Part shown: piece after piece, positions 1-64,000 of the stretch
Position numbering within the stretch: position 1 is the first letter of the stretch
How the letters are laid out: every line of letters starts with the position of its first letter
The notes under the pieces: model-generated
The model's input: the letters and a program-made list of their open reading frames with translations, nothing else
The model's database searches: none
Told to the model about the DNA's origin: nothing
DNA from: Achromobacter pestifer
Lineage (GTDB): Bacteria; Pseudomonadota; Gammaproteobacteria; Burkholderiales; Burkholderiaceae_B
NCBI RefSeq assembly: GCF_013267355.1
Contig: NZ_CP053985.1
Location: forward strand, 4,154,001 to 4,218,000
DNA: 64,000 bases
Direction of reading: 5' to 3'
Position numbers and translations under genes: made by a program

Positions 1-597
1 GTCGGTGAAGCCGTTGTTGCCGCCGAAGCCCGTGTCGTTGCGGAAGAACAGCAGCATCGCGGCGAAGGTCAGCGCCTGCGTGATGATGGAAAAGTACACG
101 CCCTTGATGCGCGAGCGGAAGGCGAAGTAGCCGAACACGAAGGCCAGCGCGCCGGGCGCCAGCACGACCAGCAGCATGGCGTACCAGAAGTGCTCGGTAA
201 AGGACCAGTACCAGGGGTAGCTCTTCCAGTCCAGGAACACCATGAAGTCGGGCAGGTCGCTCTGGTAGACGCCGTCGCGGCCGATGGCGCGCATCAGATA
301 CATGCCGTGCGCATAGCCGCCCAGCGCGAAGAACAGGCCATGTCCCAGCGACAGGATGCCGGCATAGCCCCACACCAGGTCCAGCGCCAGCGCCGCCATG
401 GCGTAGCACATGAACTTGCCCAGCAGCGCCACGGCATAGGCCGACACATGCAGCGCGTGGCCGGGCGGGAAAACCAGATTCAGCAGGGGCAGCAGCGCCA
501 GGAGCGCCACGGCCGCAGCCAGGGCGGTCCACACCCGGCCAGAGAACAGCGGGCGGCGGGTCAGCAGATTCAGGTCAGTCAGCGCGTTCTGTTTCAT
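1..597 (-). CDS. urtC: Urea ABC transporter permease UrtC (partial, 3' end outside window)
   Basis: This is the second inner-membrane permease of the urea importer UrtABCDE. About 199 residues are visible, beginning MKQNALTDLN, with hydrophobic helices and the SLGHGLFF/GGYAMGMYLM region typical of LivM/UrtC permeases. The insert around residues 110-135 (DGVYQSDLPDF, KSYPWYW) is characteristic of UrtC rather than amino-acid LivM. The ATG overlaps the urtB stop in an ATGA arrangement (594-597), so translation is probably coupled. The gene runs off the left edge; the ATPase genes urtD and urtE would be expected further left but cannot be seen. Confidence 0.93.
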   Translation of the reverse strand, partial: MKQNALTDLNLLTRRPLFSGRVWTALAAAVALLALLPLLNLVFPPGHALHVSAYAVALLGKFMCYAMAALALDLVWGYAGILSLGHGLFFALGGYAHGMYLMRAIGRDGVYQSDLPDFMVFLDWKSYPWYWSFTEHFWYAMLLVVLAPGALAFVFGYFAFRSRIKGVYFSIITQALTFAAMLLFFRNDTGFGGNNGFTD

Positions 598-2225
598 TCG
601 ACGCTCCGGCCGCGGGGGGCGAATAGGCCTTGCGGCCGCTTTTGGACGAACAGCACGATGAGCGCCAGGATGGTGATCTTGGCCATGACGGCTCCCGCGT
701 AAGGTTCCAGGAATTTGTTGATGCCGCCCAGGCCGAGCGCCGCGATGACGGTGCCGGCCAGCTGGCCCACGCCGCCCAGCACCACCACCATGAACGAATC
801 GACGATGTAGCCGCGGCCCAGGTCCGGGCCCACGTTGCCCAGCTGGGACAGCGCCACCCCCGCCAGTCCGGCGATGCCGGAGCCCAGGCCGAAGGCCAGC
901 ATGTCGACGCGGCCGGTGGGCACGCCCACGCAGTCGGCCATGCGGCGGTTCTGCGTGATGGCGCGCACGAACAGGCCCAGGCGGGTATGGTTCAGCAGCG
1001 CCCAGACCAGGAACACCACGAAGAACGCGAAGCCGATGATGACCAGGCGGTTGTAGCTCAGCACCAGTCCGCCCAGCACCGTGACGCCACCGGACATCCA
1101 GCTGGGATTGCCCACCTCCACGTTCTGCGCGCCGAACAGCGTGCGCACGCCCTGCATCAGCATCAGGCTGATGCCCCAGGTCGCCAGCAGCGTTTCCAGC
1201 GGCCGGCCATAGAGCCAGCGTATGACGGTGCGCTCCAGCGCCATGCCGACCAGCGCGGTCACGGCAAAGGCCAGCGGCAACGCGGCCAGCACGTACCAGT
1301 CCAGCCAGTCCGGCAACCAGGCGCGGAACGCCGTCTGCACTACGTAGGTCACGTAGGCGCCGATCATCAGCAGCTCGCCGTGCGCCATGTTGATCACGCC
1401 CATCAGGCCGAAGGTGATGGCCAGGCCCAGCGCCGCCAGCAGCAGCACGCTGCCCAGGCTGATGCCGTAGAACAGGTTGCCGGCCCATTCGATGGTGGCC
1501 AGGTGTCGGTCGATTTGCTTGAGCGCCTGTTCGGCGGCTGCGCGCACGCCGGCATCCGGTTCGGCAGGGACGCCATCGCGATCCTGGACCAGCGCCGCCA
1601 AGGTGGGGCGGAATGCGGCGTTGCGGGTGCCGCCCAGCAGCTCCACCGCGTGGCGCCGTTTGGCGGGATCGCTGCTTTTCAATTCGAGATTGGCCTGCGC
1701 GATCAGCAACGCGTCGTGCACGGCCTCGTTCTTTTCCGCGGCCAAGGCCTTTTCCAGCATGGGCAGGCGCGCCGGGTCGCCGGTCTGTTGCAGGCGACGA
1801 GCCGCCGCCAGTCGCTCGGCGGGCTGTTCGGAGTACAGGCGCGAGCCGGCCAGCGCGGCCTCGATGGCGCGGCGCAGGCGGTTGTTGATGCCTATGGCGC
1901 CCGCGTCCGCGGGCAGCTCGGCGGCGGCGCCGGTGGCCGCGTCGGTGGCGCGCGCGCCGCCGTTGCCGATCAGCACGCGGCCATCATTGGCGGCATGGAG
2001 CCGGTCCTCGCCCAGCGCCTGCAGCACCGCTGCCGCCTCGGGTTCGGGCAACTGGCCCAGCGCGGCAATCGCCTGGAGCTTGGCGTCCGTGTCGTCGCCG
2101 GCTAGTGGCGCAAGCAAGGCCGGGTCCACGCCACCAGCCGCCGCCGGGGCGGCCGCGAGCGGCAGGGACACCAGCCATGCCAGCAGGAAACGACGCAAGT
2201 AGAGTGCGATTGCCGCGATGCGCAT
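594..2225 (-). CDS. urtB: Urea ABC transporter permease UrtB
   Basis: First permease of the urea importer, 543 aa from the ATG at 2225 (MRIAAIALYL). It has the long UrtB layout. A signal sequence (about residues 8-30) is followed by an Ala-rich helical extracytoplasmic domain to about residue 245. A LivH-type permease domain then starts at EWAGNLFYGISLG and contains the conserved NMAHGELLMIGAY loop. The reading frame stays open far upstream into urtA, but the signal peptide and the 20-bp gap after the urtA stop fix this start. The N-terminal domain is a family trait, not a fusion artefact. Confidence 0.93.
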   Translation of the reverse strand: MRIAAIALYLRRFLLAWLVSLPLAAAPAAAGGVDPALLAPLAGDDTDAKLQAIAALGQLPEPEAAAVLQALGEDRLHAANDGRVLIGNGGARATDAATGAAAELPADAGAIGINNRLRRAIEAALAGSRLYSEQPAERLAAARRLQQTGDPARLPMLEKALAAEKNEAVHDALLIAQANLELKSSDPAKRRHAVELLGGTRNAAFRPTLAALVQDRDGVPAEPDAGVRAAAEQALKQIDRHLATIEWAGNLFYGISLGSVLLLAALGLAITFGLMGVINMAHGELLMIGAYVTYVVQTAFRAWLPDWLDWYVLAALPLAFAVTALVGMALERTVIRWLYGRPLETLLATWGISLMLMQGVRTLFGAQNVEVGNPSWMSGGVTVLGGLVLSYNRLVIIGFAFFVVFLVWALLNHTRLGLFVRAITQNRRMADCVGVPTGRVDMLAFGLGSGIAGLAGVALSQLGNVGPDLGRGYIVDSFMVVVLGGVGQLAGTVIAALGLGGINKFLEPYAGAVMAKITILALIVLFVQKRPQGLFAPRGRSVE

Positions 2226-2245
2226 GGCTGCTTGTTCCCAGTGCG

Positions 2246-3499
2246 TTAGAGACCTTGCTTGCCTTCGTTGCCCGGAATGTACGGGCTCCAGGGCTGGGCG
2301 CGGATCGGACCCTTGCTCTTCCACACCACGCTGAACTGGCCGTCCGCCTTGATTTCGCCGATGTAGACCGGCTTGTGCAGGTGGTGGTTGGTCTGGTCCA
2401 TCTCGATGGTGTAGCCGTCGGGCGCATTGAATTTCTGGCCGCCCATGGCTGCGATCACCTTGTCCACGTCCGTGGTCTTGGCTTGTTCCACCGCCTGCTT
2501 CCACATGTGGATGCCGATGTAGGTGGCTTCCATCGGATCGTTGGTCACCACCGTATTCGCGTTGGGCAGGTTCTTGGCCTTGGCATAGGCCTTCCACTTC
2601 TGGATGAAGGCGTCGTTGACCGGGTTCTTGACCGACTGGAAGTAGTTCCACGCGGCCAGGTGGCCCACCAGCGGCTTGGCGTCCACGCCGCGCAATTCCT
2701 CTTCGCCCACCGAGAACGCCACCACCGGCACGTCGGTGGCCTTCAGGCCGGCGTTGCCCAGTTCCTTGTAGAAAGGCACGTTGGAGTCGCCGTTGATGGT
2801 GGAGATGACGGCGGTCTTGCCGCCGGTGGCGAACTTCTTGATGTTGGCGACGATGGTCTGGTAGTCGGAATGGCCGAAGGGCGTGTAGACCTCGTCGATG
2901 TCGCTGTCCTTGACGCCCTTGGAATGCAGGAAGGCGCGCAGGATCTTGTTGGTGGTGCGCGGGTAGACATAGTCGGTGCCCAGCAGCACGAAGCGCTTGG
3001 CCCCGCCGCCGTCTTCGCTCATCAGGTATTCGACGGCGGGTATGGCTTGCTGGTTGGGCGCGGCGCCGGTGTAGAACACGTTCTTCTCCAGCTCCTCTCC
3101 TTCGTATTGCACGGGGTAGAAAAGCAGGCCATTGAGTTCCTTGAACACCGGCAGCACGGACTTGCGCGACACGGAGGTCCAGCAGCCGAAGACAACCGCC
3201 ACCTTGTCCTGGGACAGCAGCTGGCGCGACTTCTCGGCGAACAACGGCCAGTTCGACGCGGGGTCCACCACCACGGCTTCGAGCTTCTTGCCCATCACGC
3301 CGCCATTGGCGTTGATTTCGTCGATGGTCATCAGAGCCACGTCCTTGAGCGACGTTTCCGAGATCGCCATCGTGCCCGAGAGTGAATGCAGGATGCCAAC
3401 CTTGATGGTGTCCTCGGCGGCGAGTACCTGCGGCATCCATCCGGACATGGCCAACAGGCTCACGGCGGTCAGTTGCTTAAGGGCTAGTCTGCGTTTCAT
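2246..3499 (-). CDS. urtA: Urea ABC transporter substrate-binding protein UrtA
   Basis: Periplasmic urea-binding protein, 417 aa. A signal peptide (MKRRLALKQL... to about residue 28, LAA cleavage-like) precedes a type I periplasmic-binding fold. GILHSLSGTMAISE, SCWTSV-like FGCWTSVSRKS, FYPVQYEG and the GTDYVYPRTTN segment are typical of UrtA and separate it from LivJ-type amino-acid binders. It is the first gene of the urt operon, read from a predicted sigma-54 promoter at 3574-3589, which gives an untranslated leader of about 60 nt. A better-expressed first gene fits its stoichiometric excess over the permeases. Confidence 0.95.
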   Translation of the reverse strand: MKRRLALKQLTAVSLLAMSGWMPQVLAAEDTIKVGILHSLSGTMAISETSLKDVALMTIDEINANGGVMGKKLEAVVVDPASNWPLFAEKSRQLLSQDKVAVVFGCWTSVSRKSVLPVFKELNGLLFYPVQYEGEELEKNVFYTGAAPNQQAIPAVEYLMSEDGGGAKRFVLLGTDYVYPRTTNKILRAFLHSKGVKDSDIDEVYTPFGHSDYQTIVANIKKFATGGKTAVISTINGDSNVPFYKELGNAGLKATDVPVVAFSVGEEELRGVDAKPLVGHLAAWNYFQSVKNPVNDAFIQKWKAYAKAKNLPNANTVVTNDPMEATYIGIHMWKQAVEQAKTTDVDKVIAAMGGQKFNAPDGYTIEMDQTNHHLHKPVYIGEIKADGQFSVVWKSKGPIRAQPWSPYIPGNEGKQGL

Positions 3500-3573
3500 G
3501 GTGACTCCTGAATGGAATGTGCCGGCCGCGCCGGCGAGAACGATCTGAAAACACCCGACAACGAGGACCTAAA

Positions 3574-3589
3574 AGCAAAAGGCATGCCA
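3574..3589 (-). promoter_or_regulatory. Sigma-54 (-24/-12) promoter for urtABC
   Basis: Read on the minus strand the bases are TGGCATG-CCTT-TTGCT, against the RpoN consensus TGGCACG-N4-TTGCW. Only one consensus base differs, and the GG and GC doublets are 12 bp apart as required. The predicted start is near 3563, about 64 nt before the urtA ATG. The call rests on the motif and on the nitrogen-related function of the operon. Confidence 0.75.
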
Positions 3590-3688
3590 ACCGCGCGCGC
3601 ACGCACGGTCCGCTATATGTAGGGAGAAGACGAAACGCGCGCCTGCGATGGCGGCGCGCGAGGCGGCAGGAGCCGATCTGGTGCCGCG

Positions 3689-3705
3689 TGCACAACATGG
3701 GTGCG
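3689..3705. promoter_or_regulatory. NtrC-like enhancer dyad
   Basis: The bases TGCACA-N5-GGTGCG match the NtrC consensus TGCACC-N5-GGTGCA at 10 of 12 positions. The centre (3697) is about 135-145 bp from both predicted sigma-54 start sites, the usual distance for glnA-type enhancers. One site could serve both directions. A second partial match (GGTGCC/GTGCAC) overlaps it, so the exact register is uncertain. Confidence 0.5.
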
Positions 3706-3813
3706 CACGCCGCCCGCTGGCGGTGCGCGCGCGCCGCGCCGCCGCGCTGGCATCGGGCCGCAGGCGGCGCGTTGCCGCAGGGAACAGGGGCAGGCGCGAG
3801 GCGGCGGCCAACA

Positions 3814-3830
3814 TGGCACGCCGATTGCTT
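3814..3830 (+). promoter_or_regulatory. Sigma-54 (-24/-12) promoter for the urea amidolyase operon
   Basis: The sequence TGGCACG-CCGA-TTGCTT matches the RpoN consensus TGGCACG-N4-TTGCW completely. The GG and GC doublets are 12 bp apart. The start of transcription should fall near 3840, leaving a leader of about 27 nt that holds the palindrome at 3842-3853 and an AAAGGA ribosome-binding site before the ATG at 3867. Confidence 0.82.
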
Positions 3831-3841
3831 GGGAATCCGTA

Positions 3842-3853
3842 CTTGTATACAAG
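3842..3853. promoter_or_regulatory. Perfect palindrome CTTGTATACAAG, probable GntR/FCD operator
   Basis: A 12-bp perfect palindrome lies directly after the predicted sigma-54 start. Its core TTGTATACAA fits the TNGTA/TACNA pattern recognised by FadR/FCD-type GntR proteins. The third gene of the operon downstream (9367-10116) encodes such a regulator, so autoregulated repression at this site is the simplest reading. The regulator-operator pairing is inferred, not shown. Confidence 0.6.
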
Positions 3854-3866
3854 AAAGGATTCCAGC

Positions 3867-5687
3867 ATGAACGCCGTAGCAACGCAGAAGGGCCCGCTCG
3901 CCTGGACGATCGCGCAGTGGCAGGCCGCCTACCGCAACGAGGGCGCCACGCCCGAGACCTTGTTGGCCGCCTGGGCCGAACGCGGCAGCGCACCGGACAA
4001 TGCCTGGATCAAGCGCGTGGACGGCGCCATGCTGGCACGGCAGCTCGATGCGCTGCACGGATTGCTCGAAGCGGCAGGCGGCGACCTGACGCGCTTGCCG
4101 TTGTATGGCGTGCCGTTCGCCGTCAAGGACAACATCGACGCCGCCGGCTGGCCCACCACGGCGGCCTGCCCCGAGTTTGCCTATGCGCCAGAGCAGGATG
4201 CGACCGTGGTCAGCTGCCTGCGCGCGGCCGGCGCCATCCTGGTGGGCAAGACCAACCTGGACCAGTTCGCCACCGGACTGGTGGGCACGCGTTCGCCGCT
4301 GGGCGCCGTGGCCAATGCCTTCAATCCGGACTACGTCAGCGGCGGCTCCAGCTCGGGTTCCGCTTCCGTGGTGGCGCGCGGCTTGGCGGCGTTCGCGCTG
4401 GGCACGGACACCGCAGGCTCGGGACGCGTGCCGGCGGGCTTCAACAACATCGTCGGCCTGAAGCCCACCAAGGGGCGGCTCAGCACGGCGGGTGTGGTGC
4501 CGGCATGCCGCACGCAGGACTGCGTCTCGGTGTTTGCGCTGACGGTGGACGATGCCGAACTGGTGGCCGACATCGCGGCGGGCTGGGACGAGCGGGATCC
4601 CTACTCGCGCGCCCAGCCTGTCGGCAGCGGGCATCCCTGGCCCGCGCAGCCCCGGCTGGCGATACCCGCGCAGCTGGAATTCTTCGGCGATGCGCAGGCG
4701 GCAGCCGCGTTCGAGGAAGCGGTGCGCGTCCTGAAGGAGTCCGGCGCGACGCTCGAGCCGATCGACTTCACGCCGTTCAACGAGCTTGCGGCCTTGCTGT
4801 ATCAAGGTCCCTGGGTGGCCGAGCGCTTCGCCGCCGTGGAAGCGCTGTGGAAGCAGAACCCAGGCGCCATCCATCCGGTGGTACGCGGCATCGTGGAACA
4901 GGCCGCCGGTTACAGCGCGCTGGACGCGTTCAAGGCCGAGTACCGACGCGCGGAACTGGCGCGGCGCATCCATCAGGCGCTGGCAGGCTTTGACGCGCTG
5001 GTCGTGCCGACCGCGCCCTCGATCTACACCATTGCCCAACTCGAAGCCGATCCGGTGACGTTGAATTCGCGGCTGGGGGTCTACACCAACTTCGCCAATC
5101 TCGCAGACCTGTCGGCACTGGCGTTGCCCGCGGGCATGCGCGGCGACGGCCTGCCCGCAGGCATCACGCTGATCGGAATGGCATGGCAGGACCACGCGCT
5201 GGCGCAGTTCGGACGCCAGTGGCAGGCGTGCCTCGGCCTGCCGTTGGGCGCCACCGGCGCGCCGCTGCCAGTTGCCGGCCATGCCGGTGCGCCCGCGCGC
5301 GACACCGTGCGCGTGTCGGTGGTGGGTGCGCACCTGCGCGGCATGCCGCTGAACCATCAACTGACCTCGCGCCGCGCCGTGTTCGTCGAAGCGGCGCGCA
5401 CGGCCGGTGATTACCGCCTGTATGCCCTGGCCAATACCACGCCGCCCAAGCCCGGCCTGGTGAAGTCCGCGAGCGGCGCGCCCATCGAGGTCGAACTCTG
5501 GGACGTGCCGCTGGCCGCCTTCGGCGCCTTCGTGGCCGAGATTCCGGCGCCGCTGGGCATCGGCACGCTGGAGCTCGAGGACGGCCGCCAGGTCAAGGGC
5601 TTCATCTGCGAGCCGCGCGGCCTGGAGGGCGCGCGCGACATCACGGAGTTCGGCGGCTGGCGCGCCTACCTGGCCAGCCTGGCCTGA
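3867..5687 (+). CDS. atzF: Allophanate hydrolase
   Basis: Hydrolyses allophanate (urea-1-carboxylate) to two ammonia and two CO2, the second step of ATP-dependent urea use. The protein has 606 aa. An amidase-signature domain (about 1-450) shows the Ser-cisSer-Lys triad: Lys87 in FAVKDN, Ser161/162 in GGSSSGS and Ser185 in DTAGSGR. A C-terminal domain (about 470-606; RGMPLNHQL, KPGLVKS) has the gamma-glutamylcyclotransferase-like fold specific to AtzF and decarboxylates the intermediate. The start ATG lies 8 nt after AAAGGA. Transcription is predicted from the sigma-54 promoter at 3814. The urea carboxylase gene follows after 44 bp. It is the bacterial two-gene form of the fungal DUR1,2 fusion. 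Confidence 0.94.
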   Translation: MNAVATQKGPLAWTIAQWQAAYRNEGATPETLLAAWAERGSAPDNAWIKRVDGAMLARQLDALHGLLEAAGGDLTRLPLYGVPFAVKDNIDAAGWPTTAACPEFAYAPEQDATVVSCLRAAGAILVGKTNLDQFATGLVGTRSPLGAVANAFNPDYVSGGSSSGSASVVARGLAAFALGTDTAGSGRVPAGFNNIVGLKPTKGRLSTAGVVPACRTQDCVSVFALTVDDAELVADIAAGWDERDPYSRAQPVGSGHPWPAQPRLAIPAQLEFFGDAQAAAAFEEAVRVLKESGATLEPIDFTPFNELAALLYQGPWVAERFAAVEALWKQNPGAIHPVVRGIVEQAAGYSALDAFKAEYRRAELARRIHQALAGFDALVVPTAPSIYTIAQLEADPVTLNSRLGVYTNFANLADLSALALPAGMRGDGLPAGITLIGMAWQDHALAQFGRQWQACLGLPLGATGAPLPVAGHAGAPARDTVRVSVVGAHLRGMPLNHQLTSRRAVFVEAARTAGDYRLYALANTTPPKPGLVKSASGAPIEVELWDVPLAAFGAFVAEIPAPLGIGTLELEDGRQVKGFICEPRGLEGARDITEFGGWRAYLASLA

Positions 5688-5731
5688 TCTCCGTTTTCGA
5701 TAACCCCCGCAAGACACCTGGGAGTCGCACC

Positions 5732-8700
5732 GTGTTCGATACCGTTCTGATTGCCAACCGCGGCGAGATCGCCGTCCGCGCCATCCGCACCCTCAAGCGG
5801 TTGGGCATCCGCAGCGTGGCCGTTTACTCCGACCCGGACCGCAATGCCGCCCACGTGCGCGCAGCCGACGTGGCCGTGGCCCTGGGCGGCGAAAAAGCCG
5901 CCGACAGCTATCTGCGCATGGACCTGCTGCTGGCCGCCGCCCGCGCGCATGGCGCGCAGGCCATCTACCCCGGCTACGGCTTCCTGTCCGAAAGCGCCGA
6001 GTTCGCGCAGGCCTGCGAAGACGAGGGCATTGCGTTCGTCGGCCCCACGCCCTTGCAGATCCGCGAGTTCGGCCTGAAGCACCGTTCCCGAGAACTGGCG
6101 GCCGCGGCCGGCGTGCCGATGACGCCGGGCACGGGCCTGCTGGACAGCCTGGGCGCCGCGCTGTCGCAGGCCGAGCGCATCGGCTATCCGGTGATGCTCA
6201 AGAGCACGGCGGGCGGTGGCGGCATCGGCCTTTCGCGCTGCGACAGCGAGGCCGAGCTGACCGCGGCCTTCGATAGCGTGCAGCGCATGGGTGAGCACTT
6301 CTTCAGCGACGGCGGCGCCTTTATCGAGCGCTACGTCGATAACGCGCGCCACGTCGAGGTGCAGATTTTCGGCGACGGCGCCGGCCGCGTGCTGGCCCTG
6401 GGCGAGCGCGATTGTTCGGTGCAGCGCCGCAACCAGAAGGTCATCGAAGAGACGCCTGCGCCGCTGCTGCCCGCCGCCACGCGCCAGGCGCTGCACGCCG
6501 CCGCGGTGCGGCTGGGCGAGTCGGTCAACTACCGTTCCGCCGGCACCGTGGAGTTCATCTACGACCCGGCGCGAGACAGCTTCTATTTCCTGGAGGTCAA
6601 TACCCGTTTGCAGGTCGAGCATCCCGTGACGGAAGCCGTCACGGGCCTGGACCTGGTGGAGTGCATGCTGCGCGTGGCCGCGGGCGAAGCGCTGGATTAC
6701 GCCGCCATGTCGCGCGCGCCGCAAGGCGCGTCCATCGAGGTGCGCCTGTATGCCGAGGACCCGCTGCGCCAGTTCCAGCCTTCGCCGGGCGTATTGACCG
6801 ATGTGTTCTTTCCCGAAGGCGTGCGGGTGGACGGCTGGGTCGCGACCGGCACCGAGGTGCCGGCGTTCTACGACCCCATGCTGGCCAAGCTGATCGTGCA
6901 TGCCGACACGCGCGAGGCCGCGCAGGACAAGCTGGCGCACGCGCTGGCCGGCACGCGCCTGCACGGCATCGCCACCAACCTGGACTATCTGCGGCAGATC
7001 GTGGATGACGCGCGTTTTCGCGCCGGCGAGCTGTCCACGCGCTTCCTGGAGACCTTCATCTACCGGCCCGCGGCGATCGAGGTGCTGGCCGCTGGCACCT
7101 ACACCAGCGTGCAGGACTACCCGGGACGGGTGGGCTACTGGGACATCGGCGTGCCGCCCTCGGGACCGATGGACGATTACGCCTTCCGCATGGCCAACCG
7201 CATCGTCGGCAATGCGCCCGACGCAGCCGGCATCGAGGCGACGCTGGTCGGCCCGACCTTGCGCTTTCACGGCGATGCCATCGTGGCGCTGACGGGCGCG
7301 GCCTGCGCCGCCACCCTGGACGGCGAACCGGTGCCCATGTGGACGCCGCTGGCCGTGCGTTCCGGCCAGGTGCTGGCGACCGGCCGCGCGCTGTCAGGTT
7401 GCCGCAGCTATCTGGCGGTGCGCAACGGCCTGGACGTGCCGGTCTATCTGGGCAGCCGTTCGACCTTCGCGCTGGGCCAGTTTGGCGGCCATGCCGGCCG
7501 CACCTTGCGCGTGGGCGACATGCTGCCACGGATCCGCCCGGAGCTGGCCAGTAATGCCGCCGAGCCTGTGTCCGAGCCCCAGGCAGCGCCCGCAAGCTTG
7601 ATCCCAGCCTATGGCAACACCTGGGAGATCGGCGTGCTCTACGGCCCGCATGGCGCGCCGGATTTCTTCCAGCCCGAAGCCATCGAGGCCTTCTTCGCCG
7701 CGGACTGGGAAGTCCACTACAACTCCAACCGGCTGGGCGTGCGCCTGATCGGCCCCAAGCCCGCCTGGGCGCGGGAGGACGGCGGCGAGGCCGGCCTGCA
7801 TCCGTCCAACATCCACGATTGCGAATACGCCATCGGCAGCATCAACTTCACCGGCGACAGCCCCGTGATCCTGACGCGCGACGGTCCCAGCCTGGGCGGA
7901 TTCGTTTGCCCCGTCACCATCGCCCGCGCCGAACTGTGGAAGGTAGGGCAGGTCAAGCCGGGTGACCGCATCCGCTTCGTGCGCATCGACTATCAGCAGG
8001 CGGTGGCGCTGGAGGCGGCGCAGGACCGCTGCGTGGCCGAGCTGTCGGCGCCCGCGCAGGCCGGGCGGACTGTGGCGCCGGCCGCCGTGGCGGAACCCAT
8101 CATCGCGGCGCTGCCGGCCGAGGGCGCACGCCCTTCGGTTTCCTACCGCCAGGCGGGCGACGGCTACCTGCTGCTGGAATATGGCGACAACGTGCTGGAC
8201 CTGGCGCTGCGCATGCGCATCCATCTGCTGATGGAGGCGCTCAGCGCCGAGCCCATCGCCGGCGTGCTGGAACTGTCGCCCGGCGTGCGTTCGCTGCAGA
8301 TCCGCTACGACAGCCGCGTCATCCTGCAAGGCGCGCTGATCGAGCGTCTGCTGCGGATCGAGACCGGCCTGGCCGACGTGGCCACGCTCAAGGTGCCTAC
8401 CCGCGTGGTCTATCTGCCCATGGCGTTCGAGGACTCGGCCACACTGGGCGCGGTGCAGCGCTACCAGGAAACCGTGCGCGCCAGCGCGCCATGGCTGCCG
8501 AACAATGTGGATTTCATCCAGCGCATCAACGGCCTGGCCAGCCGCAAGCAGGTCCGCGACATCGTGTTCGACGCCAGCTACTTGATCATGGGCCTGGGCG
8601 ACGTGTATCTGGGCGCGCCCTGCGCGGTGCCGATAGATCCGCGCCACCGCCTGTTGACGTCCAAGTACAACCCCGCCCGTACCTACACGGCCGAAGGCAC

Positions 8701-9364
8701 CGTGGGCATAGGCGGCGTTTACATGTGCATTTACGGCATGGATTCGCCCGGCGGCTATCAACTGGTCGGACGCACCTTGCCGATCTGGAACAAGTTCCTG
8801 AAGAATCCGGTGTTCCAGGATGGCAAGCCCTGGCTGCTGCGCTTTTTCGATCAGGTGCGCTTCTATCCGGTGACCGAGGCCGAACTCGACCTGCTACGCG
8901 AGGACTTCCGCGAAGGCCGGGCCACGGTCCGCATCGAGGAAGAGGTGTTCGACTTCGCCGCGCACCAGCGCTTCCTGGCGCAAGAGGCCGACAGCATCGC
9001 CGCGTTCCAGACGCGCCAGAAGAGCGCCTTCGATGCCGAGGTCGCCTTATGGAAAAGCGAGGATGCCGCGGTGGATCAGGACGCGGCCGCGCCCGAGCCC
9101 GAAGCCGGGCCGGCATTGAAGGAAGGCGAAAGCCTGGTCAGCGCCGACATGTGCGGCAACATCTGGAAGATCCCGGTGCAGGTGGGCCAAAGCGTATCGG
9201 CCGGCGACACGCTGGTGGTGGTCGAGGCCATGAAGATGGAGCTGTCCGTCATCGCGCCCGCTTCGGGAACCGTGGTCGCGATCCGCTGCGTGCCCGGCAA
9301 ACCGGTGAACGCGGGCGACCCGCTCATCGTGCTGGCCGAAGACGCGACCTGCCCCGTGGCCTGA
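5732..9364 (+). CDS. uca: Urea carboxylase (biotin-dependent)
   Basis: Carboxylates urea to allophanate with ATP and bicarbonate. It has 1210 aa from a GTG start with a GGGAG ribosome-binding site. The order is: biotin carboxylase domain (1-450, [11 protein letters not shown] ATP-grasp loop, [14 protein letters not shown]), then KipA/KipI-like carboxyltransferase domains (about 460-1060, [22 protein letters not shown] split by the family-typical spacing), then a biotinyl domain with the attachment lysine in EAMKMELS (Lys1168). Some enzymes of this family are guanidine carboxylases; here the urea importer is next door and no carboxyguanidine deiminase genes are present, so urea is favoured. 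Acts in the cytoplasm with AtzF. Confidence 0.93.
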   Translation: [1210 protein letters not shown]

Positions 9365-9366
9365 CC

Positions 9367-10116
9367 ATGCGCCTGGAATCCGTGCAGGCCGCGCCGGCCA
9401 TCCGCCAGGCGCCGGCCCTGGCCGGCTCGCTGGCCGACCAGGTCTACCAGCGGCTGAAGGACGACCTGTTCGACTTCCGCGTGCTGCCGGGCGAGCGCTT
9501 TACCGAGGCCGAGGTGGCGGCGCGGCTGGGCGTCAGCCGCACGCCGGTGCGGTTGGGACTGGCGCGGCTGGAGCGCGAGGGCTATGTGCTGCCCCGTCCG
9601 CGCAGCGGCTGGCAGGTGCGGCCTTTCGACTTCGAACGCTTCGAGGCGCTGTACGACGTGCGCGTGGTGCTGGAGCAGGCCGCGGTGGAACGGCTGTGTG
9701 CGCGCGAGCACATGGACGAGGGCGGCATCCTGGGCGCGCTGAAGGACGTGTGGCTGGCGCCGCCGCGCCAGCGCATCCTGGACGGGCGGCTGGTGGCGCA
9801 GCTGGACGAGGCTTTTCATTGTTCGCTGGTGGCCGCCGCAGGCAATCCCGAGCTGGCGCAGATCCATCGCGACGTGACCGAGAAGATACGCATCGTGCGG
9901 CGGCTGGACTTCACCAAGGATTTCCGCGTGGACGCCACCTACGACGAGCACGCCGCCATCCTGCGCGCGGTGCTGGCGCGCCGCGCCGACGAGGCCGCGC
10001 GCATGCTGCGTTCGCATATCGGCATGAGCCGCGCCGAGGTGCGCAAGATCACGCTGCACATGCTGCACCAGGCGCGCGAGCACGCCGGCGGGCGGAGCCT
10101 TGCGTCTCCGGATTAG
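9367..10116 (+). CDS. GntR-family regulator, FCD subfamily
   Basis: 249 aa. A winged helix-turn-helix occupies residues 20-85 (LADQVYQRLKDDL, ARLGVSRTPVRLGLARL). A C-terminal FCD ligand domain (90-225) follows, with the usual metal ligands visible as Asp147, His151, His195 and His217. It begins 2 bp after the urea carboxylase stop without a clear ribosome-binding site, so it is probably translated by coupling. Position in the operon and a matching palindrome at 3842-3853 suggest it controls urea degradation, perhaps responding to an intermediate. Its stop overlaps the stop of the convergent anti-sigma gene by 4 bp. Confidence 0.88.
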   Translation: MRLESVQAAPAIRQAPALAGSLADQVYQRLKDDLFDFRVLPGERFTEAEVAARLGVSRTPVRLGLARLEREGYVLPRPRSGWQVRPFDFERFEALYDVRVVLEQAAVERLCAREHMDEGGILGALKDVWLAPPRQRILDGRLVAQLDEAFHCSLVAAAGNPELAQIHRDVTEKIRIVRRLDFTKDFRVDATYDEHAAILRAVLARRADEAARMLRSHIGMSRAEVRKITLHMLHQAREHAGGRSLASPD

Positions 10117-10928
10117 CCCTGCAGCTGCTGGTAGACCTCCTGCGAGACGCGCAGCAGCTCATCGCGGCTGACTGCGCCGGACAGCGCATAGCCGAACTGT
10201 CCTTCGACCCAATAGAACACACGCACCGGACCTTCCTGGGTGAACTGGAAGGCGGTTTGCCCGCCGGCGGCCTCGCGGGTGACGTACAGCGTCAGGCGCT
10301 GGCCGTCGGCCGCGCCGTACATGAAGAGCGCCACCGGCCCCGCGCCGCCGGGCAGCAGACGGCCGCCCACCAGTTCATAGCCGGCCTGCGACAGGGACGG
10401 CGGGCGCATGGTCGCGCCCATGCGCTTGGTCAGCCAGGTGACCAGGCCTTTCTCGTTGTCGGCGCCGACTTCCACGGGCCGGCCCATGTCGGGCGCGTAG
10501 ACCGCGTGGGCGATGGCGGCGCGCTGCGCATAGCCGCCCGCGATGCGCTCGGGCGCGGCGGTCGCCAGCGCGGCCTGCAACTGGCGGGCGTCCATGGCGC
10601 CGCGCGTGATCCAGGCGGCGCTGGCGCTGACGGCGGCGATCGCCACGCCGGCGGCCAGGGCCCGCCAGGGCCAGGGGTTCGCGGGCCGCGCCAGGGGCAG
10701 GCGCAGCGGCAGCGGCTCGTCCAGCACCGGGTCCAGCATGGCGTGCAGCAGGCGCCGCTGTTCGCGCCATTCGTCGACGCGGGCCTGGTCCTGCGGATGC
10801 GCGGCCAGGAAGGCCTCGACCTCGGCGCGGCGCGCCGGCGGCAACTGGCCGTCCGCATAGGCATGCAGGTCGGCTTCGGTAATCGGGGTGCCCGCGCCGG
10901 GCACCGCATGGAGGTGTTTTTCGTTCAT
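10113..10928 (-). CDS. Anti-sigma factor, single membrane span
   Basis: 271 aa. The N-terminal cytoplasmic part (residues 15-65) has the anti-sigma signature ADLHAYADGQL...RRAEVEAFL...VDEWREQ; it lacks the HxxxCxxC zinc motif. One membrane helix follows at about 87-107, then a periplasmic domain of about 160 residues. It lies 1 bp downstream of the ECF sigma gene, the standard arrangement for a sigma/anti-sigma pair. It should bind the sigma factor at the membrane until a periplasmic signal releases it; the signal is unknown. Confidence 0.85.
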   Translation of the reverse strand: MNEKHLHAVPGAGTPITEADLHAYADGQLPPARRAEVEAFLAAHPQDQARVDEWREQRRLLHAMLDPVLDEPLPLRLPLARPANPWPWRALAAGVAIAAVSASAAWITRGAMDARQLQAALATAAPERIAGGYAQRAAIAHAVYAPDMGRPVEVGADNEKGLVTWLTKRMGATMRPPSLSQAGYELVGGRLLPGGAGPVALFMYGAADGQRLTLYVTREAAGGQTAFQFTQEGPVRVFYWVEGQFGYALSGAVSRDELLRVSQEVYQQLQG

Positions 10929-10929
10929 G

Positions 10930-11442
10930 TCATTTCACGCGATGGAGCTTGCTGACGGTATCGCGCGCCTGCATCAGCGCGCCCAGCTTTTCGCGGGCGC
11001 GCGACAGGCGCGACATGACCGTGCCCATCGGCACGTCCAGTATCCGGGCGGTTTCCTGATAGGACAGGTCCTCCACGCATATCAGCAACAGCACTTCCCG
11101 CTGTTCGGCGGGCAGGGCTTGCAGGCAGCGGTCCAGGTCGCGCACCTCCAGGTGGTCGGTCTGCGTGGCGCGCACCGGAGCGTCGGGCAGTTCGCCCAGG
11201 GCGGTCTGTTCGGCCCGCCGGCTGCTGGCGCGCACGCCGTCGATGAAATGGTTATGCATGATGCCGAACATCCAGGCGCGCAGCTCGCCGCGCCGCTGCC
11301 AGCGCGAATAGCGGCTCCATGCGCGCTCCAGCGTGTCCTGGACCAGGTCGTCGGCCCGGTGGGGGTCGCCCGTCAGCCCGCGGGCATAACGCCGCAGGCT
11401 GGGGATGCAGGCCAGGATCAGGGCTTCGTCTTCGGCGCGCAT
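10930..11442 (-). CDS. ECF RNA polymerase sigma factor
   Basis: 170 aa. Region 2 (about 5-75: DDLVQDTLERAW, MFGIMHNHFID) and region 4 (about 105-160: LPAEQREVLLLICVEDLSYQETARIL, GTVMSRLSRAREKL) are complete; no extra domain. It is transcribed after a small secreted protein gene (gap 30 bp) and directly before the anti-sigma gene. A candidate ECF-type promoter (11886-11914) precedes the operon, which would make the system autoregulated. Confidence 0.93.
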   Translation of the reverse strand: MRAEDEALILACIPSLRRYARGLTGDPHRADDLVQDTLERAWSRYSRWQRRGELRAWMFGIMHNHFIDGVRASSRRAEQTALGELPDAPVRATQTDHLEVRDLDRCLQALPAEQREVLLLICVEDLSYQETARILDVPMGTVMSRLSRAREKLGALMQARDTVSKLHRVK

Positions 11443-11472
11443 GGATGGCTGCGTTGGATGGCGGGCACCGTA

Positions 11473-11841
11473 TCAGGGCTTGGCGACGTGCCAGATTTCC
11501 TTGAAATTGTCGCCGGTCTTGTCGCCCGCCTTGGCGTCCTTGGCGAACGTGTACAGCGGCTTGCCCTTGCTGGCCCATTGCTTGCTGCCGTCGTCGCGGG
11601 TGATGACGGTCAGGTCGCCCATGGGCTTGGCGTCGGCGCTGGCCATGACCGGCGGCCAGATCTTGGCGCATTGGTCGTTGCAGGCGCTCTTGCCGCCGGC
11701 ATCCTTGTCGAAGGTGTAAAGCGTCATGCCGGCGCTGTTGACCAGCATGCCGTCCTGGGCCTTGACGGCCTGGGCCTGGGCGCCGGCCGAAAACAGGGCG
11801 GCGGCGGAGATGGCCAGGGCTGCGGCGATGTGTTTACGCAT
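11473..11841 (-). CDS. Secreted protein of the YX(F/W/Y)XXD-repeat (COG4315) family
   Basis: 122 aa with a clear signal peptide (cleavage after about residue 23, AQAQA). The mature part has two similar units, each with a LYTFDKD/LYTFAKD motif, and two cysteines (CNDQC). Proteins of this family are often coded beside ECF sigma factors; their biochemical role is not established. As first gene of the operon it may be the main effector or a sensor of the envelope response. The function is unknown. Confidence 0.82.
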   Translation of the reverse strand: MRKHIAAALAISAAALFSAGAQAQAVKAQDGMLVNSAGMTLYTFDKDAGGKSACNDQCAKIWPPVMASADAKPMGDLTVITRDDGSKQWASKGKPLYTFAKDAKAGDKTGDNFKEIWHVAKP

Positions 11842-11885
11842 GGTGTGCCTCGTACGTAGATAGGGAAAGTGGGAGACTGCCCCCT

Positions 11886-11914
11886 ACAGACGCTGCCGGT
11901 TCCGGCTTTATTCC
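11886..11914 (-). promoter_or_regulatory. Candidate ECF-type promoter of the sigma operon
   Basis: On the minus strand GGAATAA (11914-11908) is followed after 15 bp by CGTCTGT (11892-11886). A -35 with GGAA and a -10 with CGTC at this spacing fits ECF promoters. The predicted start is about 40 nt before the first gene. Moderate confidence, because the specificity of this sigma factor is not known. Confidence 0.45.
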
Positions 11915-11941
11915 AGCCGGATTGAAAGAAGTTGCAAAGGG

Positions 11942-12406
11942 TCAGCCGGCCGGCCGGACCGCGCCGGGTTCATGACGCATTTCATATTCCAGGTCGGTCT
12001 CCTCCACGGGGATGAAGCCCAGCGCTTCATAGAGGCGCCGGGCGGGGCTGCCCTTGAGCACGCTCAGGGTGACGGGGACGCCTTCGGCGTCGGCTTCGTC
12101 CAGCACGCCTTCCAGCAGGCGGCGGCCCAGCCCGCGGCCCTGGAAGGCGGGGTCGATCTGAATCTGCACGATGCGCCAGCCGGCCGGGTCCCGGCCATGC
12201 TTGAACAGGCCGGCGGGCCGGCCGTCCAGCCAGACGATGCGGGCATCCTCGAAGCGGTAGCGGATGCGGGCCAGATGGTGGTCGTCATCCAGCGGCGCGC
12301 CCGCGCGCTGCAGGTGTTCCTGCATGGTGGTCTTGCGCAGGGTGAGCAGGAAGGGCAGGTCGTCTTCGGTGGCGGGTTGCAACGCCAGGGAGCAGGTCTG
12401 GTTCAT
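11942..12406 (-). CDS. GNAT-family N-acetyltransferase
   Basis: 154 aa, a single GNAT domain. The acetyl-CoA pyrophosphate loop is QGRGLGRR (residues 89-96) and the C-terminal strand-helix is SPARRLYEALGF. The acceptor cannot be predicted. The gene stands alone between the ECF operon and the catabolic island. No ribosome-binding site is seen, and a run of nine C on the coding strand (12423-12431) sits 17 nt upstream of the ATG. Confidence 0.88.
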   Translation of the reverse strand: MNQTCSLALQPATEDDLPFLLTLRKTTMQEHLQRAGAPLDDDHHLARIRYRFEDARIVWLDGRPAGLFKHGRDPAGWRIVQIQIDPAFQGRGLGRRLLEGVLDEADAEGVPVTLSVLKGSPARRLYEALGFIPVEETDLEYEMRHEPGAVRPAG

Positions 12407-12422
12407 GGAAACGGGGGAAGTA

Positions 12423-12431
12423 GGGGGGGGG
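12423..12431. repeat. G9/C9 homopolymer upstream of the GNAT gene
   Basis: Nine consecutive G on the plus strand, in the 107-bp gap between the GNAT start and the end of the kinase gene. Such tracts slip during replication in Bordetella-like genomes. Here it could change promoter spacing or leader length of the GNAT gene. No variation can be seen in one sequence. Confidence 0.55.
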
Positions 12432-12513
12432 CGTCCGGCTACCGCGCCGGCCCGATTATCAGGTTATAGAGCGGTTGCGCTCCGGACGCCAGCCCGCCGC
12501 CGGCGTCCGCCGT

Positions 12514-13557
12514 TCAAGCCGCGCCGCCGTTGCGGGCGCACTCCCAGCCCAGCTCGGCCAACGGTTCCACCTTGGCGCCCATGGATAGTGCGTCGTCGGC
12601 GGCGGCGTTGCCGCTCGAGGCGCGCGCGGCAACGCCCTGCAGGATGGCGGCCATGCGGAAGAAACTGTAGGCCAGGTAGAAGCCCCAATCGGACACGCCG
12701 GCCAGCCCGCGCGCCCGGCAATACGCCGCCACGGCCTCGTCCTCGGTGGGGATGCCCAGCGCGCCGAGATCGGATCCGGCCACGCCGCGCCACAGCTGCG
12801 GCGATACGCGCCAGCACATGCAGTAATACGCCAGGTCCGCCAGCGGGTGTCCCAGCGTGGAAAGCTCCCAGTCCAGCAGGGCCAGGGCGCGGGGCTCGGT
12901 GGGGTGGAAGATCAGGTTGTCCAGCCGGAAATCGCCATGCACCAGGCGGGTTTCGTCGCTGGCGGGAATGTTGCGGGGCAGCCAGTCGATCAGCGATTCC
13001 ATGGCGGGCAGGTCGGCGGCCGGCCGGCTTTCGCGGTATTGCCGCGTCCAGCGCGAGATCTGGCGCGCGTAGTAATTGCCTGGACGGCCGTAGTTTTCCA
13101 GACCCAGGGCCACGTAGTCCAGCTCATGCAGGGCGGCAAGGACGCGGCTGGTTTCCGCGTAGATGGCGCTGCGCTCGGCCGGCTCCAGGCCCGGCAGTGC
13201 CGGGTCGACGAAGCTGCGGCCCTGCACGTAGTCCATCAGGTAAAAGGGCGTGCCGAGCAGGCTGTCGTCGGCGCAATAGTCCAGCATGCGCGGCACGGGC
13301 ACCTCGCTGCGCTCCAGCGCCCGCATGACCTGGAACTCCCGGTCGATGGCGTGCGCCGAAGGCAACAGCTTGCCGGCGGGCTGCTTGCGCAGCACGTACT
13401 GGCCGCGGGCAGTCGTCACGACGTAGGTCGGATTCGACTGGCCGCCTGCCAGACGGCGCAGCGCCACTTCCTCCGTCCGCCCGGCGTACCCCGCGCGCAC
13501 CAGATAGGCGGCCAGCGCGTCGTGGCCGGCGATCCCATCTTCCGACGCGCCCGTCAC
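12514..13557 (-). CDS. APH-fold phosphotransferase (ACAD10/11- or LvaA-type kinase)
   Basis: 347 aa from a GTG start that overlaps the stop of the acyl-CoA dehydrogenase gene (GTGA, 13557-13554). Kinase features are a GGQSNPTY nucleotide loop (38-45), Lys58, the catalytic HGDFRLDN (Asp209, Asn214) and metal-binding LLDWE (Asp229). It is an aminoglycoside-phosphotransferase-like fold, but coupling to an acyl-CoA dehydrogenase points to the kinases that phosphorylate 4-hydroxyacyl-CoAs (LvaA in levulinate use, the kinase part of ACAD10/11) rather than antibiotic resistance. The substrate is inferred. It is the last gene of the long minus-strand operon. Confidence 0.82.
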
Positions 13558-14777
13558 GATTGCGCCCCGCTTGGTTCCTGCGCCTGCCAATGCCAGAAGT
13601 CGTCGCCTTCGTCCATCAGGAATCGCGCCAGCACCATCTTGTGCACTTCCGAGGCGCCATCGACCAGCCGGGCCTGGCGCGCGTAACGGTAAATCCAGGC
13701 CAGGGCGGTATCGCGGGAATAGCCGCGCGCGCCGGTCAGCTGGATGGCGGTGTCGACCGCCTTGTGCAGCGTTTCGGAGACGACGATCTTCGCCATCGAG
13801 ACTTCCTTGCGCGCGTAGCTGCCCTGGTCCAGGGCGACGGCGGCGCGCATCGTCAGCAGGCGGCCGACCTCGATCGCCATGGCGCATTCGCCCAGCATCC
13901 ATTGCACGCCTTCGCGCTCGGCCAGCGCGGTGCCGAAGCTCTGCCGGGTCGCCACGTAGTCGCGCGCGATCGCCAGGGACCGGCGGGCCAGCCCCAGCCA
14001 GCGCATGCAATGCGTCAGCCGCGCGGGGCCCAGGCGGATCTGCGTGACCTTCAGGCCGTCGCCCACGCCGAGCAGGCGGTTCTCGTCGGGGATCTCCAGT
14101 CCGTCGAACACCAGTTCGCAATGGCCGCCGTGTTCCTCCGGGCCCATGATGGGGATGCGCCGTTCGATGCGCCAGCCGGGCTGGTCCGCGTCGAAGAGAA
14201 AGGCCGTCAGGCCCTTGCGCGGATCATCCGAAGTCTTGGCCATCAGGATGAAATGCTGCGCCACGCCCGCGCCGGTGATGAACCACTTCTTGCCATGCAC
14301 CCGCCATTTGCCGTCTTGCAGGGTGGCGGTGGTGCGCATCATCGATGGGTCGGAGCCGCTGCCCGGATGCGGCTCGGTCATGGCGAACGAGGATCGCACC
14401 TTGCCGTCCACGATGGGTTGCAGCCAACGCGCCTTCTGCGCCTCGGTGGCGACCTTCTCCAGCACCATCATGTTGCCGTCGTCGGGCGCCGCGCTATTGA
14501 ACACCACGGGTCCGAAGATCGACACGTTCATTTCTTCGTAGCAGGCCGCCATGCCGACGCGCGACAGGCCCTGGCCGCCGCGTTCGCGCGGCATCTGCAG
14601 GGCCCACAGCCCGGCTTCTTGCGCGCGGCGGCGCAGCGGCTGCAAGACTTCCTCGCGGATGTTCTCGTGTTCGTCGTAGGAGGACGGGTCCGCCTCCACC
14701 GGCAGGATATGCGTCTCGACAAAGGCCTTGATGCGCAGGCGGTAGCTTTCGATTTCTGGTGTGAGGCTGAAGTCCAT
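13554..14777 (-). CDS. Acyl-CoA dehydrogenase family protein, ACAD10/11 type
   Basis: 407 aa from ATG 14777; a TTG at 14795 overlapping the SDR stop is the alternative. [13 protein letters not shown] (131-143), WFITGAG and [18 protein letters not shown] are ACAD landmarks. At the position of the usual catalytic Glu (YEGT) the protein has Asp373 in [10 protein letters not shown], the pattern of ACAD10/11 and LvaC-like proteins (DG-x2-EVH). In that group the flavoprotein works together with a kinase to remove phosphate from a 4-phosphoacyl-CoA. The coupled kinase gene downstream supports this reading. FAD-dependent and cytoplasmic. Confidence 0.85.
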
Positions 14778-14791
14778 GTTGCGTCCCGGAG

Positions 14792-15553
14792 TCAAAGCGT
14801 GGAAACAAGATGCCCGCCGTCCACCACCAGGACCGATCCGGTCATGAACGAGGAGGCATCGGAAGCCAGCAGCAGCAGGGGAGCCGACAGCTCCCGCGCC
14901 TGCCCGAGCCGGCGCTGCGGCACGCGCCGGATCAGCGCCTGCCCCGCGTCGCTGGCGAAGAATTCGCGGTTAAGGTCGGTTTCGATGTAGCCCGGCGCCA
15001 GCGCATTGACGCGGATGCCGTGGCGCGCCCATTCCAGCGCCAGGGCTTGCGTCAGCTGGATCAGGGCGGCCTTGGAGGCGGCGTAGGCGGGCACCTGCTG
15101 GGCCACCCGCAGCCCCAGGATGGAGGCGATGTTGATGATGCTGCCGCCGCCATGCGCCTGCATATGGCGGCCGGCCGCCTGCGCCACCCGCCAGGTGCCG
15201 TTGAGGTTGACGTCGATCACGTCCATCCAGTCGGCTTCGGTGTGTTCCAGCGCCGGGCGGGCGGCGGTAATGCCGGCGTTGTTGACCAGGATGTCGATGG
15301 CGCCGCCCAGGCGCTCTGACGCGGCATCGAACAGGCCGGCGACGCTGTCGGGCTGGGTCACGTCCAGCGCGATGGCGCATGCCTGCCGGTCCGTGGCCGC
15401 CAGTTCCGCGGCCAGCTGCTCGCCGGCCTGCAGCCTGCGTCCGGCCAGGGCCACGTGCGCGCCCGCGGCGGACAGAGTGCGCGCGAACTCCTCGCCGAGT
15501 CCGCCGAAGGCGCCGGTCACCAGGGCCCGCTTGTTGCGTAGGTCCTCGAACAT
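14792..15553 (-). CDS. Short-chain dehydrogenase/reductase
   Basis: 253 aa from ATG 15553, 7 nt after GGAG; a GTG two codons earlier lies too close to that site. It is a classical SDR: TGAFGGLG cofactor loop (13-20), NNAG (91-94), Ser144 and Tyr157-x3-Lys161, with DVTQ after strand 3. In the operon it precedes the acyl-CoA dehydrogenase/kinase pair. An oxo-acyl-CoA or hydroxyacyl-CoA redox step, as done by LvaD in levulinate catabolism, is plausible but not proven. Confidence 0.87.
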   Translation of the reverse strand: MFEDLRNKRALVTGAFGGLGEEFARTLSAAGAHVALAGRRLQAGEQLAAELAATDRQACAIALDVTQPDSVAGLFDAASERLGGAIDILVNNAGITAARPALEHTEADWMDVIDVNLNGTWRVAQAAGRHMQAHGGGSIINIASILGLRVAQQVPAYAASKAALIQLTQALALEWARHGIRVNALAPGYIETDLNREFFASDAGQALIRRVPQRRLGQARELSAPLLLLASDASSFMTGSVLVVDGGHLVSTL

Positions 15554-15587
15554 GCTCACTCTCCTTCGGGCGATGCCGCCACGGGGG

Positions 15588-15980
15588 TCATGCAGGCTTG
15601 TACGCCGACGCTTCCACTTCGATCAGCCACTCGGGCCGCGCCAGGGCCCGCACCACGACCAGCGTCGCGGCGGGGCGGGCCTCGCCCAGATAGGCCAGCC
15701 TGACGGGACCGAGCAGGGGCAGCTGGCTTTCGTCCGTGATGTAGGTCACGACCTTGACCAGATCGCCGGCATGCATCCCCGCGGCCTCCAGCATGGCCTG
15801 GATGTTGCGCCAGGCGGCATGGGCCTGGGCTTCGAAGCCTGGCGCGAGCACGCCCTCGGACGATACTCCCACCTGGCCGGCGATGTGCAGCCAGCGCCCG
15901 GCGCCTTCGGTCAGCACGCCCTGGCTGTAGGGGCCCAACGGGGCGCAGACGCCCGCGGGATTGAGTGGTTGGCCTGCCAT
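15588..15980 (-). CDS. Rid-family protein (RidA-like, catalytic Arg absent)
   Basis: 130 aa, chorismate-mutase-like trimer fold. Landmarks are GPYSQGV (16-22), the HIAGQVG strand and VTYITDE. RidA deaminases carry an arginine in a PARS motif near residue 105; here the segment reads RPAATLVVV, so that Arg is replaced by Ala. The protein therefore looks like a Rid4-7-type member whose chemistry is undefined, rather than an imine deaminase. Its place in the operon suggests it handles a reactive intermediate of the pathway. Confidence 0.8.
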   Translation of the reverse strand: MAGQPLNPAGVCAPLGPYSQGVLTEGAGRWLHIAGQVGVSSEGVLAPGFEAQAHAAWRNIQAMLEAAGMHAGDLVKVVTYITDESQLPLLGPVRLAYLGEARPAATLVVVRALARPEWLIEVEASAYKPA

Positions 15981-15999
15981 GGGGACTCCTCGTGAAAGA

Positions 16000-16872
16000 T
16001 CAGGCCCGGCCCGCGCCTGACAGCAGCAGATCGAGCGTCTTGTTGAACAGCGGATAGCCGTCGCCGGCGAAATCGGTCAGCAGGTCGAAATGGTTGCGCT
16101 GCGGTACCACCAGGTTTTCGACCGCGTGGCCGTGGCTGGCGCAATGTTGCGAGAAATCCCGGCTTTGCCCGCGAAAACCCTCGGTTTCCAGGGCGCCGGC
16201 CGCGAACACCATGGGGACTTCGTACAGCGTGGCTTGCTGGTACAGCCCCAGGCGGCGGGCTTCGGCCGCGCTCATGTGGAGATCGCGGTTGATGGAAGTG
16301 CGCAGCAACGGTTCCAGATCGAACAGCCCGCTCAGCCCCACATAGCCGCGTATCCTGCCCGCCAGGGCGGGCACCAGGTCGCGGCGCAGCGCGCGGGCGG
16401 CCATGTGCCCGCCGGCGGAGTGGCCGGACAGCACGATGCGGCTGGCGTCGTAGCCGTGGCGCTCGCCTTGCGTGGTCAGCCAGGACACGGCGGCGCAGGC
16501 CTCGTCGACGATCTCGGAGACGCTCGCGTGCGGCGCCAGCGTGTAGTTGGGCAGCGCCACGGCCACGCCGCGCGCCAGGTATTCGTCGGCGATGAAGGAG
16601 AAGCCGTGCTTGTCCAGCGCGCGCCAATAGCCGCCGTGGATGAAGACCAGCAGCGGCGGCGCCGGCACGTGGCTGGGAACGAACAGGTCCAACACGCTCG
16701 AGGGCCGTTCGCCGAAGCGCAGGTCCAGGCGCGCTTCGCGCCGGCTGCGCGTGTCCGCGCTGCGGCGCGCGTAGGTAAAGTAGATTTCCTCGCGTTCGGG
16801 ATGCCGGGCGCGCAGGTTGTACTGCGCTTCCTGCTCCGGATCGATCGCCTGCTCCTGGGAAGAAAACATCAT
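16000..16872 (-). CDS. Alpha/beta hydrolase of the kynurenine formamidase-like (HGGxW) group
   Basis: 290 aa. HGGYW (79-83) forms the oxyanion hole, GHSAGG (150-155) carries nucleophile Ser152, and His261 in RNHFDL completes the triad. HGGxW hydrolases of this size include arylformamidases, which cleave N-formyl groups, and also esterases. No tryptophan catabolic genes are nearby, so a kynurenine role is unlikely. In the island it may cleave an amide, formamide or ester. Start chosen at the first of two adjacent ATG codons after AGGTGA. Confidence 0.8.
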   Translation of the reverse strand: MMFSSQEQAIDPEQEAQYNLRARHPEREEIYFTYARRSADTRSRREARLDLRFGERPSSVLDLFVPSHVPAPPLLVFIHGGYWRALDKHGFSFIADEYLARGVAVALPNYTLAPHASVSEIVDEACAAVSWLTTQGERHGYDASRIVLSGHSAGGHMAARALRRDLVPALAGRIRGYVGLSGLFDLEPLLRTSINRDLHMSAAEARRLGLYQQATLYEVPMVFAAGALETEGFRGQSRDFSQHCASHGHAVENLVVPQRNHFDLLTDFAGDGYPLFNKTLDLLLSGAGRA

Positions 16873-16890
16873 CGCTTCACCTGTCTCCTG

Positions 16891-17604
16891 TCAGGCGCCC
16901 AGATAGGCAGCCTGTACCCGTGTATCGTCGCGCAGCGCCTGGGCGCTGCCCGAATACGCCACTCGGCCTTCCTGCAGCACGTAACCGTAGTCCGCGGCGC
17001 TCAAGGTCAGCTTGGCGTTCTGTTCGGCGATGAACAGCGTCAGCCCTTCCTGCTTGAGCCGCCGCAGCGACAGGAAAATATCCTTTACGACCAGGGGCGC
17101 CAAGCCCATGGAAGGTTCATCCAGCATCAGCAGGCGCGGGCTGCTCATCAGCGCCCGGCCTATCGCGACCATCTGCTGTTCGCCGCCGGACAGCGTTCCC
17201 GCCGCCTGCCGGGCGCGCTCGGACAGCCGCGGGAACAGGTCCAGGACGAATTCGAGGTTGCGGCGGAACTCCGCCTGGCGGCGCTGCTTCAGCAGCTTGT
17301 AGCCGCCCATCTCCAGGTTTTCGCTGACCGACAGCGGCGCGAACACGCGCCGGCCTTCGGGCACCAGGACGATGCCGCGGTCGACGATGCGGTCCGCGGG
17401 CAGCGCCTCTATCGCTTCTCCTTCGAAGCGCACGCTGCCGCGCAGGGGCCGCAGCAGGCCGCTCAGGCTGCGCATGACCGTGGTCTTGCCGGCGCCGTTG
17501 GCGCCGAGCAGGCAACCTATCTGCCCGGCCGGGATTTCCAGGCTGGCTTCGCGCAGCACGTCGCCAGCGCCATACGAGGCGCACAGATTGGTGATCTCAA
17601 GCAT
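16891..17604 (-). CDS. Branched-chain-type ABC transporter ATPase (LivF-like)
   Basis: 237 aa. Walker A GANGAGKTT (34-42), signature LSGGEQQ (138-144) and Walker B LLMLDEP (158-164) are intact, followed by the GLAP segment typical of LivF. Together with the LivG-like ATPase it energises import by the LivH/LivM-like permeases coded just upstream. The start overlaps the end of the LivG-like gene by 8 bp. The ligand is unknown; see the binding protein at 22217-23398. Confidence 0.92.
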   Translation of the reverse strand: MLEITNLCASYGAGDVLREASLEIPAGQIGCLLGANGAGKTTVMRSLSGLLRPLRGSVRFEGEAIEALPADRIVDRGIVLVPEGRRVFAPLSVSENLEMGGYKLLKQRRQAEFRRNLEFVLDLFPRLSERARQAAGTLSGGEQQMVAIGRALMSSPRLLMLDEPSMGLAPLVVKDIFLSLRRLKQEGLTLFIAEQNAKLTLSAADYGYVLQEGRVAYSGSAQALRDDTRVQAAYLGA

Positions 17605-18376
17605 CGGGCATGTCCTCCCCGAGATAGGCCTTCAGGACCAGGGGATCGACGCGCACCGCGTCGGCCTGGCCTTCGGCGATCTTGCGGCCGTAGTTCAGGA
17701 CCAGGATGTCGTCGCACAGCTGCATGACGAAGCTCATGTTGTGCTCGACCAGCAGCACGGTCACCCCGCTGGCGTTCACTTCGCGTATGACCTGGGCCAC
17801 CTGCGCCACTTCGGCATGCGGCACGCCCGCGACCGGTTCGTCCAGCAGCAGCAGCACAGGGTCGGCGGCCAGGGCGCGGGCGATTTCCAGGATCTTGGCC
17901 TGGCCGAAACTCAGGTCCGCGGCCAACACGTCGGCGTGGCGGGCCAGGTGCAGCTGTTCCAGCCGCTGCATCGCGATGTCGCGCATCTGACGCTCGTCGC
18001 GGCGCTGGCGGGGCGTGCGCAGCATGCAGGCCCACAGGCCGGAACCGAAGCGCGCATGGCAGCCGACCATGACGTTTTCCATTACCGTCAGGTCCTTGAA
18101 GATCTGCAGGTTCTGGAAGGTGCGGGCGATGCCCAGCCTGACGCGCTGGTGCGGCGGCAGGCCCTGCACCGAGCGGCCGCGCAAGCGCACGTCGCCGTTG
18201 CCCGGCTGCAGCAGCCCCGCGACGATGTTGAACAAGGTGCTCTTGCCCGCGCCGTTGGGGCCGATAAGGCCCTTGATCTGGCCTTGCTTCAGGTCGAAGG
18301 ACAGGTCGGCAAGCGCGGCCAGCCCGCCGAAATTGATGCCCAGATCCCGCACCGACAGGAAATCGTGATCAGCCAT
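17597..18376 (-). CDS. Branched-chain-type ABC transporter ATPase (LivG-like)
   Basis: 259 aa. Walker A GPNGAGKST (39-47) and Walker B LLLLDEP (175-181) are intact. The signature reads LSFGQ (155-159) instead of LSYGQ/LSGGQ, and the following segment is VAGVPHAE instead of the usual AAGMN-type sequence, both mild variants. The start overlaps the end of the LivM-like gene by 8 bp. Partner of the LivF-like ATPase. Confidence 0.92.
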   Translation of the reverse strand: MADHDFLSVRDLGINFGGLAALADLSFDLKQGQIKGLIGPNGAGKSTLFNIVAGLLQPGNGDVRLRGRSVQGLPPHQRVRLGIARTFQNLQIFKDLTVMENVMVGCHARFGSGLWACMLRTPRQRRDERQMRDIAMQRLEQLHLARHADVLAADLSFGQAKILEIARALAADPVLLLLDEPVAGVPHAEVAQVAQVIREVNASGVTVLLVEHNMSFVMQLCDDILVLNYGRKIAEGQADAVRVDPLVLKAYLGEDMPDA

Positions 18377-19385
18377 GGCGCACCTTTCCCTTCGTTGCCG
18401 CCACCGGGGATGCCGGCAGACGGGCTGAACGCCGGCACAGCCGCTGCGCCAGTCCCGCCAGTCCCCCGGGGAAGAACATCAGGACCAGGATCATGCCCAG
18501 CCCGAACAGCAGCAGCTCGACGTCATGGAAGGCGCGCAGCAGTTCCGGCACCGCGGTGTAGACCAACGCGCCGAACAGCGGTCCCCAGTACTTGCCCCAG
18601 CCGCCGACGGCAACCATGACCAGCAGTAGCACCGATGCGGAGAAGCTGAAGGTCTCGGGCGACGCGAACTGGTTGAAGTGGACGTAGAACGTGCCCGCCA
18701 GGGCCGCGACCGCGGCGCAGAGCACGAATACCGCCACCTTGAGCGCATAGGTGTTGATGCCCAGGCTGGCCGCGCCGACCTCGCTGCCGGCCACGCTGAT
18801 CATGGCGCGGCCGATGCGCGAGCGGGTCAGGTTGAGGAAACCCCACATCAGCAGCAGGCCCGCGGCCCAGGCCAGGTAGAAGAAGCGCCGGTCGGTATCG
18901 AAGGCATAGCCCGCGACCGTGATGGATTCGACCCCCGACAGGCCGTTGGGGCCGCCGGTAAAATCCACCAGTTCGACGAACAGCACCGACAGGATGGCGT
19001 TGAATCCCAGCGTTGCCATCGCCAGGTAGTGACCCCGCAGCCGCAGCACGGGCAGGGCGATCAACAGCGCTGCCGTGCTTGCGACCGCCAGCGCGGCCGG
19101 AATGCTGACGAGCGCGGGAATGCCGTACTTGGCCGACAAGGCGCCGCTGACGTAGGCGCCCAGGCCGAAGAAGCCGGCCTGGCACATGGAGATTTGTCCG
19201 CAGTAGCCCATCAGCAAGTTGAGGCTGGCGATCAGCATCAGGTTGATGCTGAACGTCACCGCCAGGCCCACGGCATAGCTGTTCGGCGCCACCAGCGGAA
19301 ACAGGAGGAAAAGGCCCCACAGCGCCAGCAGGATGCGCAGGTCGCGGCGCGCGCCGTCCCCGGGCGGATGGATTTCGGATTTCAT
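18369..19385 (-). CDS. Branched-chain-type ABC transporter permease (LivM-like)
   Basis: 338 aa from ATG 19385, preceded by AAGGGGG; a GTG two codons earlier is possible. It has about ten hydrophobic helices and the LivM landmarks LMGYCGQISMCQAGFFGLGAY-like (broken here: MGYCGQIS, FFGLGAY), TGGPNGLSG and VGGWGKYWGP. It forms the membrane channel with the LivH-like permease coded 11 bp upstream. The C-terminal tail is Arg-rich and ends ATKGKVRHG. Confidence 0.92.
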   Translation of the reverse strand: MKSEIHPPGDGARRDLRILLALWGLFLLFPLVAPNSYAVGLAVTFSINLMLIASLNLLMGYCGQISMCQAGFFGLGAYVSGALSAKYGIPALVSIPAALAVASTAALLIALPVLRLRGHYLAMATLGFNAILSVLFVELVDFTGGPNGLSGVESITVAGYAFDTDRRFFYLAWAAGLLLMWGFLNLTRSRIGRAMISVAGSEVGAASLGINTYALKVAVFVLCAAVAALAGTFYVHFNQFASPETFSFSASVLLLVMVAVGGWGKYWGPLFGALVYTAVPELLRAFHDVELLLFGLGMILVLMFFPGGLAGLAQRLCRRSARLPASPVAATKGKVRHG

Positions 19386-19396
19386 CGTCACCCCCT

Positions 19397-20281
19397 TCAG
19401 ACCTTGTTGATTTCGGCTTTGCCCAGCAAGCCCTGGGGACGGTAGAACAGCACCATCAGCAGCACGATGAAGGACAGCGCGTCCTTGTATTGCGAGGAAA
19501 TCAGGCCGCCTCCCAGCGCCTCGATCACACCCAGCAGCACGCCGCCGAGCAAAGCGCCCTGCAGGCTGCCCAGGCCGCCCAGCATGGCCGCGCTGAAGCC
19601 TTTGAAGCCGAGCATGGTGCCGTGGTCATAGGAAGTGAAGGTCAGCGGCGCGATGATCACGCCCGCGATGCCGCCGGCCAGCGCCGCCAGCACGAAGGCC
19701 ACCGTCACCGATCGCCGCACGTTGATGCCGACCAGGGCGGCGGCGTCGCGGTCGATGGCGGTGGCGCGCAGGGTCTTGCCCAGCAGTGTGCGTTCGAAGA
19801 AGAAATGCGTGCCCAGCATGAAGACCAGCGCCACCCCCATCACCCAGAAGCTTTGCGGCGGAATCTGCGCGCCGGCCAGCGGCACCGGGGTGTCGCCCGA
19901 AAACGCGGGATAGCCCATGGGGGTCTTGCCCAGCCCCAGCATCACCAGGCTCTTGGTGCAGATGGCCAGGCCGATGCTGAGCAGCGTCACCAGCAGGGGC
20001 GCGGGCTTTTTCAGCGGATGGATCACCAGGCGTTCGGACACGCCGCCCGCCAGGGCCACCAGGGCTACCGCGGCCAGGCAGGATAGCCATAGCGGCAGCT
20101 CGGCGACCGCGTAACAGGCGGCCGCCACCATGCCGCCCATCATGACCCATTCGCCCTGGGCGAAGTTGATGGCGTCGGTGCTCTTGAAGATGACGTTGAA
20201 CCCCACCGCCACGATGGCGTAGATGCTGCCGGTGGTGATTCCGGCGACCAGCAGTTGGATGATTTGCGCGGACATGTCCAT
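19397..20281 (-). CDS. Branched-chain-type ABC transporter permease (LivH-like)
   Basis: 294 aa from ATG 20281 (MDMSAQIIQL); a second ATG lies two codons in. Landmarks are GSIYAIVAVGFNVIF, NFAQGEWVMMGG, LRATAIDRDAA, LAGGIAGVI and GGLGSLQGALLGG. It follows the two di-iron protein genes in the operon, so the importer is split by enzyme genes from its own binding protein (22217). This order indicates that uptake and oxidation act on the same compound. Confidence 0.92.
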   Translation of the reverse strand: MDMSAQIIQLLVAGITTGSIYAIVAVGFNVIFKSTDAINFAQGEWVMMGGMVAAACYAVAELPLWLSCLAAVALVALAGGVSERLVIHPLKKPAPLLVTLLSIGLAICTKSLVMLGLGKTPMGYPAFSGDTPVPLAGAQIPPQSFWVMGVALVFMLGTHFFFERTLLGKTLRATAIDRDAAALVGINVRRSVTVAFVLAALAGGIAGVIIAPLTFTSYDHGTMLGFKGFSAAMLGGLGSLQGALLGGVLLGVIEALGGGLISSQYKDALSFIVLLMVLFYRPQGLLGKAEINKV

Positions 20282-20301
20282 GGCAGGGCCCCGGCGCCGG
20301 C

Positions 20302-21207
20302 TCAGTTGGGCCGGCGCGTGGTAAGCGCGATGCCCGGCAATTCGACGCCGAACTCGGCCAGGCGCCGCGTCACCGTCTCCAGGTACGACCACAGGACCTC
20401 GTACTCCCGGTCGGCGGACGCGGCGCCCAGGCCGGCCTCGGCCGTCAGCGCGTTGGCCCGGCTTTCGGGGCCATCGGGTTCCGCCAGCCAGGGGCAGTGA
20501 TAGCCGCGCAGTTCGACGTCGTTCAGATAGCCCGACACGGCCTGGGCCACGGCGGCGCGGTCGGCTTCGGACCAGGCGGCGGCGCGTTCGGCGACGTAGA
20601 GCCAGCCGAAGGTGGCGTGGCGCTCCTTGGCCTGGACGCACTGTTCCAGGATGCGGCGCGCCACCGGTTCCCTGGCGTTTTCCAGGTAGGCCCGGAACAG
20701 TTCCAGCTCCAGTCCGTCTTCCACTGCGGCATGGGTGGTGAAGAAGGCGTCGGCATTGCAGGCGGCATCCAGCACCTGGCGATGCCGGCATTGGTTGAAG
20801 ATGGCTTCCTGCTGCGGGCTGGGCGGGCGGTTCAGGTAGCCGCCCAGCAGCGTGGCGTAGCGATGGAAGCACTCGATCTGCCAGGCTTCCTCGGTGTTGC
20901 GCACGGTCAGGAAGTACTTGGGGTCGGACTCGCGGCCGCTCTCCAGGCACAGGCGCACCAGCAGCGCCGGCGTTTCGCTCAGGCCCGCGTATTCCACCCA
21001 GGCGCGGCGGCTCCAGGTCAGGCGGGCCGCGTCGCGGACCCGCGCATCGAGCGCGCCGAGGTCCAGGCTGGCCCAGGGAATGTCCGTTTCAGGCGCCCAG
21101 CGCTGCTGTTTGCCGGTTTCGTACAGTTCGCGGATCGAGGTGATGGATTGCTTGAGCGTCAGCGGGAAGCGGCGCTCAACGGGAATTCTGGTCGTAGCTG
21201 CGTTCAT
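20302..21207 (-). CDS. Ferritin-like protein, paralogue with degenerate di-iron site
   Basis: 301 aa, clearly related to its neighbour (21223-22152) over the full length: IRELYE...QRWAPETDIPW, TWSRRAWVEYAGLSETPAL, LLGGYL. The metal motifs are damaged. The first EExxH reads EEAWQ (Glu107, Gln110), and the second E-x2-H reads KERH (Lys194, His197). The middle Glu163 remains. Loss of one His and one Glu makes iron-centre formation unlikely, so it may be an inactive partner subunit, as seen in alpha/beta di-iron oxygenases. Homology by eye; function unknown. Confidence 0.72.
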   Translation of the reverse strand: MNAATTRIPVERRFPLTLKQSITSIRELYETGKQQRWAPETDIPWASLDLGALDARVRDAARLTWSRRAWVEYAGLSETPALLVRLCLESGRESDPKYFLTVRNTEEAWQIECFHRYATLLGGYLNRPPSPQQEAIFNQCRHRQVLDAACNADAFFTTHAAVEDGLELELFRAYLENAREPVARRILEQCVQAKERHATFGWLYVAERAAAWSEADRAAVAQAVSGYLNDVELRGYHCPWLAEPDGPESRANALTAEAGLGAASADREYEVLWSYLETVTRRLAEFGVELPGIALTTRRPN

Positions 21208-21222
21208 GGCGGGTCCTCGGGT

Positions 21223-22152
21223 TCAGAATTCGCCGATCTTCGGGTGGTGCAGCAGGGGCAGGCGCACGCCCCAGGGCTCCATCTGGCGGCGCACGCGCTG
21301 CACTGTTTCAACGAACAGGGGCTTTTCCAGTTCCTCGACCGTGGAGCCCAGGCCGGCTTCCCAGGTGAGCCGGTCCACTTCCATTTCGGCGCGCGAGGCC
21401 GGGTTGTCGGGCGCCAGCCATGCGCTGTGATAGCCGTTGAGCTCGACCTTTTCCATCATGTTGATCACGGCGTTTTCCACCACCTTGATTTCGGCGGCGG
21501 ACATCTGCGGAATGCGGTGGTCGAGGAAGCGCCAGCCGAACGCGCAGTGCCGCACCTCGTCGCGCATGATGCGGGCGCAGATCTGCTTGGCGACGGGGTC
21601 GCGGGTGATTTCGACCAGGTGGCGGAAGACGTCGAACGCGATTTCCTCGGCGGCGCAGACCAGCGCGGCGAGGATTGCCTCGACCGACACCTCGGGGTCC
21701 AGCGCCATCTTGCGCACGCCGTGCGTGGCGACGGAGCCCTGGTAGGCGGCCTGGGCCGGCTGCTCCATGTAGCCGCCGAGCGCTTCGGCCATGCGGTAGC
21801 AGGCTTCGGCGTGGCGGCTTTCTTCCTGCGAGCGGATGGTGAAGAACAGGCGCAGGTCGGGCTCGCACTTGTCGTGGCAGAAGCGGATCTGCAAGGCCGG
21901 GCTTTCCGAGATGGCGCCGTACTCGCTCCAGGCGCGGCGGCTCCAGTACTGGCGGGCCGCGTAGCGCTGCTCGGGCGTGTACTGCGAGGCGTCGAAAAGA
22001 TGCCAGTCGATGTCGGTGCGCGGGTCCCACTGCTTGACCGTTGCCAGGTGGTAGAGATCTCGGATCTTGGGGATCCGGGTATCCAGATCCAGCGGAAAGA
22101 TGCTTTCAGGATCGTCGAGGATCGTACGCGGCTCGGCGCTTGCTACGTTCAT
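21223..22152 (-). CDS. Ferritin-like di-iron protein, probable oxygenase
   Basis: 309 aa from ATG 22152, 7 nt after GGGAG. A four-helix di-iron fold is indicated by Glu111-x2-His114 (EESRH), Glu169/170 (AAEEIAF) and Glu199-x2-His202 (DEVRH). The N-terminal KIRDLYHLATVKQWDPRTD-like stretch is shared with ferritin-like N-oxygenase/AurF-type families, but I cannot assign a subfamily. It follows the ABC binding-protein gene and precedes its degenerate paralogue. Candidate for the first oxidative attack on the imported compound; the electron donor is not encoded nearby. Confidence 0.75.
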   Translation of the reverse strand: MNVASAEPRTILDDPESIFPLDLDTRIPKIRDLYHLATVKQWDPRTDIDWHLFDASQYTPEQRYAARQYWSRRAWSEYGAISESPALQIRFCHDKCEPDLRLFFTIRSQEESRHAEACYRMAEALGGYMEQPAQAAYQGSVATHGVRKMALDPEVSVEAILAALVCAAEEIAFDVFRHLVEITRDPVAKQICARIMRDEVRHCAFGWRFLDHRIPQMSAAEIKVVENAVINMMEKVELNGYHSAWLAPDNPASRAEMEVDRLTWEAGLGSTVEELEKPLFVETVQRVRRQMEPWGVRLPLLHHPKIGEF

Positions 22153-22216
22153 GACTGCACTCCCAGGTTTGCCGCGCCGGCGGCGCGCGTGAGTGGAGGT
22201 TGCGGAGATGGACTGC

Positions 22217-23398
22217 TTACTTGTAGTCGGCCAGCCGGAACTGTCCGTCCCGGTAGCCCAGCATGACGATGTCGTCCTTGGCCAGGCCGGAGTGGCGTTG
22301 GGGCGAGAAATTGAAGACCCCGCCCACACCCTGGTAACCGGTGATGGCGGCCAGCTGTTCGCGGGTCTTCTCCTTGTCGCCGCCGCTCTTTTCCAGCGCG
22401 GTGCGGGCCAGCATCATGGCGTCGTAGGTCTGGGCCACGAACTGATTGGGCTTGCGCTTGTAGCGGGCCTCGAAGCGCTTGCTGAGGTCCATGATGCGGG
22501 TCTTGATGGGATCGGCGTCGGGCAGGTCCTGGCCCACCGGGAACTTGACGCTGACCAGCAGCAGGTCCTTGACCGAGTCGCCCGCCAGCTTCATGTAGCG
22601 CTGGTCGACGAAGCCATAGCTATGCACCAGCGTCAGCTTGTCCAGGCCCAGCTGCTGCGCCTGCTTGATGAAAACCACGCCGGCCGGGGTGACGGTCCAG
22701 CAGATGATGGCCTGCACCGACGCGTTCTTGATGCGGGTGAGTTGCGGCGTCAGGTCGGTGTCGGCGGGGTTGAAGGATTCGTAGGTGATGTCGATGCCGC
22801 GCTTGGCGGCCAGCCGCTTCATTTGTTCGACGGCGCTCTGGCCGAAGCCGCTGTTGTCGGCCAGCAGGGCGGCGCGCTTGATGCCCTTCTTGTCGAAGTA
22901 GTCCAGCACCCGGTCGATCACCTGGTCGTCGTCCACGGTGCTCTTGAACACGTACTTGCGTTCCGCCACCGGCATCACGATCTGCATCGAACCCTCGGTG
23001 GAAATGAAGGGCGTGGCGGCCTTGTCCACCATCGGCACCATGGCCATGGCGATGCCGCTCATGTTGCCGCCGCCGACGATGATGTCCACCTTGTCCTGGG
23101 ACAGCAGCCGCTTGGTGGCGTTGATCGCCTTGGCGGTCTGGCTTTCGGCGTCGTAGAACACCCATTCGACGTTCTTGCCGCCGATGCCTCCGGCGGCGTT
23201 GATGTCGTCGATCGCCATTTCCATGCCGGCCTTCATGTCTTCGCCGAGAAAGGCGGCGGGACCGGTCACGGACAGGATGGAGCCTATCCGCACCGCATCC
23301 TGCGCGCCGGCCGCGTGCATGCCCAGCATCAGCGCGGCGGCCGGAAGCGCAATGGCCGCGCGCCGCGAGAATTCCAGAAACGTCTTTATGCAAGTCAT
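22217..23398 (-). CDS. ABC transporter substrate-binding protein (LivJ/amide-type)
   Basis: 393 aa from ATG 23398, with AGGAG 7 nt before it; an upstream in-frame ATG is less likely because the signal peptide begins here (cleavage near residue 33, AGAQ). It has a type I periplasmic binding fold: GSILSVTGPAAFLGE, AIDDINAAGGIGGK, LLSQDKVDIIVGGGN. It resembles binders for branched-chain amino acids, amides and aromatic acids; the ligand cannot be read from sequence. It is the first gene of the long operon running to 12514 and provides the specificity of the importer. Confidence 0.9.
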   Translation of the reverse strand: MTCIKTFLEFSRRAAIALPAAALMLGMHAAGAQDAVRIGSILSVTGPAAFLGEDMKAGMEMAIDDINAAGGIGGKNVEWVFYDAESQTAKAINATKRLLSQDKVDIIVGGGNMSGIAMAMVPMVDKAATPFISTEGSMQIVMPVAERKYVFKSTVDDDQVIDRVLDYFDKKGIKRAALLADNSGFGQSAVEQMKRLAAKRGIDITYESFNPADTDLTPQLTRIKNASVQAIICWTVTPAGVVFIKQAQQLGLDKLTLVHSYGFVDQRYMKLAGDSVKDLLLVSVKFPVGQDLPDADPIKTRIMDLSKRFEARYKRKPNQFVAQTYDAMMLARTALEKSGGDKEKTREQLAAITGYQGVGGVFNFSPQRHSGLAKDDIVMLGYRDGQFRLADYK

Positions 23399-23471
23399 GG
23401 TGCTACTCCTGTGCCTGATGCGGGATTTGAGGGGTGCAGCAACTTCCACGAACAGCGAAAACGTCGGCGGT

Positions 23472-24317
23472 CTAGTTCTCCGTCGCGCCGGGTGGGTTGC
23501 GGAATTCGAGCGAGTCCGACACCTGGTCCGTTTTGCCTGCGCCGTTCTGCAGCGGCACGCGCACCGAGTACCGGACCTGGTCCGCGCGATAGTGGGAAAA
23601 ACCGGACATGACCGGCTGGTCCTGCGTGTCGAAATACACCAGGTGCCGTGTCAGGATGGGATCTCCGGGCAGCAGGCTGAGGTAGTCGGCATGCTCGGCC
23701 TGCACCGCGCCGCCCTCGATCTTGAGGTTGCCGTAGGCCAGTTCGACCTGGTGGCCGATCAACTCCAGCAGGGAGCCGGCCTCGACCTGGGTGGCGTCGA
23801 TGCGGGGGATGCGGTCGACGCGCACGTAGCGGTAGTCGATGGAAATCGGTACCAGCTGGACCGTGCGCAGGCGCAGGATGCTCCAGACCGGCGTGCCCGG
23901 CGTCACGTCCAACTGGCGCGCCACCGCGGCGGTGGCGGGTTCCTGGGCACAGTGCAGCACGCGCAGGCTCAGGGGGCGGCCGTGCGCGGACCACTGGTCG
24001 ATGAAGTCCATGGCCGGGCTGAACTGCTCGTCGATCTTGGGGGCGCAGACGAAGGTCCCGGAGCCGCGGACCCGCCGCAGATAGCCCTCGTCCACCAGTT
24101 CCTGGATGGCTTGGCGGACCGTCATGCGGCTGACGTCGAATTGTTCGCTCAGCTCGTGGTCGGTATGAAAGCGGTCGCTTTCCTGCTGCCAGTTCAGGAT
24201 CATCATCAGCACGCGCCGCTTGATCTGCACATAGAGCGGCAGAGGGGAGTCCCGGTCCAGCGCCACGGGGCTGCTGGAGACGGGGGACTCGCTGCGGACG
24301 TTCGTAAGGGTAGACAT
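23472..24317 (-). CDS. GntR-family regulator, HutC/UTRA subfamily
   Basis: 281 aa. Winged helix (26-93: LYVQIKRRVL, LSEQFDVSRMTVRQAIQELVDEGYL, RGSGTFV) and a C-terminal UTRA ligand domain (about 100-265: RVLHCAQEPA, ILRLRTV, LPGDPILTRHLVYFD). It sits first on the minus strand, 73 bp upstream of the importer operon, and next to an AT-rich divergent region with a 16-bp palindrome. It probably represses the island and responds to its substrate or an early product. Confidence 0.9.
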   Translation of the reverse strand: MSTLTNVRSESPVSSSPVALDRDSPLPLYVQIKRRVLMMILNWQQESDRFHTDHELSEQFDVSRMTVRQAIQELVDEGYLRRVRGSGTFVCAPKIDEQFSPAMDFIDQWSAHGRPLSLRVLHCAQEPATAAVARQLDVTPGTPVWSILRLRTVQLVPISIDYRYVRVDRIPRIDATQVEAGSLLELIGHQVELAYGNLKIEGGAVQAEHADYLSLLPGDPILTRHLVYFDTQDQPVMSGFSHYRADQVRYSVRVPLQNGAGKTDQVSDSLEFRNPPGATEN

Positions 24318-24337
24318 GACAGCTGGATTCCGGAATA

Positions 24338-24375
24338 TGTATATAGGATTTGTATATTTGTCTAGTTAACTAGAC
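24338..24375. promoter_or_regulatory. AT-rich operator region: TGTATAT direct repeat and GTCTAGTTAACTAGAC palindrome
   Basis: Within the 101-bp divergent gap, TGTATAT occurs at 24338-24344 and 24351-24357 (13-bp period), and a perfect 16-bp palindrome occupies 24360-24375. HutC-type regulators bind palindromes with GT/TA/AC spacing, so the palindrome is the likely operator. TATGAT and TATATT at 24378-24388 could be -10 elements for the plus-strand genes. On the minus strand TAGACA followed by TATACA may be a promoter for the regulator. The assignment to the neighbouring regulator is inferred. Confidence 0.6.
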
Positions 24376-24418
24376 TTTATGATATATTGATTTCGAAAGT
24401 CAAGTACGGATTAGCGAT

Positions 24419-25708
24419 ATGAATATTTCTACGCTCGACCTTGCGCTGGCGCTTGCGCCCCACAGCCTGGATGCCGTTCTGTCCTTTGATCAGCCCGCCT
24501 CGCTGGACCGGGCGGACGTGCTCATATGGAATCCGGCCGGCCTGTACCCGGTGCTGGAAGCGGCCTGCGAACGCGCCGATCCGCCGGTGCTGGGCGTGGG
24601 CGCGTCGGAATGGCTGCTGGCCACCAGCCGCCACTGGCGCGAGCAATTCAAGCGCCTGCTGGGCGCGGGCGGCACGCTGGTGGTGCTGGTGCCCGCGCCG
24701 CGCACGGTGGGCGTGCATACCCTGCAAGACATTCTTCCCTACGACTGGTCCGATCCGCTCTGGCCGCGAACGGTGCGCAGCCAGCCGATGGACGGCGATG
24801 CGCTGCCGCGCCAGGCGGGCGAGCCTTTCCGCACGCTCTTCACCGAAGCCGCGCGCTGTTTCCAGCCCTGCGCGACGCTGGCCGCGGCGCCGGGGGCGGG
24901 CATCCTCGAGGACGGCCAGGGGATGACGTTGGCGAGCTACGCCAGCGAACCGCCGGGCCGCCTGCTGCTGCTTCCGGCGCTGGCCTCGGATATGGCGCAG
25001 GACGAGGCGGGCGCGGCGCTGTTCCTGCGGGAGTTGCGCCGCTGCATCGAGCGCCTGGGCCAGCGCAGCGGCGTGCGCCTGGCGGGGTGGCTGGACCTGC
25101 AGCGCGGCCCGGCAGACGAGCAATTGCATGCCCGCCGCGCGCAGTGCCTGCGCGAGCGCCATGCGCTAGACCTGGAGCTGCAGGAACTGGATCGCGCCAT
25201 GGCCGAGCGGGACTTCTTCAAGCAGCTGCTTGCCGGCGAAGGCCTGGGCGCGGGGCTGGCGGCCGCGGAAGTCTTCCGCCGCAAGAGCGTGCCGGTGCAT
25301 GCGGATTGGGTCGAGAAAGACCTGCACATCGTCGAACTCGACCAGCGCAACCTGCTGCTCAAGGTGCGCCTGGCGGATGAGCCGCTGGACGCCGCGGCCC
25401 TGCGTCGGCTGGAAGAAGCCCGCTTGCGGGTGGCGGATTATTTCTCCCGGCCCACCTCCATCCTGGTCGCGGATTGCGCCGACAACGCCTTGCCTCCGTC
25501 GGCGCGCGCGCCGCGCCGGCAGGCCGTGCTGGAAGGCCTGGACGATGCCTATGTGCTGAATGGACTGCACCTGTATGGCTGGCATCTGCAAACTTCCGGC
25601 GACAGTCCCGACCGCCTGCTGCAGCGCTTGATGCAGGCGGACGCGGACCTGAGCGATTCCCTGCTGCGCGCGACGCTGCGCGGCCTGTCCCCGCTAGCCG
25701 GCGCCTGA
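24419..25708 (+). CDS. Unrecognised cytoplasmic protein with central coiled coil
   Basis: 429 aa, no signal peptide or membrane helix. I do not recognise the family. Residues 1-225 look like an alpha/beta domain (VLIWNPAGLYPVLE, GGTLVVLVPAP, GRLLLLPAL), loosely similar to class I glutamine amidotransferase/ThuA-like folds but without a visible catalytic Cys-His pair. Residues 234-268 are strongly helical and charged (coiled coil). Residues 295-355 form a compact domain (HIVELDQRNLLLKVRL, SILVADCADNALP). It is first in the divergent operon with an acyl-CoA synthetase and shares the palindromic control region, so it belongs to the island. It could be regulatory or a structural partner. Confidence 0.75.
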   Translation: MNISTLDLALALAPHSLDAVLSFDQPASLDRADVLIWNPAGLYPVLEAACERADPPVLGVGASEWLLATSRHWREQFKRLLGAGGTLVVLVPAPRTVGVHTLQDILPYDWSDPLWPRTVRSQPMDGDALPRQAGEPFRTLFTEAARCFQPCATLAAAPGAGILEDGQGMTLASYASEPPGRLLLLPALASDMAQDEAGAALFLRELRRCIERLGQRSGVRLAGWLDLQRGPADEQLHARRAQCLRERHALDLELQELDRAMAERDFFKQLLAGEGLGAGLAAAEVFRRKSVPVHADWVEKDLHIVELDQRNLLLKVRLADEPLDAAALRRLEEARLRVADYFSRPTSILVADCADNALPPSARAPRRQAVLEGLDDAYVLNGLHLYGWHLQTSGDSPDRLLQRLMQADADLSDSLLRATLRGLSPLAGA

Positions 25709-25744
25709 CGGGCGCGGTGAGCGTTTCGCTTCTGTGAGACTCCG

Positions 25745-27382
25745 ATGCCCGCCGACACCCCCGACCATCATGTGCAGGATATCGAACGCAACAGCGCCAA
25801 CCATCTGGCGCTTTCGCCGCTGACGTTCATCGAGCGCGCGGCGAAGGTCTATCCGCAGCGCACCGCCATCGTCCACGGCGCGCTGCGCCAGAGCTGGCGC
25901 GAGACCTATGCGCGCTGCCGCCGGCTGGCCAGCGGGCTGGCGCGCCTGGGCGTGCGGCCCGGCGATACGGTGGCCGTGATGGCGCCCAACATCCCGGCGT
26001 TGTACGAGGCCCACTTCGGCGTCGCCATGGCGGGCGCGGTGCTCAATGCCCTGAACACCAGGCTGGACGCGGAAACGCTGTCCTTCATCCTGGAGCACGG
26101 CGCGGCGGCGGTGCTGCTGACGGACCGCGAGTACGCGCCCGTCATGGCGCAGGCGCTGGCCAAGACCCGCAGGCGGATCCGGGTGGTGGACATCGACGAT
26201 CCCGAATACGGCGGGCCGGGCGAGCTGATCGGGGAAATGAACTACGAAACGCTGCTGGCGTCGGGCGATGCAGCGGCCGAGTTTTCCTGGCCCGCGGACG
26301 AATGGCAATCGCTGTGCCTGAACTACACCTCCGGCACCACCGGCAGCCCCAAGGGCGTGCTGTACCACCATCGCGGCGCCTATCTGAATGCGATAGGCAA
26401 CGCCTTGGCCTGCGATATGCGCCAGCATGCCGTGTACCTCTGGACCTTGCCGATGTTCCACTGCAATGGCTGGAGCTTTCCCTGGACCATCGCGCTATTG
26501 GCGGGAACCAATGTCTGCCTGCGGCGGGTCGAGGCCGGCGCCGTCTTCGACGCCATCCAGGCGCATGGGGTCGATTATTTCTGCGCCGCGCCGGTGGTGC
26601 TGGGCATGCTCATCAACAGTCCGCCGGAGATCAAGCGGCGCGCCGTCCGGCCGGTGCAGGTGCTTACCGGCGGCTCCCCGCCTCCGGCCGCCGTCATCGC
26701 GGCGATGGACGAGCTGGGCATAGACGTTACGCACCTGTATGGCCTGACCGAGAGCTATGGCCCATCCATCAGTTGCGCCTGGCATGAGGCCTGGAGCGAT
26801 CTGCCTCTGGATGAACAGGCTGCGCTGAAGGCCCGCATCGGCGTGCGCAAGCACACGATGGAACAGGTCCGCGTGCTGGATCCCGCCACACTGGACCCCG
26901 TGCCGCCGGACGGCGTCACCGTGGGCGAGATCATGATGCGCGGCAATACGCTCATGAAGGGCTATCTGAAGAACCCGCAGGCCACGGCCGAGGCCTTCGC
27001 CGGAGGCTGGTTCCACACCGGCGATCTGGGCGTGGTGCACCCCGACGGCTACATGCAGATCAAGGATCGCGCCAAGGACATCGTCATTTCCGGCGGCGAG
27101 AACATCTCGACGGTCGAGGTCGAGGATGCCTTGTACGCGCATCCCGCCGTGCTGGAAGCGGCGGTGGTGGCGCGGCCGGATGCCAAGTGGGGCGAGACGC
27201 CTTGCGCCTTCGTCACGCTGAAGGACGGCTGCGCCGCGACCGCGGACGAACTGGCCGGCTTCTGCCGGGGACGCCTGGCGGGCTTCAAGGTGCCGCGCAC
27301 CTTTGTGTTCGGCCCGCTGCCCAAGACCGCCACGGGCAAGATCCAGAAGTACCTGCTGCGCGAACAGGCGCGGCAGCTGTGA
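25745..27382 (+). CDS. Acyl-CoA synthetase (AMP-forming, medium-chain/AlkK- or LvaE-like)
   Basis: 545 aa. [11 protein letters not shown] (194-204) is the AMP-binding loop, YGLTESYGP motif A5, [15 protein letters not shown] with the hinge, [12 protein letters not shown], and catalytic Lys532 in TATGKIQKY. The [10 protein letters not shown] segment is typical of ligases for short to medium or branched acids. It activates an acid to its CoA thioester, feeding the SDR, kinase and acyl-CoA dehydrogenase of the opposite operon. It is coded 36 bp after the unrecognised 429-aa protein. Confidence 0.9.
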
Positions 27383-27404
27383 GTCCGCCGCCGCCGGCGC
27401 GGCC

Positions 27405-28796
27405 CTAGGCGCGCGGCAGCAGATCCAGGGCCTGCGCGTCGAAGCGCCGCAGGTTCGGGAACACCAGGCCCAGATCGTCGCGGCTGGCGCCGAACCAGCC
27501 GCCCAGAGACGCCCCGAGCTGGTCCACGGCCAGGGTCGGCAAGAGGCGGCCGTTGTCGACGAAACCGGGGCCGTCCAGGGCAATTTCCGGGTGGCTGCCG
27601 TAGTAGCGGCCGCCCTTGACGGCGCCGCCCAGCACGAAGTGGTGCGAGCCCCAGCCGTGGTCGGAGCCGTTGCCGTTGGAGCCCAGGGTACGGCCGAATT
27701 CGGATGCCGTGAACGTGGTCACCTGGTCCGCCACGCCGATTGCCGACAGCGCCTGCTGGAACGCGGCCAAGGCCTGGCCCAGTTCCTTGAGCAGCGCGGG
27801 GTGGGTGTCGTTCAGACCGGCGTGGTTGTCATAGCCGTTCTGCGATACGAAGAAGACCTGGCGGCGCGCGCCCAGCGCCTGCCGCGCCGCGATGATGCGG
27901 GCGACGATCTTCAGCTGCTGGGCCAGGGGCGTCGAGAAATCGCCTGGCACGGCCACGCCCGCGAGGGCCGCGCGCAGGCGCGCATCGGCGTCGATGGACT
28001 GCGCGGCGATGCGCGACATTTCGCGCTCCATCAGGTGTTCGCGCGGCTGCGTGATCAGCTGGCGCAGCAAGGCGGTGCAGGCGCTGGAGCCATACATGTC
28101 GCGGGTCAGCAGGTCCATTTGCGTCGAACCATGGATGCCCACGCGGTATCCGGCGATCTTGCGTCCGGCCAGCAGCACGCTGCTGCCGCCCGCCGTGATG
28201 CCCGTGAAGGTGCGCTGCGCGTTGGCGTCCGCGTACAGGTCCGTCAGCCGTCCGGCCCAGCCCGATGCCGCGCCCTCCGGCGCCAGCGCCTGCCAATACG
28301 ATTGCTGGTCGTTGTGCGAGAACAGCTTGGGCGGCAGGGGCACGCGCGCGCCTATGTATTCCTGCTTGGACGTGGGCACCACCAGCGGGCCTATGTTCAG
28401 CAGCACCGCCATGTCGCCGCTTTCGTACAAGGGCTTGAGTGGCGCCAGCGACGGCGCCAGCGCGAACTGGGCGCCGCCGGGGGCGGGCTCCTTGCCGCGC
28501 AGCGCGGTGGCCTGCAGGGCGTTGCGCGGAAGCGCTATGTCGGTGCGCGCCTGGGCATAGGCCTTGTAGGCGGCCGTGTCGTAGGGTACCAGCGAGTTGT
28601 AGGGGTCGTTGCCGCCGTAGAGAAACACGCAGACCAGCGCCTTGTAGGAGGAGGCCGGCGCCGATTGCGCCGCGGCCGCGCCCAGGGCCGCCAGGTTCAG
28701 CGCCAGCGGCGCGGCGGCCCCGGAGGCGCCGAGCGCGCAGGCGCGCAGCAGGAATTCGCGGCGGCTGGTTTGCGCGGCGTGGCGGGAAGTCTTCAT
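27405..28796 (-). CDS. DUF1501 protein with Tat signal
   Basis: 463 aa from ATG 28796. A twin-arginine signal (SRREFLLRAC, about residues 11-42, ending AAAAQ) marks it for folded export. The rest has DUF1501 features: LVCVFLYGGNDPYNS, ITAGGSSVLLAGR, VTTFTASEFGRTLGSNG and SDHGWGSHHFVLGG, related to the sulfatase/alkaline-phosphatase-like fold. The start overlaps the stop of the DUF1800 gene (ATGA). DUF1501 and DUF1800 proteins are commonly paired in bacteria; the function of the pair is unknown. Confidence 0.9.
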   Translation of the reverse strand: MKTSRHAAQTSRREFLLRACALGASGAAAPLALNLAALGAAAAQSAPASSYKALVCVFLYGGNDPYNSLVPYDTAAYKAYAQARTDIALPRNALQATALRGKEPAPGGAQFALAPSLAPLKPLYESGDMAVLLNIGPLVVPTSKQEYIGARVPLPPKLFSHNDQQSYWQALAPEGAASGWAGRLTDLYADANAQRTFTGITAGGSSVLLAGRKIAGYRVGIHGSTQMDLLTRDMYGSSACTALLRQLITQPREHLMEREMSRIAAQSIDADARLRAALAGVAVPGDFSTPLAQQLKIVARIIAARQALGARRQVFFVSQNGYDNHAGLNDTHPALLKELGQALAAFQQALSAIGVADQVTTFTASEFGRTLGSNGNGSDHGWGSHHFVLGGAVKGGRYYGSHPEIALDGPGFVDNGRLLPTLAVDQLGASLGGWFGASRDDLGLVFPNLRRFDAQALDLLPRA

Positions 28797-30358
28797 TTCT
28801 GCACCAGGTATTCGGGGCTGGCGGCCACCAGCATGATGGTGGCGCGCACGCGGTCGCGCGGCCGGTCCGCGGGTATCGTGGCCACTGCGCGCGCGATGCT
28901 GCCGGCGGTCTCGGCGGAATAGGCATCGCCCGCCAGCAGCAGCAGCACCCGGGCCACCAGCGCGGTCGGATCCTGCGCCAGCGCGATCTCGGCGGCGTAG
29001 GGCGTCTGCAGATCCTCCCAACCCCGGTCCACATAGATGGCCAGGAAGTTCAGGTAGCCGGCGATGCTGGTTTCATCGGTGATCTGCAACTCCGGCGCCA
29101 CCAGGTGCTGGCGCGCCAGTTCGGTCACCGGCGGCACATAGCGCGGGCGGAAGAAATTGAAGACGCTGGCCGAGCGCATCGGGCTCTGGGCCAGCCGGAT
29201 CGTGTTGTCAGTGGTGTCCGGCATGGCCCAGGCGCCGTTGTTGGAGGCGGCGCCGAACGCCCGCGCCCAGGCCGCGAAGCGCACGATGGGTTCGCGTACC
29301 TTGCCCCAGCCGGGCGCGGCCAGGTCAGGTTGGCGCGCCTCGGGGTCCAGCAGGACGGCGCGCACCACGGCCTTCAGGTTGCCGCGCGCGCCGCTACCGT
29401 CGTCATTGAAGGCGGCGGACACGCGCGCGACATAGGCGTGGCTGGGATTGCTGGTGACCAGCCGCTGGATCAGCTGGGTGCCAATGAAGGGCCCTACGTT
29501 GGGATGGGCGCAGATCACCTCCATGGCGCGCTTGAGCGACAGGTGGCCGTCGGTGCCCGCCGGCACCACCGCACCCAGAAAGCGCTTCTCGGCCAGCGAG
29601 TGCAGCGCGTTGTTCAGGGCCATGGGACGGCGGTGGAACTCCACGTCGGTTTCCGGACCGTTGATGTCCCAGCCGGTGAAGACCTTGGCCAGCCCCTGCA
29701 CGTCGGCATTGGTGTAGGTTTCCACGGGCGCGCCCTGGACCATCCTGACGGCGCCGTCCGGTTCCAGTTCCAGCAGGCCGATGCTGAACAGCTGCATGAC
29801 CTCGCGGGCGTAGTTCTCGTCGGGATGGCGGCCGGTCTTGGGGTCTTCCTTGCGGTTGCCGCGGTAGGTCAGCATGCAGCCCATGGACAGGTTGCGGGTC
29901 ACGGCCGTCAGCAACTGCTGGTAGTTGCCCAGGGCATGCTCGGCCAGCAGGTCCATGAAGCCCGCGGCGCCGAACAGCGGCCAGGACGCGGTGATGGACG
30001 ACACGCCCACCACGAAGATCTCCGACAGCGCGAACGCCACCCGCGTGCGCACCTGGTCCGGGGCGGAGATGAACTTGCGCCACAGCGTGGATTCCAGGGG
30101 CGCGTTGATGCCGTTGCCTTTGAACGCCTCGGTGTTCTTGCGTTGCTGCAGCAGCCAGTCGAAATGGGTCTGCGATGGCGGCATGGCCAACTGCGCGTCC
30201 AGCCAGGCCGCGTAGCCTTCGCGCACCACGGCGTCGATGTCGGCGGGCGTGGGGCCGAACGTGGCCTGCGCCAGGAAACGCGAGGCCTGGCCCGGGGTCG
30301 GTTTTGCGGGGGAAATATCGGCGGACTGCGGCGCAGCCGCTGACGGCGTAGCGGACAT
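28793..30358 (-). CDS. DUF1800 protein
   Basis: 521 aa from ATG 30358, with GAGG 8 nt before; a GTG three codons earlier merges with that site. DUF1800 landmarks are FLAQATFGPT near the N-terminus, RTRVAFALSEIFVV, the NRKEDPKTGRHPDENYAREVMQLF-type core (PDENYAREVM) and FFRPRYVPP. No signal peptide is evident, in contrast to its Tat-exported partner. A strong hairpin (30389-30421) precedes the gene. Known only as the partner of DUF1501; no reaction is established. Confidence 0.88.
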   Translation of the reverse strand: MSATPSAAAPQSADISPAKPTPGQASRFLAQATFGPTPADIDAVVREGYAAWLDAQLAMPPSQTHFDWLLQQRKNTEAFKGNGINAPLESTLWRKFISAPDQVRTRVAFALSEIFVVGVSSITASWPLFGAAGFMDLLAEHALGNYQQLLTAVTRNLSMGCMLTYRGNRKEDPKTGRHPDENYAREVMQLFSIGLLELEPDGAVRMVQGAPVETYTNADVQGLAKVFTGWDINGPETDVEFHRRPMALNNALHSLAEKRFLGAVVPAGTDGHLSLKRAMEVICAHPNVGPFIGTQLIQRLVTSNPSHAYVARVSAAFNDDGSGARGNLKAVVRAVLLDPEARQPDLAAPGWGKVREPIVRFAAWARAFGAASNNGAWAMPDTTDNTIRLAQSPMRSASVFNFFRPRYVPPVTELARQHLVAPELQITDETSIAGYLNFLAIYVDRGWEDLQTPYAAEIALAQDPTALVARVLLLLAGDAYSAETAGSIARAVATIPADRPRDRVRATIMLVAASPEYLVQK

Positions 30359-30388
30359 GCGCGGCACCTCGTCGAATGCGAAAACCTA

Positions 30389-30421
30389 CGGTACTGAAGC
30401 CCGGCACGGGCTTCAATACCG
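30389..30421. terminator. Strong hairpin between SDR and DUF1800 genes
   Basis: Two 15-nt arms (CGGTACTGAAGCCCG and CGGGCTTCAATACCG) with a GCA loop and one G-T/C-A mismatch. No T-tract follows on either strand. It probably ends transcripts from the SDR gene on the minus strand or acts as a roadblock before DUF1800. Confidence 0.5.
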
Positions 30422-30457
30422 TCATTCGGACGAGAGACTAGTCCAAAAGCATGAGAT

Positions 30458-31162
30458 TCAGACCGAGCGCGTAATGCCGCCGTCGATGCGGATGTTCTGG
30501 CCGGTGATGTAGGAAGACGCGTCGGAAGCCAGGAAGGCGATCAGGTCCGCAACTTCTTCGGCGGTGCCGTAGCGGCCCATCGGAATGCGCGTGCGGCGGT
30601 CTTCCTTTTCGGGCAGGCTGTCGATGAAGCCGGGCAGCACATTGTTCATCCGCACATTGTGCTCGGCGTATTCGTCCGCGAACACCTTGGTGAAGGCGGC
30701 CAGCCCGGCGCGGAACACGCCCGACGTCGGGAACAGCGCTTCGGGTTCGAAGGTGGCGTAGGTTGAAATATTGACGATGGCGCCGGATTTCTGCTGTTTC
30801 ATCACCGGCGCGACCAGGCGCGCGATGCGCACCACGTTCAGCAGGTAGTACTCCATGCCCAGGTGCCAGTCTTCGTCGCTGATCTCCAGCAGCGGCCCCT
30901 TGGGGCCGTGGCCGGCGCTGTTGACCACGGCATCGATCCTGCCCCATTTCTGCTGTGTGGCGTCCACCAGCCGCGCCAGGTCCTCGGGCGAGCGGTTGGA
31001 GCCCGTGATGCCCAGGCCGCCCAGTTCCTGCGCCAGGGCTGCGCCCTTGCCGGAGGAAGACAGGATGGCCACGCGCCAGCCGTCGGCCGCCAGTTTGCGC
31101 GCCGCCGCCGCGCCCATGCCGCTGCCGCCGGCGGTGACGATCGCCACTTTTTCCGTGCTCAT
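30458..31162 (-). CDS. SDR-fold protein lacking the YxxxK catalytic pair
   Basis: 234 aa from ATG 31162 (AGGAG 6 nt before; a GTG two codons earlier is possible). TAGGSGMG (10-17) and NSAGHG (81-86) show a Rossmann SDR. After Ser133 (NISTYATFEP) the place of the Tyr-x3-Lys pair reads SGVFR (Ser147, Arg151), so both catalytic residues are replaced. The C-terminal GQNIRIDGGITRSV is normal for the family. It may bind NAD(P) without classical SDR chemistry, or use other residues. Confidence 0.82.
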   Translation of the reverse strand: MSTEKVAIVTAGGSGMGAAAARKLAADGWRVAILSSSGKGAALAQELGGLGITGSNRSPEDLARLVDATQQKWGRIDAVVNSAGHGPKGPLLEISDEDWHLGMEYYLLNVVRIARLVAPVMKQQKSGAIVNISTYATFEPEALFPTSGVFRAGLAAFTKVFADEYAEHNVRMNNVLPGFIDSLPEKEDRRTRIPMGRYGTAEEVADLIAFLASDASSYITGQNIRIDGGITRSV

Positions 31163-31181
31163 GCTCACTCCTGGTCTTGAA

Positions 31182-32516
31182 TCATTGGGGAGCGGTCATT
31201 GTAGAAGCGGGAGCGATTCGCCACACCACATTGCCGACGTCGTCGGCCGCCAGCAGGTTGCCCTGGCGGTCTATCGCCACCCCTACCGGACGGCCCTGGG
31301 CTTCGCCGCTTTCATTGAGGAAGCCCGTCAGCACGTCGCGCGCCGGGCCGTCGGGCTTGCCGCCGCGGAAGGGCACGAAGATGACCTCGTAGCCGCTGCG
31401 CGGATCGCGGTTCCATGAACCATGTTGGCCCACGAACATGCCGTCCGTGTAGGGGGCGGGCAGGCGTGATCCGCCCGACCAGGCCAGCCCCAGCGAGGCG
31501 GTGTGCGGACCCAGCGCGTAATCGGGCACGATGGCGCGCGCCACCAGGTCGGGGCGCGGCGGCTGGACCCGGGTGTCGACGTGCTGGCCGAAATAGCTGT
31601 AGGGCCAGCCGTAGAAGCCGCCGTCCCGCACCGAGGTCATGTAGTCGGGCACCAGGTCGCTGCCCAGTTCGTCGCGCTCGTTGACGGCCGTCCACAGCGT
31701 CTTGCCGTCCGGCGCCCAGGCCATGCCCACCGGGTTGCGCAGCCCGGTGGCATAGAGGCGCTTGCTGCCGCTGGCCACGTCGATTTCCCAGATGGCGGCG
31801 CGGCCCTCTTCAATGTCCATGCCGTTTTCGCCGACGTTGCTGTTGGAGCCCACGGACGCGTACAGCTTGCTGCCGTCGGGGCTGGCCAGCAGGTTCTTGG
31901 TCCAGTGATGGTTCAGGCCCGCGGGCAGGTCGGTGACCTTCACGCCGGGGGCGCTGATCCGCTCTTGTCCGGTTTGGTAGGGAAAGCGCAGCACGGCATC
32001 GGCATTGGCGACGTATAGCTGATTGCCGATCAAGGCCATGCCGAAGGGCGAGTTCAGGCCGTCGAGCAATACGCTGCGCGTTTCGGCGACGCCGTCATGG
32101 TCGGCATCGCGCAGCAGGGTGATGCGGTTTGCGCTCGGGGCCCTGGCGCCGGCGCGTTTCATCACCAGGCCGGCGACCCAGGCCTTGAAGCCGCCGGAGG
32201 CCGATTCGGGCTTGGGCGGCGCGTTGGTCTCGGCCACCAGCACGTCGCCGTTGGGCAGCACGTACAGCCAGCGTGGATGGTCCAGGCCGCCGGCGAACGG
32301 CGTCACCGCCAGGCCGCTGGCGGCCACCGGATGCGCGCCCGCGGGCCAGCCCACGGCCTTGGCTGTCTTCACCGTGGGGATGGCGGTGGGATTGGGGGCG
32401 GGCAACTGGGGCGATGGGCCCATGCCGGCTTCGACCGGCAAGGTGGCCATTTCGCCGCAGGCATTGAGGGCGGCCAGCGCAAAGCCGGCCGCGGCCCACA
32501 TACGCAACATGTGCAT
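31182..32516 (-). CDS. Sorbosone dehydrogenase-like (PQQ-type) beta-propeller lipoprotein
   Basis: 444 aa from ATG 32516; the lipobox LNAC puts the lipidated cysteine at residue 20. Six-bladed propeller features of the soluble glucose/L-sorbosone dehydrogenase family are visible: [66 protein letters not shown] and [10 protein letters not shown]. Homologues oxidise aldoses with PQQ, but no PQQ genes are seen here and many members have no known substrate. It is membrane-anchored in the periplasm. Confidence 0.82.
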
Positions 32517-32574
32517 GATGCGACTCCTATCGGTGTGTCCCATCATACTCAGGCGGGCGCAAGCCCGCATGGGG

Positions 32575-32895
32575 TCAATCGTCGAAACGGCTGCGCGTGA
32601 CGGCGCCGGATTGCGGATCGACGTACAGCTTGACGCGTTGGCCTTGCGGGTCATAGGCCTTCACTTCGTAGCCATGCTTGCTGGAACGCTCGATCTCGGA
32701 GATGTTGCGGTAGCCGGCCGCTTCCATCTTGTCGTAGACCTGACGTATCGTCAGCATCGGCGCGGGCGCCGTGGCCGGGGCGGTCGTCGCGGCCGGCGCC
32801 GCGGGCGCGGCGGCCTGGGCGAAGGCTGGTGCGCCTGCAACCAGGGCCGAGGTGCCGATTGCCAGTGCTGCCAGGGTTTGCTGAATGCGCGTCAT
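32575..32895 (-). CDS. Small periplasmic PepSY-domain protein
   Basis: 106 aa. A signal peptide to about residue 26 (APAFAQ) is followed by an Ala/Pro/Thr-rich linker (27-46) and a PepSY-like domain ([38 protein letters not shown]). PepSY domains are thought to modulate partner proteases or sensors in the envelope. It diverges from a second PepSY gene that is the first member of a two-component operon, and the gap holds a PhoP-like box, so both may be controlled by that system. Confidence 0.85.
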
Positions 32896-32990
32896 GATGA
32901 ATCTCTCCTTGGGTTTTCAAAAGGGCTGGCCGTCTTCACAACCATGCCGCCATTATTCGGTTTGGCGCATGAACCTATTCTGAAGCCGCC

Positions 32991-33024
32991 GTTCATGTGA
33001 GGTTCATCCGCGGCGCGGTATAAA
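32991..33024 (+). promoter_or_regulatory. Direct repeat GTTCAT-N5-GTTCAT with -10 TATAAA (PhoP-like box)
   Basis: GTTCAT occurs at 32991-32996 and 33002-33007, an 11-bp period as used by OmpR/PhoP-type regulators, and TATAAA at 33019-33024 is a good -10. The repeat overlaps where a -35 would lie. An inverted copy ATGAAC is at 32969-32974. It sits in front of the operon that encodes such a regulator, so autoactivation is likely. Confidence 0.6.
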
Positions 33025-33085
33025 TGACGCTGGATCCATCCCCATTTCCAGAGAGGCCCGGCCTTGCCGCATCACGGAGTTCAGC

Positions 33086-33433
33086 ATGATCTGGCGTAGG
33101 CGCGGCGGCATACTATTGTCCGCCTGCGCGCTTGCGCTGGCCTTGGCCGCGGGGCCAGGCGCGGGCCTGGCCGACGAGAGCGACCACGAGCGCGCGCGCC
33201 AGGCCCTGCAGGCAGGCAAGGTGCTGCCCCTGGGCGCGGTGCTGGACATCGTCGAGCGCGATTTCCCGGGGCAGGTGGTCAAGGTCGAGTTCGAAGAAGA
33301 CGACGACGAATTCATCTACGAGATCCGTGTGCTGCAAGCCGGCGGCGGCATACTCAAGCTGAAGATCGACGCGCGCGACGGCGCCCTGCTGGGCGTCAAG
33401 GGCCGCGAAATCAAATTCAAGGACAGGCCCTGA
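33086..33433 (+). CDS. PepSY-domain periplasmic protein of the two-component operon
   Basis: 115 aa with signal peptide (to about residue 29). The mature part is one PepSY unit: KVLPLGAVLDIVERDFPGQVVKVEFEED, YEIRVLQAGGGILKLKIDARDG. Its stop overlaps the response regulator start (TGATG at 33431-33435). First-gene PepSY proteins next to PhoP/PhoQ-like systems are thought to tune the sensor; direct evidence for this one is lacking. Confidence 0.88.
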   Translation: MIWRRRGGILLSACALALALAAGPGAGLADESDHERARQALQAGKVLPLGAVLDIVERDFPGQVVKVEFEEDDDEFIYEIRVLQAGGGILKLKIDARDGALLGVKGREIKFKDRP

Positions 33434-34095
33434 TGCGCATACTCGTGGTGGAAGACGAACCCACACTGGCCGCTCAGCTCGCCGAGGCGCTTGGCGGCGC
33501 CGGTTACGCGGTGGATGCCGCCGCCGACGGCGAGTCGGCGCACTATCTTGGCGACGTCGAATCATTCGATGCCGTGGTGCTGGACCTGGGCCTGCCCGTC
33601 CTGGACGGCCTGACCGTCCTGAAGAAGTGGCGCGCCGCCGGACGCAACATGCCGGTGCTGATCCTGACCGCGCGAGACAATTGGCACGAGAAAGTCGCGG
33701 GAATAGATGCTGGCGCGGACGACTATCTGACCAAGCCTTTCCACATGGAAGAACTGCTGGCGCGTGTGCGTGCGCTGTTGCGGCGTAGCACGGCGCACGC
33801 CAGCGCCGAGTGGCGCTGCGGCCCGCTGGTGCTGGATACGCGTCAGGCCCGGGTCACCGTGGACGGGCGTGCGCTGGCCTTGACCAGCCACGAGTTCAAA
33901 GTGCTGTCGGTGCTGATGCAGCGCGCAGGCGAAGTCGTGTCGCGCAGCGAGCTGACCGAGCACATCTACGCGCAGGATTTCGACCGCGATTCGAACACCA
34001 TCGAAGTCTTCATCGGCCGCCTGCGCAAGAAGCTGCCGCCGGACACCATCGAGACGGTGCGCGGGCTGGGCTACCGCCTGGCGGCGCGCGCATGA
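33433..34095 (+). CDS. OmpR/PhoP-family response regulator
   Basis: 220 aa. The receiver domain has phosphoacceptor Asp51, switch Thr79 and Lys101 (LTKPFHMEELLARV). The winged-helix domain at 125-218 contains LTSHEFKVLSVLM, EVVSRSELTEHIY, SNTIEVFIGRLRKKL and ETVRGLGYRL. It is translationally coupled to genes on both sides. It should act with the histidine kinase downstream and bind the 11-bp direct repeat at 32991-33007. Confidence 0.95.
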   Translation: MRILVVEDEPTLAAQLAEALGGAGYAVDAAADGESAHYLGDVESFDAVVLDLGLPVLDGLTVLKKWRAAGRNMPVLILTARDNWHEKVAGIDAGADDYLTKPFHMEELLARVRALLRRSTAHASAEWRCGPLVLDTRQARVTVDGRALALTSHEFKVLSVLMQRAGEVVSRSELTEHIYAQDFDRDSNTIEVFIGRLRKKLPPDTIETVRGLGYRLAARA

Positions 34096-35474
34096 CGCGG
34101 GCGGCGGCGAGCCTGGCGGGATCGCTGCGGCTGCGCTTGCTGGCCGGCACGCTTGCGTGGATCCTGCTGTCGGTGGCGTTGGCGGGCTGGGGGCTGGCCA
34201 GTCTCTTCCGCCAGCACATCACCCAGCAGTTGCAGGCCGAATTGGCGCTGCATCTCAATCAATTGACCGCTGCCGTCAACATCGGCCCGGACGGCAGGCC
34301 CGTGGTCGCGCCACCGCTGAGCGATCCGCGGCTGGAGCAGCCCTTGTCCGGCCTGTACTGGCAGATCGACCGGCTGGCCGATGGCTCGCGGCCGGCCGCC
34401 ATCGGCGTGGCGCGTTCGCGGTCTCTGTGGGACCAGACGCTGGAGCTGCCTCTGCAGGACACGGGCGAGGGCGACCGGTTCCATGATGTCGCCGGGCCTG
34501 CCGGGCGTGAGGTGGCGGTGTTGGCGCGCATCCTCAAGCCCGCTGAAGAGGACGCTGCCCCGTTGCGGCTGCTGGTGGCCGCGGACCGGGCGGTTTTGGC
34601 GGAGCCCATAGGGCGTTTCAACCATATGCTGGCGATAGCGCTGGGCGCACTGGCGGCGGGCCTGACCATCGCGGCGATCGTGCAGGTGGTGATAGGCTTG
34701 CAGCCTCTGGCCCGGCTGCGGCGCCAATTGGCCGCGCAGAACGCCGGGGACATCAGCCGGATAGAAGGCCGCTTTCCCAGCGAAATCCAGCCGCTGGTCG
34801 ATGATTTCAACAAGGTGCTGGAAATGAATGCCGGCATCGTGCAGCGCGCGCGGACGCAGGCGGGCAATCTGGCGCACGCCGTCAAAACGCCGCTGACGAT
34901 CCTGGCCAACGCCGCTGCGCGCGACAATAACGCGCTGGCGGCCCTGGTGCGGGAACAAGTCGGTCTCGCAAACCGCCAGATCGACCATCATCTGGCGCGC
35001 GCCCGGGCTGCTGCCGCGTCCGGGGCGGCGGACGGCCGTACCCCGCTGCGGGATACGGCGGAGGGTCTGCTGCGCGTGATGCGGCGCTTGTACGCGCGGC
35101 GGGACTTGCGTATTGAAACAGCGGATTTTCCGCCGGACCTGATGTTCCGGGGCGAACAGCAGGACCTCCAGGAGATGTTGGGAAATCTGCTGGACAATGC
35201 CTGCAAATGGGCCAGTGGCCGAGTGCTGATCACGGCCGAACGGATCGGGCCCGCGCGTCTGTTGCTCCAGGTCGATGACGACGGTCCAGGCATCGAAGAC
35301 CACGAGCGCGAGCGCATTTTCCTGCGCGGCGTGCGCATGGACGAACAGCGCCCGGGATCGGGCCTGGGGCTGGATATCGTGCGCGACCTGGCCGGCACCT
35401 ATGGCGGCGACGTGCGCGCGCAGCGTTCGCCGTTGGGTGGCTTGAGAGTGTCCTTATGGCTGCCGGCTGCCTGA
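34092..35474 (+). CDS. Sensor histidine kinase, PhoQ-like
   Basis: 460 aa from ATG 34092, overlapping the regulator stop by 4 bp. TM1 at about 13-38 and TM2 at about 179-203 enclose a periplasmic sensor of about 140 residues. A HAMP-like linker is followed by the H-box with His262 (NLAHAVKTPLTIL), which resembles PhoQ (SHSLKTPL), then N-box NLLDNACKWA, DDDGPGIEDHER and GSGLGLDIV. The signal is unknown; the PepSY proteins beside it suggest envelope or ionic stress. Confidence 0.93.
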   Translation: MTRAAASLAGSLRLRLLAGTLAWILLSVALAGWGLASLFRQHITQQLQAELALHLNQLTAAVNIGPDGRPVVAPPLSDPRLEQPLSGLYWQIDRLADGSRPAAIGVARSRSLWDQTLELPLQDTGEGDRFHDVAGPAGREVAVLARILKPAEEDAAPLRLLVAADRAVLAEPIGRFNHMLAIALGALAAGLTIAAIVQVVIGLQPLARLRRQLAAQNAGDISRIEGRFPSEIQPLVDDFNKVLEMNAGIVQRARTQAGNLAHAVKTPLTILANAAARDNNALAALVREQVGLANRQIDHHLARARAAAASGAADGRTPLRDTAEGLLRVMRRLYARRDLRIETADFPPDLMFRGEQQDLQEMLGNLLDNACKWASGRVLITAERIGPARLLLQVDDDGPGIEDHERERIFLRGVRMDEQRPGSGLGLDIVRDLAGTYGGDVRAQRSPLGGLRVSLWLPAA

Positions 35475-35486
35475 CGCGGCCGGCGT

Positions 35487-35915
35487 CTACTTCACCAGCG
35501 TGACCGGCGCTTCGGCCAGTTGCAGCACTTGATTGGCGACCGAGCCGATCAGGATGTTCGTCAGCGAGCCGTTGCCACGCGTGCCCATGACGATGCGGGC
35601 GCAGCCATGGTCTTGGGCGTAGCCGGCGATTTCCGTCGCCACGTGGCCGAATTCGACATGGCTGATGTAGTCGGCGCCGGTCACATCCAGCAGCTTGCGC
35701 GCCTCGTCCGTGGCCTCCTGGCCTTCGCGCAGGTAGAACTCGTCGATCATGTCCTGCGTGATCAGGCGCGACAGGCCCGCGCGGCCTTGCACGGGCGTCT
35801 GGATGTTGAGCAGATGGATACGCGCGGCGCCGGCGCCTTGGGCGAGCTGGCGGGCGTACAGGACGGCGCGGTTGGCGTTCTCGGAGCCGTCGACAGGGAC
35901 CAGGATGTTCAGCAT
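35487..35915 (-). CDS. Universal stress protein, UspA family
   Basis: 142 aa, one Usp domain: ILVPVDGSENANRA at the N-terminus and the ATP-binding GTRGNGSLTNILIGSVANQVL at the C-terminus (G-x2-G-x9-G(S/T) pattern present), so an ATP-binding member is likely. It lies 16 bp after a second usp gene in the same direction and converges with the histidine kinase gene. Confidence 0.92.
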   Translation of the reverse strand: MLNILVPVDGSENANRAVLYARQLAQGAGAARIHLLNIQTPVQGRAGLSRLITQDMIDEFYLREGQEATDEARKLLDVTGADYISHVEFGHVATEIAGYAQDHGCARIVMGTRGNGSLTNILIGSVANQVLQLAEAPVTLVK

Positions 35916-35931
35916 GGATGCTCCTTGACGG

Positions 35932-36357
35932 TTACTTGACCAGGGTGACGGGCAACTCCGTCAGATGCAGGACGCGGGTCGCGACCGAACCCAGGAACCA
36001 GGACGACACCGAGCCCAGCCCGCGCGACCCCATGTAGATTTCGTCGGCGCCGGACTCGTCGGCCACGCGCACGATGGTCTCGGCGGCGGCGCCCACCTCG
36101 ATGCGGGTCTGGAAGGGCACGCCAGCCTGGGTCAGCAGCTCGCTGGCGGCTTGCAGCGCGTTGCGGCCTTCTTCCTCGTGATAGGCGTCGATTTCGGCTT
36201 GCGACAGGCCGCGGCCGATCTTGCCCGCCTTCAGGGGGATCTGGACCGTCACGAGTTCCACGCGTTCGACGGGATCGTAGCTGCGGGCGTCGAGCAGGGC
36301 TTGGACCGCGTGGACGGCGGGCTGCGAGCCGTCCACGGGGATCAGGATGCGTTTCAT
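35932..36357 (-). CDS. Universal stress protein, UspA family (second copy)
   Basis: 141 aa from ATG 36357 (MKRILIPVDGSQ). It has the same fold and ATP-binding pattern (GSRGLGSVSSWFLGSVATRVL) as the gene downstream, with low overall identity, so an old duplication. The 104-bp upstream gap is the only promoter space for the pair; I see no clear FNR/Anr box in it. Confidence 0.92.
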   Translation of the reverse strand: MKRILIPVDGSQPAVHAVQALLDARSYDPVERVELVTVQIPLKAGKIGRGLSQAEIDAYHEEEGRNALQAASELLTQAGVPFQTRIEVGAAAETIVRVADESGADEIYMGSRGLGSVSSWFLGSVATRVLHLTELPVTLVK

Positions 36358-36461
36358 GAGCGTCTCCTTGTGCGCGCCGCGGGCGGCGTTGTAGTCCACT
36401 GTATCCGAATTATTCGCCGAATCGGACAGGCGCGTCATGCGCGGGATCAAACCGGACGCAA

Positions 36462-37265
36462 TCAGCGCCAGTGCGGCTCCAGCGTGTGCGCGGCGGGCGC
36501 CTGCCCGAGCAGGCGTGCGGCCAAAGTGCTCAACGCCTCGGCCGAGCCGCTGGTCTCCAGGCGCAGCCCGCCCGGACCGTCGGCGCACAACAGGCCGCGT
36601 TCCTGCAACTGGTGGCGCAGCCGGCGCGCCACCGGCGCGCCCGTTTCCAGCAGCGGCACATCGGCGCCGGCAGCCGCCTGGATCGCGTCGCGCAGGAAGG
36701 GGAAGTGGGTGCAGCCCAGCACCAGCACGTCGGCGCCGGCCGCGCGCAGCTCAGCCACGGGAGCGCGCACGGCGGCCTCGGCCTCGGGGCCGCTGAGCAC
36801 GCCTTGTTCCACCAGCCGGACCCACTCGGGGCAGGGCTTGAACAGGATGCGGACCTCGGGGGCTTCGCGCTGGACCAGGGCGGCAAATTTGGGGCTGGCC
36901 AGGGTGCCGGTGGTGGCGAACACGCCGATCACGCCGCTGCTGGTCAGGTGCGCGGCAGGCTTGATGGCCGGTTCCACGCCGATGATGATCAGTTGAGGAT
37001 GGCGCAGGCGCAGCTGGGCGATGGCGGCCGCGGTGGCGGTATTGCAGGCCACCACCATGGCCTTGGCCTGGCGCGACACGAAGTAATCGGCGATCGTGGC
37101 AGCGCGCTGCTCGACGTAGTCCTGCGTTTTTTCGCCATAGGGCACGTGGGCCGAGTCGGCCACGTACAACAGGGATTCGCGGGGCAGGGCGTCGCGGATG
37201 GCGCGCAGCACGCTCAGTCCGCCGACGCCGGAGTCGTAAATGCCTATGGGTGAATCTGGAAACAT
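36462..37265 (-). CDS. murI: Glutamate racemase
   Basis: Interconverts L- and D-glutamate for peptidoglycan synthesis. 267 aa. Catalytic cysteines are Cys74 (VVACNTATAA) and Cys185 (VLGCTHFPF), with Asp11-Ser12 (GIYDSGVGGLSV) and PYGEK in the active site. Normal length for the family. It is a lone gene between the usp pair and the LysR gene, both of which point the same way. Confidence 0.95.
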   Translation of the reverse strand: MFPDSPIGIYDSGVGGLSVLRAIRDALPRESLLYVADSAHVPYGEKTQDYVEQRAATIADYFVSRQAKAMVVACNTATAAAIAQLRLRHPQLIIIGVEPAIKPAAHLTSSGVIGVFATTGTLASPKFAALVQREAPEVRILFKPCPEWVRLVEQGVLSGPEAEAAVRAPVAELRAAGADVLVLGCTHFPFLRDAIQAAAGADVPLLETGAPVARRLRHQLQERGLLCADGPGGLRLETSGSAEALSTLAARLLGQAPAAHTLEPHWR

Positions 37266-37311
37266 GGCTGCAATGCGGAGTGCGGGTGCCGGGCAGTGTA
37301 GCGCCGCGCGC

Positions 37312-38232
37312 TCAGGGCAGGGATTCCTCCCGTTGCCGCCGTGCTTCGTCGATCAGCTTGCGGGTGGCGCCGGACAGGGGTTCGTCGCGCCAGATCAGGT
37401 TCAGCGGCGCGCGCAGTTCCGCGGGCCGGGCCAGGTTGACGTAGACCACGCCCTCGATGTTCACGCGGCGCAGCGAGGCGGGCACCAGCGACACGCCCAA
37501 GCCGGCGGCCACCAGGCTCAGGGTGGACAGCATGCGCGGCGCCTCCTGGGCCACACGGGGGCTGAAGCCGGCCGCGCCGCAGGCGGCAATGATGGCGTCG
37601 TACAGGCCAGGGCCGCTGTGGCGGCGGTAGAGGATCAGGGATTCGTCGGCCAGTTCGGACAGTGCGATGCGCTTGCGCGCCCGGCCCTTGACGGCCGGGT
37701 GGTCGGCGGGAAACGCGGCCAGCATGGGCTCTTCCAGCACGGTCTCCACCACCACGCCAGGCCCCAGCCCATAGGGACCGCGGATGAAGGCCACGTCCAC
37801 GCGGCCCGCGCCGACGGCCTCCATCAGTTCGCCTGTGCTGCTTTCCTCCAGCACCAGCCGCACGTTGGGCGCGGCTTCGCGGAAACGTCGGATGACGGAC
37901 GGCACGAAGGGATGGAAGGCGGCGGATCCGGTGAAGCCGACGGTCAGGCGTCCGGCCTCGCCCAGCGAGACGCGCCGCACGCCTTCCACGGCCTGGTCCA
38001 CCAGGGCCACGATGTTGCGCGCGTCGTCCAGCAACGCGCGGCCGCTTTCGGTCAGCTCCATGCCGCGCGGCAGGCGGTGGAACAGCGTCACGCCCAGTTC
38101 CTGCTCCAGCACGCGGATCTGCTGGCTGAGCGGCGGCTGGCGTATGCCCAGCCGCGCCGCGGCCTTGGTCAGATGGGATTCCTCGGCCACGGCCAGGAAG
38201 TAGCGCAACAGCCTCAAGTCTACGGATGCCAT
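37312..38232 (-). CDS. LysR-family transcriptional regulator
   Basis: 306 aa from ATG 38232; a TTG two codons earlier is possible. The helix-turn-helix is at about 4-62 (LRLLRYFLAVAEESHLTKAAARLGIRQPPLSQQIRVLEQELG as a whole; key AARLGIRQPPLSQQ), followed by a substrate-binding domain (GFTGSAAFHPFVP, GPGVVVETVLEEPM). It diverges from the split chromate transporter. An inverted repeat in the gap (38242-38265) is a candidate binding site. Confidence 0.92.
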   Translation of the reverse strand: MASVDLRLLRYFLAVAEESHLTKAAARLGIRQPPLSQQIRVLEQELGVTLFHRLPRGMELTESGRALLDDARNIVALVDQAVEGVRRVSLGEAGRLTVGFTGSAAFHPFVPSVIRRFREAAPNVRLVLEESSTGELMEAVGAGRVDVAFIRGPYGLGPGVVVETVLEEPMLAAFPADHPAVKGRARKRIALSELADESLILYRRHSGPGLYDAIIAACGAAGFSPRVAQEAPRMLSTLSLVAAGLGVSLVPASLRRVNIEGVVYVNLARPAELRAPLNLIWRDEPLSGATRKLIDEARRQREESLP

Positions 38233-38241
38233 ATTCAACCG

Positions 38242-38265
38242 ATATGAATAAATAGATAGTCATAT
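38242..38265. promoter_or_regulatory. Inverted repeat ATATGA-N12-TCATAT, candidate LysR box
   Basis: Perfect 6-bp arms 12 bp apart lie in the AT-rich part of the divergent gap between the LysR gene and chrA. The size fits a LysR-type binding site overlapping the regulator's own promoter. No further support. Confidence 0.45.
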
Positions 38266-38351
38266 ATTAGACATTATCCAGGGCGAAGAGTAGGCTGCAA
38301 TCTCGTTGTCTTTCCCCTGGTTCCACCCCGCGCCTCTTCGGCGGCGCCGGC

Positions 38352-38936
38352 ATGAAAATGATGAACGCAGCACCTTCCCTCTCAGAGGCCGATCTGCGGC
38401 CTCCGCCCACTTGCGGGCAATTGTTCTACGGCTTCCTGATGCTCGGCCTGACGGCCTTCGGCGGCGCCTTGCCGCTGGCGCGCCGCATGGTCGTCGAAAA
38501 GCACCGCTGGCTCAGCGGCGCCGAGTTCACCGACCTGCTGGGCCTATGCCAGTTCCTGCCCGGCGGCAACATCATCAACCTGTCGGTGGCGCTGGGCATG
38601 AAATTCCGCGGCCCGCGCGGCGCCTTCGCGGCGCTGATGGGCCTGATCCTGGCGCCGTCCGCAATCGTGGTGCTGCTGGGCATGGTGTACGACCGTTTCC
38701 AGAACGATCCGCATATCCAGCATCTGTTCGCCGGGCTGGCCGCGGCCGCCGCGGGCCTGCTGATCTCGATGGCGGTGAAGATCGGGCTGCCGGTGCTCAA
38801 GCGCCGCGACTGGCTGGCCGGCGTGGTGGCCACGGCTTGCTTCATCGCCATCGCCGTGCTGCGCATTCCGCTTCTGCCCACCATGGCGGTGTTGACGCCG
38901 CTGAGCATCCTGATGGTCTGGAGGCAACGTCGATGA
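38352..38936 (+). CDS. chrA1: Chromate transporter, N-terminal-type half (short CHR)
   Basis: 194 aa, about six membrane helices. CHR landmarks: FLMLGLTAFGGALPLARRMVVE, FTDLLGLCQFLPGGNIINLSVALG, FRGPRGAFAALMGLILAPS. Short CHR proteins occur as adjacent pairs that together equal the bidomain ChrA. The stop overlaps the start of the second half (ATGA, 38933-38936). The family exports chromate by proton exchange, but many short pairs have no proven chromate role. Confidence 0.88.
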   Translation: MKMMNAAPSLSEADLRPPPTCGQLFYGFLMLGLTAFGGALPLARRMVVEKHRWLSGAEFTDLLGLCQFLPGGNIINLSVALGMKFRGPRGAFAALMGLILAPSAIVVLLGMVYDRFQNDPHIQHLFAGLAAAAAGLLISMAVKIGLPVLKRRDWLAGVVATACFIAIAVLRIPLLPTMAVLTPLSILMVWRQRR

Positions 38937-39457
38937 TCCACACGCTGATCGCCCTGGCCCTGATCTTTTCCGAACTGTCCGTGCTGGCATTCGGCGGCGG
39001 CAACACCATCCTGCCCGAGATGCAGCGACAAGTGGTGGACGTGCATGGCTGGATGACGGCGGCCGACTTTTCCGCGCTGTTCGCCCTGGGGCAGGCGGCC
39101 CCGGGGCCCAACCTGATGGTGGTCACGCTGGTCGGCTGGCACGTGGCCGGCGGGCTGGGCATGCTGGTCACCACCATCGCCAAGTTCGGCCCTTCTTCCA
39201 TCATCACCGTGATCGCCCTGGGGCTGTGGGAACGGTTCAAGGACCGCCCCTGGCGCGGGGTGATTCAGGCGGGCATCTTCCCCATGACGGTGGGGCTGGT
39301 GGCGGCCAGCGCGGCGCTCATCACCGAGGCCTCCGTGCATACCTGGCTGCTGGGTGTCATCACCGCCGTGGTGGCGCTGTTGGGCAGCTTTACCCGCATC
39401 CATCCGCTATGGCTGCTGTTCGGCGGCGCACTGGTCGGTTTGCTCGGCATCGGTTAG
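38933..39457 (+). CDS. chrA2: Chromate transporter, C-terminal-type half (short CHR)
   Basis: 174 aa from ATG 38933. Landmarks: LIFSELSVLAFGGGNTILPEM, DFSALFALGQAAPGPNLMVVTLVGW. Antiparallel topology to the first half is the known logic of such pairs. Translation is coupled to the first half. The LysR gene opposite may control both. Confidence 0.88.
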   Translation: MIHTLIALALIFSELSVLAFGGGNTILPEMQRQVVDVHGWMTAADFSALFALGQAAPGPNLMVVTLVGWHVAGGLGMLVTTIAKFGPSSIITVIALGLWERFKDRPWRGVIQAGIFPMTVGLVAASAALITEASVHTWLLGVITAVVALLGSFTRIHPLWLLFGGALVGLLGIG

Positions 39458-39491
39458 CGTTAGGGCCTGCTGACACTAAATGGAGCGCCGC

Positions 39492-40178
39492 ATGCCGCCG
39501 CTCAAGGATTTCGAGCCCGAGGACGATGCCTCGTCCAGCGCAGCCTTGCCGTTCTTCCATGCGCATCGCCGCCTGGTCGGCTGCGCCGCGCTGCTGCTGG
39601 TCATGGCGGGCGGGCTGTACGCCCTGGGCGTGCCGTGGGTGCTGGCGCTGTTGCTGGGATTCGATGCGGGGGCGCTGGTATTCCTGCTGATGACGGCGCG
39701 GGTGTTTGGCCGCACCAGCGCGGCGGCCATGCGCCAGCATGCGCAGCAACAGGACGTGGGGCGCACCGGCGTGCTGTGGAGCAGCGTGGCGCTGTCCTGC
39801 ATGGTGATGATGGCCTTGTGGGTGGAGCTGCGGGGCGAGAGCGGCGTGGGCAGCGTGCTGGCCATGCTGGCCGCCGCCGCGACCATCATCCTGTCGTGGC
39901 TCTACATGAACATGATCTTCGCGCTGCACTACGCGCATGGCTATTACGGCCATCGCAACGCCATGCACAAGGGGCTGGACTTTCCGGGCACGGAAGACCC
40001 GGATTACTGGGACTTCGCCTATTTCGCGCTGGTGCTGGGCATGACGTTCCAGGTGTCGGACGTGCAGATCGTCAACCGGCGCCTGCGCCGCACCGCGCTG
40101 ACGCACAGCGTCATCGCCTTTTTTTTCAACGTCTTCATCATCGCCATCAGCGTGAATGTGGCGGCGGGGCGGGCTTAG
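39492..40178 (+). CDS. DUF1345 membrane protein
   Basis: 228 aa from ATG 39492, 6 nt after GGAG; an ATG four codons earlier overlaps that site. Five hydrophobic helices and the DUF1345 motifs [23 protein letters not shown] and [24 protein letters not shown]. The family is common in proteobacteria; its function is unknown. It follows the chromate transporter genes by 34 bp but need not be related. Confidence 0.88.
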
Positions 40179-40209
40179 GGACGCTTCCCCGGCGCCGTGG
40201 CCGGGGGGC

Positions 40210-40311
40210 GGGCCGCGAGTCAGGCCGGGCCGCGAGTCAGGCCGGGCCGCGAGTTAGGCCGGGCCGCGAGTTAGGCCGGGCCGCGAGTTAGGCCGGGCCG
40301 CGAGTCAGGCT
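40210..40311. repeat. Tandem repeat, six copies of a 17-bp unit
   Basis: The unit GGGCCGCGAGTYAGGCC (Y = C in copies 1, 2 and 6; T in copies 3-5) is repeated exactly six times; the last copy ends in T instead of C. It fills the convergent gap after DUF1345. The sixth copy contains the stop codon of the methyltransferase gene on the minus strand (40305-40307), so the array seems to have grown from that gene's end. It is not CRISPR: no spacers. Confidence 0.92.
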
Positions 40312-41423
40312 GCGCCCAGGCGCCACAAGGACGTCACTTCCTTAGAGCGGGCGGCATGCAGCGGATCGCTCGCGTCCTGCGCGCGGCCGTGCGTGGGGCG
40401 CGTGTCGATGCGCTCGATCACGTGCAAGCCAGCCTGGCTGATCATTTCCAGCAGCGTTTCGCGGCTGCGAAGGCCCAGGTGCTCGGCCAGGTCCGACAGG
40501 ATCAGCCAACCTTCGCCGTTGGGCGTCAGATGCGCCGTCAGGCCATTCAGGAAACCGCGCAGCATGCGGCTGTCGGGATCGTAGACCGCATTCTCGACGG
40601 GCGAGCTGGGGCGGGCGGGCAGCCACGGCGGGTTGCAGACGATCAGAGACACCCGGCCTTCGGGGAACAGGTCCGTTTCTTCGACGTCGACCTGCTTGGA
40701 CAGGCCCAGCCGCTCCAGATTCTCGCGGGCGCAGGCCAGCGCGCGGGGATCCATGTCGGTGGCGATGACACGCTTGCCGCCGCGGCGCGCAATCACGGCG
40801 GCCAGCACGCCGGTGCCGGTGCCGATGTCGAAGGCCACGCTGCCGCGCGGCATCGGGGTGCGCGCCACCAGGTCGACGTACTCGCCGCGCAGGGGCGAGA
40901 ACACGCCGTAGTGCGGATGGATGCGGGCGTTCAGGGCGGGAATTTCCACGCCTTTCTTGCGCCATTCGAAGGCGCCGATCAGGCCCAGCAGCTCGCGCAG
41001 CGATGCGACATAGGGCTCTGCGGCTGGGCCGTGGGCCTCCTCGCAGGCCTGCCGGGCGTCGGGCGCGCGGCGCAGCGGAATGTCGTGGCCGGCGTCGAAA
41101 GGAATCAGCAGCATGCCCAGGATGCGGGCGCGCTGGGACTGGATCTGGCGATGCTGGTTGAAGGCGTCCAGCAGGCTGTCCACGGGTTTGCGGGGCCGCT
41201 TGTCGACTCGCCGCGTGATGGCCTGCAGCAGTTGCCGCGCGTTCTGGAAGTCGCCGCGCCACAGCAGGCCGACGCCTTCGCAGGCCTGGCGGTAGGCCAT
41301 GTCGGCGGTCATGGTGTCGTCCGCGACCACCACGCGCTTGGGCGGCGCGGCGCCGGATTCGGAGCGCCAGCGGGCGGCGTGCGGGGTCTGGTTTTCTTCC
41401 CAGTGGATTTCAGGGGTGGTCAA
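40305..41423 (-). CDS. Class I SAM-dependent methyltransferase (HemK/PrmC-like core)
   Basis: 372 aa from a TTG at 41423 with GGAG 7 nt before it (MTTPEIHWEE); the frame stays open to 41501 without a better start. An N-terminal helical part (1-185) precedes the methyltransferase fold: motif I DIGTGTG (199-205), acidic TDMD at 222-225 and NPPW (264-267). NPPW/NPPY is the signature of enzymes that methylate amide or amino nitrogens in glutamine, adenine or guanine. The substrate is unclear. Its stop lies inside a 17-bp tandem repeat. Confidence 0.82.
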   Translation of the reverse strand: MTTPEIHWEENQTPHAARWRSESGAAPPKRVVVADDTMTADMAYRQACEGVGLLWRGDFQNARQLLQAITRRVDKRPRKPVDSLLDAFNQHRQIQSQRARILGMLLIPFDAGHDIPLRRAPDARQACEEAHGPAAEPYVASLRELLGLIGAFEWRKKGVEIPALNARIHPHYGVFSPLRGEYVDLVARTPMPRGSVAFDIGTGTGVLAAVIARRGGKRVIATDMDPRALACARENLERLGLSKQVDVEETDLFPEGRVSLIVCNPPWLPARPSSPVENAVYDPDSRMLRGFLNGLTAHLTPNGEGWLILSDLAEHLGLRSRETLLEMISQAGLHVIERIDTRPTHGRAQDASDPLHAARSKEVTSLWRLGAA

Positions 41424-41542
41424 CGTGTCGCTCCAGCAAGGCGGGGCGCGCGGGGCAGGGTGGTCATGGAAAAAGCAAAAAGAAGGGGCGCGGGCTGCCA
41501 ATGTAGCAGCTTCGCGCCCCGTCGCGGCGGGCGGCGCCCAGC

Positions 41543-43210
41543 TCAGTGGAACAACACCACCGCCTTCTGCAGCGTGATCCAGATGCCCCAGGCCATGGGG
41601 ATACCCACGCAGGCCCAGGCAAATACCACCAGCGCCGCTGGCGTGCGGAACGCGGATGTTCCGACCCCGTGCGTTTCCGTCGCGACCGCGCGTTCGTGGG
41701 CCAGGGCCTTTTCACGCGCCAGTTCTTCGTCGTTCATGAAGTACTTGGGATTCACGGGCCGGATTGCAAGGTTGCACAGGAAGCCCAGCACCAGCATGCC
41801 CGCCAGGATGTACATGGTGATGTCGTACACCTGCGCGCGCGGCACGCCGATGGACAGCTGGTATTCGCGGATGTAGTTCACCAGCACCGGTCCGAAGATG
41901 CCCGCCGCCGACCAGGCCGTCAGCAGCCGGCCATGGATGGCGCCGACCATCTGCGTGCCGAACAGGTCGGCCAGATAGGCCGGCACGGTGGAGAAGCCGC
42001 CGCCGTACATGGACAGGATGATGCAGAAAGCGGCCACGAACAGGGCCAGCGCGCCGATATGCGCGGTCCAGGGGATGGCCGAATACAGCGCGAAGCCCAG
42101 CACGAAGAAGATGAAGTAGGTGGTCTTGCGGCCCAGCTTGTCGGACAGACTGGCCCAGAAGAAGCGGCCGCCGATGTTGAACAGGCTGAGCAGGCCGGTG
42201 AAGCCGGCGGCGATGGCGGCGATGGCCGCCAACTGGCTCTTGTCCAGCTGCGCGTAGCCCAGTTCAGGCTGGTTGATCAGGCCGCCGCCGAACACTTCCT
42301 GCAACAGCGGCGAAGCCATGCCCAGGATGCCAATGCCGGCCGTGACGTTCAGGCACAGCGCCCACCACACCAGCCAGAACTGCGGCACGCCCCAGACGCG
42401 CTGAACATGGACGTGGCCCTTGGTGATCATGGCGTTGGCGGCATGCTTGGCCGGGGCGGTCCAGCCTTCGGGCTTCCAGCCGGTGGGCGGCACGCGGTAG
42501 CCCAGCGCGCCCGACATCATGAAGACGAAGTACACCGCCGCCATGGTCAGGAAGGTTTGCCATACGCCCGGCGAATCGGGGGTGGCGAAGTGGCGCATCA
42601 GCAGGTCGGCCAGCGGCGCGCCTATCATGGCGCCGCCGCCAAAACCCATGATGGCCATGCCCGTGGCCATGCCGCGGCGGTCGGGGAACCACTTGATCAG
42701 CGTGCTCACGGGCGAGATGTAGCCCAGCCCCAGGCCGATGCCGCCGATGACGCCCGAGCCCAGCCACAGCATCCACATCTGGTGCAGGTACACGCCCATG
42801 GCGGAGATGACCAGGCCGCCGCACCAGCACAGGGCCGACACCACGCCTGCCTTGCGCGGGCCCGCGCGTTCCAGCCAGCCGCCCCACAGCGCGGCCGAGC
42901 AGCCCAGCAGCACGAAGAACAGGGTGTACATCCACCCCATGGTCGAAATTTTCCAGTCGCAGTTGGTGGCGAACAGTTCGGCGACGAGGCTCATGTCCGC
43001 GGGGCAGGCCAGCGGCTTGGCGCCGCCCACCACCTTGGACAGCGGCAACCAGAACACCGAGAAGCCGTAGGCCATGCCGATGCACAGGTGGATCGCCAGG
43101 GCGGCCGGCGGAACCAGCCAGCGCGAGAAGCCAGGGCCGGCGATGGTGCGTTCCTTATCGAAAAATCCCGGCTTTGAACCGGGCAGGTCCAGCGTGGCAG
43201 TGCTTTGCAT
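41543..43210 (-). CDS. MFS transporter, OFA (oxalate/formate antiporter) family
   Basis: 555 aa, twelve predicted helices plus an extra hydrophobic C-terminal segment (AALVVFAWACVGIPMAWG). OFA landmarks: HLCIGMAYGFSVFWLPLSK, YISPVSTLIKWFPDRRGMATGMAIMGFGGGA and GRFFWASLSDKLGRK. Such proteins move oxalate, formate or other small acids. Position at the end of the formate dehydrogenase operon suggests formate or a related acid. A run of eight C on the coding strand lies just before its ribosome-binding site. Confidence 0.88.
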   Translation of the reverse strand: MQSTATLDLPGSKPGFFDKERTIAGPGFSRWLVPPAALAIHLCIGMAYGFSVFWLPLSKVVGGAKPLACPADMSLVAELFATNCDWKISTMGWMYTLFFVLLGCSAALWGGWLERAGPRKAGVVSALCWCGGLVISAMGVYLHQMWMLWLGSGVIGGIGLGLGYISPVSTLIKWFPDRRGMATGMAIMGFGGGAMIGAPLADLLMRHFATPDSPGVWQTFLTMAAVYFVFMMSGALGYRVPPTGWKPEGWTAPAKHAANAMITKGHVHVQRVWGVPQFWLVWWALCLNVTAGIGILGMASPLLQEVFGGGLINQPELGYAQLDKSQLAAIAAIAAGFTGLLSLFNIGGRFFWASLSDKLGRKTTYFIFFVLGFALYSAIPWTAHIGALALFVAAFCIILSMYGGGFSTVPAYLADLFGTQMVGAIHGRLLTAWSAAGIFGPVLVNYIREYQLSIGVPRAQVYDITMYILAGMLVLGFLCNLAIRPVNPKYFMNDEELAREKALAHERAVATETHGVGTSAFRTPAALVVFAWACVGIPMAWGIWITLQKAVVLFH

Positions 43211-43223
43211 GTTCTCTCCTCTT

Positions 43224-43231
43224 GGGGGGGG
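43224..43231. repeat. G8/C8 homopolymer before the OFA transporter
   Basis: Eight consecutive G on the plus strand, 14-21 nt upstream of the ATG at 43210 and directly before the AGAGGAGA ribosome-binding site. Length changes could alter expression of the transporter slightly. One of three such tracts in the window. Confidence 0.55.
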
Positions 43232-43320
43232 CCGCTCGATGGCGCGCGTAGCCTGGCAATCGGCCAGTCCCGTCGCCTTTTTCTTGTGATGTGCTTGCTG
43301 TCTTGTCCGACGCCGCCGGG

Positions 43321-43578
43321 TTACGCCACGCGGGCCAGCGGCGTGAGGCGCTGGCGGTTCTGCGTGACCGCTTCCAGCACCAGCGGGTGCAGGCGTTCGC
43401 TGCCGGCGTCGCCGTCGGGGCTTTGTTCGAGAAAGTTCAGGAGCTCATTGCGCATGCGCGGCTCCCAGAACTTGTGGATATGGTTGGCCACGCCTTCCAG
43501 CGCCTCTGGCCGGTCGGGCATGGCTTCGAAGAATTGGCCGATGCGGTTGGCCATGCGGATCAGGTTGCCGATTTCCAT
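43321..43578 (-). CDS. fdsD: NAD-dependent formate dehydrogenase delta subunit
   Basis: 85 aa, matching FdsD: NLIRMANRIGQFF near the N-terminus and ANHIHKFWEPRMRNELL. The small subunit is needed for an active Fds complex and stabilises the holoenzyme. It follows fdhD after 18 bp in the fds operon. Confidence 0.92.
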   Translation of the reverse strand: MEIGNLIRMANRIGQFFEAMPDRPEALEGVANHIHKFWEPRMRNELLNFLEQSPDGDAGSERLHPLVLEAVTQNRQRLTPLARVA

Positions 43579-43596
43579 GCTTGCGTGAGGTCCGGT

Positions 43597-44418
43597 TCAG
43601 GAGATGATGCGTTGGGGGTGTGAGTACAGCGTGGCGTCGTCGCCGCGCAGAAAACCCAGCAGGCTGACGTTGGCGTCACGGGCCAGGCGGATGGCCAGCG
43701 CCGTGGGCGCGGAGACGGATGCTAGCACCGCGACGCCGGCGGCGGCGGTCTTCTGCACCATTTCGAAGCTGGCGCGGCTGGACACCACCACGATGCCGTC
43801 GCCAGCATGCACGGCTTGGCGCGCCAGCGCGCCTATCAATTTGTCCAGCGCGTTGTGGCGGCCCACGTCCTCGCGCACCAGCGCCACGGCGCCGTCGGCG
43901 CCGGCCCAGCCCGCGGCGTGGGTGGCGCCGGTGATGTCGTGCAGTGCCTGGCGCGCCCGCATGTCGCGCATGGCGGCCAGCACCGCCTGGATGCGCACGG
44001 GCGCTCCATTCGTGACCGGCGCCACCGGCCGCAGCACTTCGGGCAGCGTTTCCACGCCGCAAAGGCCGCAGCCCGTGCGCCCGGCCATCGCTCGCCGGCG
44101 GGATTTCAGCCGCACCTCGCAGGCAGTGGAGATTTCCAGCTGGACCACGATGCCGTCGCATTGCGGCAGCAGATCGATGCCGCGCACGTCGCTGACGCCG
44201 TCGATGATGCCTTCGGACAGCGCGAAGCCCACCGCGAAGTCCTCCAGGTCGGCCGGCGTGGCCAGCATGGTGGCGTGGCTGATGCCGTTGAACTCCAACG
44301 CCACCGGCGTTTCCTCGGCCACGGAGTCGGTTTCGACCTCGGGGACCAGGGCGCCGCCCCGCACGCGGGTGACCTGCACCTGCGCGAAATCGGGGCGGGA
44401 GGGGGGGGGCGTGGGCAT
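43597..44418 (-). CDS. fdhD: Formate dehydrogenase accessory sulfurtransferase FdhD
   Basis: 273 aa from ATG 44418, AGGA 8 nt before. It transfers sulfur to the molybdenum cofactor of formate dehydrogenase and is needed for activity. The catalytic pair is Cys117/Cys120 in RTGCGLCG; ALVREDVGRHNALDKLIG and SSRASFEMVQKTA are further landmarks. The gene lies between fdsA and fdsD. Codons 4-6 are CCC CCC CCC, a C9 tract (44401-44409) whose slippage would shift the frame right after the start. Confidence 0.93.
   Translation of the reverse strand: MPTPPPSRPDFAQVQVTRVRGGALVPEVETDSVAEETPVALEFNGISHATMLATPADLEDFAVGFALSEGIIDGVSDVRGIDLLPQCDGIVVQLEISTACEVRLKSRRRAMAGRTGCGLCGVETLPEVLRPVAPVTNGAPVRIQAVLAAMRDMRARQALHDITGATHAAGWAGADGAVALVREDVGRHNALDKLIGALARQAVHAGDGIVVVSSRASFEMVQKTAAAGVAVLASVSAPTALAIRLARDANVSLLGFLRGDDATLYSHPQRIIS
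44401..44409. repeat. C9 homopolymer inside the fdhD start region
   Basis: Nine C on the coding (minus) strand cover codons 4-6 of fdhD (M-P-T-P-P-P). A gain or loss of one base would put the whole protein out of frame. The present length gives an intact gene. Confidence 0.9.
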
Positions 44419-44447
44419 GGCGGCGTCCTGGCGGTTCGGGCTGGCGG

Positions 44448-47324
44448 TTATTTCCCGGTCAGCGCCGCCTCGTTTTCGCGCGAACGCTCGCGCAGCAGCT
44501 TGTGCTGGATGTCCGCAAAGCGCGACCACTGGCGTTGCCACTCCGAAGGCTGCGACACGCGCGTGACCTGCACGGCCGTCACCTTGTATTCAGGGCAGTT
44601 GGTGGCCCAATCGGAGCTGTCGGTGGTGACGACGTTGGCGCCGGACTCGGGAAAATGGAAGGTGGTGTATACCACGCCCGGCTGCACCCTGTCGGTCAGC
44701 GTGGCCCGCAGCACGGTCTCGCCCGCGCGGCTCTGGATGCCGACCCAGTCGCCGTCCTTCACGCCGCGGTCCTCGGCGTCCTGCGGATGCAGTTCCAGCA
44801 CGTCCTCGCCATGCCACATGACGTTGGGGGTGCGCCGGGTCTGCGCGCCCACGTTGTACTGCGACAGGATGCGGCCGGTGGTCAGCAGCAGCGGGAAGCG
44901 GCGCGTGCTGCGCTCGTCCGTGGGCACGTACTTGGTGATCATGAACTTGCCCTTGCCGCGCACGAATTCGTCGATGTGCATGATGGGCGTGCCATCCGGC
45001 GCTTCGTCGTTGCAAGGCCATTGCAGGCTGCCCAGCTTGTCCAGCTTTTCGTAGCTGACGCCGGCGAAGGTGGGCGTCAGGCGCGCGATCTCGGCCATGA
45101 TCTCGCGCGGGTGCTTGTAGTCCATGGGGTAGCCCAGCGCATTGGACAGCGCCACCGTCACTTCCCAGTCGGACTTGCCGTTCTTGGGTTCCATCACCTT
45201 GCGCACTCGCGAGATGCGGCGTTCGGCGTTGGTGAAGGTGCCGTCCTTTTCCAGGAACGAGGAGCCGGGCAGGAACACGTGGGCGTACTTGGCCGTTTCG
45301 TTCAGGAACAGGTCCTGCACCACGATGCACTCCATGGCCGCGAGCGACGCCGCCACGTGCTGGGTGTTGGGATCCGACTGCACGATGTCCTCGCCCTGGC
45401 AGTACAGGCCCTTGAACGTCCCGCCCAACGCGGCTTCGAACATGTTGGGGATGCGCAGGCCCGGTTCGGGCTGCAGGGTCACGCCCCAGTCCTGCTCGAA
45501 CTGCGCGCGCACCGTGTTGTCGGAGATGTGGCGGTAGCCTGGCAGCTCATGCGGGAACGAGCCCATGTCGCAGGAGCCCTGCACGTTGTTCTGCCCGCGC
45601 AGCGGGTTCACGCCCACGCCCTCGCGGCCGATGTTGCCGGTGGCCATGGCCAGGTTGGCGATCGCCATGACGGTGGTGGAGCCCTGGCTGTGCTCGGTCA
45701 CGCCCAGGCCGTAGTAGATGGAGCCGTTGCCGCCCGTGGCGAACAGGCGCGCCGCGCCGCGCACGGCCTGCGCCGGCACGCCGGTGATTTCTTCCATGGC
45801 CTCCGGCGAGTTCTCTGGCAGCGAGACGAAGTCGCGCCACTCGTTGAAGGCCTTGGCCTCGCAGCGTTCGGCCACGAAGTCCTCGGCGATCAGGTTTTCG
45901 GTGGCGATCACGTGCGCCAGCGAGGACAGCAGCGCGGTGTTGGTGCCGGGGCGCACCTGCAAGTGGAAGTCGGCCTTGATGTGGGGTGAACTGACCAGTT
46001 CGATGCGACGCGGATCGATCACGATCAGGCGCGCGCCTTGGCGCAGGCGGCGCTTCAGGCGTGAGGCGAACACCGGATGGCCGCTGCTGGGGTTGGCGCC
46101 CATCACGACCACCACGTCGGTGTGCATGACGGAATCGAAGGTCTGCGTGCCGGCGGACTCGCCCAGCGTCTGCTTCAGGCCGTAGCCGGTGGGCGAATGG
46201 CAGACCCGCGCGCAGGTATCGACGTTGTTGGTGCCGAAGGCGGCGCGCACCAGCTTCTGCACCAGCCAGGTTTCTTCGTTGGTGCAACGCGACGAGGTGA
46301 TGCCGCCGACCGCGTCGCGGCCGTACTGGTCCTGGATGCGGCGGAATTCGGAGGCCGCGTAGTTGATCGCCTCGTCCCAGGACACTTCCTTCCAAGAATC
46401 GGTGATGTGCTTGCGGATCATGGGCTTGAGCACGCGTTCCTTGTGCGTGGCGTAGCCCCAGGCGAAGCGGCCCTTGACGCAGGAATGGCCACGGTTGGCC
46501 TGGCCATCCTTCCAGGGCACCATGCGCACCACTTCCTGGCCCTTCATTTCGGCCTTGAAGCCGCAGCCCACGCCGCAGTAGGCGCAGGTGGTCACGACCG
46601 AGTGCTCGGCCTGGCCCATCATGATGACGGTCTTTTCCTGCAGGGTGGAAGTTGGGCAGGCCTGCACACAGGCGCCGCAGGACACGCATTCGCTGTCCAG
46701 GAAGGGCTGATCCTGTCCCGGCGACACGCGCGACTCGAAGCCCTTGCCGGAGATCGTCAAGGCAAAGGTGCCCTGGGTCTCCTCGCAGGCGCGCACGCAG
46801 CGGTTGCAGACGATGCACTTGGAGGCGTCATAGGTGAAGTACGGATTGGACTCGTCCTTTTCGCTCTTCAGATGGTTGGCGCCGTCGTAGCCGTAGCGCA
46901 CGTTGCGCAGGCCCACCACGCCGGCCATGTCCTGCAGCTCGCAGTCGCCATTGGCCGGGCAGGTCAGGCAGTCCAGCGGGTGGTCGGAGATGTACAGCTC
47001 CATCACGCCGCGCCGCAGGTCATGCAGCTTGGGGGTTTCGGTGTGGACCACCATGCCGTTCTCGGCCGGCGTGGTGCACGACGCGGGATAGCCGCGGCGG
47101 CCTTCGATCTGCACCAGGCACAGCCGGCACGAACCGAAGGGCTCCAGGCTGTCGGTCGCGCACAGCTTGGGAATGTTGATGCCGGCCTCGGCGGCCGCGC
47201 GCATCAGGGAGGTGCCTTCGGGCACCGTGATTTCCTGGCCGTCCATGGTCAGGGTGACGGTTACGGTGGACTCGCGGGCCGGCGTGCCCAGGTCGCGATC
47301 GCGCTTGATGACGGTTTCTAGCAT
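44448..47324 (-). CDS. fdsA: NAD-dependent formate dehydrogenase, catalytic alpha subunit
   Basis: 958 aa. Oxidises formate to CO2 at a bis-MGD molybdenum centre. N-terminal [2Fe-2S] domain (Cys55, 66, 69, 83), a His/Cys cluster (HPLDCLTCPANGDC), two [4Fe-4S] ferredoxin motifs (Cys170-180 and 213-223), then the molybdopterin domain with its own [4Fe-4S] (Cys247, 250, 254, 282). The metal ligand is Cys375 in RVCHSPTGYG, so it is a cysteine, not a selenocysteine enzyme. Electrons pass to FdsB and NAD. Stop codon TAA-type end lies 29 bp before fdhD. Confidence 0.96.
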   Translation of the reverse strand: MLETVIKRDRDLGTPARESTVTVTLTMDGQEITVPEGTSLMRAAAEAGINIPKLCATDSLEPFGSCRLCLVQIEGRRGYPASCTTPAENGMVVHTETPKLHDLRRGVMELYISDHPLDCLTCPANGDCELQDMAGVVGLRNVRYGYDGANHLKSEKDESNPYFTYDASKCIVCNRCVRACEETQGTFALTISGKGFESRVSPGQDQPFLDSECVSCGACVQACPTSTLQEKTVIMMGQAEHSVVTTCAYCGVGCGFKAEMKGQEVVRMVPWKDGQANRGHSCVKGRFAWGYATHKERVLKPMIRKHITDSWKEVSWDEAINYAASEFRRIQDQYGRDAVGGITSSRCTNEETWLVQKLVRAAFGTNNVDTCARVCHSPTGYGLKQTLGESAGTQTFDSVMHTDVVVVMGANPSSGHPVFASRLKRRLRQGARLIVIDPRRIELVSSPHIKADFHLQVRPGTNTALLSSLAHVIATENLIAEDFVAERCEAKAFNEWRDFVSLPENSPEAMEEITGVPAQAVRGAARLFATGGNGSIYYGLGVTEHSQGSTTVMAIANLAMATGNIGREGVGVNPLRGQNNVQGSCDMGSFPHELPGYRHISDNTVRAQFEQDWGVTLQPEPGLRIPNMFEAALGGTFKGLYCQGEDIVQSDPNTQHVAASLAAMECIVVQDLFLNETAKYAHVFLPGSSFLEKDGTFTNAERRISRVRKVMEPKNGKSDWEVTVALSNALGYPMDYKHPREIMAEIARLTPTFAGVSYEKLDKLGSLQWPCNDEAPDGTPIMHIDEFVRGKGKFMITKYVPTDERSTRRFPLLLTTGRILSQYNVGAQTRRTPNVMWHGEDVLELHPQDAEDRGVKDGDWVGIQSRAGETVLRATLTDRVQPGVVYTTFHFPESGANVVTTDSSDWATNCPEYKVTAVQVTRVSQPSEWQRQWSRFADIQHKLLRERSRENEAALTGK

Positions 47325-47337
47325 GTCGGTCTCGGGT

Positions 47338-48969
47338 TCAGGCCGCGTGCGCGGCAGACTGGGAGGACTCGATGCCGAAGTCCTGCGGGAAGTGGTTCAG
47401 CGCGGACAGCACCGGGTAGGGCGCCATGCCCCCCAGGGCGCACAGCGAGCCGCCGAGCATCGTGTCGCACAGGTCGCGCAGCAGGTGCACCTGCTGCTCG
47501 CGGCCGGGGCCGCCCGCGACGATCTTGTCTATGGTTTCCACGCCGCGCGTGGAGCCGATGCGGCAGGGCGTGCATTTGCCACAGGATTCGATGGCGCAGA
47601 ACTCCATCGCGTAGCGCGCCATGCGCGCCATGTCGACGGTATCGTCGAAGGCCACCAGCCCGCCGTGGCCAACCATGGCGGATATCTGGATGTAGGCCTC
47701 GTAGTCCAGCGGCACGTCCCATTGCGATTCGGGCAGATAGGCGCCCAGCGGGCCGCCCACCTGCACCGCGCGCAGCGGGCGGCCGGAGGCGCTGCCGCCG
47801 CCGAAACCGTACAGCAGATCGCGCAGGCTCAGGCCGAAGGCCTTTTCGACCAGGCCGCCGTGCTTCAGATTGCCGGCCAGCTGGAACGGCAGCGTGCCGT
47901 GCGAGCGGCCCACGCCGTAGTCGCGGTAGTAGGCCGCGCCCTTGGCCAGGATGATGGGCACGGTGGCCAGCGAAATCACGTTGTTGATGACCGTGGGCTT
48001 GCCGAACAGGCCCGAGATCGCGGGCAGCGGCGGCTTGGCGCGGACCACGCCGCGCTTGCCCTCCAGGCTTTCCAGCAGGGACGTTTCTTCGCCGCAGATG
48101 TAGGCCCCCGCGCCCTTGCGCACTTCCAGGTCGAAGCGGCGGCCGCTGCCGTGCACGTCATCGCCCAGCCAGCCCACGCTGCGCGCCCGCGCGATGGCGG
48201 CTTCCAGCGTGGCTATGGCTTGCGGATATTCGGAGCGCACGTAGATGTAGCCGTAGGTCGCGCCCACCGCCAGGCCGGCGATGGTCATGCCTTCGATCAG
48301 CACATAGGGGTCGCCTTCCATCAGCAGGCGGTCGGCGAAGGTGCCGGAGTCGCCTTCGTCGGCGTTGCAGACGATGTACTTCTGGGCGCTGGGGGTGCCG
48401 GCCACCGTCTTCCACTTGATGCCGGTGGGGAACGCCGCGCCGCCGCGGCCGCGCAGGCCCGAGGCCACCATTTCGTCGACGATCTGCCCCGGCTCCATGG
48501 CCAGCGCGCGTTGCAGGCCCTGCAGGCCGCCATGGGCGGCATAGTCCTGCAAGGACAGCGGATCGGTCACGCCAACGCGGGCGAAGGTCAGGCGTTCCTG
48601 GTGTTTCAGGTAGGGAATCTCTTCCGTCGGGCCCAGGCGTAGCGGGTGCTCGCCGCCACTTAGCCAGCCGGCGTCGAACAGCGCGGCGACGTCCTCGGGC
48701 TGCACCGGCCCGTAGGCGACGCGGCCCTGCGGGGTACTGATTTCGACCATGGGTTCCAGCCACAGCAGGCCGCGCGAGCCGTTACGCACGATCTGCACGG
48801 ACAGGCCGCGGGCGTCGGCGGCGCGTTTGATGTCGCGCGCGACCGTGTCCGCGTCCATGGCCAGCGCAGCGGCGTCGCGCGGTACGTAGATGACGATGGG
48901 GGCGCGGATCGGATCACCTTCGTGCTGCGCACTCCGGCATTCGCCCTTGAGGCGGCTCGGCGCGCTCAT
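47338..48969 (-). CDS. fdsB: NAD-dependent formate dehydrogenase, beta (diaphorase) subunit
   Basis: 543 aa. NuoF-like subunit that reduces NAD with FMN. An N-terminal thioredoxin-like part is followed by the FMN/NAD site (GLRGRGGAAFPTGIKW, NADEGDSGTFADR, GAGAYICGEETSLLESLEG) and a C-terminal [4Fe-4S] motif (ESCGKCTPCRIGS plus a later Cys). Start ATG 48969 overlaps the fdsG stop (ATGA). Confidence 0.95.
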   Translation of the reverse strand: MSAPSRLKGECRSAQHEGDPIRAPIVIYVPRDAAALAMDADTVARDIKRAADARGLSVQIVRNGSRGLLWLEPMVEISTPQGRVAYGPVQPEDVAALFDAGWLSGGEHPLRLGPTEEIPYLKHQERLTFARVGVTDPLSLQDYAAHGGLQGLQRALAMEPGQIVDEMVASGLRGRGGAAFPTGIKWKTVAGTPSAQKYIVCNADEGDSGTFADRLLMEGDPYVLIEGMTIAGLAVGATYGYIYVRSEYPQAIATLEAAIARARSVGWLGDDVHGSGRRFDLEVRKGAGAYICGEETSLLESLEGKRGVVRAKPPLPAISGLFGKPTVINNVISLATVPIILAKGAAYYRDYGVGRSHGTLPFQLAGNLKHGGLVEKAFGLSLRDLLYGFGGGSASGRPLRAVQVGGPLGAYLPESQWDVPLDYEAYIQISAMVGHGGLVAFDDTVDMARMARYAMEFCAIESCGKCTPCRIGSTRGVETIDKIVAGGPGREQQVHLLRDLCDTMLGGSLCALGGMAPYPVLSALNHFPQDFGIESSQSAAHAA

Positions 48970-49523
48970 GATTGGGCCTCCAGCGTGCGGGCCAGCAGGC
49001 GGTCCAGCTTTTCCGGCGTGACGCGGGCATGGGGCCGGCCGTCGATCATCACCGCCGGCGACTGGGCGCACAGGCCCAGGCAGTACACCGGTTCCAGGGT
49101 GAAATCGCCGTTCTTGCTGTTGGCGTGGAAATCACAGCCCAGCGCCGTGCGGGCATGGGCGGCGAGGTGTTCGCCGCCCATGGCCTGACAGGCTTCGGCG
49201 CGGCAGACCTCCAGGGTGTGGCGCGCGGCGGGTTCGCTGCGGAAATGGGGATAGAAGGTGATGACGCCGTGGACCTCGGCGCGGGACAGGTTCAGGGCCT
49301 CGGCGATGGTCTGCACCGCCGCGGCCGGAATACAGCCCAGTTCATGCTGGACCGCATGCAGCACGGGTAGCAGCGGGCCGGGCTGGTCCTTCAGCTGGGC
49401 GAGTATGCGGGCGGTGGCCGCGATGGCCGGGGTGGGGGACGCTTGGGCCGCGTCCAGGGCCATCTGGCCGCCGCGGGCGCCGCCGCTGGACGCCAGATCG
49501 GATGTTGCCTCGCGCTGTTGCAC
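48966..49523 (-). CDS. fdsG: NAD-dependent formate dehydrogenase, gamma subunit
   Basis: 185 aa from a GTG start with a strong AGGAGGAG 6-7 nt before; the first ATG (49463) would shorten it by 20 residues and lacks such a site. NuoE-like thioredoxin fold with a [2Fe-2S] cluster (CRAEACQ and CLGLCA). First gene of the fds operon, facing the ModE-like regulator gene across a 140-bp gap with a 9+9 bp palindrome. Confidence 0.93.
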   Translation of the reverse strand: MQQREATSDLASSGGARGGQMALDAAQASPTPAIAATARILAQLKDQPGPLLPVLHAVQHELGCIPAAAVQTIAEALNLSRAEVHGVITFYPHFRSEPAARHTLEVCRAEACQAMGGEHLAAHARTALGCDFHANSKNGDFTLEPVYCLGLCAQSPAVMIDGRPHARVTPEKLDRLLARTLEAQS

Positions 49524-49571
49524 GTCGGTCTCCTCCTGTGTTGCTGTTGTGTCGGGCTGGATGTTTTGCGG

Positions 49572-49599
49572 TTTTATATGTTTTAAAAAGCATATAAAA
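49572..49599. promoter_or_regulatory. ModE-like palindrome TTTTATATG-N10-CATATAAAA
   Basis: Perfect 9-bp arms separated by TTTTAAAAAG in the AT-rich centre of the divergent gap between fdsG and the regulator gene. ModE boxes have TATAT half-sites at similar distance, and the adjacent gene encodes a protein with a ModE-like DNA-binding domain. It is placed to affect both promoters. The pairing is inferred. Confidence 0.6.
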
Positions 49600-49663
49600 A
49601 TCCTTCCAGCCGCGTTATTTGTGTACTCTAGCGGGGTAATTCACCGTCTTCAATAAGAAATAA

Positions 49664-50739
49664 ATGACATATAAGTTCCGTATCGGGCTGCGGCCTCAAT
49701 GGAGCCTGGGCGGAGACGACGACCCGGCGCCCGTACCGCTGCAGGATATGCTGGCGCTGCTGTCGGCGATCGACGCCACTGGCAATATTGCCGGGGCCTG
49801 TCGCGCTTGCGGCCTGTCGTACCGGCACGCCTGGGGCGTGCTGCGCCGTTTCGAGGCCATCTTCGGCACGCAGCTGCTCATCACCAACCGCCGTCAGGGC
49901 ACGCAACTGGCGCCCTTCGCGCAACGCCTGCTGTGGGCCAACCGCCGCATCGAGGCGCGCCTGATGCCGACGCTGGACAGCATGGCCTCGGAACTGCAGG
50001 AAGAACTGGAGCGCCTGCTGCCCGAGAGCAGCCCGCACCTGAGGCTGCACGCCAGCCATGGTTTCGCGGTGGAATCGCTGATGCAGCACATGGGCAACCG
50101 CAAGCCTGGCCTGGAGCTGCGCTATCGCACCGCCATCGAGGCCTTGGCCTCGCTGGAGCGGCATGAGTGCGACCTGGCCGGCTTCCAGGTGCCCTTGGGC
50201 GATTTCGAAGCGCCCATCATGGAGCGCTATGCCCAATGGCTGCACGCGGACGAGTACATGCTGATCCACCTGGCGGTGCGCAACGCCGGCTTGTTCGTCA
50301 CCGCGGGCAATCCCAAGCACATAAGCGGCATGGCGGACCTGGCGCGGCCCGACGTGCGCTTCGTCAACCGCCAGATCGGCTCCAGCACCCGGTATCTGGT
50401 GGGGCTGATGCTGCAGCGCGCGGGGGTCTCGATCAGCGAGGTCCAGGGCTACGAAACCAATGAATTCACCCATATGGCCATCGCCGCGCACATCGCCAGC
50501 GGCATGGCCGACACGGGCGTGGGGGTGGAGACGGCCGCCTGCCGCTTCGGCCTGGACTTCATACCGCTGGTGCGCGAGCGCTATTTCTTCGCCATCCGCA
50601 AGTCCTCGCTGGAGACGCCCGCCATGCGCGACCTGCTTTCCATCATGCGCAGCCCCGACTATGTCGGCTACGTCAGCCAGCTGGCGGGCTACGACGCCCG
50701 CGATACCGGCCGGCTGCAGTCGCTGCAGGAGGCCTTTCC

Positions 50740-50743
<4 letters not shown>
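49664..50743 (+). CDS. ModE-like DNA-binding regulator with substrate-binding domain
   Basis: 359 aa. Residues about 20-105 form a ModE/LysR-like winged helix ([42 protein letters not shown]). Residues about 125-340 look like a periplasmic-binding fold of the molybdate/tungstate or LysR-effector type ([39 protein letters not shown]). Standing between fds and moaA, with its stop overlapping moaA, it probably links formate dehydrogenase and cofactor synthesis to formate or molybdate. The ligand is unknown. Confidence 0.85.
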
Positions 50744-51874
<1,131 letters not shown>

Positions 51875-51882
<8 letters not shown>

Positions 51883-52489
51883 AGCGCCTGCCGGCAAGGG
51901 CATCGCCGGCCTGATCCTCGCGGGCGGCCAAGGCATGCGCATGAACCGCCAGGACAAGGGCCTGGTCGTGCTGCGCGGAGAGCCCATGGTGGCGCACGTG
52001 GCGCGCCGGCTGGCGCCGCAGGTGTCGCGCTTGATCATCAGCGCCAATCGCCACCTGGACCTTTATGGCCGGTATGGCGAGGTGGTGCAGGACGGCGAAG
52101 CCGAGCTGGGGGCCTGGCAAGGGCCGCTCTTGGGCATCGCCGCAGGCCTGGCGGCGGCGCGGCAGGATGCCTGGTTGGTGGCGGTCCCTTGCGACACGCC
52201 ATTCCTGCCCCTTGATCTGGCCGCGCGTCTGATCGGCGCGGCCGAGTCCAGCGCCGCGCCCATGGCTTATGCGATGGCAGGCGGACAGCGGCATTCGGCC
52301 TGCATGGCCTTGCGCACGTCGCTATTGCCGGATCTGCTTGCGTACCTGCGCAGCGGGGACCGCAAGGTGGGGCTGTGGCAGGCGAGGACGGGCGCGGTCG
52401 AAGCCTGTTTCGACGACGCGCCCGACGCCTTCATGAACGTCAATACGCCAGCGGAGCTGGCGCAGGCCGAGCGTTACGCCAGCCAGTGA
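51875..52489 (+). CDS. mobA: Molybdenum cofactor guanylyltransferase
   Basis: 204 aa from a GTG start overlapping moaA by 8 bp. Adds GMP to Mo-molybdopterin to make the MGD form that FdsA needs. The nucleotide loop is [11 protein letters not shown] with Lys in DKGLV, and Asp in VPCDTPFLP binds magnesium. Its end overlaps the end of the convergent moeA by 16 bp. Confidence 0.92.
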
Positions 52490-53679
52490 CGCAGGTCGTA
52501 GTAGGCGACCCGGTCCTGGTCCTGCACCAGCACGTCGGCCGTCAGGCGGGCCAGGCCTGTCGACCACGGCAGCGAGCTGATCACGCCCGAGCCCTGGTGG
52601 CCGTAAGGCACCAGTTCGGCGCTGCCGTCGTCGGCCAGGCGGCGCTGCACGCGCAGGAATTCCTCGCGGCTGTCCTGGCGTGGGTGTTCAGTGCGCAGGG
52701 GCAGCAGGCTGGTCGGCGGGAACAGCGTCTCGCGGCCCTGCATGCGGCGCATCAGCGGCGTCACCAGCAGGGTGAATACGGCGTAGGCCGACACGGGGTT
52801 GCCGGGCAGGCCGACCACGGGCTTGCCGTCGATCTGCGCCAGCGCCACCGGCTTGCCCGGCTTCATGCGTACCTTCCATAGCGACAGTTCGCCGCCCAGC
52901 GCGGCCAGCGCGGGCTTGACCAGATCGCGTTCGCCCACCGACACGCCGCCCACGCTCACCACCAGGTCGCAATCGGCCAGCAGCGTCTTGAAGGCGGTCA
53001 GCAGGTCGGCCTCGGTGTCGCGGGCGTGCAGCACGTGCACGGGCAGGGCGCCCATGCCGCGCGCCAGCGCGGCCAGCATGGGGCCGTTGGAGTTGTAGAT
53101 CTGCTCGGCTGCGCGCGGCTGGCCGGGCAGCACCAGCTCGTCGCCCGTGGTCAGGATGCCGATGCGCAACTGGCCAAAGACCTGCACGCGGGCCAGGCCT
53201 TGCGAAGCCATCAGCGCCACGTGGGCCGCTTCCAGTACCGTGCCGGCGGCCAGCAGGGGGGCGCCGGCCATGGTGTCTTCGCCGCGGCGGCGGATGTGCT
53301 GGCCGGGCTTGGGAGCGCGCGATATTTCCACCTGACCGTCGGCTTCGGTGGTGTCTTCCTGCATCACCACCGTATCCGCGCCTTGCGGGATCAGGCTGCC
53401 GGTGAACAGGCGGATGGCGTGGCCGGGCTTCAGAGGTTCCGGCATTTCGCCCGCATAGCAGCGTTGCTGGATGGGCAGGCGCACGCCGGCGCCCCAGTCG
53501 GCCACGCGCAAGGCGTAGCCGTCCATGGCGCTGTTGTCGGCGGGCGGAATGTCCACGGTGGCGGTGAGATCGGCGGCCAGCACGCGGCCGGCGGCATCGG
53601 CCAGGCTTACCTCGTCGCTGCGTTGCAGCGGACCCGCGGCATTGGCCAGCAGGGTCTGGGCTTGATCAAAATCCAGCAT
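52474..53679 (-). CDS. moeA: Molybdopterin molybdenumtransferase
   Basis: 401 aa. Inserts molybdate into adenylated molybdopterin. MoeA landmarks: DNSAMDGYALR, FTGSLIPQGADTVVMQE, ILTTGDELV, SVGGVSVGERDLVK and VGLPGNPVSAYAVF. Last gene of the moaC-moaD-moaE-moaB-moeA operon; convergent with mobA. Confidence 0.95.
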   Translation of the reverse strand: MLDFDQAQTLLANAAGPLQRSDEVSLADAAGRVLAADLTATVDIPPADNSAMDGYALRVADWGAGVRLPIQQRCYAGEMPEPLKPGHAIRLFTGSLIPQGADTVVMQEDTTEADGQVEISRAPKPGQHIRRRGEDTMAGAPLLAAGTVLEAAHVALMASQGLARVQVFGQLRIGILTTGDELVLPGQPRAAEQIYNSNGPMLAALARGMGALPVHVLHARDTEADLLTAFKTLLADCDLVVSVGGVSVGERDLVKPALAALGGELSLWKVRMKPGKPVALAQIDGKPVVGLPGNPVSAYAVFTLLVTPLMRRMQGRETLFPPTSLLPLRTEHPRQDSREEFLRVQRRLADDGSAELVPYGHQGSGVISSLPWSTGLARLTADVLVQDQDRVAYYDLRHWLA

Positions 53680-53682
53680 GGG

Positions 53683-54204
53683 TCAGTTGTCTTCTTCGCG
53701 TTGCTTGAATTGGGTGGCGAAATTGCAGGGGCGCTGGCTGCTGTCCAGCTGTTCGCGGATGATCCGCGACCAAGCGGTTTCGCAGGCGTTGTTGGAGCCG
53801 GGCAGGCAGAAGATCAGCGTCTGGTTGGCCGAGCCGGCAAAGGCGCGCGACTGGATGGTGGAGCTGCCGATCTCGGTGTAGGAGATCTGGCGGAACAGTT
53901 CGCCGAAGCCGGGGATGTCGCGGTCCAGCAAGGGCTGGATGGCCTCGGGCGTATGGTCGCGATGCGAGAAGCCCGTGCCGCCCGTGGTCAGGATGATCTG
54001 CACCTCGGGATCGGCGATCCAATCGCTCATGACGCGGCGGATCTGATAGATGTCGTCCTTGACGATGTCGCGGCGCACGCACTGATGGCCGGCTTGCGCG
54101 AGGCTCTGGGCCAGCAGATTGCCGGAAGTGTCGTCGCCCGCGCTGCGGGTGTCGCTGACCGTCAGCACGGCGCAGGCCAGCGAAACAAGGCTTTCGTCGC
54201 TCAT
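53683..54204 (-). CDS. moaB: Molybdenum cofactor biosynthesis protein B
   Basis: 173 aa. MoaB/MogA-fold molybdopterin adenylyltransferase or paralogue: [34 protein letters not shown] and [12 protein letters not shown]. In organisms without mogA, MoaB is thought to do the adenylation. It overlaps moaE by 4 bp and precedes moeA by 3 bp. Confidence 0.93.
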
Positions 54205-54683
54205 GGATGCTCCTTCTTCGAGGTGGTGTCTTCATCCCAGGACTGCGTGCGGTCCTGGTCGGATTGGCGTTGTTCCACCCAGAAGCTGCTGCCGCCCGCG
54301 AGGGTCTCGCGCTTCCAGAAGGGCGCGCGGGTCTTGAGCGCGTCGATGATGTATTCGCAGCCGCGGAAGGCGTCGCCGCGGTGGGCGCTGGCCGCCGCCA
54401 CGAAGACGATCTGGGCGTTGCGGTGCAGCGCGCCCACCCGGTGCACGATGACCGTGCCGTCCAGGTTCCAGCGCGCGCGGGCGGTCGCGGCGATTTCCTC
54501 GAGCTCGCGTTCGCACATGCCCGGGTAGTGTTCGAGAAAGAGCGTGTCGGTGGGCGTGTCAGGCGCGTAGTCGCGCACATAGCCCACGAACGTGACGATG
54601 CCGCCCACGCCCGGACCCGCGCTCTCCCGCAGCGCGGCCGTGAGCGCGGCGCCGTCGAAGTCGGCTTCCTGGACGCTGATCAT
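54201..54683 (-). CDS. moaE: Molybdopterin synthase catalytic subunit
   Basis: 160 aa from ATG 54683; a TTG three codons earlier touches the GGAGG site and is rejected. Converts precursor Z to molybdopterin with MoaD sulfur. Landmarks: GIVTFVGYVRD, LEHYPGMCERELEEI, RVGALHRNAQIVFVAAASAHRGDAF and the catalytic lysines in LKTRAPFWKRE. It starts 5 bp after the moaD stop. Confidence 0.94.
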   Translation of the reverse strand: MISVQEADFDGAALTAALRESAGPGVGGIVTFVGYVRDYAPDTPTDTLFLEHYPGMCERELEEIAATARARWNLDGTVIVHRVGALHRNAQIVFVAAASAHRGDAFRGCEYIIDALKTRAPFWKRETLAGGSSFWVEQRQSDQDRTQSWDEDTTSKKEHP

Positions 54684-54688
54684 GGCGT

Positions 54689-54940
54689 TCAACCTCCGGT
54701 GACGGGTTCGAATACCGCGACCTCGTCGCCTGCCCGGATGGGGGCCGACGGCTTGGAGTGGGTCTGGTTGATGGCCAGTTTCAGGCGCGCGGAGGGCGCC
54801 AGCTGGGGGTAGCGTTCGCCCAGCGCGGCAAGCAGCTGCGCGCCGGTGGATTCGCCTTCCAGGGGCCAGGCTTCGGAGCGCTTGCCGACCAGTTCGGCCA
54901 CGCGCGCGAAGTAGAGAAGATTAATCGTTGCGCCATTCAC
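54689..54940 (-). CDS. moaD: Molybdopterin synthase sulfur carrier subunit
   Basis: 83 aa from a GTG start with AGGAGG 8 nt before. Ubiquitin-like fold ending in the thiocarboxylated Gly-Gly (PVTGG). The start lies inside moaC (20-bp overlap). Confidence 0.93.
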   Translation of the reverse strand: MNGATINLLYFARVAELVGKRSEAWPLEGESTGAQLLAALGERYPQLAPSARLKLAINQTHSKPSAPIRAGDEVAVFEPVTGG

Positions 54941-55409
54941 CGCTTTTTCCTCCTGCCTTGTACTTAAGGCGAACTTGCTCGATGACGATGCCCTTGTCGG
55001 CAGCCTTGCACATGTCGTAGATGGTCAGCGCGGCGACGCTGCAGGCCATCATGGCTTCCATTTCCACACCGGTCTTGTAGCTGGTGCGGCAGGTGGCCAG
55101 CACGTCGATGCGATGCTCGGCGTCGTCCAGCGCGAATTCGATGCCGACGAAGGCCAGCGGCAGGCTGTGGCACAGCGGGATGGTGTCGGCGCAGCGCTTG
55201 GCGGCCAGGATGGCGGCGACGCGGGCGGTGTTGAGGACCTCGCCCTTGCCCTGGCCCGGCTGGGTCAGCAGGCCGTAGGCGACGGCGTTCATGCGCACGC
55301 TGGCGGTGGCGATCGCCACGCGCTCGGTGTCGGTCTTGGCGATGACGTCGACCATGCGGACCTGTCCGGCTTCATCCAGGTGGCTCAAGGTTGGGGTGGG
55401 CGTGGACAT
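54921..55409 (-). CDS. moaC: Cyclic pyranopterin monophosphate synthase
   Basis: 162 aa. Converts 3',8-cH2GTP from MoaA into precursor Z. Landmarks: MVDVIAKTDTERVA, AAILAAKRCADTIPLCHSLPLAFV, TGVEMEAMMACSVAALTIYDMCKA and the conserved Lys/Asp pair. First gene of the minus-strand moa operon. Confidence 0.95.
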   Translation of the reverse strand: MSTPTPTLSHLDEAGQVRMVDVIAKTDTERVAIATASVRMNAVAYGLLTQPGQGKGEVLNTARVAAILAAKRCADTIPLCHSLPLAFVGIEFALDDAEHRIDVLATCRTSYKTGVEMEAMMACSVAALTIYDMCKAADKGIVIEQVRLKYKAGGKSGEWRND

Positions 55410-55506
55410 GGGAATCGGGAGCGATAATTGTTAATGATTGAAAAGGGCGGTCCCGGCTGGCCGGATCGGCCCATCGATACGCCTATGATAGACGAGCGGT
55501 GCAGGG

Positions 55507-55558
55507 GGCGCGATAATCGCGCCTGTAGTCATTAGAAGGACGGAAACGCACGTCCTTC
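55507..55558. repeat. Two adjacent hairpins in the moaC-DUF748 gap
   Basis: GGCGCGAT-A-ATCGCGCC (55507-55523) is a perfect 17-nt palindrome. GAAGGACG and CGTCCTTC (55535-55542 and 55551-55558) pair around an 8-nt loop. The second ends 22 nt before the DUF748 start, so it lies in the leader. They could be an operator plus a leader stem, or remains of a terminator. No T-tract. Confidence 0.5.
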
Positions 55559-55580
55559 AATTCGTATCAGGAGACGCGCA

Positions 55581-58500
55581 ATGCCCTTGCGGATGCCCAA
55601 GCTTCGGTTAACCCGCCGGGTCGGCAAGATTCTTCTGGGTATCGCGGCATTCGTACTTGTCCTTTTCGGGGTTGCCGCCTGGCAGGTTCCCAAAGTGCTG
55701 CACAACGTCCTGGTGCAGGACGTCTCCAAGATGATCGGGCGGGAAGTCTCCGTCGGCGACATCAGCTTCAATCCCTTCACGCTGACCGTCCGGGCGCGCG
55801 ACCTGGCCGTGGCCCAGCCCGATTCGCAGACGCCGCTCTTGACGCTGGCCGAGCTGGATGTCAGCGCGGCCTGGACTTCCCTGTTCTGGTTTGCGCCGGT
55901 CGTTGATCGAATGACGCTGCGCGAGCCTAACATCGCCATCGTGCGCGAGGACGTCGCGCGCTTCAATTTCTCTGATATTCAGCAACGAGTGGCCGAATTG
56001 ACGGCCGCCCAGCCCGAGGAACCGCCCAAGCCGGATGAAGGGCTGCCGCGTTTTTCGCTGAACAACATGGTGATCGAGAACGGCACGATCACGCTGGATG
56101 ACAAGGTCACTGGCCGCAAGCAGGTGGTCGACGAACTGGGCGTGGGCGTGCCGTTCATCTCCACTTTCGGCTACGCCACCGATATCGACGTGCAGCCGCG
56201 CGTGCACCTGCGCATCAACGGCAGCCCCTTCGATTTGAACGGCGTGGCGCGCCCCTTCGACAAGGTGCCCTCGTCCACGCTGCGCGTGGCCTTCAATGGC
56301 CTGCAACTGGAAAAGTGGGCGGACGTCTGGCCCATGCCGCTGCCTTTCAAGGTCGAGAGCGCGCTGCTGGATTCCAACCTGCAAGTGGTGTTCGAGCAGC
56401 CCAAGGACGCGCCGCCCAAGATCCGCGTCGTCGGCGACCTGGGCCTGCGGCGGCTGGACCTGCGCGACACCGCCGGCGCCAACCTCGTCGCCTGGAGCGC
56501 GCTGACCGTCAGCCGCCTGGAGCTGGAACCCATCGCGCGCCACGCCTATGTGGGCGAGGTGGGCCTGTGGGCGCCGCAAATCCACGTGCGGCGCTACGCC
56601 AATGCAAACCTGAACTGGCTGGACGTGGTCGCCGGGCTGAAGCGGCTGGGCGGCGTCGAGCCGACCGCCACGCCGGTGGCCGACAAGCTGCGCAAGGCCA
56701 GCGGCCTGGATCCCGCCAAGGCGGACGGCAAGGCCGGCCCGGCCGCCGCCCCGGCCAAGGGGGCGCCGGCCGCAACTACGGATGCCGCCGCCAAGAGCGC
56801 TGCGCCAGCGGTGACGGGTACGCCTGCCGCCACCGTTGCGGCCGCGTCTCCTGCCGCTTCCGCGCCTTCGCCGGACACGCCGGCGGCGTCTTCGGCTGCC
56901 CCCGCTGCCCCTGCCGCGGGTGCTCCCGCGGCCTCGTCCGCCACGACTCCTGCAGGCACCCCAGCCGCGAACGCCACCGCGCCCCAGCCGGCGCCCGCGC
57001 CCACGGAATGGAAGGTCGAGCTGGACGCCTTCAATCTGCACGAAGGCGAGGTCTACGTTGCGGATGCAGTCAGCAAGCTGGACTATGTGATGACCGGTCT
57101 GGCCGCGACGGTCGAGGGCGTCACCTTGCCGCAGGTGCCGGATCAGCCGATCAACCTGTGGCTGACCATGGACAACAGCACCGATGGCGGCTGGCTGCGC
57201 GCCAAGGGCCCGCTGGTCCTGAAGCCGCTGTCGCTGGAACTGGGCGTGCGCCTGGGCAACATCGCGCTGGCGCCCCTGGCGCCGGCCGTGCGCAACGCCT
57301 CGCCCATCGCGCTGCTGGATGGCCGTCTGGCCGCCAGCGCGCAGATCCATGTGAAGGAAAAGAACGGCGCGGTGGACGCATCGGCCAGCGCCGTGCAGGC
57401 CGACCTGACGCAGTTCAAGGCCCGTGACGAATCCCTCAAGCCCGCCGTGGATATCGCGCTGCAGAGCCTGCGCGTGACCGCCGACCGCCTGGCAATGGGG
57501 CCGGGCCAGAGCAATTTCACGCTGGCCGCCGCCGGCATCCAGGGCAACGGCAAGCTGGACCTCAAGGGCGCGTTCACGCCGCAGCCGCTCACGGTGAAAA
57601 CCTCGGTGGACCTGTCGGAACTGAACGTCGCGTCCTTCGCGCCGTATGCCGCTTCCAGCCTGAACGCCACGGTGCGCGCCATCACGTTGGGCGCCAAGGG
57701 CAACGCGGAGTTCGCCGCCGCCGCTGGCTCGGCGCCGATGAAGGTCAACTGGAAGGGCGGGGTCGAAGTCACCGGCGTGGACCTGCAGGATCGCGTCAAC
57801 AAGGACGACTTCCTGAACTGGAAGCGCCTGGGCTTCACCGGCATGGACGTCTCGGTGGCGGGCGACAAGATCGGCGCCAAGCTGGGCGACATAGCGCTGG
57901 AGGATTTCTACGGCCGCGTGCTGCTCAATGCACAAGGCCGCCTGAATGTCATGGACCTGGTGGCGGCCCCGGGCCAGGCCGGCGGCTCCATCACCCAGGA
58001 CACCCAGACGCCCGGCCGCAGCGCCGCGCCGCCGCCCGCGGCGCCTGCCGCGCCTGCCGCCAAGGGGGGCGGTGGCATGCCCGACATCTCGGTGAACAGC
58101 GTCACGCTGAACCGCGGCCGCATGACCTTCACGGACCGCTTCGTCAAGCCCAACTACGTGGCCGAGCTGTCCAGCATCGAAGGCTCGATCACGGCGGTGT
58201 CGTCCACCAATCCCCAGCCCGCCAAGGTCAAGGTCACCGGCCGTGTCTACACCACCGCGCCGCTGTCGATCAGCGGCGTGGTGCAGCCCTTTGCCAAGTT
58301 CCTGTTGCTGGACCTGAAGGCCTCGGCCAAGGGCGTGGACCTGCCGCGTTTCAACACCTATTCCGCCAAGTACGTGGGCTACCCCATCAAGCGCGGCAAG
58401 CTGTCGGTGGACCTGGAATACAAGATCAAGGACCGTGCGCTGCAGGCCACCAACCACGTGGTGCTGAACCAGCTGACTTTCGGCGACAAGACCAACAGCC

Positions 58501-59270
58501 CCGACGCCACCAAGCTGCCGGTGCTGCTGGCCGTCGCCTTGCTGAAGGATTCGCGCGGCAACATCGACATCAATCTGCCGATTTCCGGTTCGCTGGATGA
58601 TCCCGAGTTCTCGGTGGGTGGCATCGTGGTGCGCGTGCTGCTGAATCTGGTGGTCAAGGCCGTCACCTCGCCCTTCAGCTTGCTGGCCTCGGCCTTCGGG
58701 GGCGGCGAAGAACTGTCCTACGTGGAATTCGCGCCCGGCAGCGCGGTGCTGACCGAGGACAGCCAGCAGCGCATCGACACGCTGACCAAGGCGTTGACGG
58801 ATCGCCCGGCGCTGAAGATGGACATCAGCGGCCGCGCCGACCCCAAGACCGACATGGAAGGCCTGCGCCAGGCCTGGGTGGACGGCAAGATCCGCTCCGC
58901 CAAGGCCGCCGCCACCACGCCGCGCGGCAAGAAGCCGAACCCGGCGGGCGTCGAGGTATCGGGCGCGGAACGCGCCAAGTACCTGGAAGAGGTCTACGAC
59001 GATACGGACATCAAGGACAAGCCGCGCAACTTCATCGGCATGTCCAAATCCGTGCCGGCGGCGCAGATGGAGGAGATGCTGCGCAGCGTGGCGCCCGTTG
59101 GCGACGAGCAGTTGCGCCAACTGGCCGATGCGCGCGCGCAGGCGGTTTATGAGAAGCTGCAAGCCCAGGAAGGACTCGCGGATCGCGTGTTCATCGTTGC
59201 GCCGCAACTGGACGCGGATGGCATCAAGGACGAGGGGCAACCCTCGCGCGTGGACTTCTCCCTGAAGTGA
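55581..59270 (+). CDS. AsmA-like DUF748 envelope protein
   Basis: 1229 aa. One N-terminal membrane anchor (about 13-35), then long repetitive beta-strand sequence of the AsmA/DUF748 type (VGDISFNPFTLTVRARDLAV, LREPNIAIVREDVARFNFSDI). An Ala/Pro/Thr-rich low-complexity linker (about 375-480) and a second shorter one (about 810-835) separate the units. The C-terminal part has an OmpA-like start (FAPGSAVLTEDSQQRIDTL). AsmA-like proteins bridge the periplasm and are linked to lipid transport and outer-membrane homeostasis. Substrate unknown. Stand-alone gene. Confidence 0.85.
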   Translation: MPLRMPKLRLTRRVGKILLGIAAFVLVLFGVAAWQVPKVLHNVLVQDVSKMIGREVSVGDISFNPFTLTVRARDLAVAQPDSQTPLLTLAELDVSAAWTSLFWFAPVVDRMTLREPNIAIVREDVARFNFSDIQQRVAELTAAQPEEPPKPDEGLPRFSLNNMVIENGTITLDDKVTGRKQVVDELGVGVPFISTFGYATDIDVQPRVHLRINGSPFDLNGVARPFDKVPSSTLRVAFNGLQLEKWADVWPMPLPFKVESALLDSNLQVVFEQPKDAPPKIRVVGDLGLRRLDLRDTAGANLVAWSALTVSRLELEPIARHAYVGEVGLWAPQIHVRRYANANLNWLDVVAGLKRLGGVEPTATPVADKLRKASGLDPAKADGKAGPAAAPAKGAPAATTDAAAKSAAPAVTGTPAATVAAASPAASAPSPDTPAASSAAPAAPAAGAPAASSATTPAGTPAANATAPQPAPAPTEWKVELDAFNLHEGEVYVADAVSKLDYVMTGLAATVEGVTLPQVPDQPINLWLTMDNSTDGGWLRAKGPLVLKPLSLELGVRLGNIALAPLAPAVRNASPIALLDGRLAASAQIHVKEKNGAVDASASAVQADLTQFKARDESLKPAVDIALQSLRVTADRLAMGPGQSNFTLAAAGIQGNGKLDLKGAFTPQPLTVKTSVDLSELNVASFAPYAASSLNATVRAITLGAKGNAEFAAAAGSAPMKVNWKGGVEVTGVDLQDRVNKDDFLNWKRLGFTGMDVSVAGDKIGAKLGDIALEDFYGRVLLNAQGRLNVMDLVAAPGQAGGSITQDTQTPGRSAAPPPAAPAAPAAKGGGGMPDISVNSVTLNRGRMTFTDRFVKPNYVAELSSIEGSITAVSSTNPQPAKVKVTGRVYTTAPLSISGVVQPFAKFLLLDLKASAKGVDLPRFNTYSAKYVGYPIKRGKLSVDLEYKIKDRALQATNHVVLNQLTFGDKTNSPDATKLPVLLAVALLKDSRGNIDINLPISGSLDDPEFSVGGIVVRVLLNLVVKAVTSPFSLLASAFGGGEELSYVEFAPGSAVLTEDSQQRIDTLTKALTDRPALKMDISGRADPKTDMEGLRQAWVDGKIRSAKAAATTPRGKKPNPAGVEVSGAERAKYLEEVYDDTDIKDKPRNFIGMSKSVPAAQMEEMLRSVAPVGDEQLRQLADARAQAVYEKLQAQEGLADRVFIVAPQLDADGIKDEGQPSRVDFSLK

Positions 59271-59285
59271 ACCAGGCTGGTTCAA

Positions 59286-59319
59286 GGGGCGGCGACTCGC
59301 CGCCCCGCGCCAGTTTTTT
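59286..59319 (+). terminator. Terminator-like hairpin after DUF748
   Basis: GGGGCGGCG-ACT-CGCCGCCCC (59286-59306), 7 nt, then TTTTTT (59314-59319). It sits 15 bp after the DUF748 stop and just before the ribosome-binding site of the next gene, so it may end the first transcript or attenuate the second. Confidence 0.6.
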
Positions 59320-59334
59320 GCCAGGAGATTCTCG

Positions 59335-60213
59335 ATGAATGACCAGGACGCGCACTTCGACAGCCTGCTTCCGCCCCTGCGGTTGAACCGGCGGGGTTTC
59401 ATGGCCACCACGGTGGCGACGGGGTTTTCGCTGGCGGCCGGCCAGGCCGTGGCGCAGACCACGATCACCACGGACGCCGGCGGCCTCGTGGCCGGCAAGG
59501 TGGACATCCCGGTCAAGGACGGCAAGATGCCCGCGTACCGTGCGGCGCCCAAGGGCAAGAAGGACTTGCCGACGGTGCTGGTGGTGTCGGAGATTTTCGG
59601 GGTGCACGAGTACATCCAGGACGTGTGCCGGCGGCTGGCCCACCAGGGTTATCTGGCCATCGCGCCCGAATTGTTCGCGCGCCAGGGCGATCCGTCCAAG
59701 TACACCGAGATTCCCAAATTGCAGGCCGAAATCATCGGCAAGGTCCCGGACGCGCAGGTGACGTCAGACCTGGACTCGACCGCGGACTGGGCCGCAGCCA
59801 ACGGCGGCAATCCGGGCCGGCTGGGCATCATGGGCTTCTGCTGGGGCGGCCGCCAGGTCTGGCTGTACGCCGCCCACAACCCGAAACTGAGGGCGGGCGC
59901 GGCTTGGTACGGGCAGTTGGGCGGACAGCCGAGCGAGCTCAAGCCCAGGTCGGTGCTGAGCGAGGTCAACGACCTGAAGGCGAAGGTGCTGGGAGCCTAT
60001 GGCGGCAAGGACGCCGGGATTTCGATGGCGGACGTGGACAAGATGCGGCTGGAACTGGCGCAGGGGCCGGCGGCGGCGAAGGCTTCGCGGATCGATGTCT
60101 ATCCGGAGGCGCCGCATGCGTTTCATGCGGATTATCGGCCGTCTTATCGGAAGGCGGAGGCGGAGCAGGCTTGGGGGCGGATGCTGGATTGGTTCAAGCA
60201 GAACGGGCTTTGA
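59335..60213 (+). CDS. Dienelactone hydrolase family protein with Tat signal
   Basis: 292 aa. A twin-arginine signal (LNRRGFMATT, residues 18-27; cleavage near AVAQ, 41) sends it to the periplasm. The hydrolase part has nucleophile Cys169 (MGFCWGGR), Glu86 (VVSEIFGVHE), the KDAGIS acid loop and APHAFH for the histidine. Cytoplasmic dienelactone hydrolases act on chloroaromatic intermediates; exported forms are common and their substrates are unknown. Confidence 0.88.
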   Translation: MNDQDAHFDSLLPPLRLNRRGFMATTVATGFSLAAGQAVAQTTITTDAGGLVAGKVDIPVKDGKMPAYRAAPKGKKDLPTVLVVSEIFGVHEYIQDVCRRLAHQGYLAIAPELFARQGDPSKYTEIPKLQAEIIGKVPDAQVTSDLDSTADWAAANGGNPGRLGIMGFCWGGRQVWLYAAHNPKLRAGAAWYGQLGGQPSELKPRSVLSEVNDLKAKVLGAYGGKDAGISMADVDKMRLELAQGPAAAKASRIDVYPEAPHAFHADYRPSYRKAEAEQAWGRMLDWFKQNGL

Positions 60214-60236
60214 GGTGATGGCGGGTGCTCATGGGT

Positions 60237-60265
60237 GTACGTAGGTAGTGTTTTAGGTTACGTAC
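60237..60265. repeat. Inverted repeat GTACGTA...TACGTAC
   Basis: Seven-bp perfect arms (60237-60243 and 60259-60265) 15 bp apart, 24 bp after the hydrolase stop. Could be an operator or a weak stem. Confidence 0.45.
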
Positions 60266-60305
60266 GTGTTTGGTGGCCTGCGTCGCTCTTTGTAGGTCGC
60301 CCGTC

Positions 60306-60455
60306 GGCGCGGGCGGCGTGGCGGCTCGCGCCCACGATTGCGGTCCGGAGCGTTCGCTCCGGACTACCCCTTCCTCATCCTCGTCCTCGCCTGCGGCGAC
60401 TCCTTCGGATTCCGTCGGGCGCATCGAGGTTGCGAGCCGCCACGCCGCCCGCGCC
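60306..60455. repeat. 24-bp perfect inverted repeat enclosing a 10-bp hairpin
   Basis: The left arm 60306-60329 (GGCGCGGGCGGCGTGGCGGC plus TCGC) is the exact reverse complement of 60432-60455. Inside, GTCCGGAGCG-TT-CGCTCCGGAC (60343-60364) forms a second perfect hairpin. Both outer arms are next to GCCCAC. The unit, 150 bp long, could fold as a whole and looks like a small mobile palindromic element. Confidence 0.75.
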
Positions 60456-60524
60456 CACGGGCTGCCGCTATCTTGGCTTGTGGCGCTGCTAGGGCTGTGG
60501 TCGGGGGCGAGTCTTGGGCGGCCC

Positions 60525-60573
60525 GTGTTTTTCGGCCGCGCGGGCGGCCGAAAAACACATACGTCATTTTTTT
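60525..60573. terminator. Terminator-like hairpin with T7 tract
   Basis: GTGTTTTTCGGCCG (60525-60538) pairs perfectly with 60545-60558 around a 6-nt loop; TTTTTTT follows at 60567-60573. The A/T half of the stem means it could also work in the other direction. No gene ends close by. Confidence 0.55.
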
Positions 60574-60645
60574 AAGTGTGATTGTGATCGCTGGCGCGCA
60601 TGCGTAGGTCGGTTTTCTGATGGCGTTGCCGTCAGGGGGGGCGGT

Positions 60646-60706
60646 GATGGGTGGCGCGCGGCAGGCAGCCGTTTGCGCATGAAGATCCATACGCGCGCCA
60701 CCCATC
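60646..60706. repeat. 15-bp perfect inverted repeat
   Basis: GATGGGTGGCGCGCG (60646-60660) and its exact reverse complement (60692-60706), 31 bp apart. Part of the hairpin-rich region. Confidence 0.7.
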
Positions 60707-61028
60707 CGGCATCGGAGTTCAAATGGCGATTGATCTGGCAGCGGGTTTCGGCGCGCCGTCACGAAAAATGGCTCGTGAGATCGGAGCCCCCCCATCAGCG
60801 CGAAGCGCCATTCTTTACCGCAAGACACCGCGTAAGCCCCCAGAGGCCGCCCGCGCGGCCGGCCGGGGGCGGGCCCTGCAAGATCCATCGCCACACACCA
60901 CCGGCGGCGAGAACCCTAAGCACGCAATTCGTCCCTGCTGACGTCAAGTTTCAAATGCAGGAGCCTGGCGCGCCCCAGGCCACCGCCGCGTCAGGCGTCT
61001 CAAGAACCGAACCGCGACCCGTCAAAAA

Positions 61029-61451
61029 CTACTGCGCCTTCTCCCCCGGCAACCCATCGCTAACCTCAGCCAACGCCCTCTTCATATCCTCATACTCCAT
61101 CACCCTCTCATTCTGAAACCCGCCCAGCACCCCCCGGCACCCATCCACTCCCGAGCGCTTCATCTCGTCCATCATCGTCTTCCCCTGGCCCTGTCCCTTC
61201 TGGAACAGCCCGTCATACCCACCCGAGGAAAAGCCATATTCCTGCGCATACCGCAGCAGGTTCTTGCGGGACGTGGCCTGATGCTCGGCCAGATCGGGTT
61301 CGGATGCCCCGCAGGCGCGGGCGGCGCCGTTGGAGGCGCCGGCGGCGATGATGAAGGAGTCGTACTGGGCCTGTTCGGCGGCATCCGGAGCCGCCCAGGC
61401 CGTGGCGGCCGAGGCCAGCGTCAGGGCCAGGCTGGTCAAGATCTTGCGCAT
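61029..61451 (-). CDS. Small secreted protein of unknown function
   Basis: 140 aa from ATG 61451 with GGAGG 8 nt before. Signal peptide to about residue 20 (TAWAAP). The mature part is hydrophilic and helical, with two cysteines (ACGASE and VDGCRG) that may form a disulfide. No domain recognised. It stands alone beside the hairpin-rich stretch and is divergent from the peroxiredoxin gene. Confidence 0.78.
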   Translation of the reverse strand: MRKILTSLALTLASAATAWAAPDAAEQAQYDSFIIAAGASNGAARACGASEPDLAEHQATSRKNLLRYAQEYGFSSGGYDGLFQKGQGQGKTMMDEMKRSGVDGCRGVLGGFQNERVMEYEDMKRALAEVSDGLPGEKAQ

Positions 61452-61694
61452 CGATGAACCTCCGCATGGAGCCCGCCAGCCGGCAGCGCGGCGTGCGCGG
61501 GCGGTGATCGCCAGCACAACATTATGGCAAGCAGCCGTTTCGAACCCGTGTAAGCGCGGTATGGAGTCGTTTCAGACTGTGCATCTTTTTTTCTTGCGGG
61601 CTTGGCGGCCAGCAAGGCGGCCGCGCAGGAACTATGATGGAGGCTGTGGGGCGCTCCTGCCCCAATGCATTGCCCCTTATTCCTGGAGATCTAC

Positions 61695-62198
61695 ATGACG
61701 ATCAAAGTCGGCGACCGCGTGCCGGATGGCACCCTGACCGAATTCATCGAAACCGAATCCGCCGGCTGCTCGCTGGGCCCCAACGCGTTCCAGGTCGCCG
61801 ACCTGACCCGCGGCAAGACCATCGCGTTGTTCGCCCTGCCGGGCGCCTTCACGCCCACCTGCTCGGCCAAGCATCTGCCGGGCTACGTGGAGCAGGCCGC
61901 GGCCCTGAAGGCCAAGGGCGTCGATGAAATCTGGTGCGTGTCCGTCAACGACGCGTTCGTCATGGGCGCCTGGGGCCGCGAGCAGAAGACGGAAGGCAAG
62001 GTCCGCATGCTGGCCGACGGTTCCGCCCTGTGGACCAAGGAACTGGGCCTGGAGCTGGACCTGATCCAGCGCGGCATGGGCGTGCGCTCGCAGCGCTACT
62101 CTGCCCTGATCGTTGACGGCGTGGTCAAGCAGCTGAACGTCGAAGGCCCCGGCAAGTTCGAAGTCAGCGACGCCGCCACGATGCTGTCGCAAGTCTGA
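61695..62198 (+). CDS. Peroxiredoxin, Prx5-type (AhpE/hybrid family)
   Basis: 167 aa from ATG 61695 (GGAG 7 nt before). Reduces peroxides with Cys56 in PGAFTPTCS; Thr53 and the conserved Arg in GMGVRSQRYSALIVDG complete the site. A second cysteine (CVSVND, about 80) may be the resolving residue. No glutaredoxin domain is fused. TATGAT at 61633-61638 may be its -10 element, without a good -35. Confidence 0.93.
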   Translation: MTIKVGDRVPDGTLTEFIETESAGCSLGPNAFQVADLTRGKTIALFALPGAFTPTCSAKHLPGYVEQAAALKAKGVDEIWCVSVNDAFVMGAWGREQKTEGKVRMLADGSALWTKELGLELDLIQRGMGVRSQRYSALIVDGVVKQLNVEGPGKFEVSDAATMLSQV

Positions 62199-62284
62199 TC
62201 CCACGTAGTTCCTGTTTTACCGCTTAGCGCAGCGGGCCGCTCCGACGGCCTGTTGCGCTGCCGCCAGCAGCGGTTGCCGACGCC

Positions 62285-63670
62285 ATGCTCGCCACCATCT
62301 CCTCCTTCTCGTCCCTTTACTTCGCGACCTTGCTGATGCTTATCGGCACGGGTCTGTTCAACACCTACATGGGGCTCCGGCTGACAGCGCAGTCTGTCAG
62401 CGAGGTGTGGATCGGCGCCTTGATCGCCGGCTACTACCTGGGCCTGGTGTGCGGCGCCCGCCTTGGGCACAAACTCATCATCCGCGTCGGCCATATCCGG
62501 GCGTTCGTCGCCTGTGCGGCCGTGGCTACCAGCATGATCCTGGCCCAGACGCTGGTCGACTCCATGCCGTTGTGGCTGGTGTTCCGCGTCATTTCGGGCA
62601 TCGTGATGGTGACCGAATTCATGGTCATCGAGAGCTGGCTCAACGAGCAGACCGAAAACCACCAGCGCGGGCGTGTCTTCTCCGTCTACATGGTCGTGTC
62701 CGGCCTGGGCACCGTGCTGGGGCAATTGGCCCTGACCGCCTATGCCACGCTGGATCTGCGGCCGCTGACCCTGGTGGCCATGTGCCTGGTGCTGTGCCTG
62801 GTGCCGATTGCGGTCACCGCCCGTTCGCACCCGCCCACGCCGCTGCCGGCGCCGCTGGACATACGTTTCTTCATGCGGCGCGTGCCGCTGTCGATGACGG
62901 TGCTGTTCGTGGCGGGCAATCTTTCCGGGGCCTTCTACGGGCTGGCGGCCGTCTACGGCGCCAAGCATGGTTTGTCCACCTCGCAGGCGGCCATTTTCGT
63001 GGCTGCCGCGGTGACTGCCGGCCTGTTGTCACAGTGGCCCATGGGCTGGCTATCCGACCGCATCAACCGCGCCGGGCTGATCCGCTTCAACGCGCTCTTG
63101 CTGGTGGTGCTGCCGGTGGTCATGTGGGGCTGGATCGTGCTGCCGTACTGGGCGCTGGTGGCCATGTCCTGTGTCTTCGGCGTGCTGCAATTCACGCTGT
63201 ATCCGCTGGGCGCGGCCTTCGCCAACGATCACGTCGAGTCCGAGCGCCGGGTCAGCCTGTCGGCCGTGCTGCTCATGACCTACGGGGTCGGGGCCTGCAT
63301 CGGTCCGATGATTGCCGGGATACTGATGTCGCTGGCCGGCCCCAGCATGTACTACGTCTTCATATCCGCCTGCGCCTTGATCCTGGTCTGGCAGGTGCGG
63401 CCCACCCGCGTCACCGGCGCGCACCAGGTGGACGAGGCGCCCACGCACTTCGTGCCCATGCCGGACACGCTGCAGAGTTCGCCCGCCGCGGCGGTGCTGG
63501 ACCCACGCGTGGATCCGGCAACCGACATTGCCATGGAAATGGTGCAGCCCGAGGTGGCCCCGGTCGCTGCCGCGGCCGAACCGCCAGCGGCTGATCCTGG
63601 CGCGGCGCCTGCCACGGATGCGGCGGACGATGCGGCAGAGGATCGCCGGCAGGTCCGTACGGGCACCTGA
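62285..63670 (+). CDS. MFS transporter, YcaD-like
   Basis: 461 aa, twelve helices: FNTYMGLRLTAQSVSEVWIGALIAGYYLG, GHKLIIRVGHIRAF, TEFMVIESWLNEQ are typical of the YcaD-type MFS. It ends in an Ala/Pro/Asp-rich cytoplasmic tail of about 75 residues (from about 385), longer than usual. Substrate unknown. Confidence 0.88.
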   Translation: MLATISSFSSLYFATLLMLIGTGLFNTYMGLRLTAQSVSEVWIGALIAGYYLGLVCGARLGHKLIIRVGHIRAFVACAAVATSMILAQTLVDSMPLWLVFRVISGIVMVTEFMVIESWLNEQTENHQRGRVFSVYMVVSGLGTVLGQLALTAYATLDLRPLTLVAMCLVLCLVPIAVTARSHPPTPLPAPLDIRFFMRRVPLSMTVLFVAGNLSGAFYGLAAVYGAKHGLSTSQAAIFVAAAVTAGLLSQWPMGWLSDRINRAGLIRFNALLLVVLPVVMWGWIVLPYWALVAMSCVFGVLQFTLYPLGAAFANDHVESERRVSLSAVLLMTYGVGACIGPMIAGILMSLAGPSMYYVFISACALILVWQVRPTRVTGAHQVDEAPTHFVPMPDTLQSSPAAAVLDPRVDPATDIAMEMVQPEVAPVAAAAEPPAADPGAAPATDAADDAAEDRRQVRTGT

Positions 63671-63688
63671 CGGCCGCATTGGCGTGTC

Positions 63689-64000
63689 TTACCAGGGCGC
63701 CATCAGCGTGATGGCCGCCAGGGCCAGGGCGATGCCCAGCAGGTTCAGACGGGTCAATGGCTCGCGGAAGGCCAGCGCGCCGACCAGCGTGCCCAGGGTG
63801 ATCACGCCCATGTTCATGGACGCGAATACCAGCGCGGGATGTTCGGGCAGCGACTGGTGCGCGCGGATGTAGGTCAGGATGTTGCCGAAGTTCGCCAGCC
63901 CCAGCGCCGCGCCCGCGGCCAGGTGGCGCGGCTGGCAGCGCACCCGGCGCCACAGCAGATAGGCGAGCATCAGCAGGCCGGCGATGACGAAGGCCAGCAG
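63689..64000 (-). CDS. EamA/DMT-family transporter (partial, 5' end outside window)
   Basis: The last 103 residues of a drug/metabolite transporter: AAGAALGLANFGNILTYIRAHQ, VFASMNMGVITLGTLVGALAFREPLTRLNLLGIALALAAI. The FREPL-x4-LLGIALA ending is typical of EamA/SMR-like proteins. The frame is open to the right edge, so the start lies beyond the window. Convergent with the MFS gene. Confidence 0.82.
   Translation of the reverse strand: MLAFVIAGLLMLAYLLWRRVRCQPRHLAAGAALGLANFGNILTYIRAHQSLPEHPALVFASMNMGVITLGTLVGALAFREPLTRLNLLGIALALAAITLMAPW

Follow-up and report, generated by a model that had tools for sequence, protein, structure and literature searches.

Do the importer, ferritin-like proteins, hydrolase, Rid protein and kinase/dehydrogenase genes lying together in an Achromobacter pestifer chromosome serve one catabolic pathway, and if so, for what kind of compound? 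We analyzed a stretch of 64,000 nucleotides (the window; NZ_CP053985.1, positions 4,154,001 to 4,218,000), in which Pfam and NCBIfam scans of the open reading frames and structure matches recovered all the gene types named for 12514..27382 in the first-pass annotation (15/15; Table 1). Some reading frames probably start later than listed, the gene at 21223 at 22152, LivH at 20281 and the kinase at 13557. On the minus strand 12 genes lie downstream of the regulator, and since their intergenic gaps are at most 73 bases they look like a single operon. The same scans revealed no gene for an electron donor among the operon genes.

Table 1. Features of the locus, in window positions
Feature	Position	Strand	Basis
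APH-type kinase, ACAD10/11 kinase group, module 2	12514..13557	-	PF01636 E 1.3e-54
ACAD10/11-type flavoprotein, module 2	13554..14777	-	best structure matches are ACAD11
Short-chain dehydrogenase/reductase (SDR), module 2, putative 4-oxoacyl-CoA reductase	14792..15553	-	domain match
Rid-family protein, module 1, putative imine/enamine deaminase	15588..15980	-	PF01042 E 6.4e-21
Alpha/beta hydrolase, formamidase-like, module 1, putative amide hydrolase	16000..16872	-	domain match, 4e11 alignment
LivF-type ATPase	16891..17604	-	ABC_tran; synteny
LivG-type ATPase	17597..18376	-	ABC_tran; synteny
LivM-type permease	18369..19391	-	BPD_transp_2; synteny
LivH-type permease	19397..20281	-	BPD_transp_2; corrected start
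FER1, ferritin-like partner without metal-ligand set	20302..21207	-	FER2 paralogue, 36% identity
FER2, ferritin-like with full di-iron ligand set E77, E111xxH114, E169, E199xxH202	21223..22152	-	model and alignment
Periplasmic binding protein, Liv type	22217..23398	-	Peripla_BP_6, PF13458 E 3e-63
GntR/HutC-type regulator with UTRA domain	23472..24317	-	GntR and UTRA domain matches
Operator-like palindrome GTCTAGTTAACTAGAC	24360..24375	.	genome scan
Uncharacterised protein: GATase1/ThuA-like part, helical linker, PD-(D/E)XK-like part	24419..25708	+	
Acyl-CoA synthetase, PRK08162 family	25745..27382	+	AMP-binding; PRK08162 above cut-off

The island consists of two modules

Conservation of this exact gene set across genomes, suggested earlier as a check, was not borne out, as the kinase was present in only five of the 52 FER loci examined (four of the five from Achromobacter) and many genomes that lack the ferritin-like gene have relatives of the kinase and of the SDR and dehydrogenase. 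What recurs is module 1, made up of the HutC-type regulator, the binding protein, the two ferritin-like proteins, LivHMGF, the hydrolase and often Rid. Synteny comparison across genomes found its gene order again in Burkholderiales and Alphaproteobacteria, Azospirillum and Xanthobacter being among the carriers of module 1, and because the order recurs across classes this grouping goes beyond chance. Module 2 comprises the SDR, the ACAD10/11-type dehydrogenase, the APH kinase and the ligase, and is found elsewhere without module 1. Judged from gene content and order, the island is therefore two separable modules, of which module 2 is docked onto module 1 in Achromobacter. The proposed pathway is thus supported in so far as the importer is co-conserved with the oxidation and hydrolysis genes, but not for the whole island, which is not one conserved set.

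The two modules may instead be unrelated and chance neighbours in Achromobacter, module 1 handling a nitrogen compound and module 2 taking 4-oxo or 4-hydroxy acids from elsewhere, an explanation that we consider rather unlikely. The kinase is missing near FER in 47/52 loci, and its association with module 1 may thus be fortuitous; moreover, SDR and kinase-type gene both lie beside the dehydrogenase in 27 of 29 distinct other family loci examined, and in G138, a relative that lacks FER2, the order is SDR-ACAD-kinase-ligase. An SDR-ACAD-kinase-type order is retained in other Alcaligenaceae. In favour of a serial pathway, the module-2 dehydrogenase is present, at another place, in three of the four other family genomes with a close FER2/FER1 pair, and in 36 of 151 family genomes overall. 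Against chance neighbourhood, Rid and SDR share a strand in the window with 34 bases between them and adjoin each other in four Achromobacter species, and separate ACAD10/11-type genes lie near FER in two other lineages, L018 and L041. These two genes share 81% identity with each other and 42% each with the ACAD of the window, and relatives of their type numbered 23 in 200 Burkholderiales genomes. L041 and its relatives form a second cassette type, with a xanthine-dehydrogenase-like Mo hydroxylase, a UbiD-type decarboxylase and a lactonase-like enzyme. Relatives of the acyl-CoA synthetase were noticed near FER in eight of the 52 loci, four of them in Achromobacter. A plasmid collection gave six matching records, one of them at 60-80% identity, and the stretch from that one carried no annotated features.

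FER2 carries a complete di-iron ligand set and FER1 does not

The ferritin-like genes had been described as a di-iron pair. This holds for FER2, in which the six metal ligands (E, ExxH, E, ExxH) were complete in 52/52 aligned rows, but not for FER1, in which the set was intact in 0/47 rows and position 199 is occupied by K, Y or R (matches spanning less than about 200 residues are excluded, so that L051 has no row and L021 no FER1 row). We therefore rejected the idea that both proteins are di-iron enzymes; going by the alignment, the pair is one protein with di-iron ligands and a conserved partner lacking them. The Pfam matches of FER2, to DUF455 and AurF, all stayed below the cut-offs, FER1 gave no Pfam match, and solved sequences searched with a FER2 profile returned only weak matches. 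The structure model of FER2 is ferritin-like with di-iron enzymes among its structural neighbours. Ribonucleotide reductase R2 and R2lox proteins lead the Foldseek ranking, in which the phenylacetyl-CoA monooxygenase entries 4iit and 4ii4 also appear, and therefore the fold by itself is no pointer to a small-molecule oxygenase; in a comparison with 1000 chains AurF was not among the 50 rows, which does not count against a relation to AurF.

If the pair were an N-oxygenase of the AurF type with an amine as its substrate, the hydrolase and Rid would clear the N-oxidised products. As given in the excerpted text of PMC12154687, the ferritin-like di-iron oxygenases AurF, CmlI, VlmB and Dob3 share with FER2 the fold and the six metal ligands, and the N-oxygenases of this class have a seventh His, placed four residues ahead of the final Glu ligand. 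That His, known from the AurF/CmlI/Dob3 group, was present in 0/52 FER2 rows, the equivalent position 195 being I in 41 and V in 11, which makes this alternative improbable. FER2 further differs from that class, as far as the same excerpts go, in the ligand-lost paralogue at its side and in its catabolic-looking rather than biosynthetic setting. The literature searched yielded no characterised member of the ferritin-like pair; the table of induced ferritin-like genes in PMC6974649, in the part available, gave no sign of the cassette of the window.

A di-iron subunit beside a ligand-less one is an arrangement akin to that of FER2 and FER1. Phenylacetyl-CoA monooxygenase pairs its di-iron subunit with a ligand-less paralogue in just this way (PaaA/PaaC). 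However, the Pfam and NCBIfam scans found no reductase, further subunits or other Paa-like gene among the operon genes, and the importer suggests a free compound, not a CoA ester, as substrate.

Importer, hydrolase and Rid, and a probable nitrogen-containing substrate

The Liv/HAAT-type ABC importer is complete in Pfam and NCBIfam matches (binding protein, two permeases, two ATPases), and a LivH-like match was found in 36/52 loci. The nearest solved structures of the binding protein are 3sg0 and 4dqd, the ligands of which we take to be aromatic acids. The formamidase-like assignment of the hydrolase held in part: its motifs HGGYW and GHSAG, shared with arylformamidase (kynurenine formamidase), align with 4e11 (E 1.1e-17), but the putative esterase 2pbl (E 3.1e-34) and 'Lipase 1' 9n8r (E 1.5e-32) score higher, so that its nearest solved relatives are not formamidases. 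These esterase and lipase matches, together with the relatives of the binding protein and an HSL-type hydrolase in 10/52 loci (alone in L038), would suit the degradation of an aromatic or ester without nitrogen, in which case the hydrolase would be an esterase and Rid would only clear side-product imines. Such a substrate appears improbable, however, in view of the amidase-family gene (PF01425) that takes the hydrolase's place in four of the 52 loci and of Rid relatives in 25/52 (no Rid match in 27/52). Hydrolase relatives occur in 33/52 loci and never together with the amidase-family gene (0/52; Fisher p 0.014, loci not being independent); the four amidase-family loci map to one or two points of the FER tree (which omits one weak L049 paralogue and L073), and the 15 loci with neither gene include cut contigs and members of the second cassette type. 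Since the amidase-family gene replaces the hydrolase and the two were never found together, amide cleavage is favoured as the probable reaction of the hydrolase, in line with the hydrolysis step proposed earlier. The catalytic arginine of RidA is R105.

In Rut pyrimidine degradation an oxygenase, an amide hydrolase and a Rid protein are combined in one operon, as they putatively are here, but the window operon has another oxygenase class and another importer. A described pathway with the gene set of the window was not found in the literature searched, most subscription journals being outside its scope, and a search on the homarine pathway, an idea we then dropped, gave nothing.

Kinase and ACAD carry residues of 4-hydroxyacyl-CoA chemistry

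The best solved relative of the kinase is 3dxp, followed by ACAD11, and its HGDFRLDN segment aligns with the catalytic D220 and N225, the roles of which are taken from the excerpted text of PMC12440821. In the alignment of the flavoprotein with ACAD11 the residues matching R626, H634, R637 and D753 are identical (D753 placed through the A* mutant 8v3v, which has N there, and the other three by counting in the alignment). These alignments support the view that kinase and ACAD carry residues reported as important for 4-hydroxyacyl-CoA and 4-phosphoacyl-CoA chemistry, and the logic of 4-hydroxyacid degradation read into these genes earlier thereby gained support. The lva operon and ACAD10/ACAD11, as described in the excerpts of PMC12440821 and PMC11342911, likewise have a kinase, an ACAD with the catalytic Asp and the R626/H634/R637-aligned residues, an SDR and a ligase. 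The window operon differs from lva in lacking a DUF779 (LvaB-type) gene and in being joined to an importer/oxygenase module. Human ACAD10/11 too have, to our knowledge, no LvaB (DUF779) partner. The single DUF779 gene of the genome (G000 C2:2306608) lies about 1.9 Mb from the operon, next to what is presumably an aldehyde dehydrogenase gene. We rejected an lva operon elsewhere in the genome, because the 15-kb region around this gene (L055) holds no relatives of the window genes compared and a search of the genome with the kinase (E up to 0.001) gave no further match.

Proposed pathway

Combined together, these observations lead us to favour, at somewhat less than even confidence, a regulated two-module catabolic operon in which an imported nitrogen compound would be oxidised with O2, cut at an amide, passed to Rid and sent into a 4-hydroxyacyl-CoA route. 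The Liv-type importer would take up the compound, and FER2, as a di-iron oxygenase held by the ligand-less FER1, would oxidise it to an amide-containing product, candidates for which are an enamide (N-acyl or N-formyl) and a hydroxylated lactam. The formamidase-like hydrolase would cut the C-N bond of this product, and Rid would turn the freed enamine or imine into carbonyl and ammonia. In Achromobacter, module 2 would follow, the acyl-CoA synthetase activating the resulting 4-oxo acid, the SDR reducing it to a 4-hydroxyacyl-CoA, the kinase phosphorylating this, and the ACAD10/11-type enzyme yielding an enoyl-CoA that enters beta-oxidation, in the manner of levulinate degradation. We infer the reactions, their order, the nitrogen of the substrate and the working of the modules in series. 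If right, this would give a function to the conserved FER2/FER1 pair, extend to catabolism a di-iron class that the cited literature describes for biosynthesis, and show how bacteria join a 4-hydroxyacyl-CoA block to a new front end.

A more specific version, which we think unlikely, has FER2/FER1 as a new two-subunit ferritin-like monooxygenase hydroxylating the carbon beside nitrogen in an imported lactam or pyrrole-type ring, whose opening would give a 4-oxo amide; hydrolase or amidase would free the 4-oxo acid, Rid would remove cyclic imines and the ACAD10/11-type module would burn the acid. If true, this would be an undescribed route of N-heterocycle degradation into the 4-hydroxyacyl-CoA pathway.

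Regulator and operator-like site

In the favoured pathway the HutC-type regulator would act on an operator lying between the two divergent units. The palindrome found there is the sole site in the genome at up to one mismatch; the reversed control pattern gave five matches per strand; the first operator scan also gave many unrelated palindromes. Of 35 loci, 17 have related sites upstream of the regulator. With just one operator-like site, reporter screening could identify the inducer, and hence the substrate, directly. The divergent gene at 24419..25708, the product of which has no Pfam or NCBIfam match, has relatives in 18/52 loci, there too divergent from the regulator.

Gene organization and conservation of the island

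From its sequence we interpret the island as a real, rare and regulated catabolic operon, predicted to consist of two modules: module 1 (HutC-type regulator, binding protein, the ferritin-like FER2 with a complete di-iron ligand set, its ligand-less paralogue FER1, LivHMGF, a formamidase-like hydrolase and often Rid) and module 2 (SDR, ACAD10/11-type dehydrogenase, APH kinase and acyl-CoA synthetase). All the gene types named in the first-pass annotation were found in the window by ORF and family scans. In this genome (7.18 Mb, two contigs) the minus strand carries, in order from the regulator, the binding protein, FER2, FER1, LivH, LivM, LivG, LivF, hydrolase, Rid, SDR, dehydrogenase and kinase, and because the intergenic gaps are at most 73 bases this run looks like one operon, from which an uncharacterised gene and the acyl-CoA synthetase gene diverge. 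FER2/FER1 would be a new-looking oxygenase of di-iron subunit and pseudo-subunit.

Features of the island and its flanks in the window
Feature	Position	Strand	Remark
UrtA-type binding protein	2246-3499	minus	over NCBIfam cut-off
Allophanate hydrolase	3648-5687		over NCBIfam cut-off
Urea carboxylase	5732-9364		over NCBIfam cut-off
ECF-type sigma factor with adjacent small secreted-repeat protein	10930-11841		between urea genes and island
FER1	20302-21207	minus	
FER2	21223-22152	minus	
HutC-type regulator	23472-24317	minus	
Palindrome	24360-24375		
Uncharacterised gene	24419-25708		divergent from regulator
DUF1501 and DUF1800 genes	27405-30367		adjoin island; ORFs overlap in part

FER2 is rare: it occurred in 2 of 399 Burkholderiales genomes at E up to 1e-60, window's genome counted, and in 1 of 398 Pseudomonadota genomes, the window's alone (at most five candidates scored per genome in both), and in 6 of 101 family genomes, window's genome counted, one of the six by a 38% match only. 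We scanned the genome collection with a FER2 alignment and obtained 49 loci, to which we added L053 (a plasmid record) and L069 and L073 (family genomes; the L073 match is 38% only), 52 in total. Copies in four Achromobacter species are 98-100% identical to the window's FER2, which makes an Achromobacter the most probable host. Protein comparison (E no higher than 1e-10, query coverage of 35% or more) found relatives of the regulator and binding protein at 35 loci each, LivH at 36, hydrolase at 33, Rid at 25, the uncharacterised gene at 18, acyl-CoA synthetase at 8 and kinase at 5, counts that are minima as some contigs stop within the cassette. The order regulator, binding protein, FER2, FER1, LivHMGF, hydrolase, Rid is the same from Achromobacter through Azospirillum and Xanthobacter; in Bradyrhizobium L029 it extends as far as the hydrolase, and Rid is missing. 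A reduced cassette of FER2, FER1 and hydrolase was noticed in four metagenome genomes (L019, L020, L023, L032), with a regulator in two, two of the four contigs being shorter than 8 kb. The alphaproteobacterial L020 and L023 carry two tandem FER2 copies, both with the full ligand set, one FER1 and the hydrolase. Module 1 is also present at L069 (G795 C1:413000-432500), in a single-contig family genome that may offer a cleaner background for genetic work. In Actinobacteria, a FER1-FER2 pair lies near an acyl-CoA synthetase relative (39%) in L048 and near a class-III aminotransferase in L050, neighbours which suggest other substrates for the FER family.

On the FER2 tree L039, L040, L041, L043 and L049 form a clade, to which L044, a short contig from the genome of L043, also belongs. 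This second cassette type has, in mixed combinations, a xanthine-dehydrogenase-like Mo hydroxylase, a UbiD-type decarboxylase, an AHL-lactonase-like enzyme, Rid and Liv genes; in family scans of the L041 members every match fell below NCBIfam equivalog cut-offs. N-heterocycles are often substrates of such Mo hydroxylases, which would fit a possible N-heterocyclic substrate.

Distribution of the kinase-dehydrogenase block

The kinase-dehydrogenase-SDR block is distributed unlike module 1. Among 200 Burkholderiales genomes 55 carry a kinase relative, and within the family a close relative of the dehydrogenase is present in 36 of 151 genomes (window's genome counted in each). Among 29 distinct other family loci (L104, L106-L134; L104 and L109 being the same place), an SDR relative adjoined the dehydrogenase at 28 and a kinase-type gene likewise at 28, ten of the window's type (63-68% identity) and 18 at 25-32%. 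G138, an Achromobacter relative without FER2, carries SDR-ACAD-kinase-ligase. A close FER2/FER1 pair is also present in four more family genomes (G795, G803, G814, G823), three of which were among the dehydrogenase hits, with the dehydrogenase at sites unlinked to FER. Among the loci compared, the full gene set of the first-pass annotation was thus found in Achromobacter alone. The pathway logic proposed there survives in part; the unity of the island as one set fails.

Aligned to ACAD11, the window kinase matched catalytic D220 and N225 and the dehydrogenase D753, R626, H634 and R637, residues highlighted in PMC12440821. Further ACAD10/11-type enzymes lie near FER in L018 (Comamonas badia), with SDR and kinase relatives, and in L041 (a Burkholderiaceae genome), with a ligase relative; they are 81% identical to each other and each 42% to the window's. 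A six-frame signature search of the 52 loci found the ACAD10/11 motif pair only in these two and the four Achromobacter loci. Relatives of the L018/L041 type (E up to 1e-80) numbered 23 in 200 Burkholderiales genomes, window's own included (at most nine candidates scored per genome). We estimate well under one chance occurrence in FER flanks, assuming genomes of about 4 Mb, in a test devised post hoc whose count excludes looser ACAD10/11 relatives.

Hydrolase and amidase genes

The formamidase-like hydrolase is probably an amide hydrolase. Its alignment to kynurenine formamidase spans both active-site motifs; among solved relatives a putative esterase and a lipase scored higher than kynurenine formamidase. 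At four loci that lack it, L022 and L024 (by PF01425) and L046 and L053 (by similarity), an amidase-family gene lies downstream of FER, and the two genes occurred together at none of 52 loci (Fisher p 0.014, the loci being related). Amidase-bearing loci occupy two positions in the FER2 tree; a single origin is possible, since the separating branch has support of only 84/93. Neither gene was found at 15 loci, several being cut contigs and six of the second cassette type. Ten of 52 loci have an HSL-type hydrolase, and one of these ten, L038, lacks the formamidase-like gene.

Putative operator and flanking genes

The perfect palindrome GTCTAGTTAACTAGAC was the sole genome match with at most one mismatch; the reversed control pattern gave five matches per strand. 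A relaxed form of it occurred 18 times within the 9,100 bases surrounding regulator starts versus 11 in 651,996 other bases, an enrichment which is partly circular because the pattern was derived after part of the loci had been inspected and four loci are near-copies; it lay near the regulator start at 17 of 35 loci. Upstream of the L069 regulator we noticed the palindrome GTCTAGCTAACTAGAC.

The uncharacterised gene, divergent from the regulator in all 18 loci possessing it, encodes fused GATase-like and restriction-endonuclease-like domains, both apparently without catalytic residues. By family assignment, window 2246-9364 would hold urea uptake and use genes, whose substrate may be urea or guanidine. 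The ECF-type sigma factor gene adjoins a gene for a small secreted-repeat protein, and DUF1501/DUF1800 genes lie beside the island in the four Achromobacter loci too.
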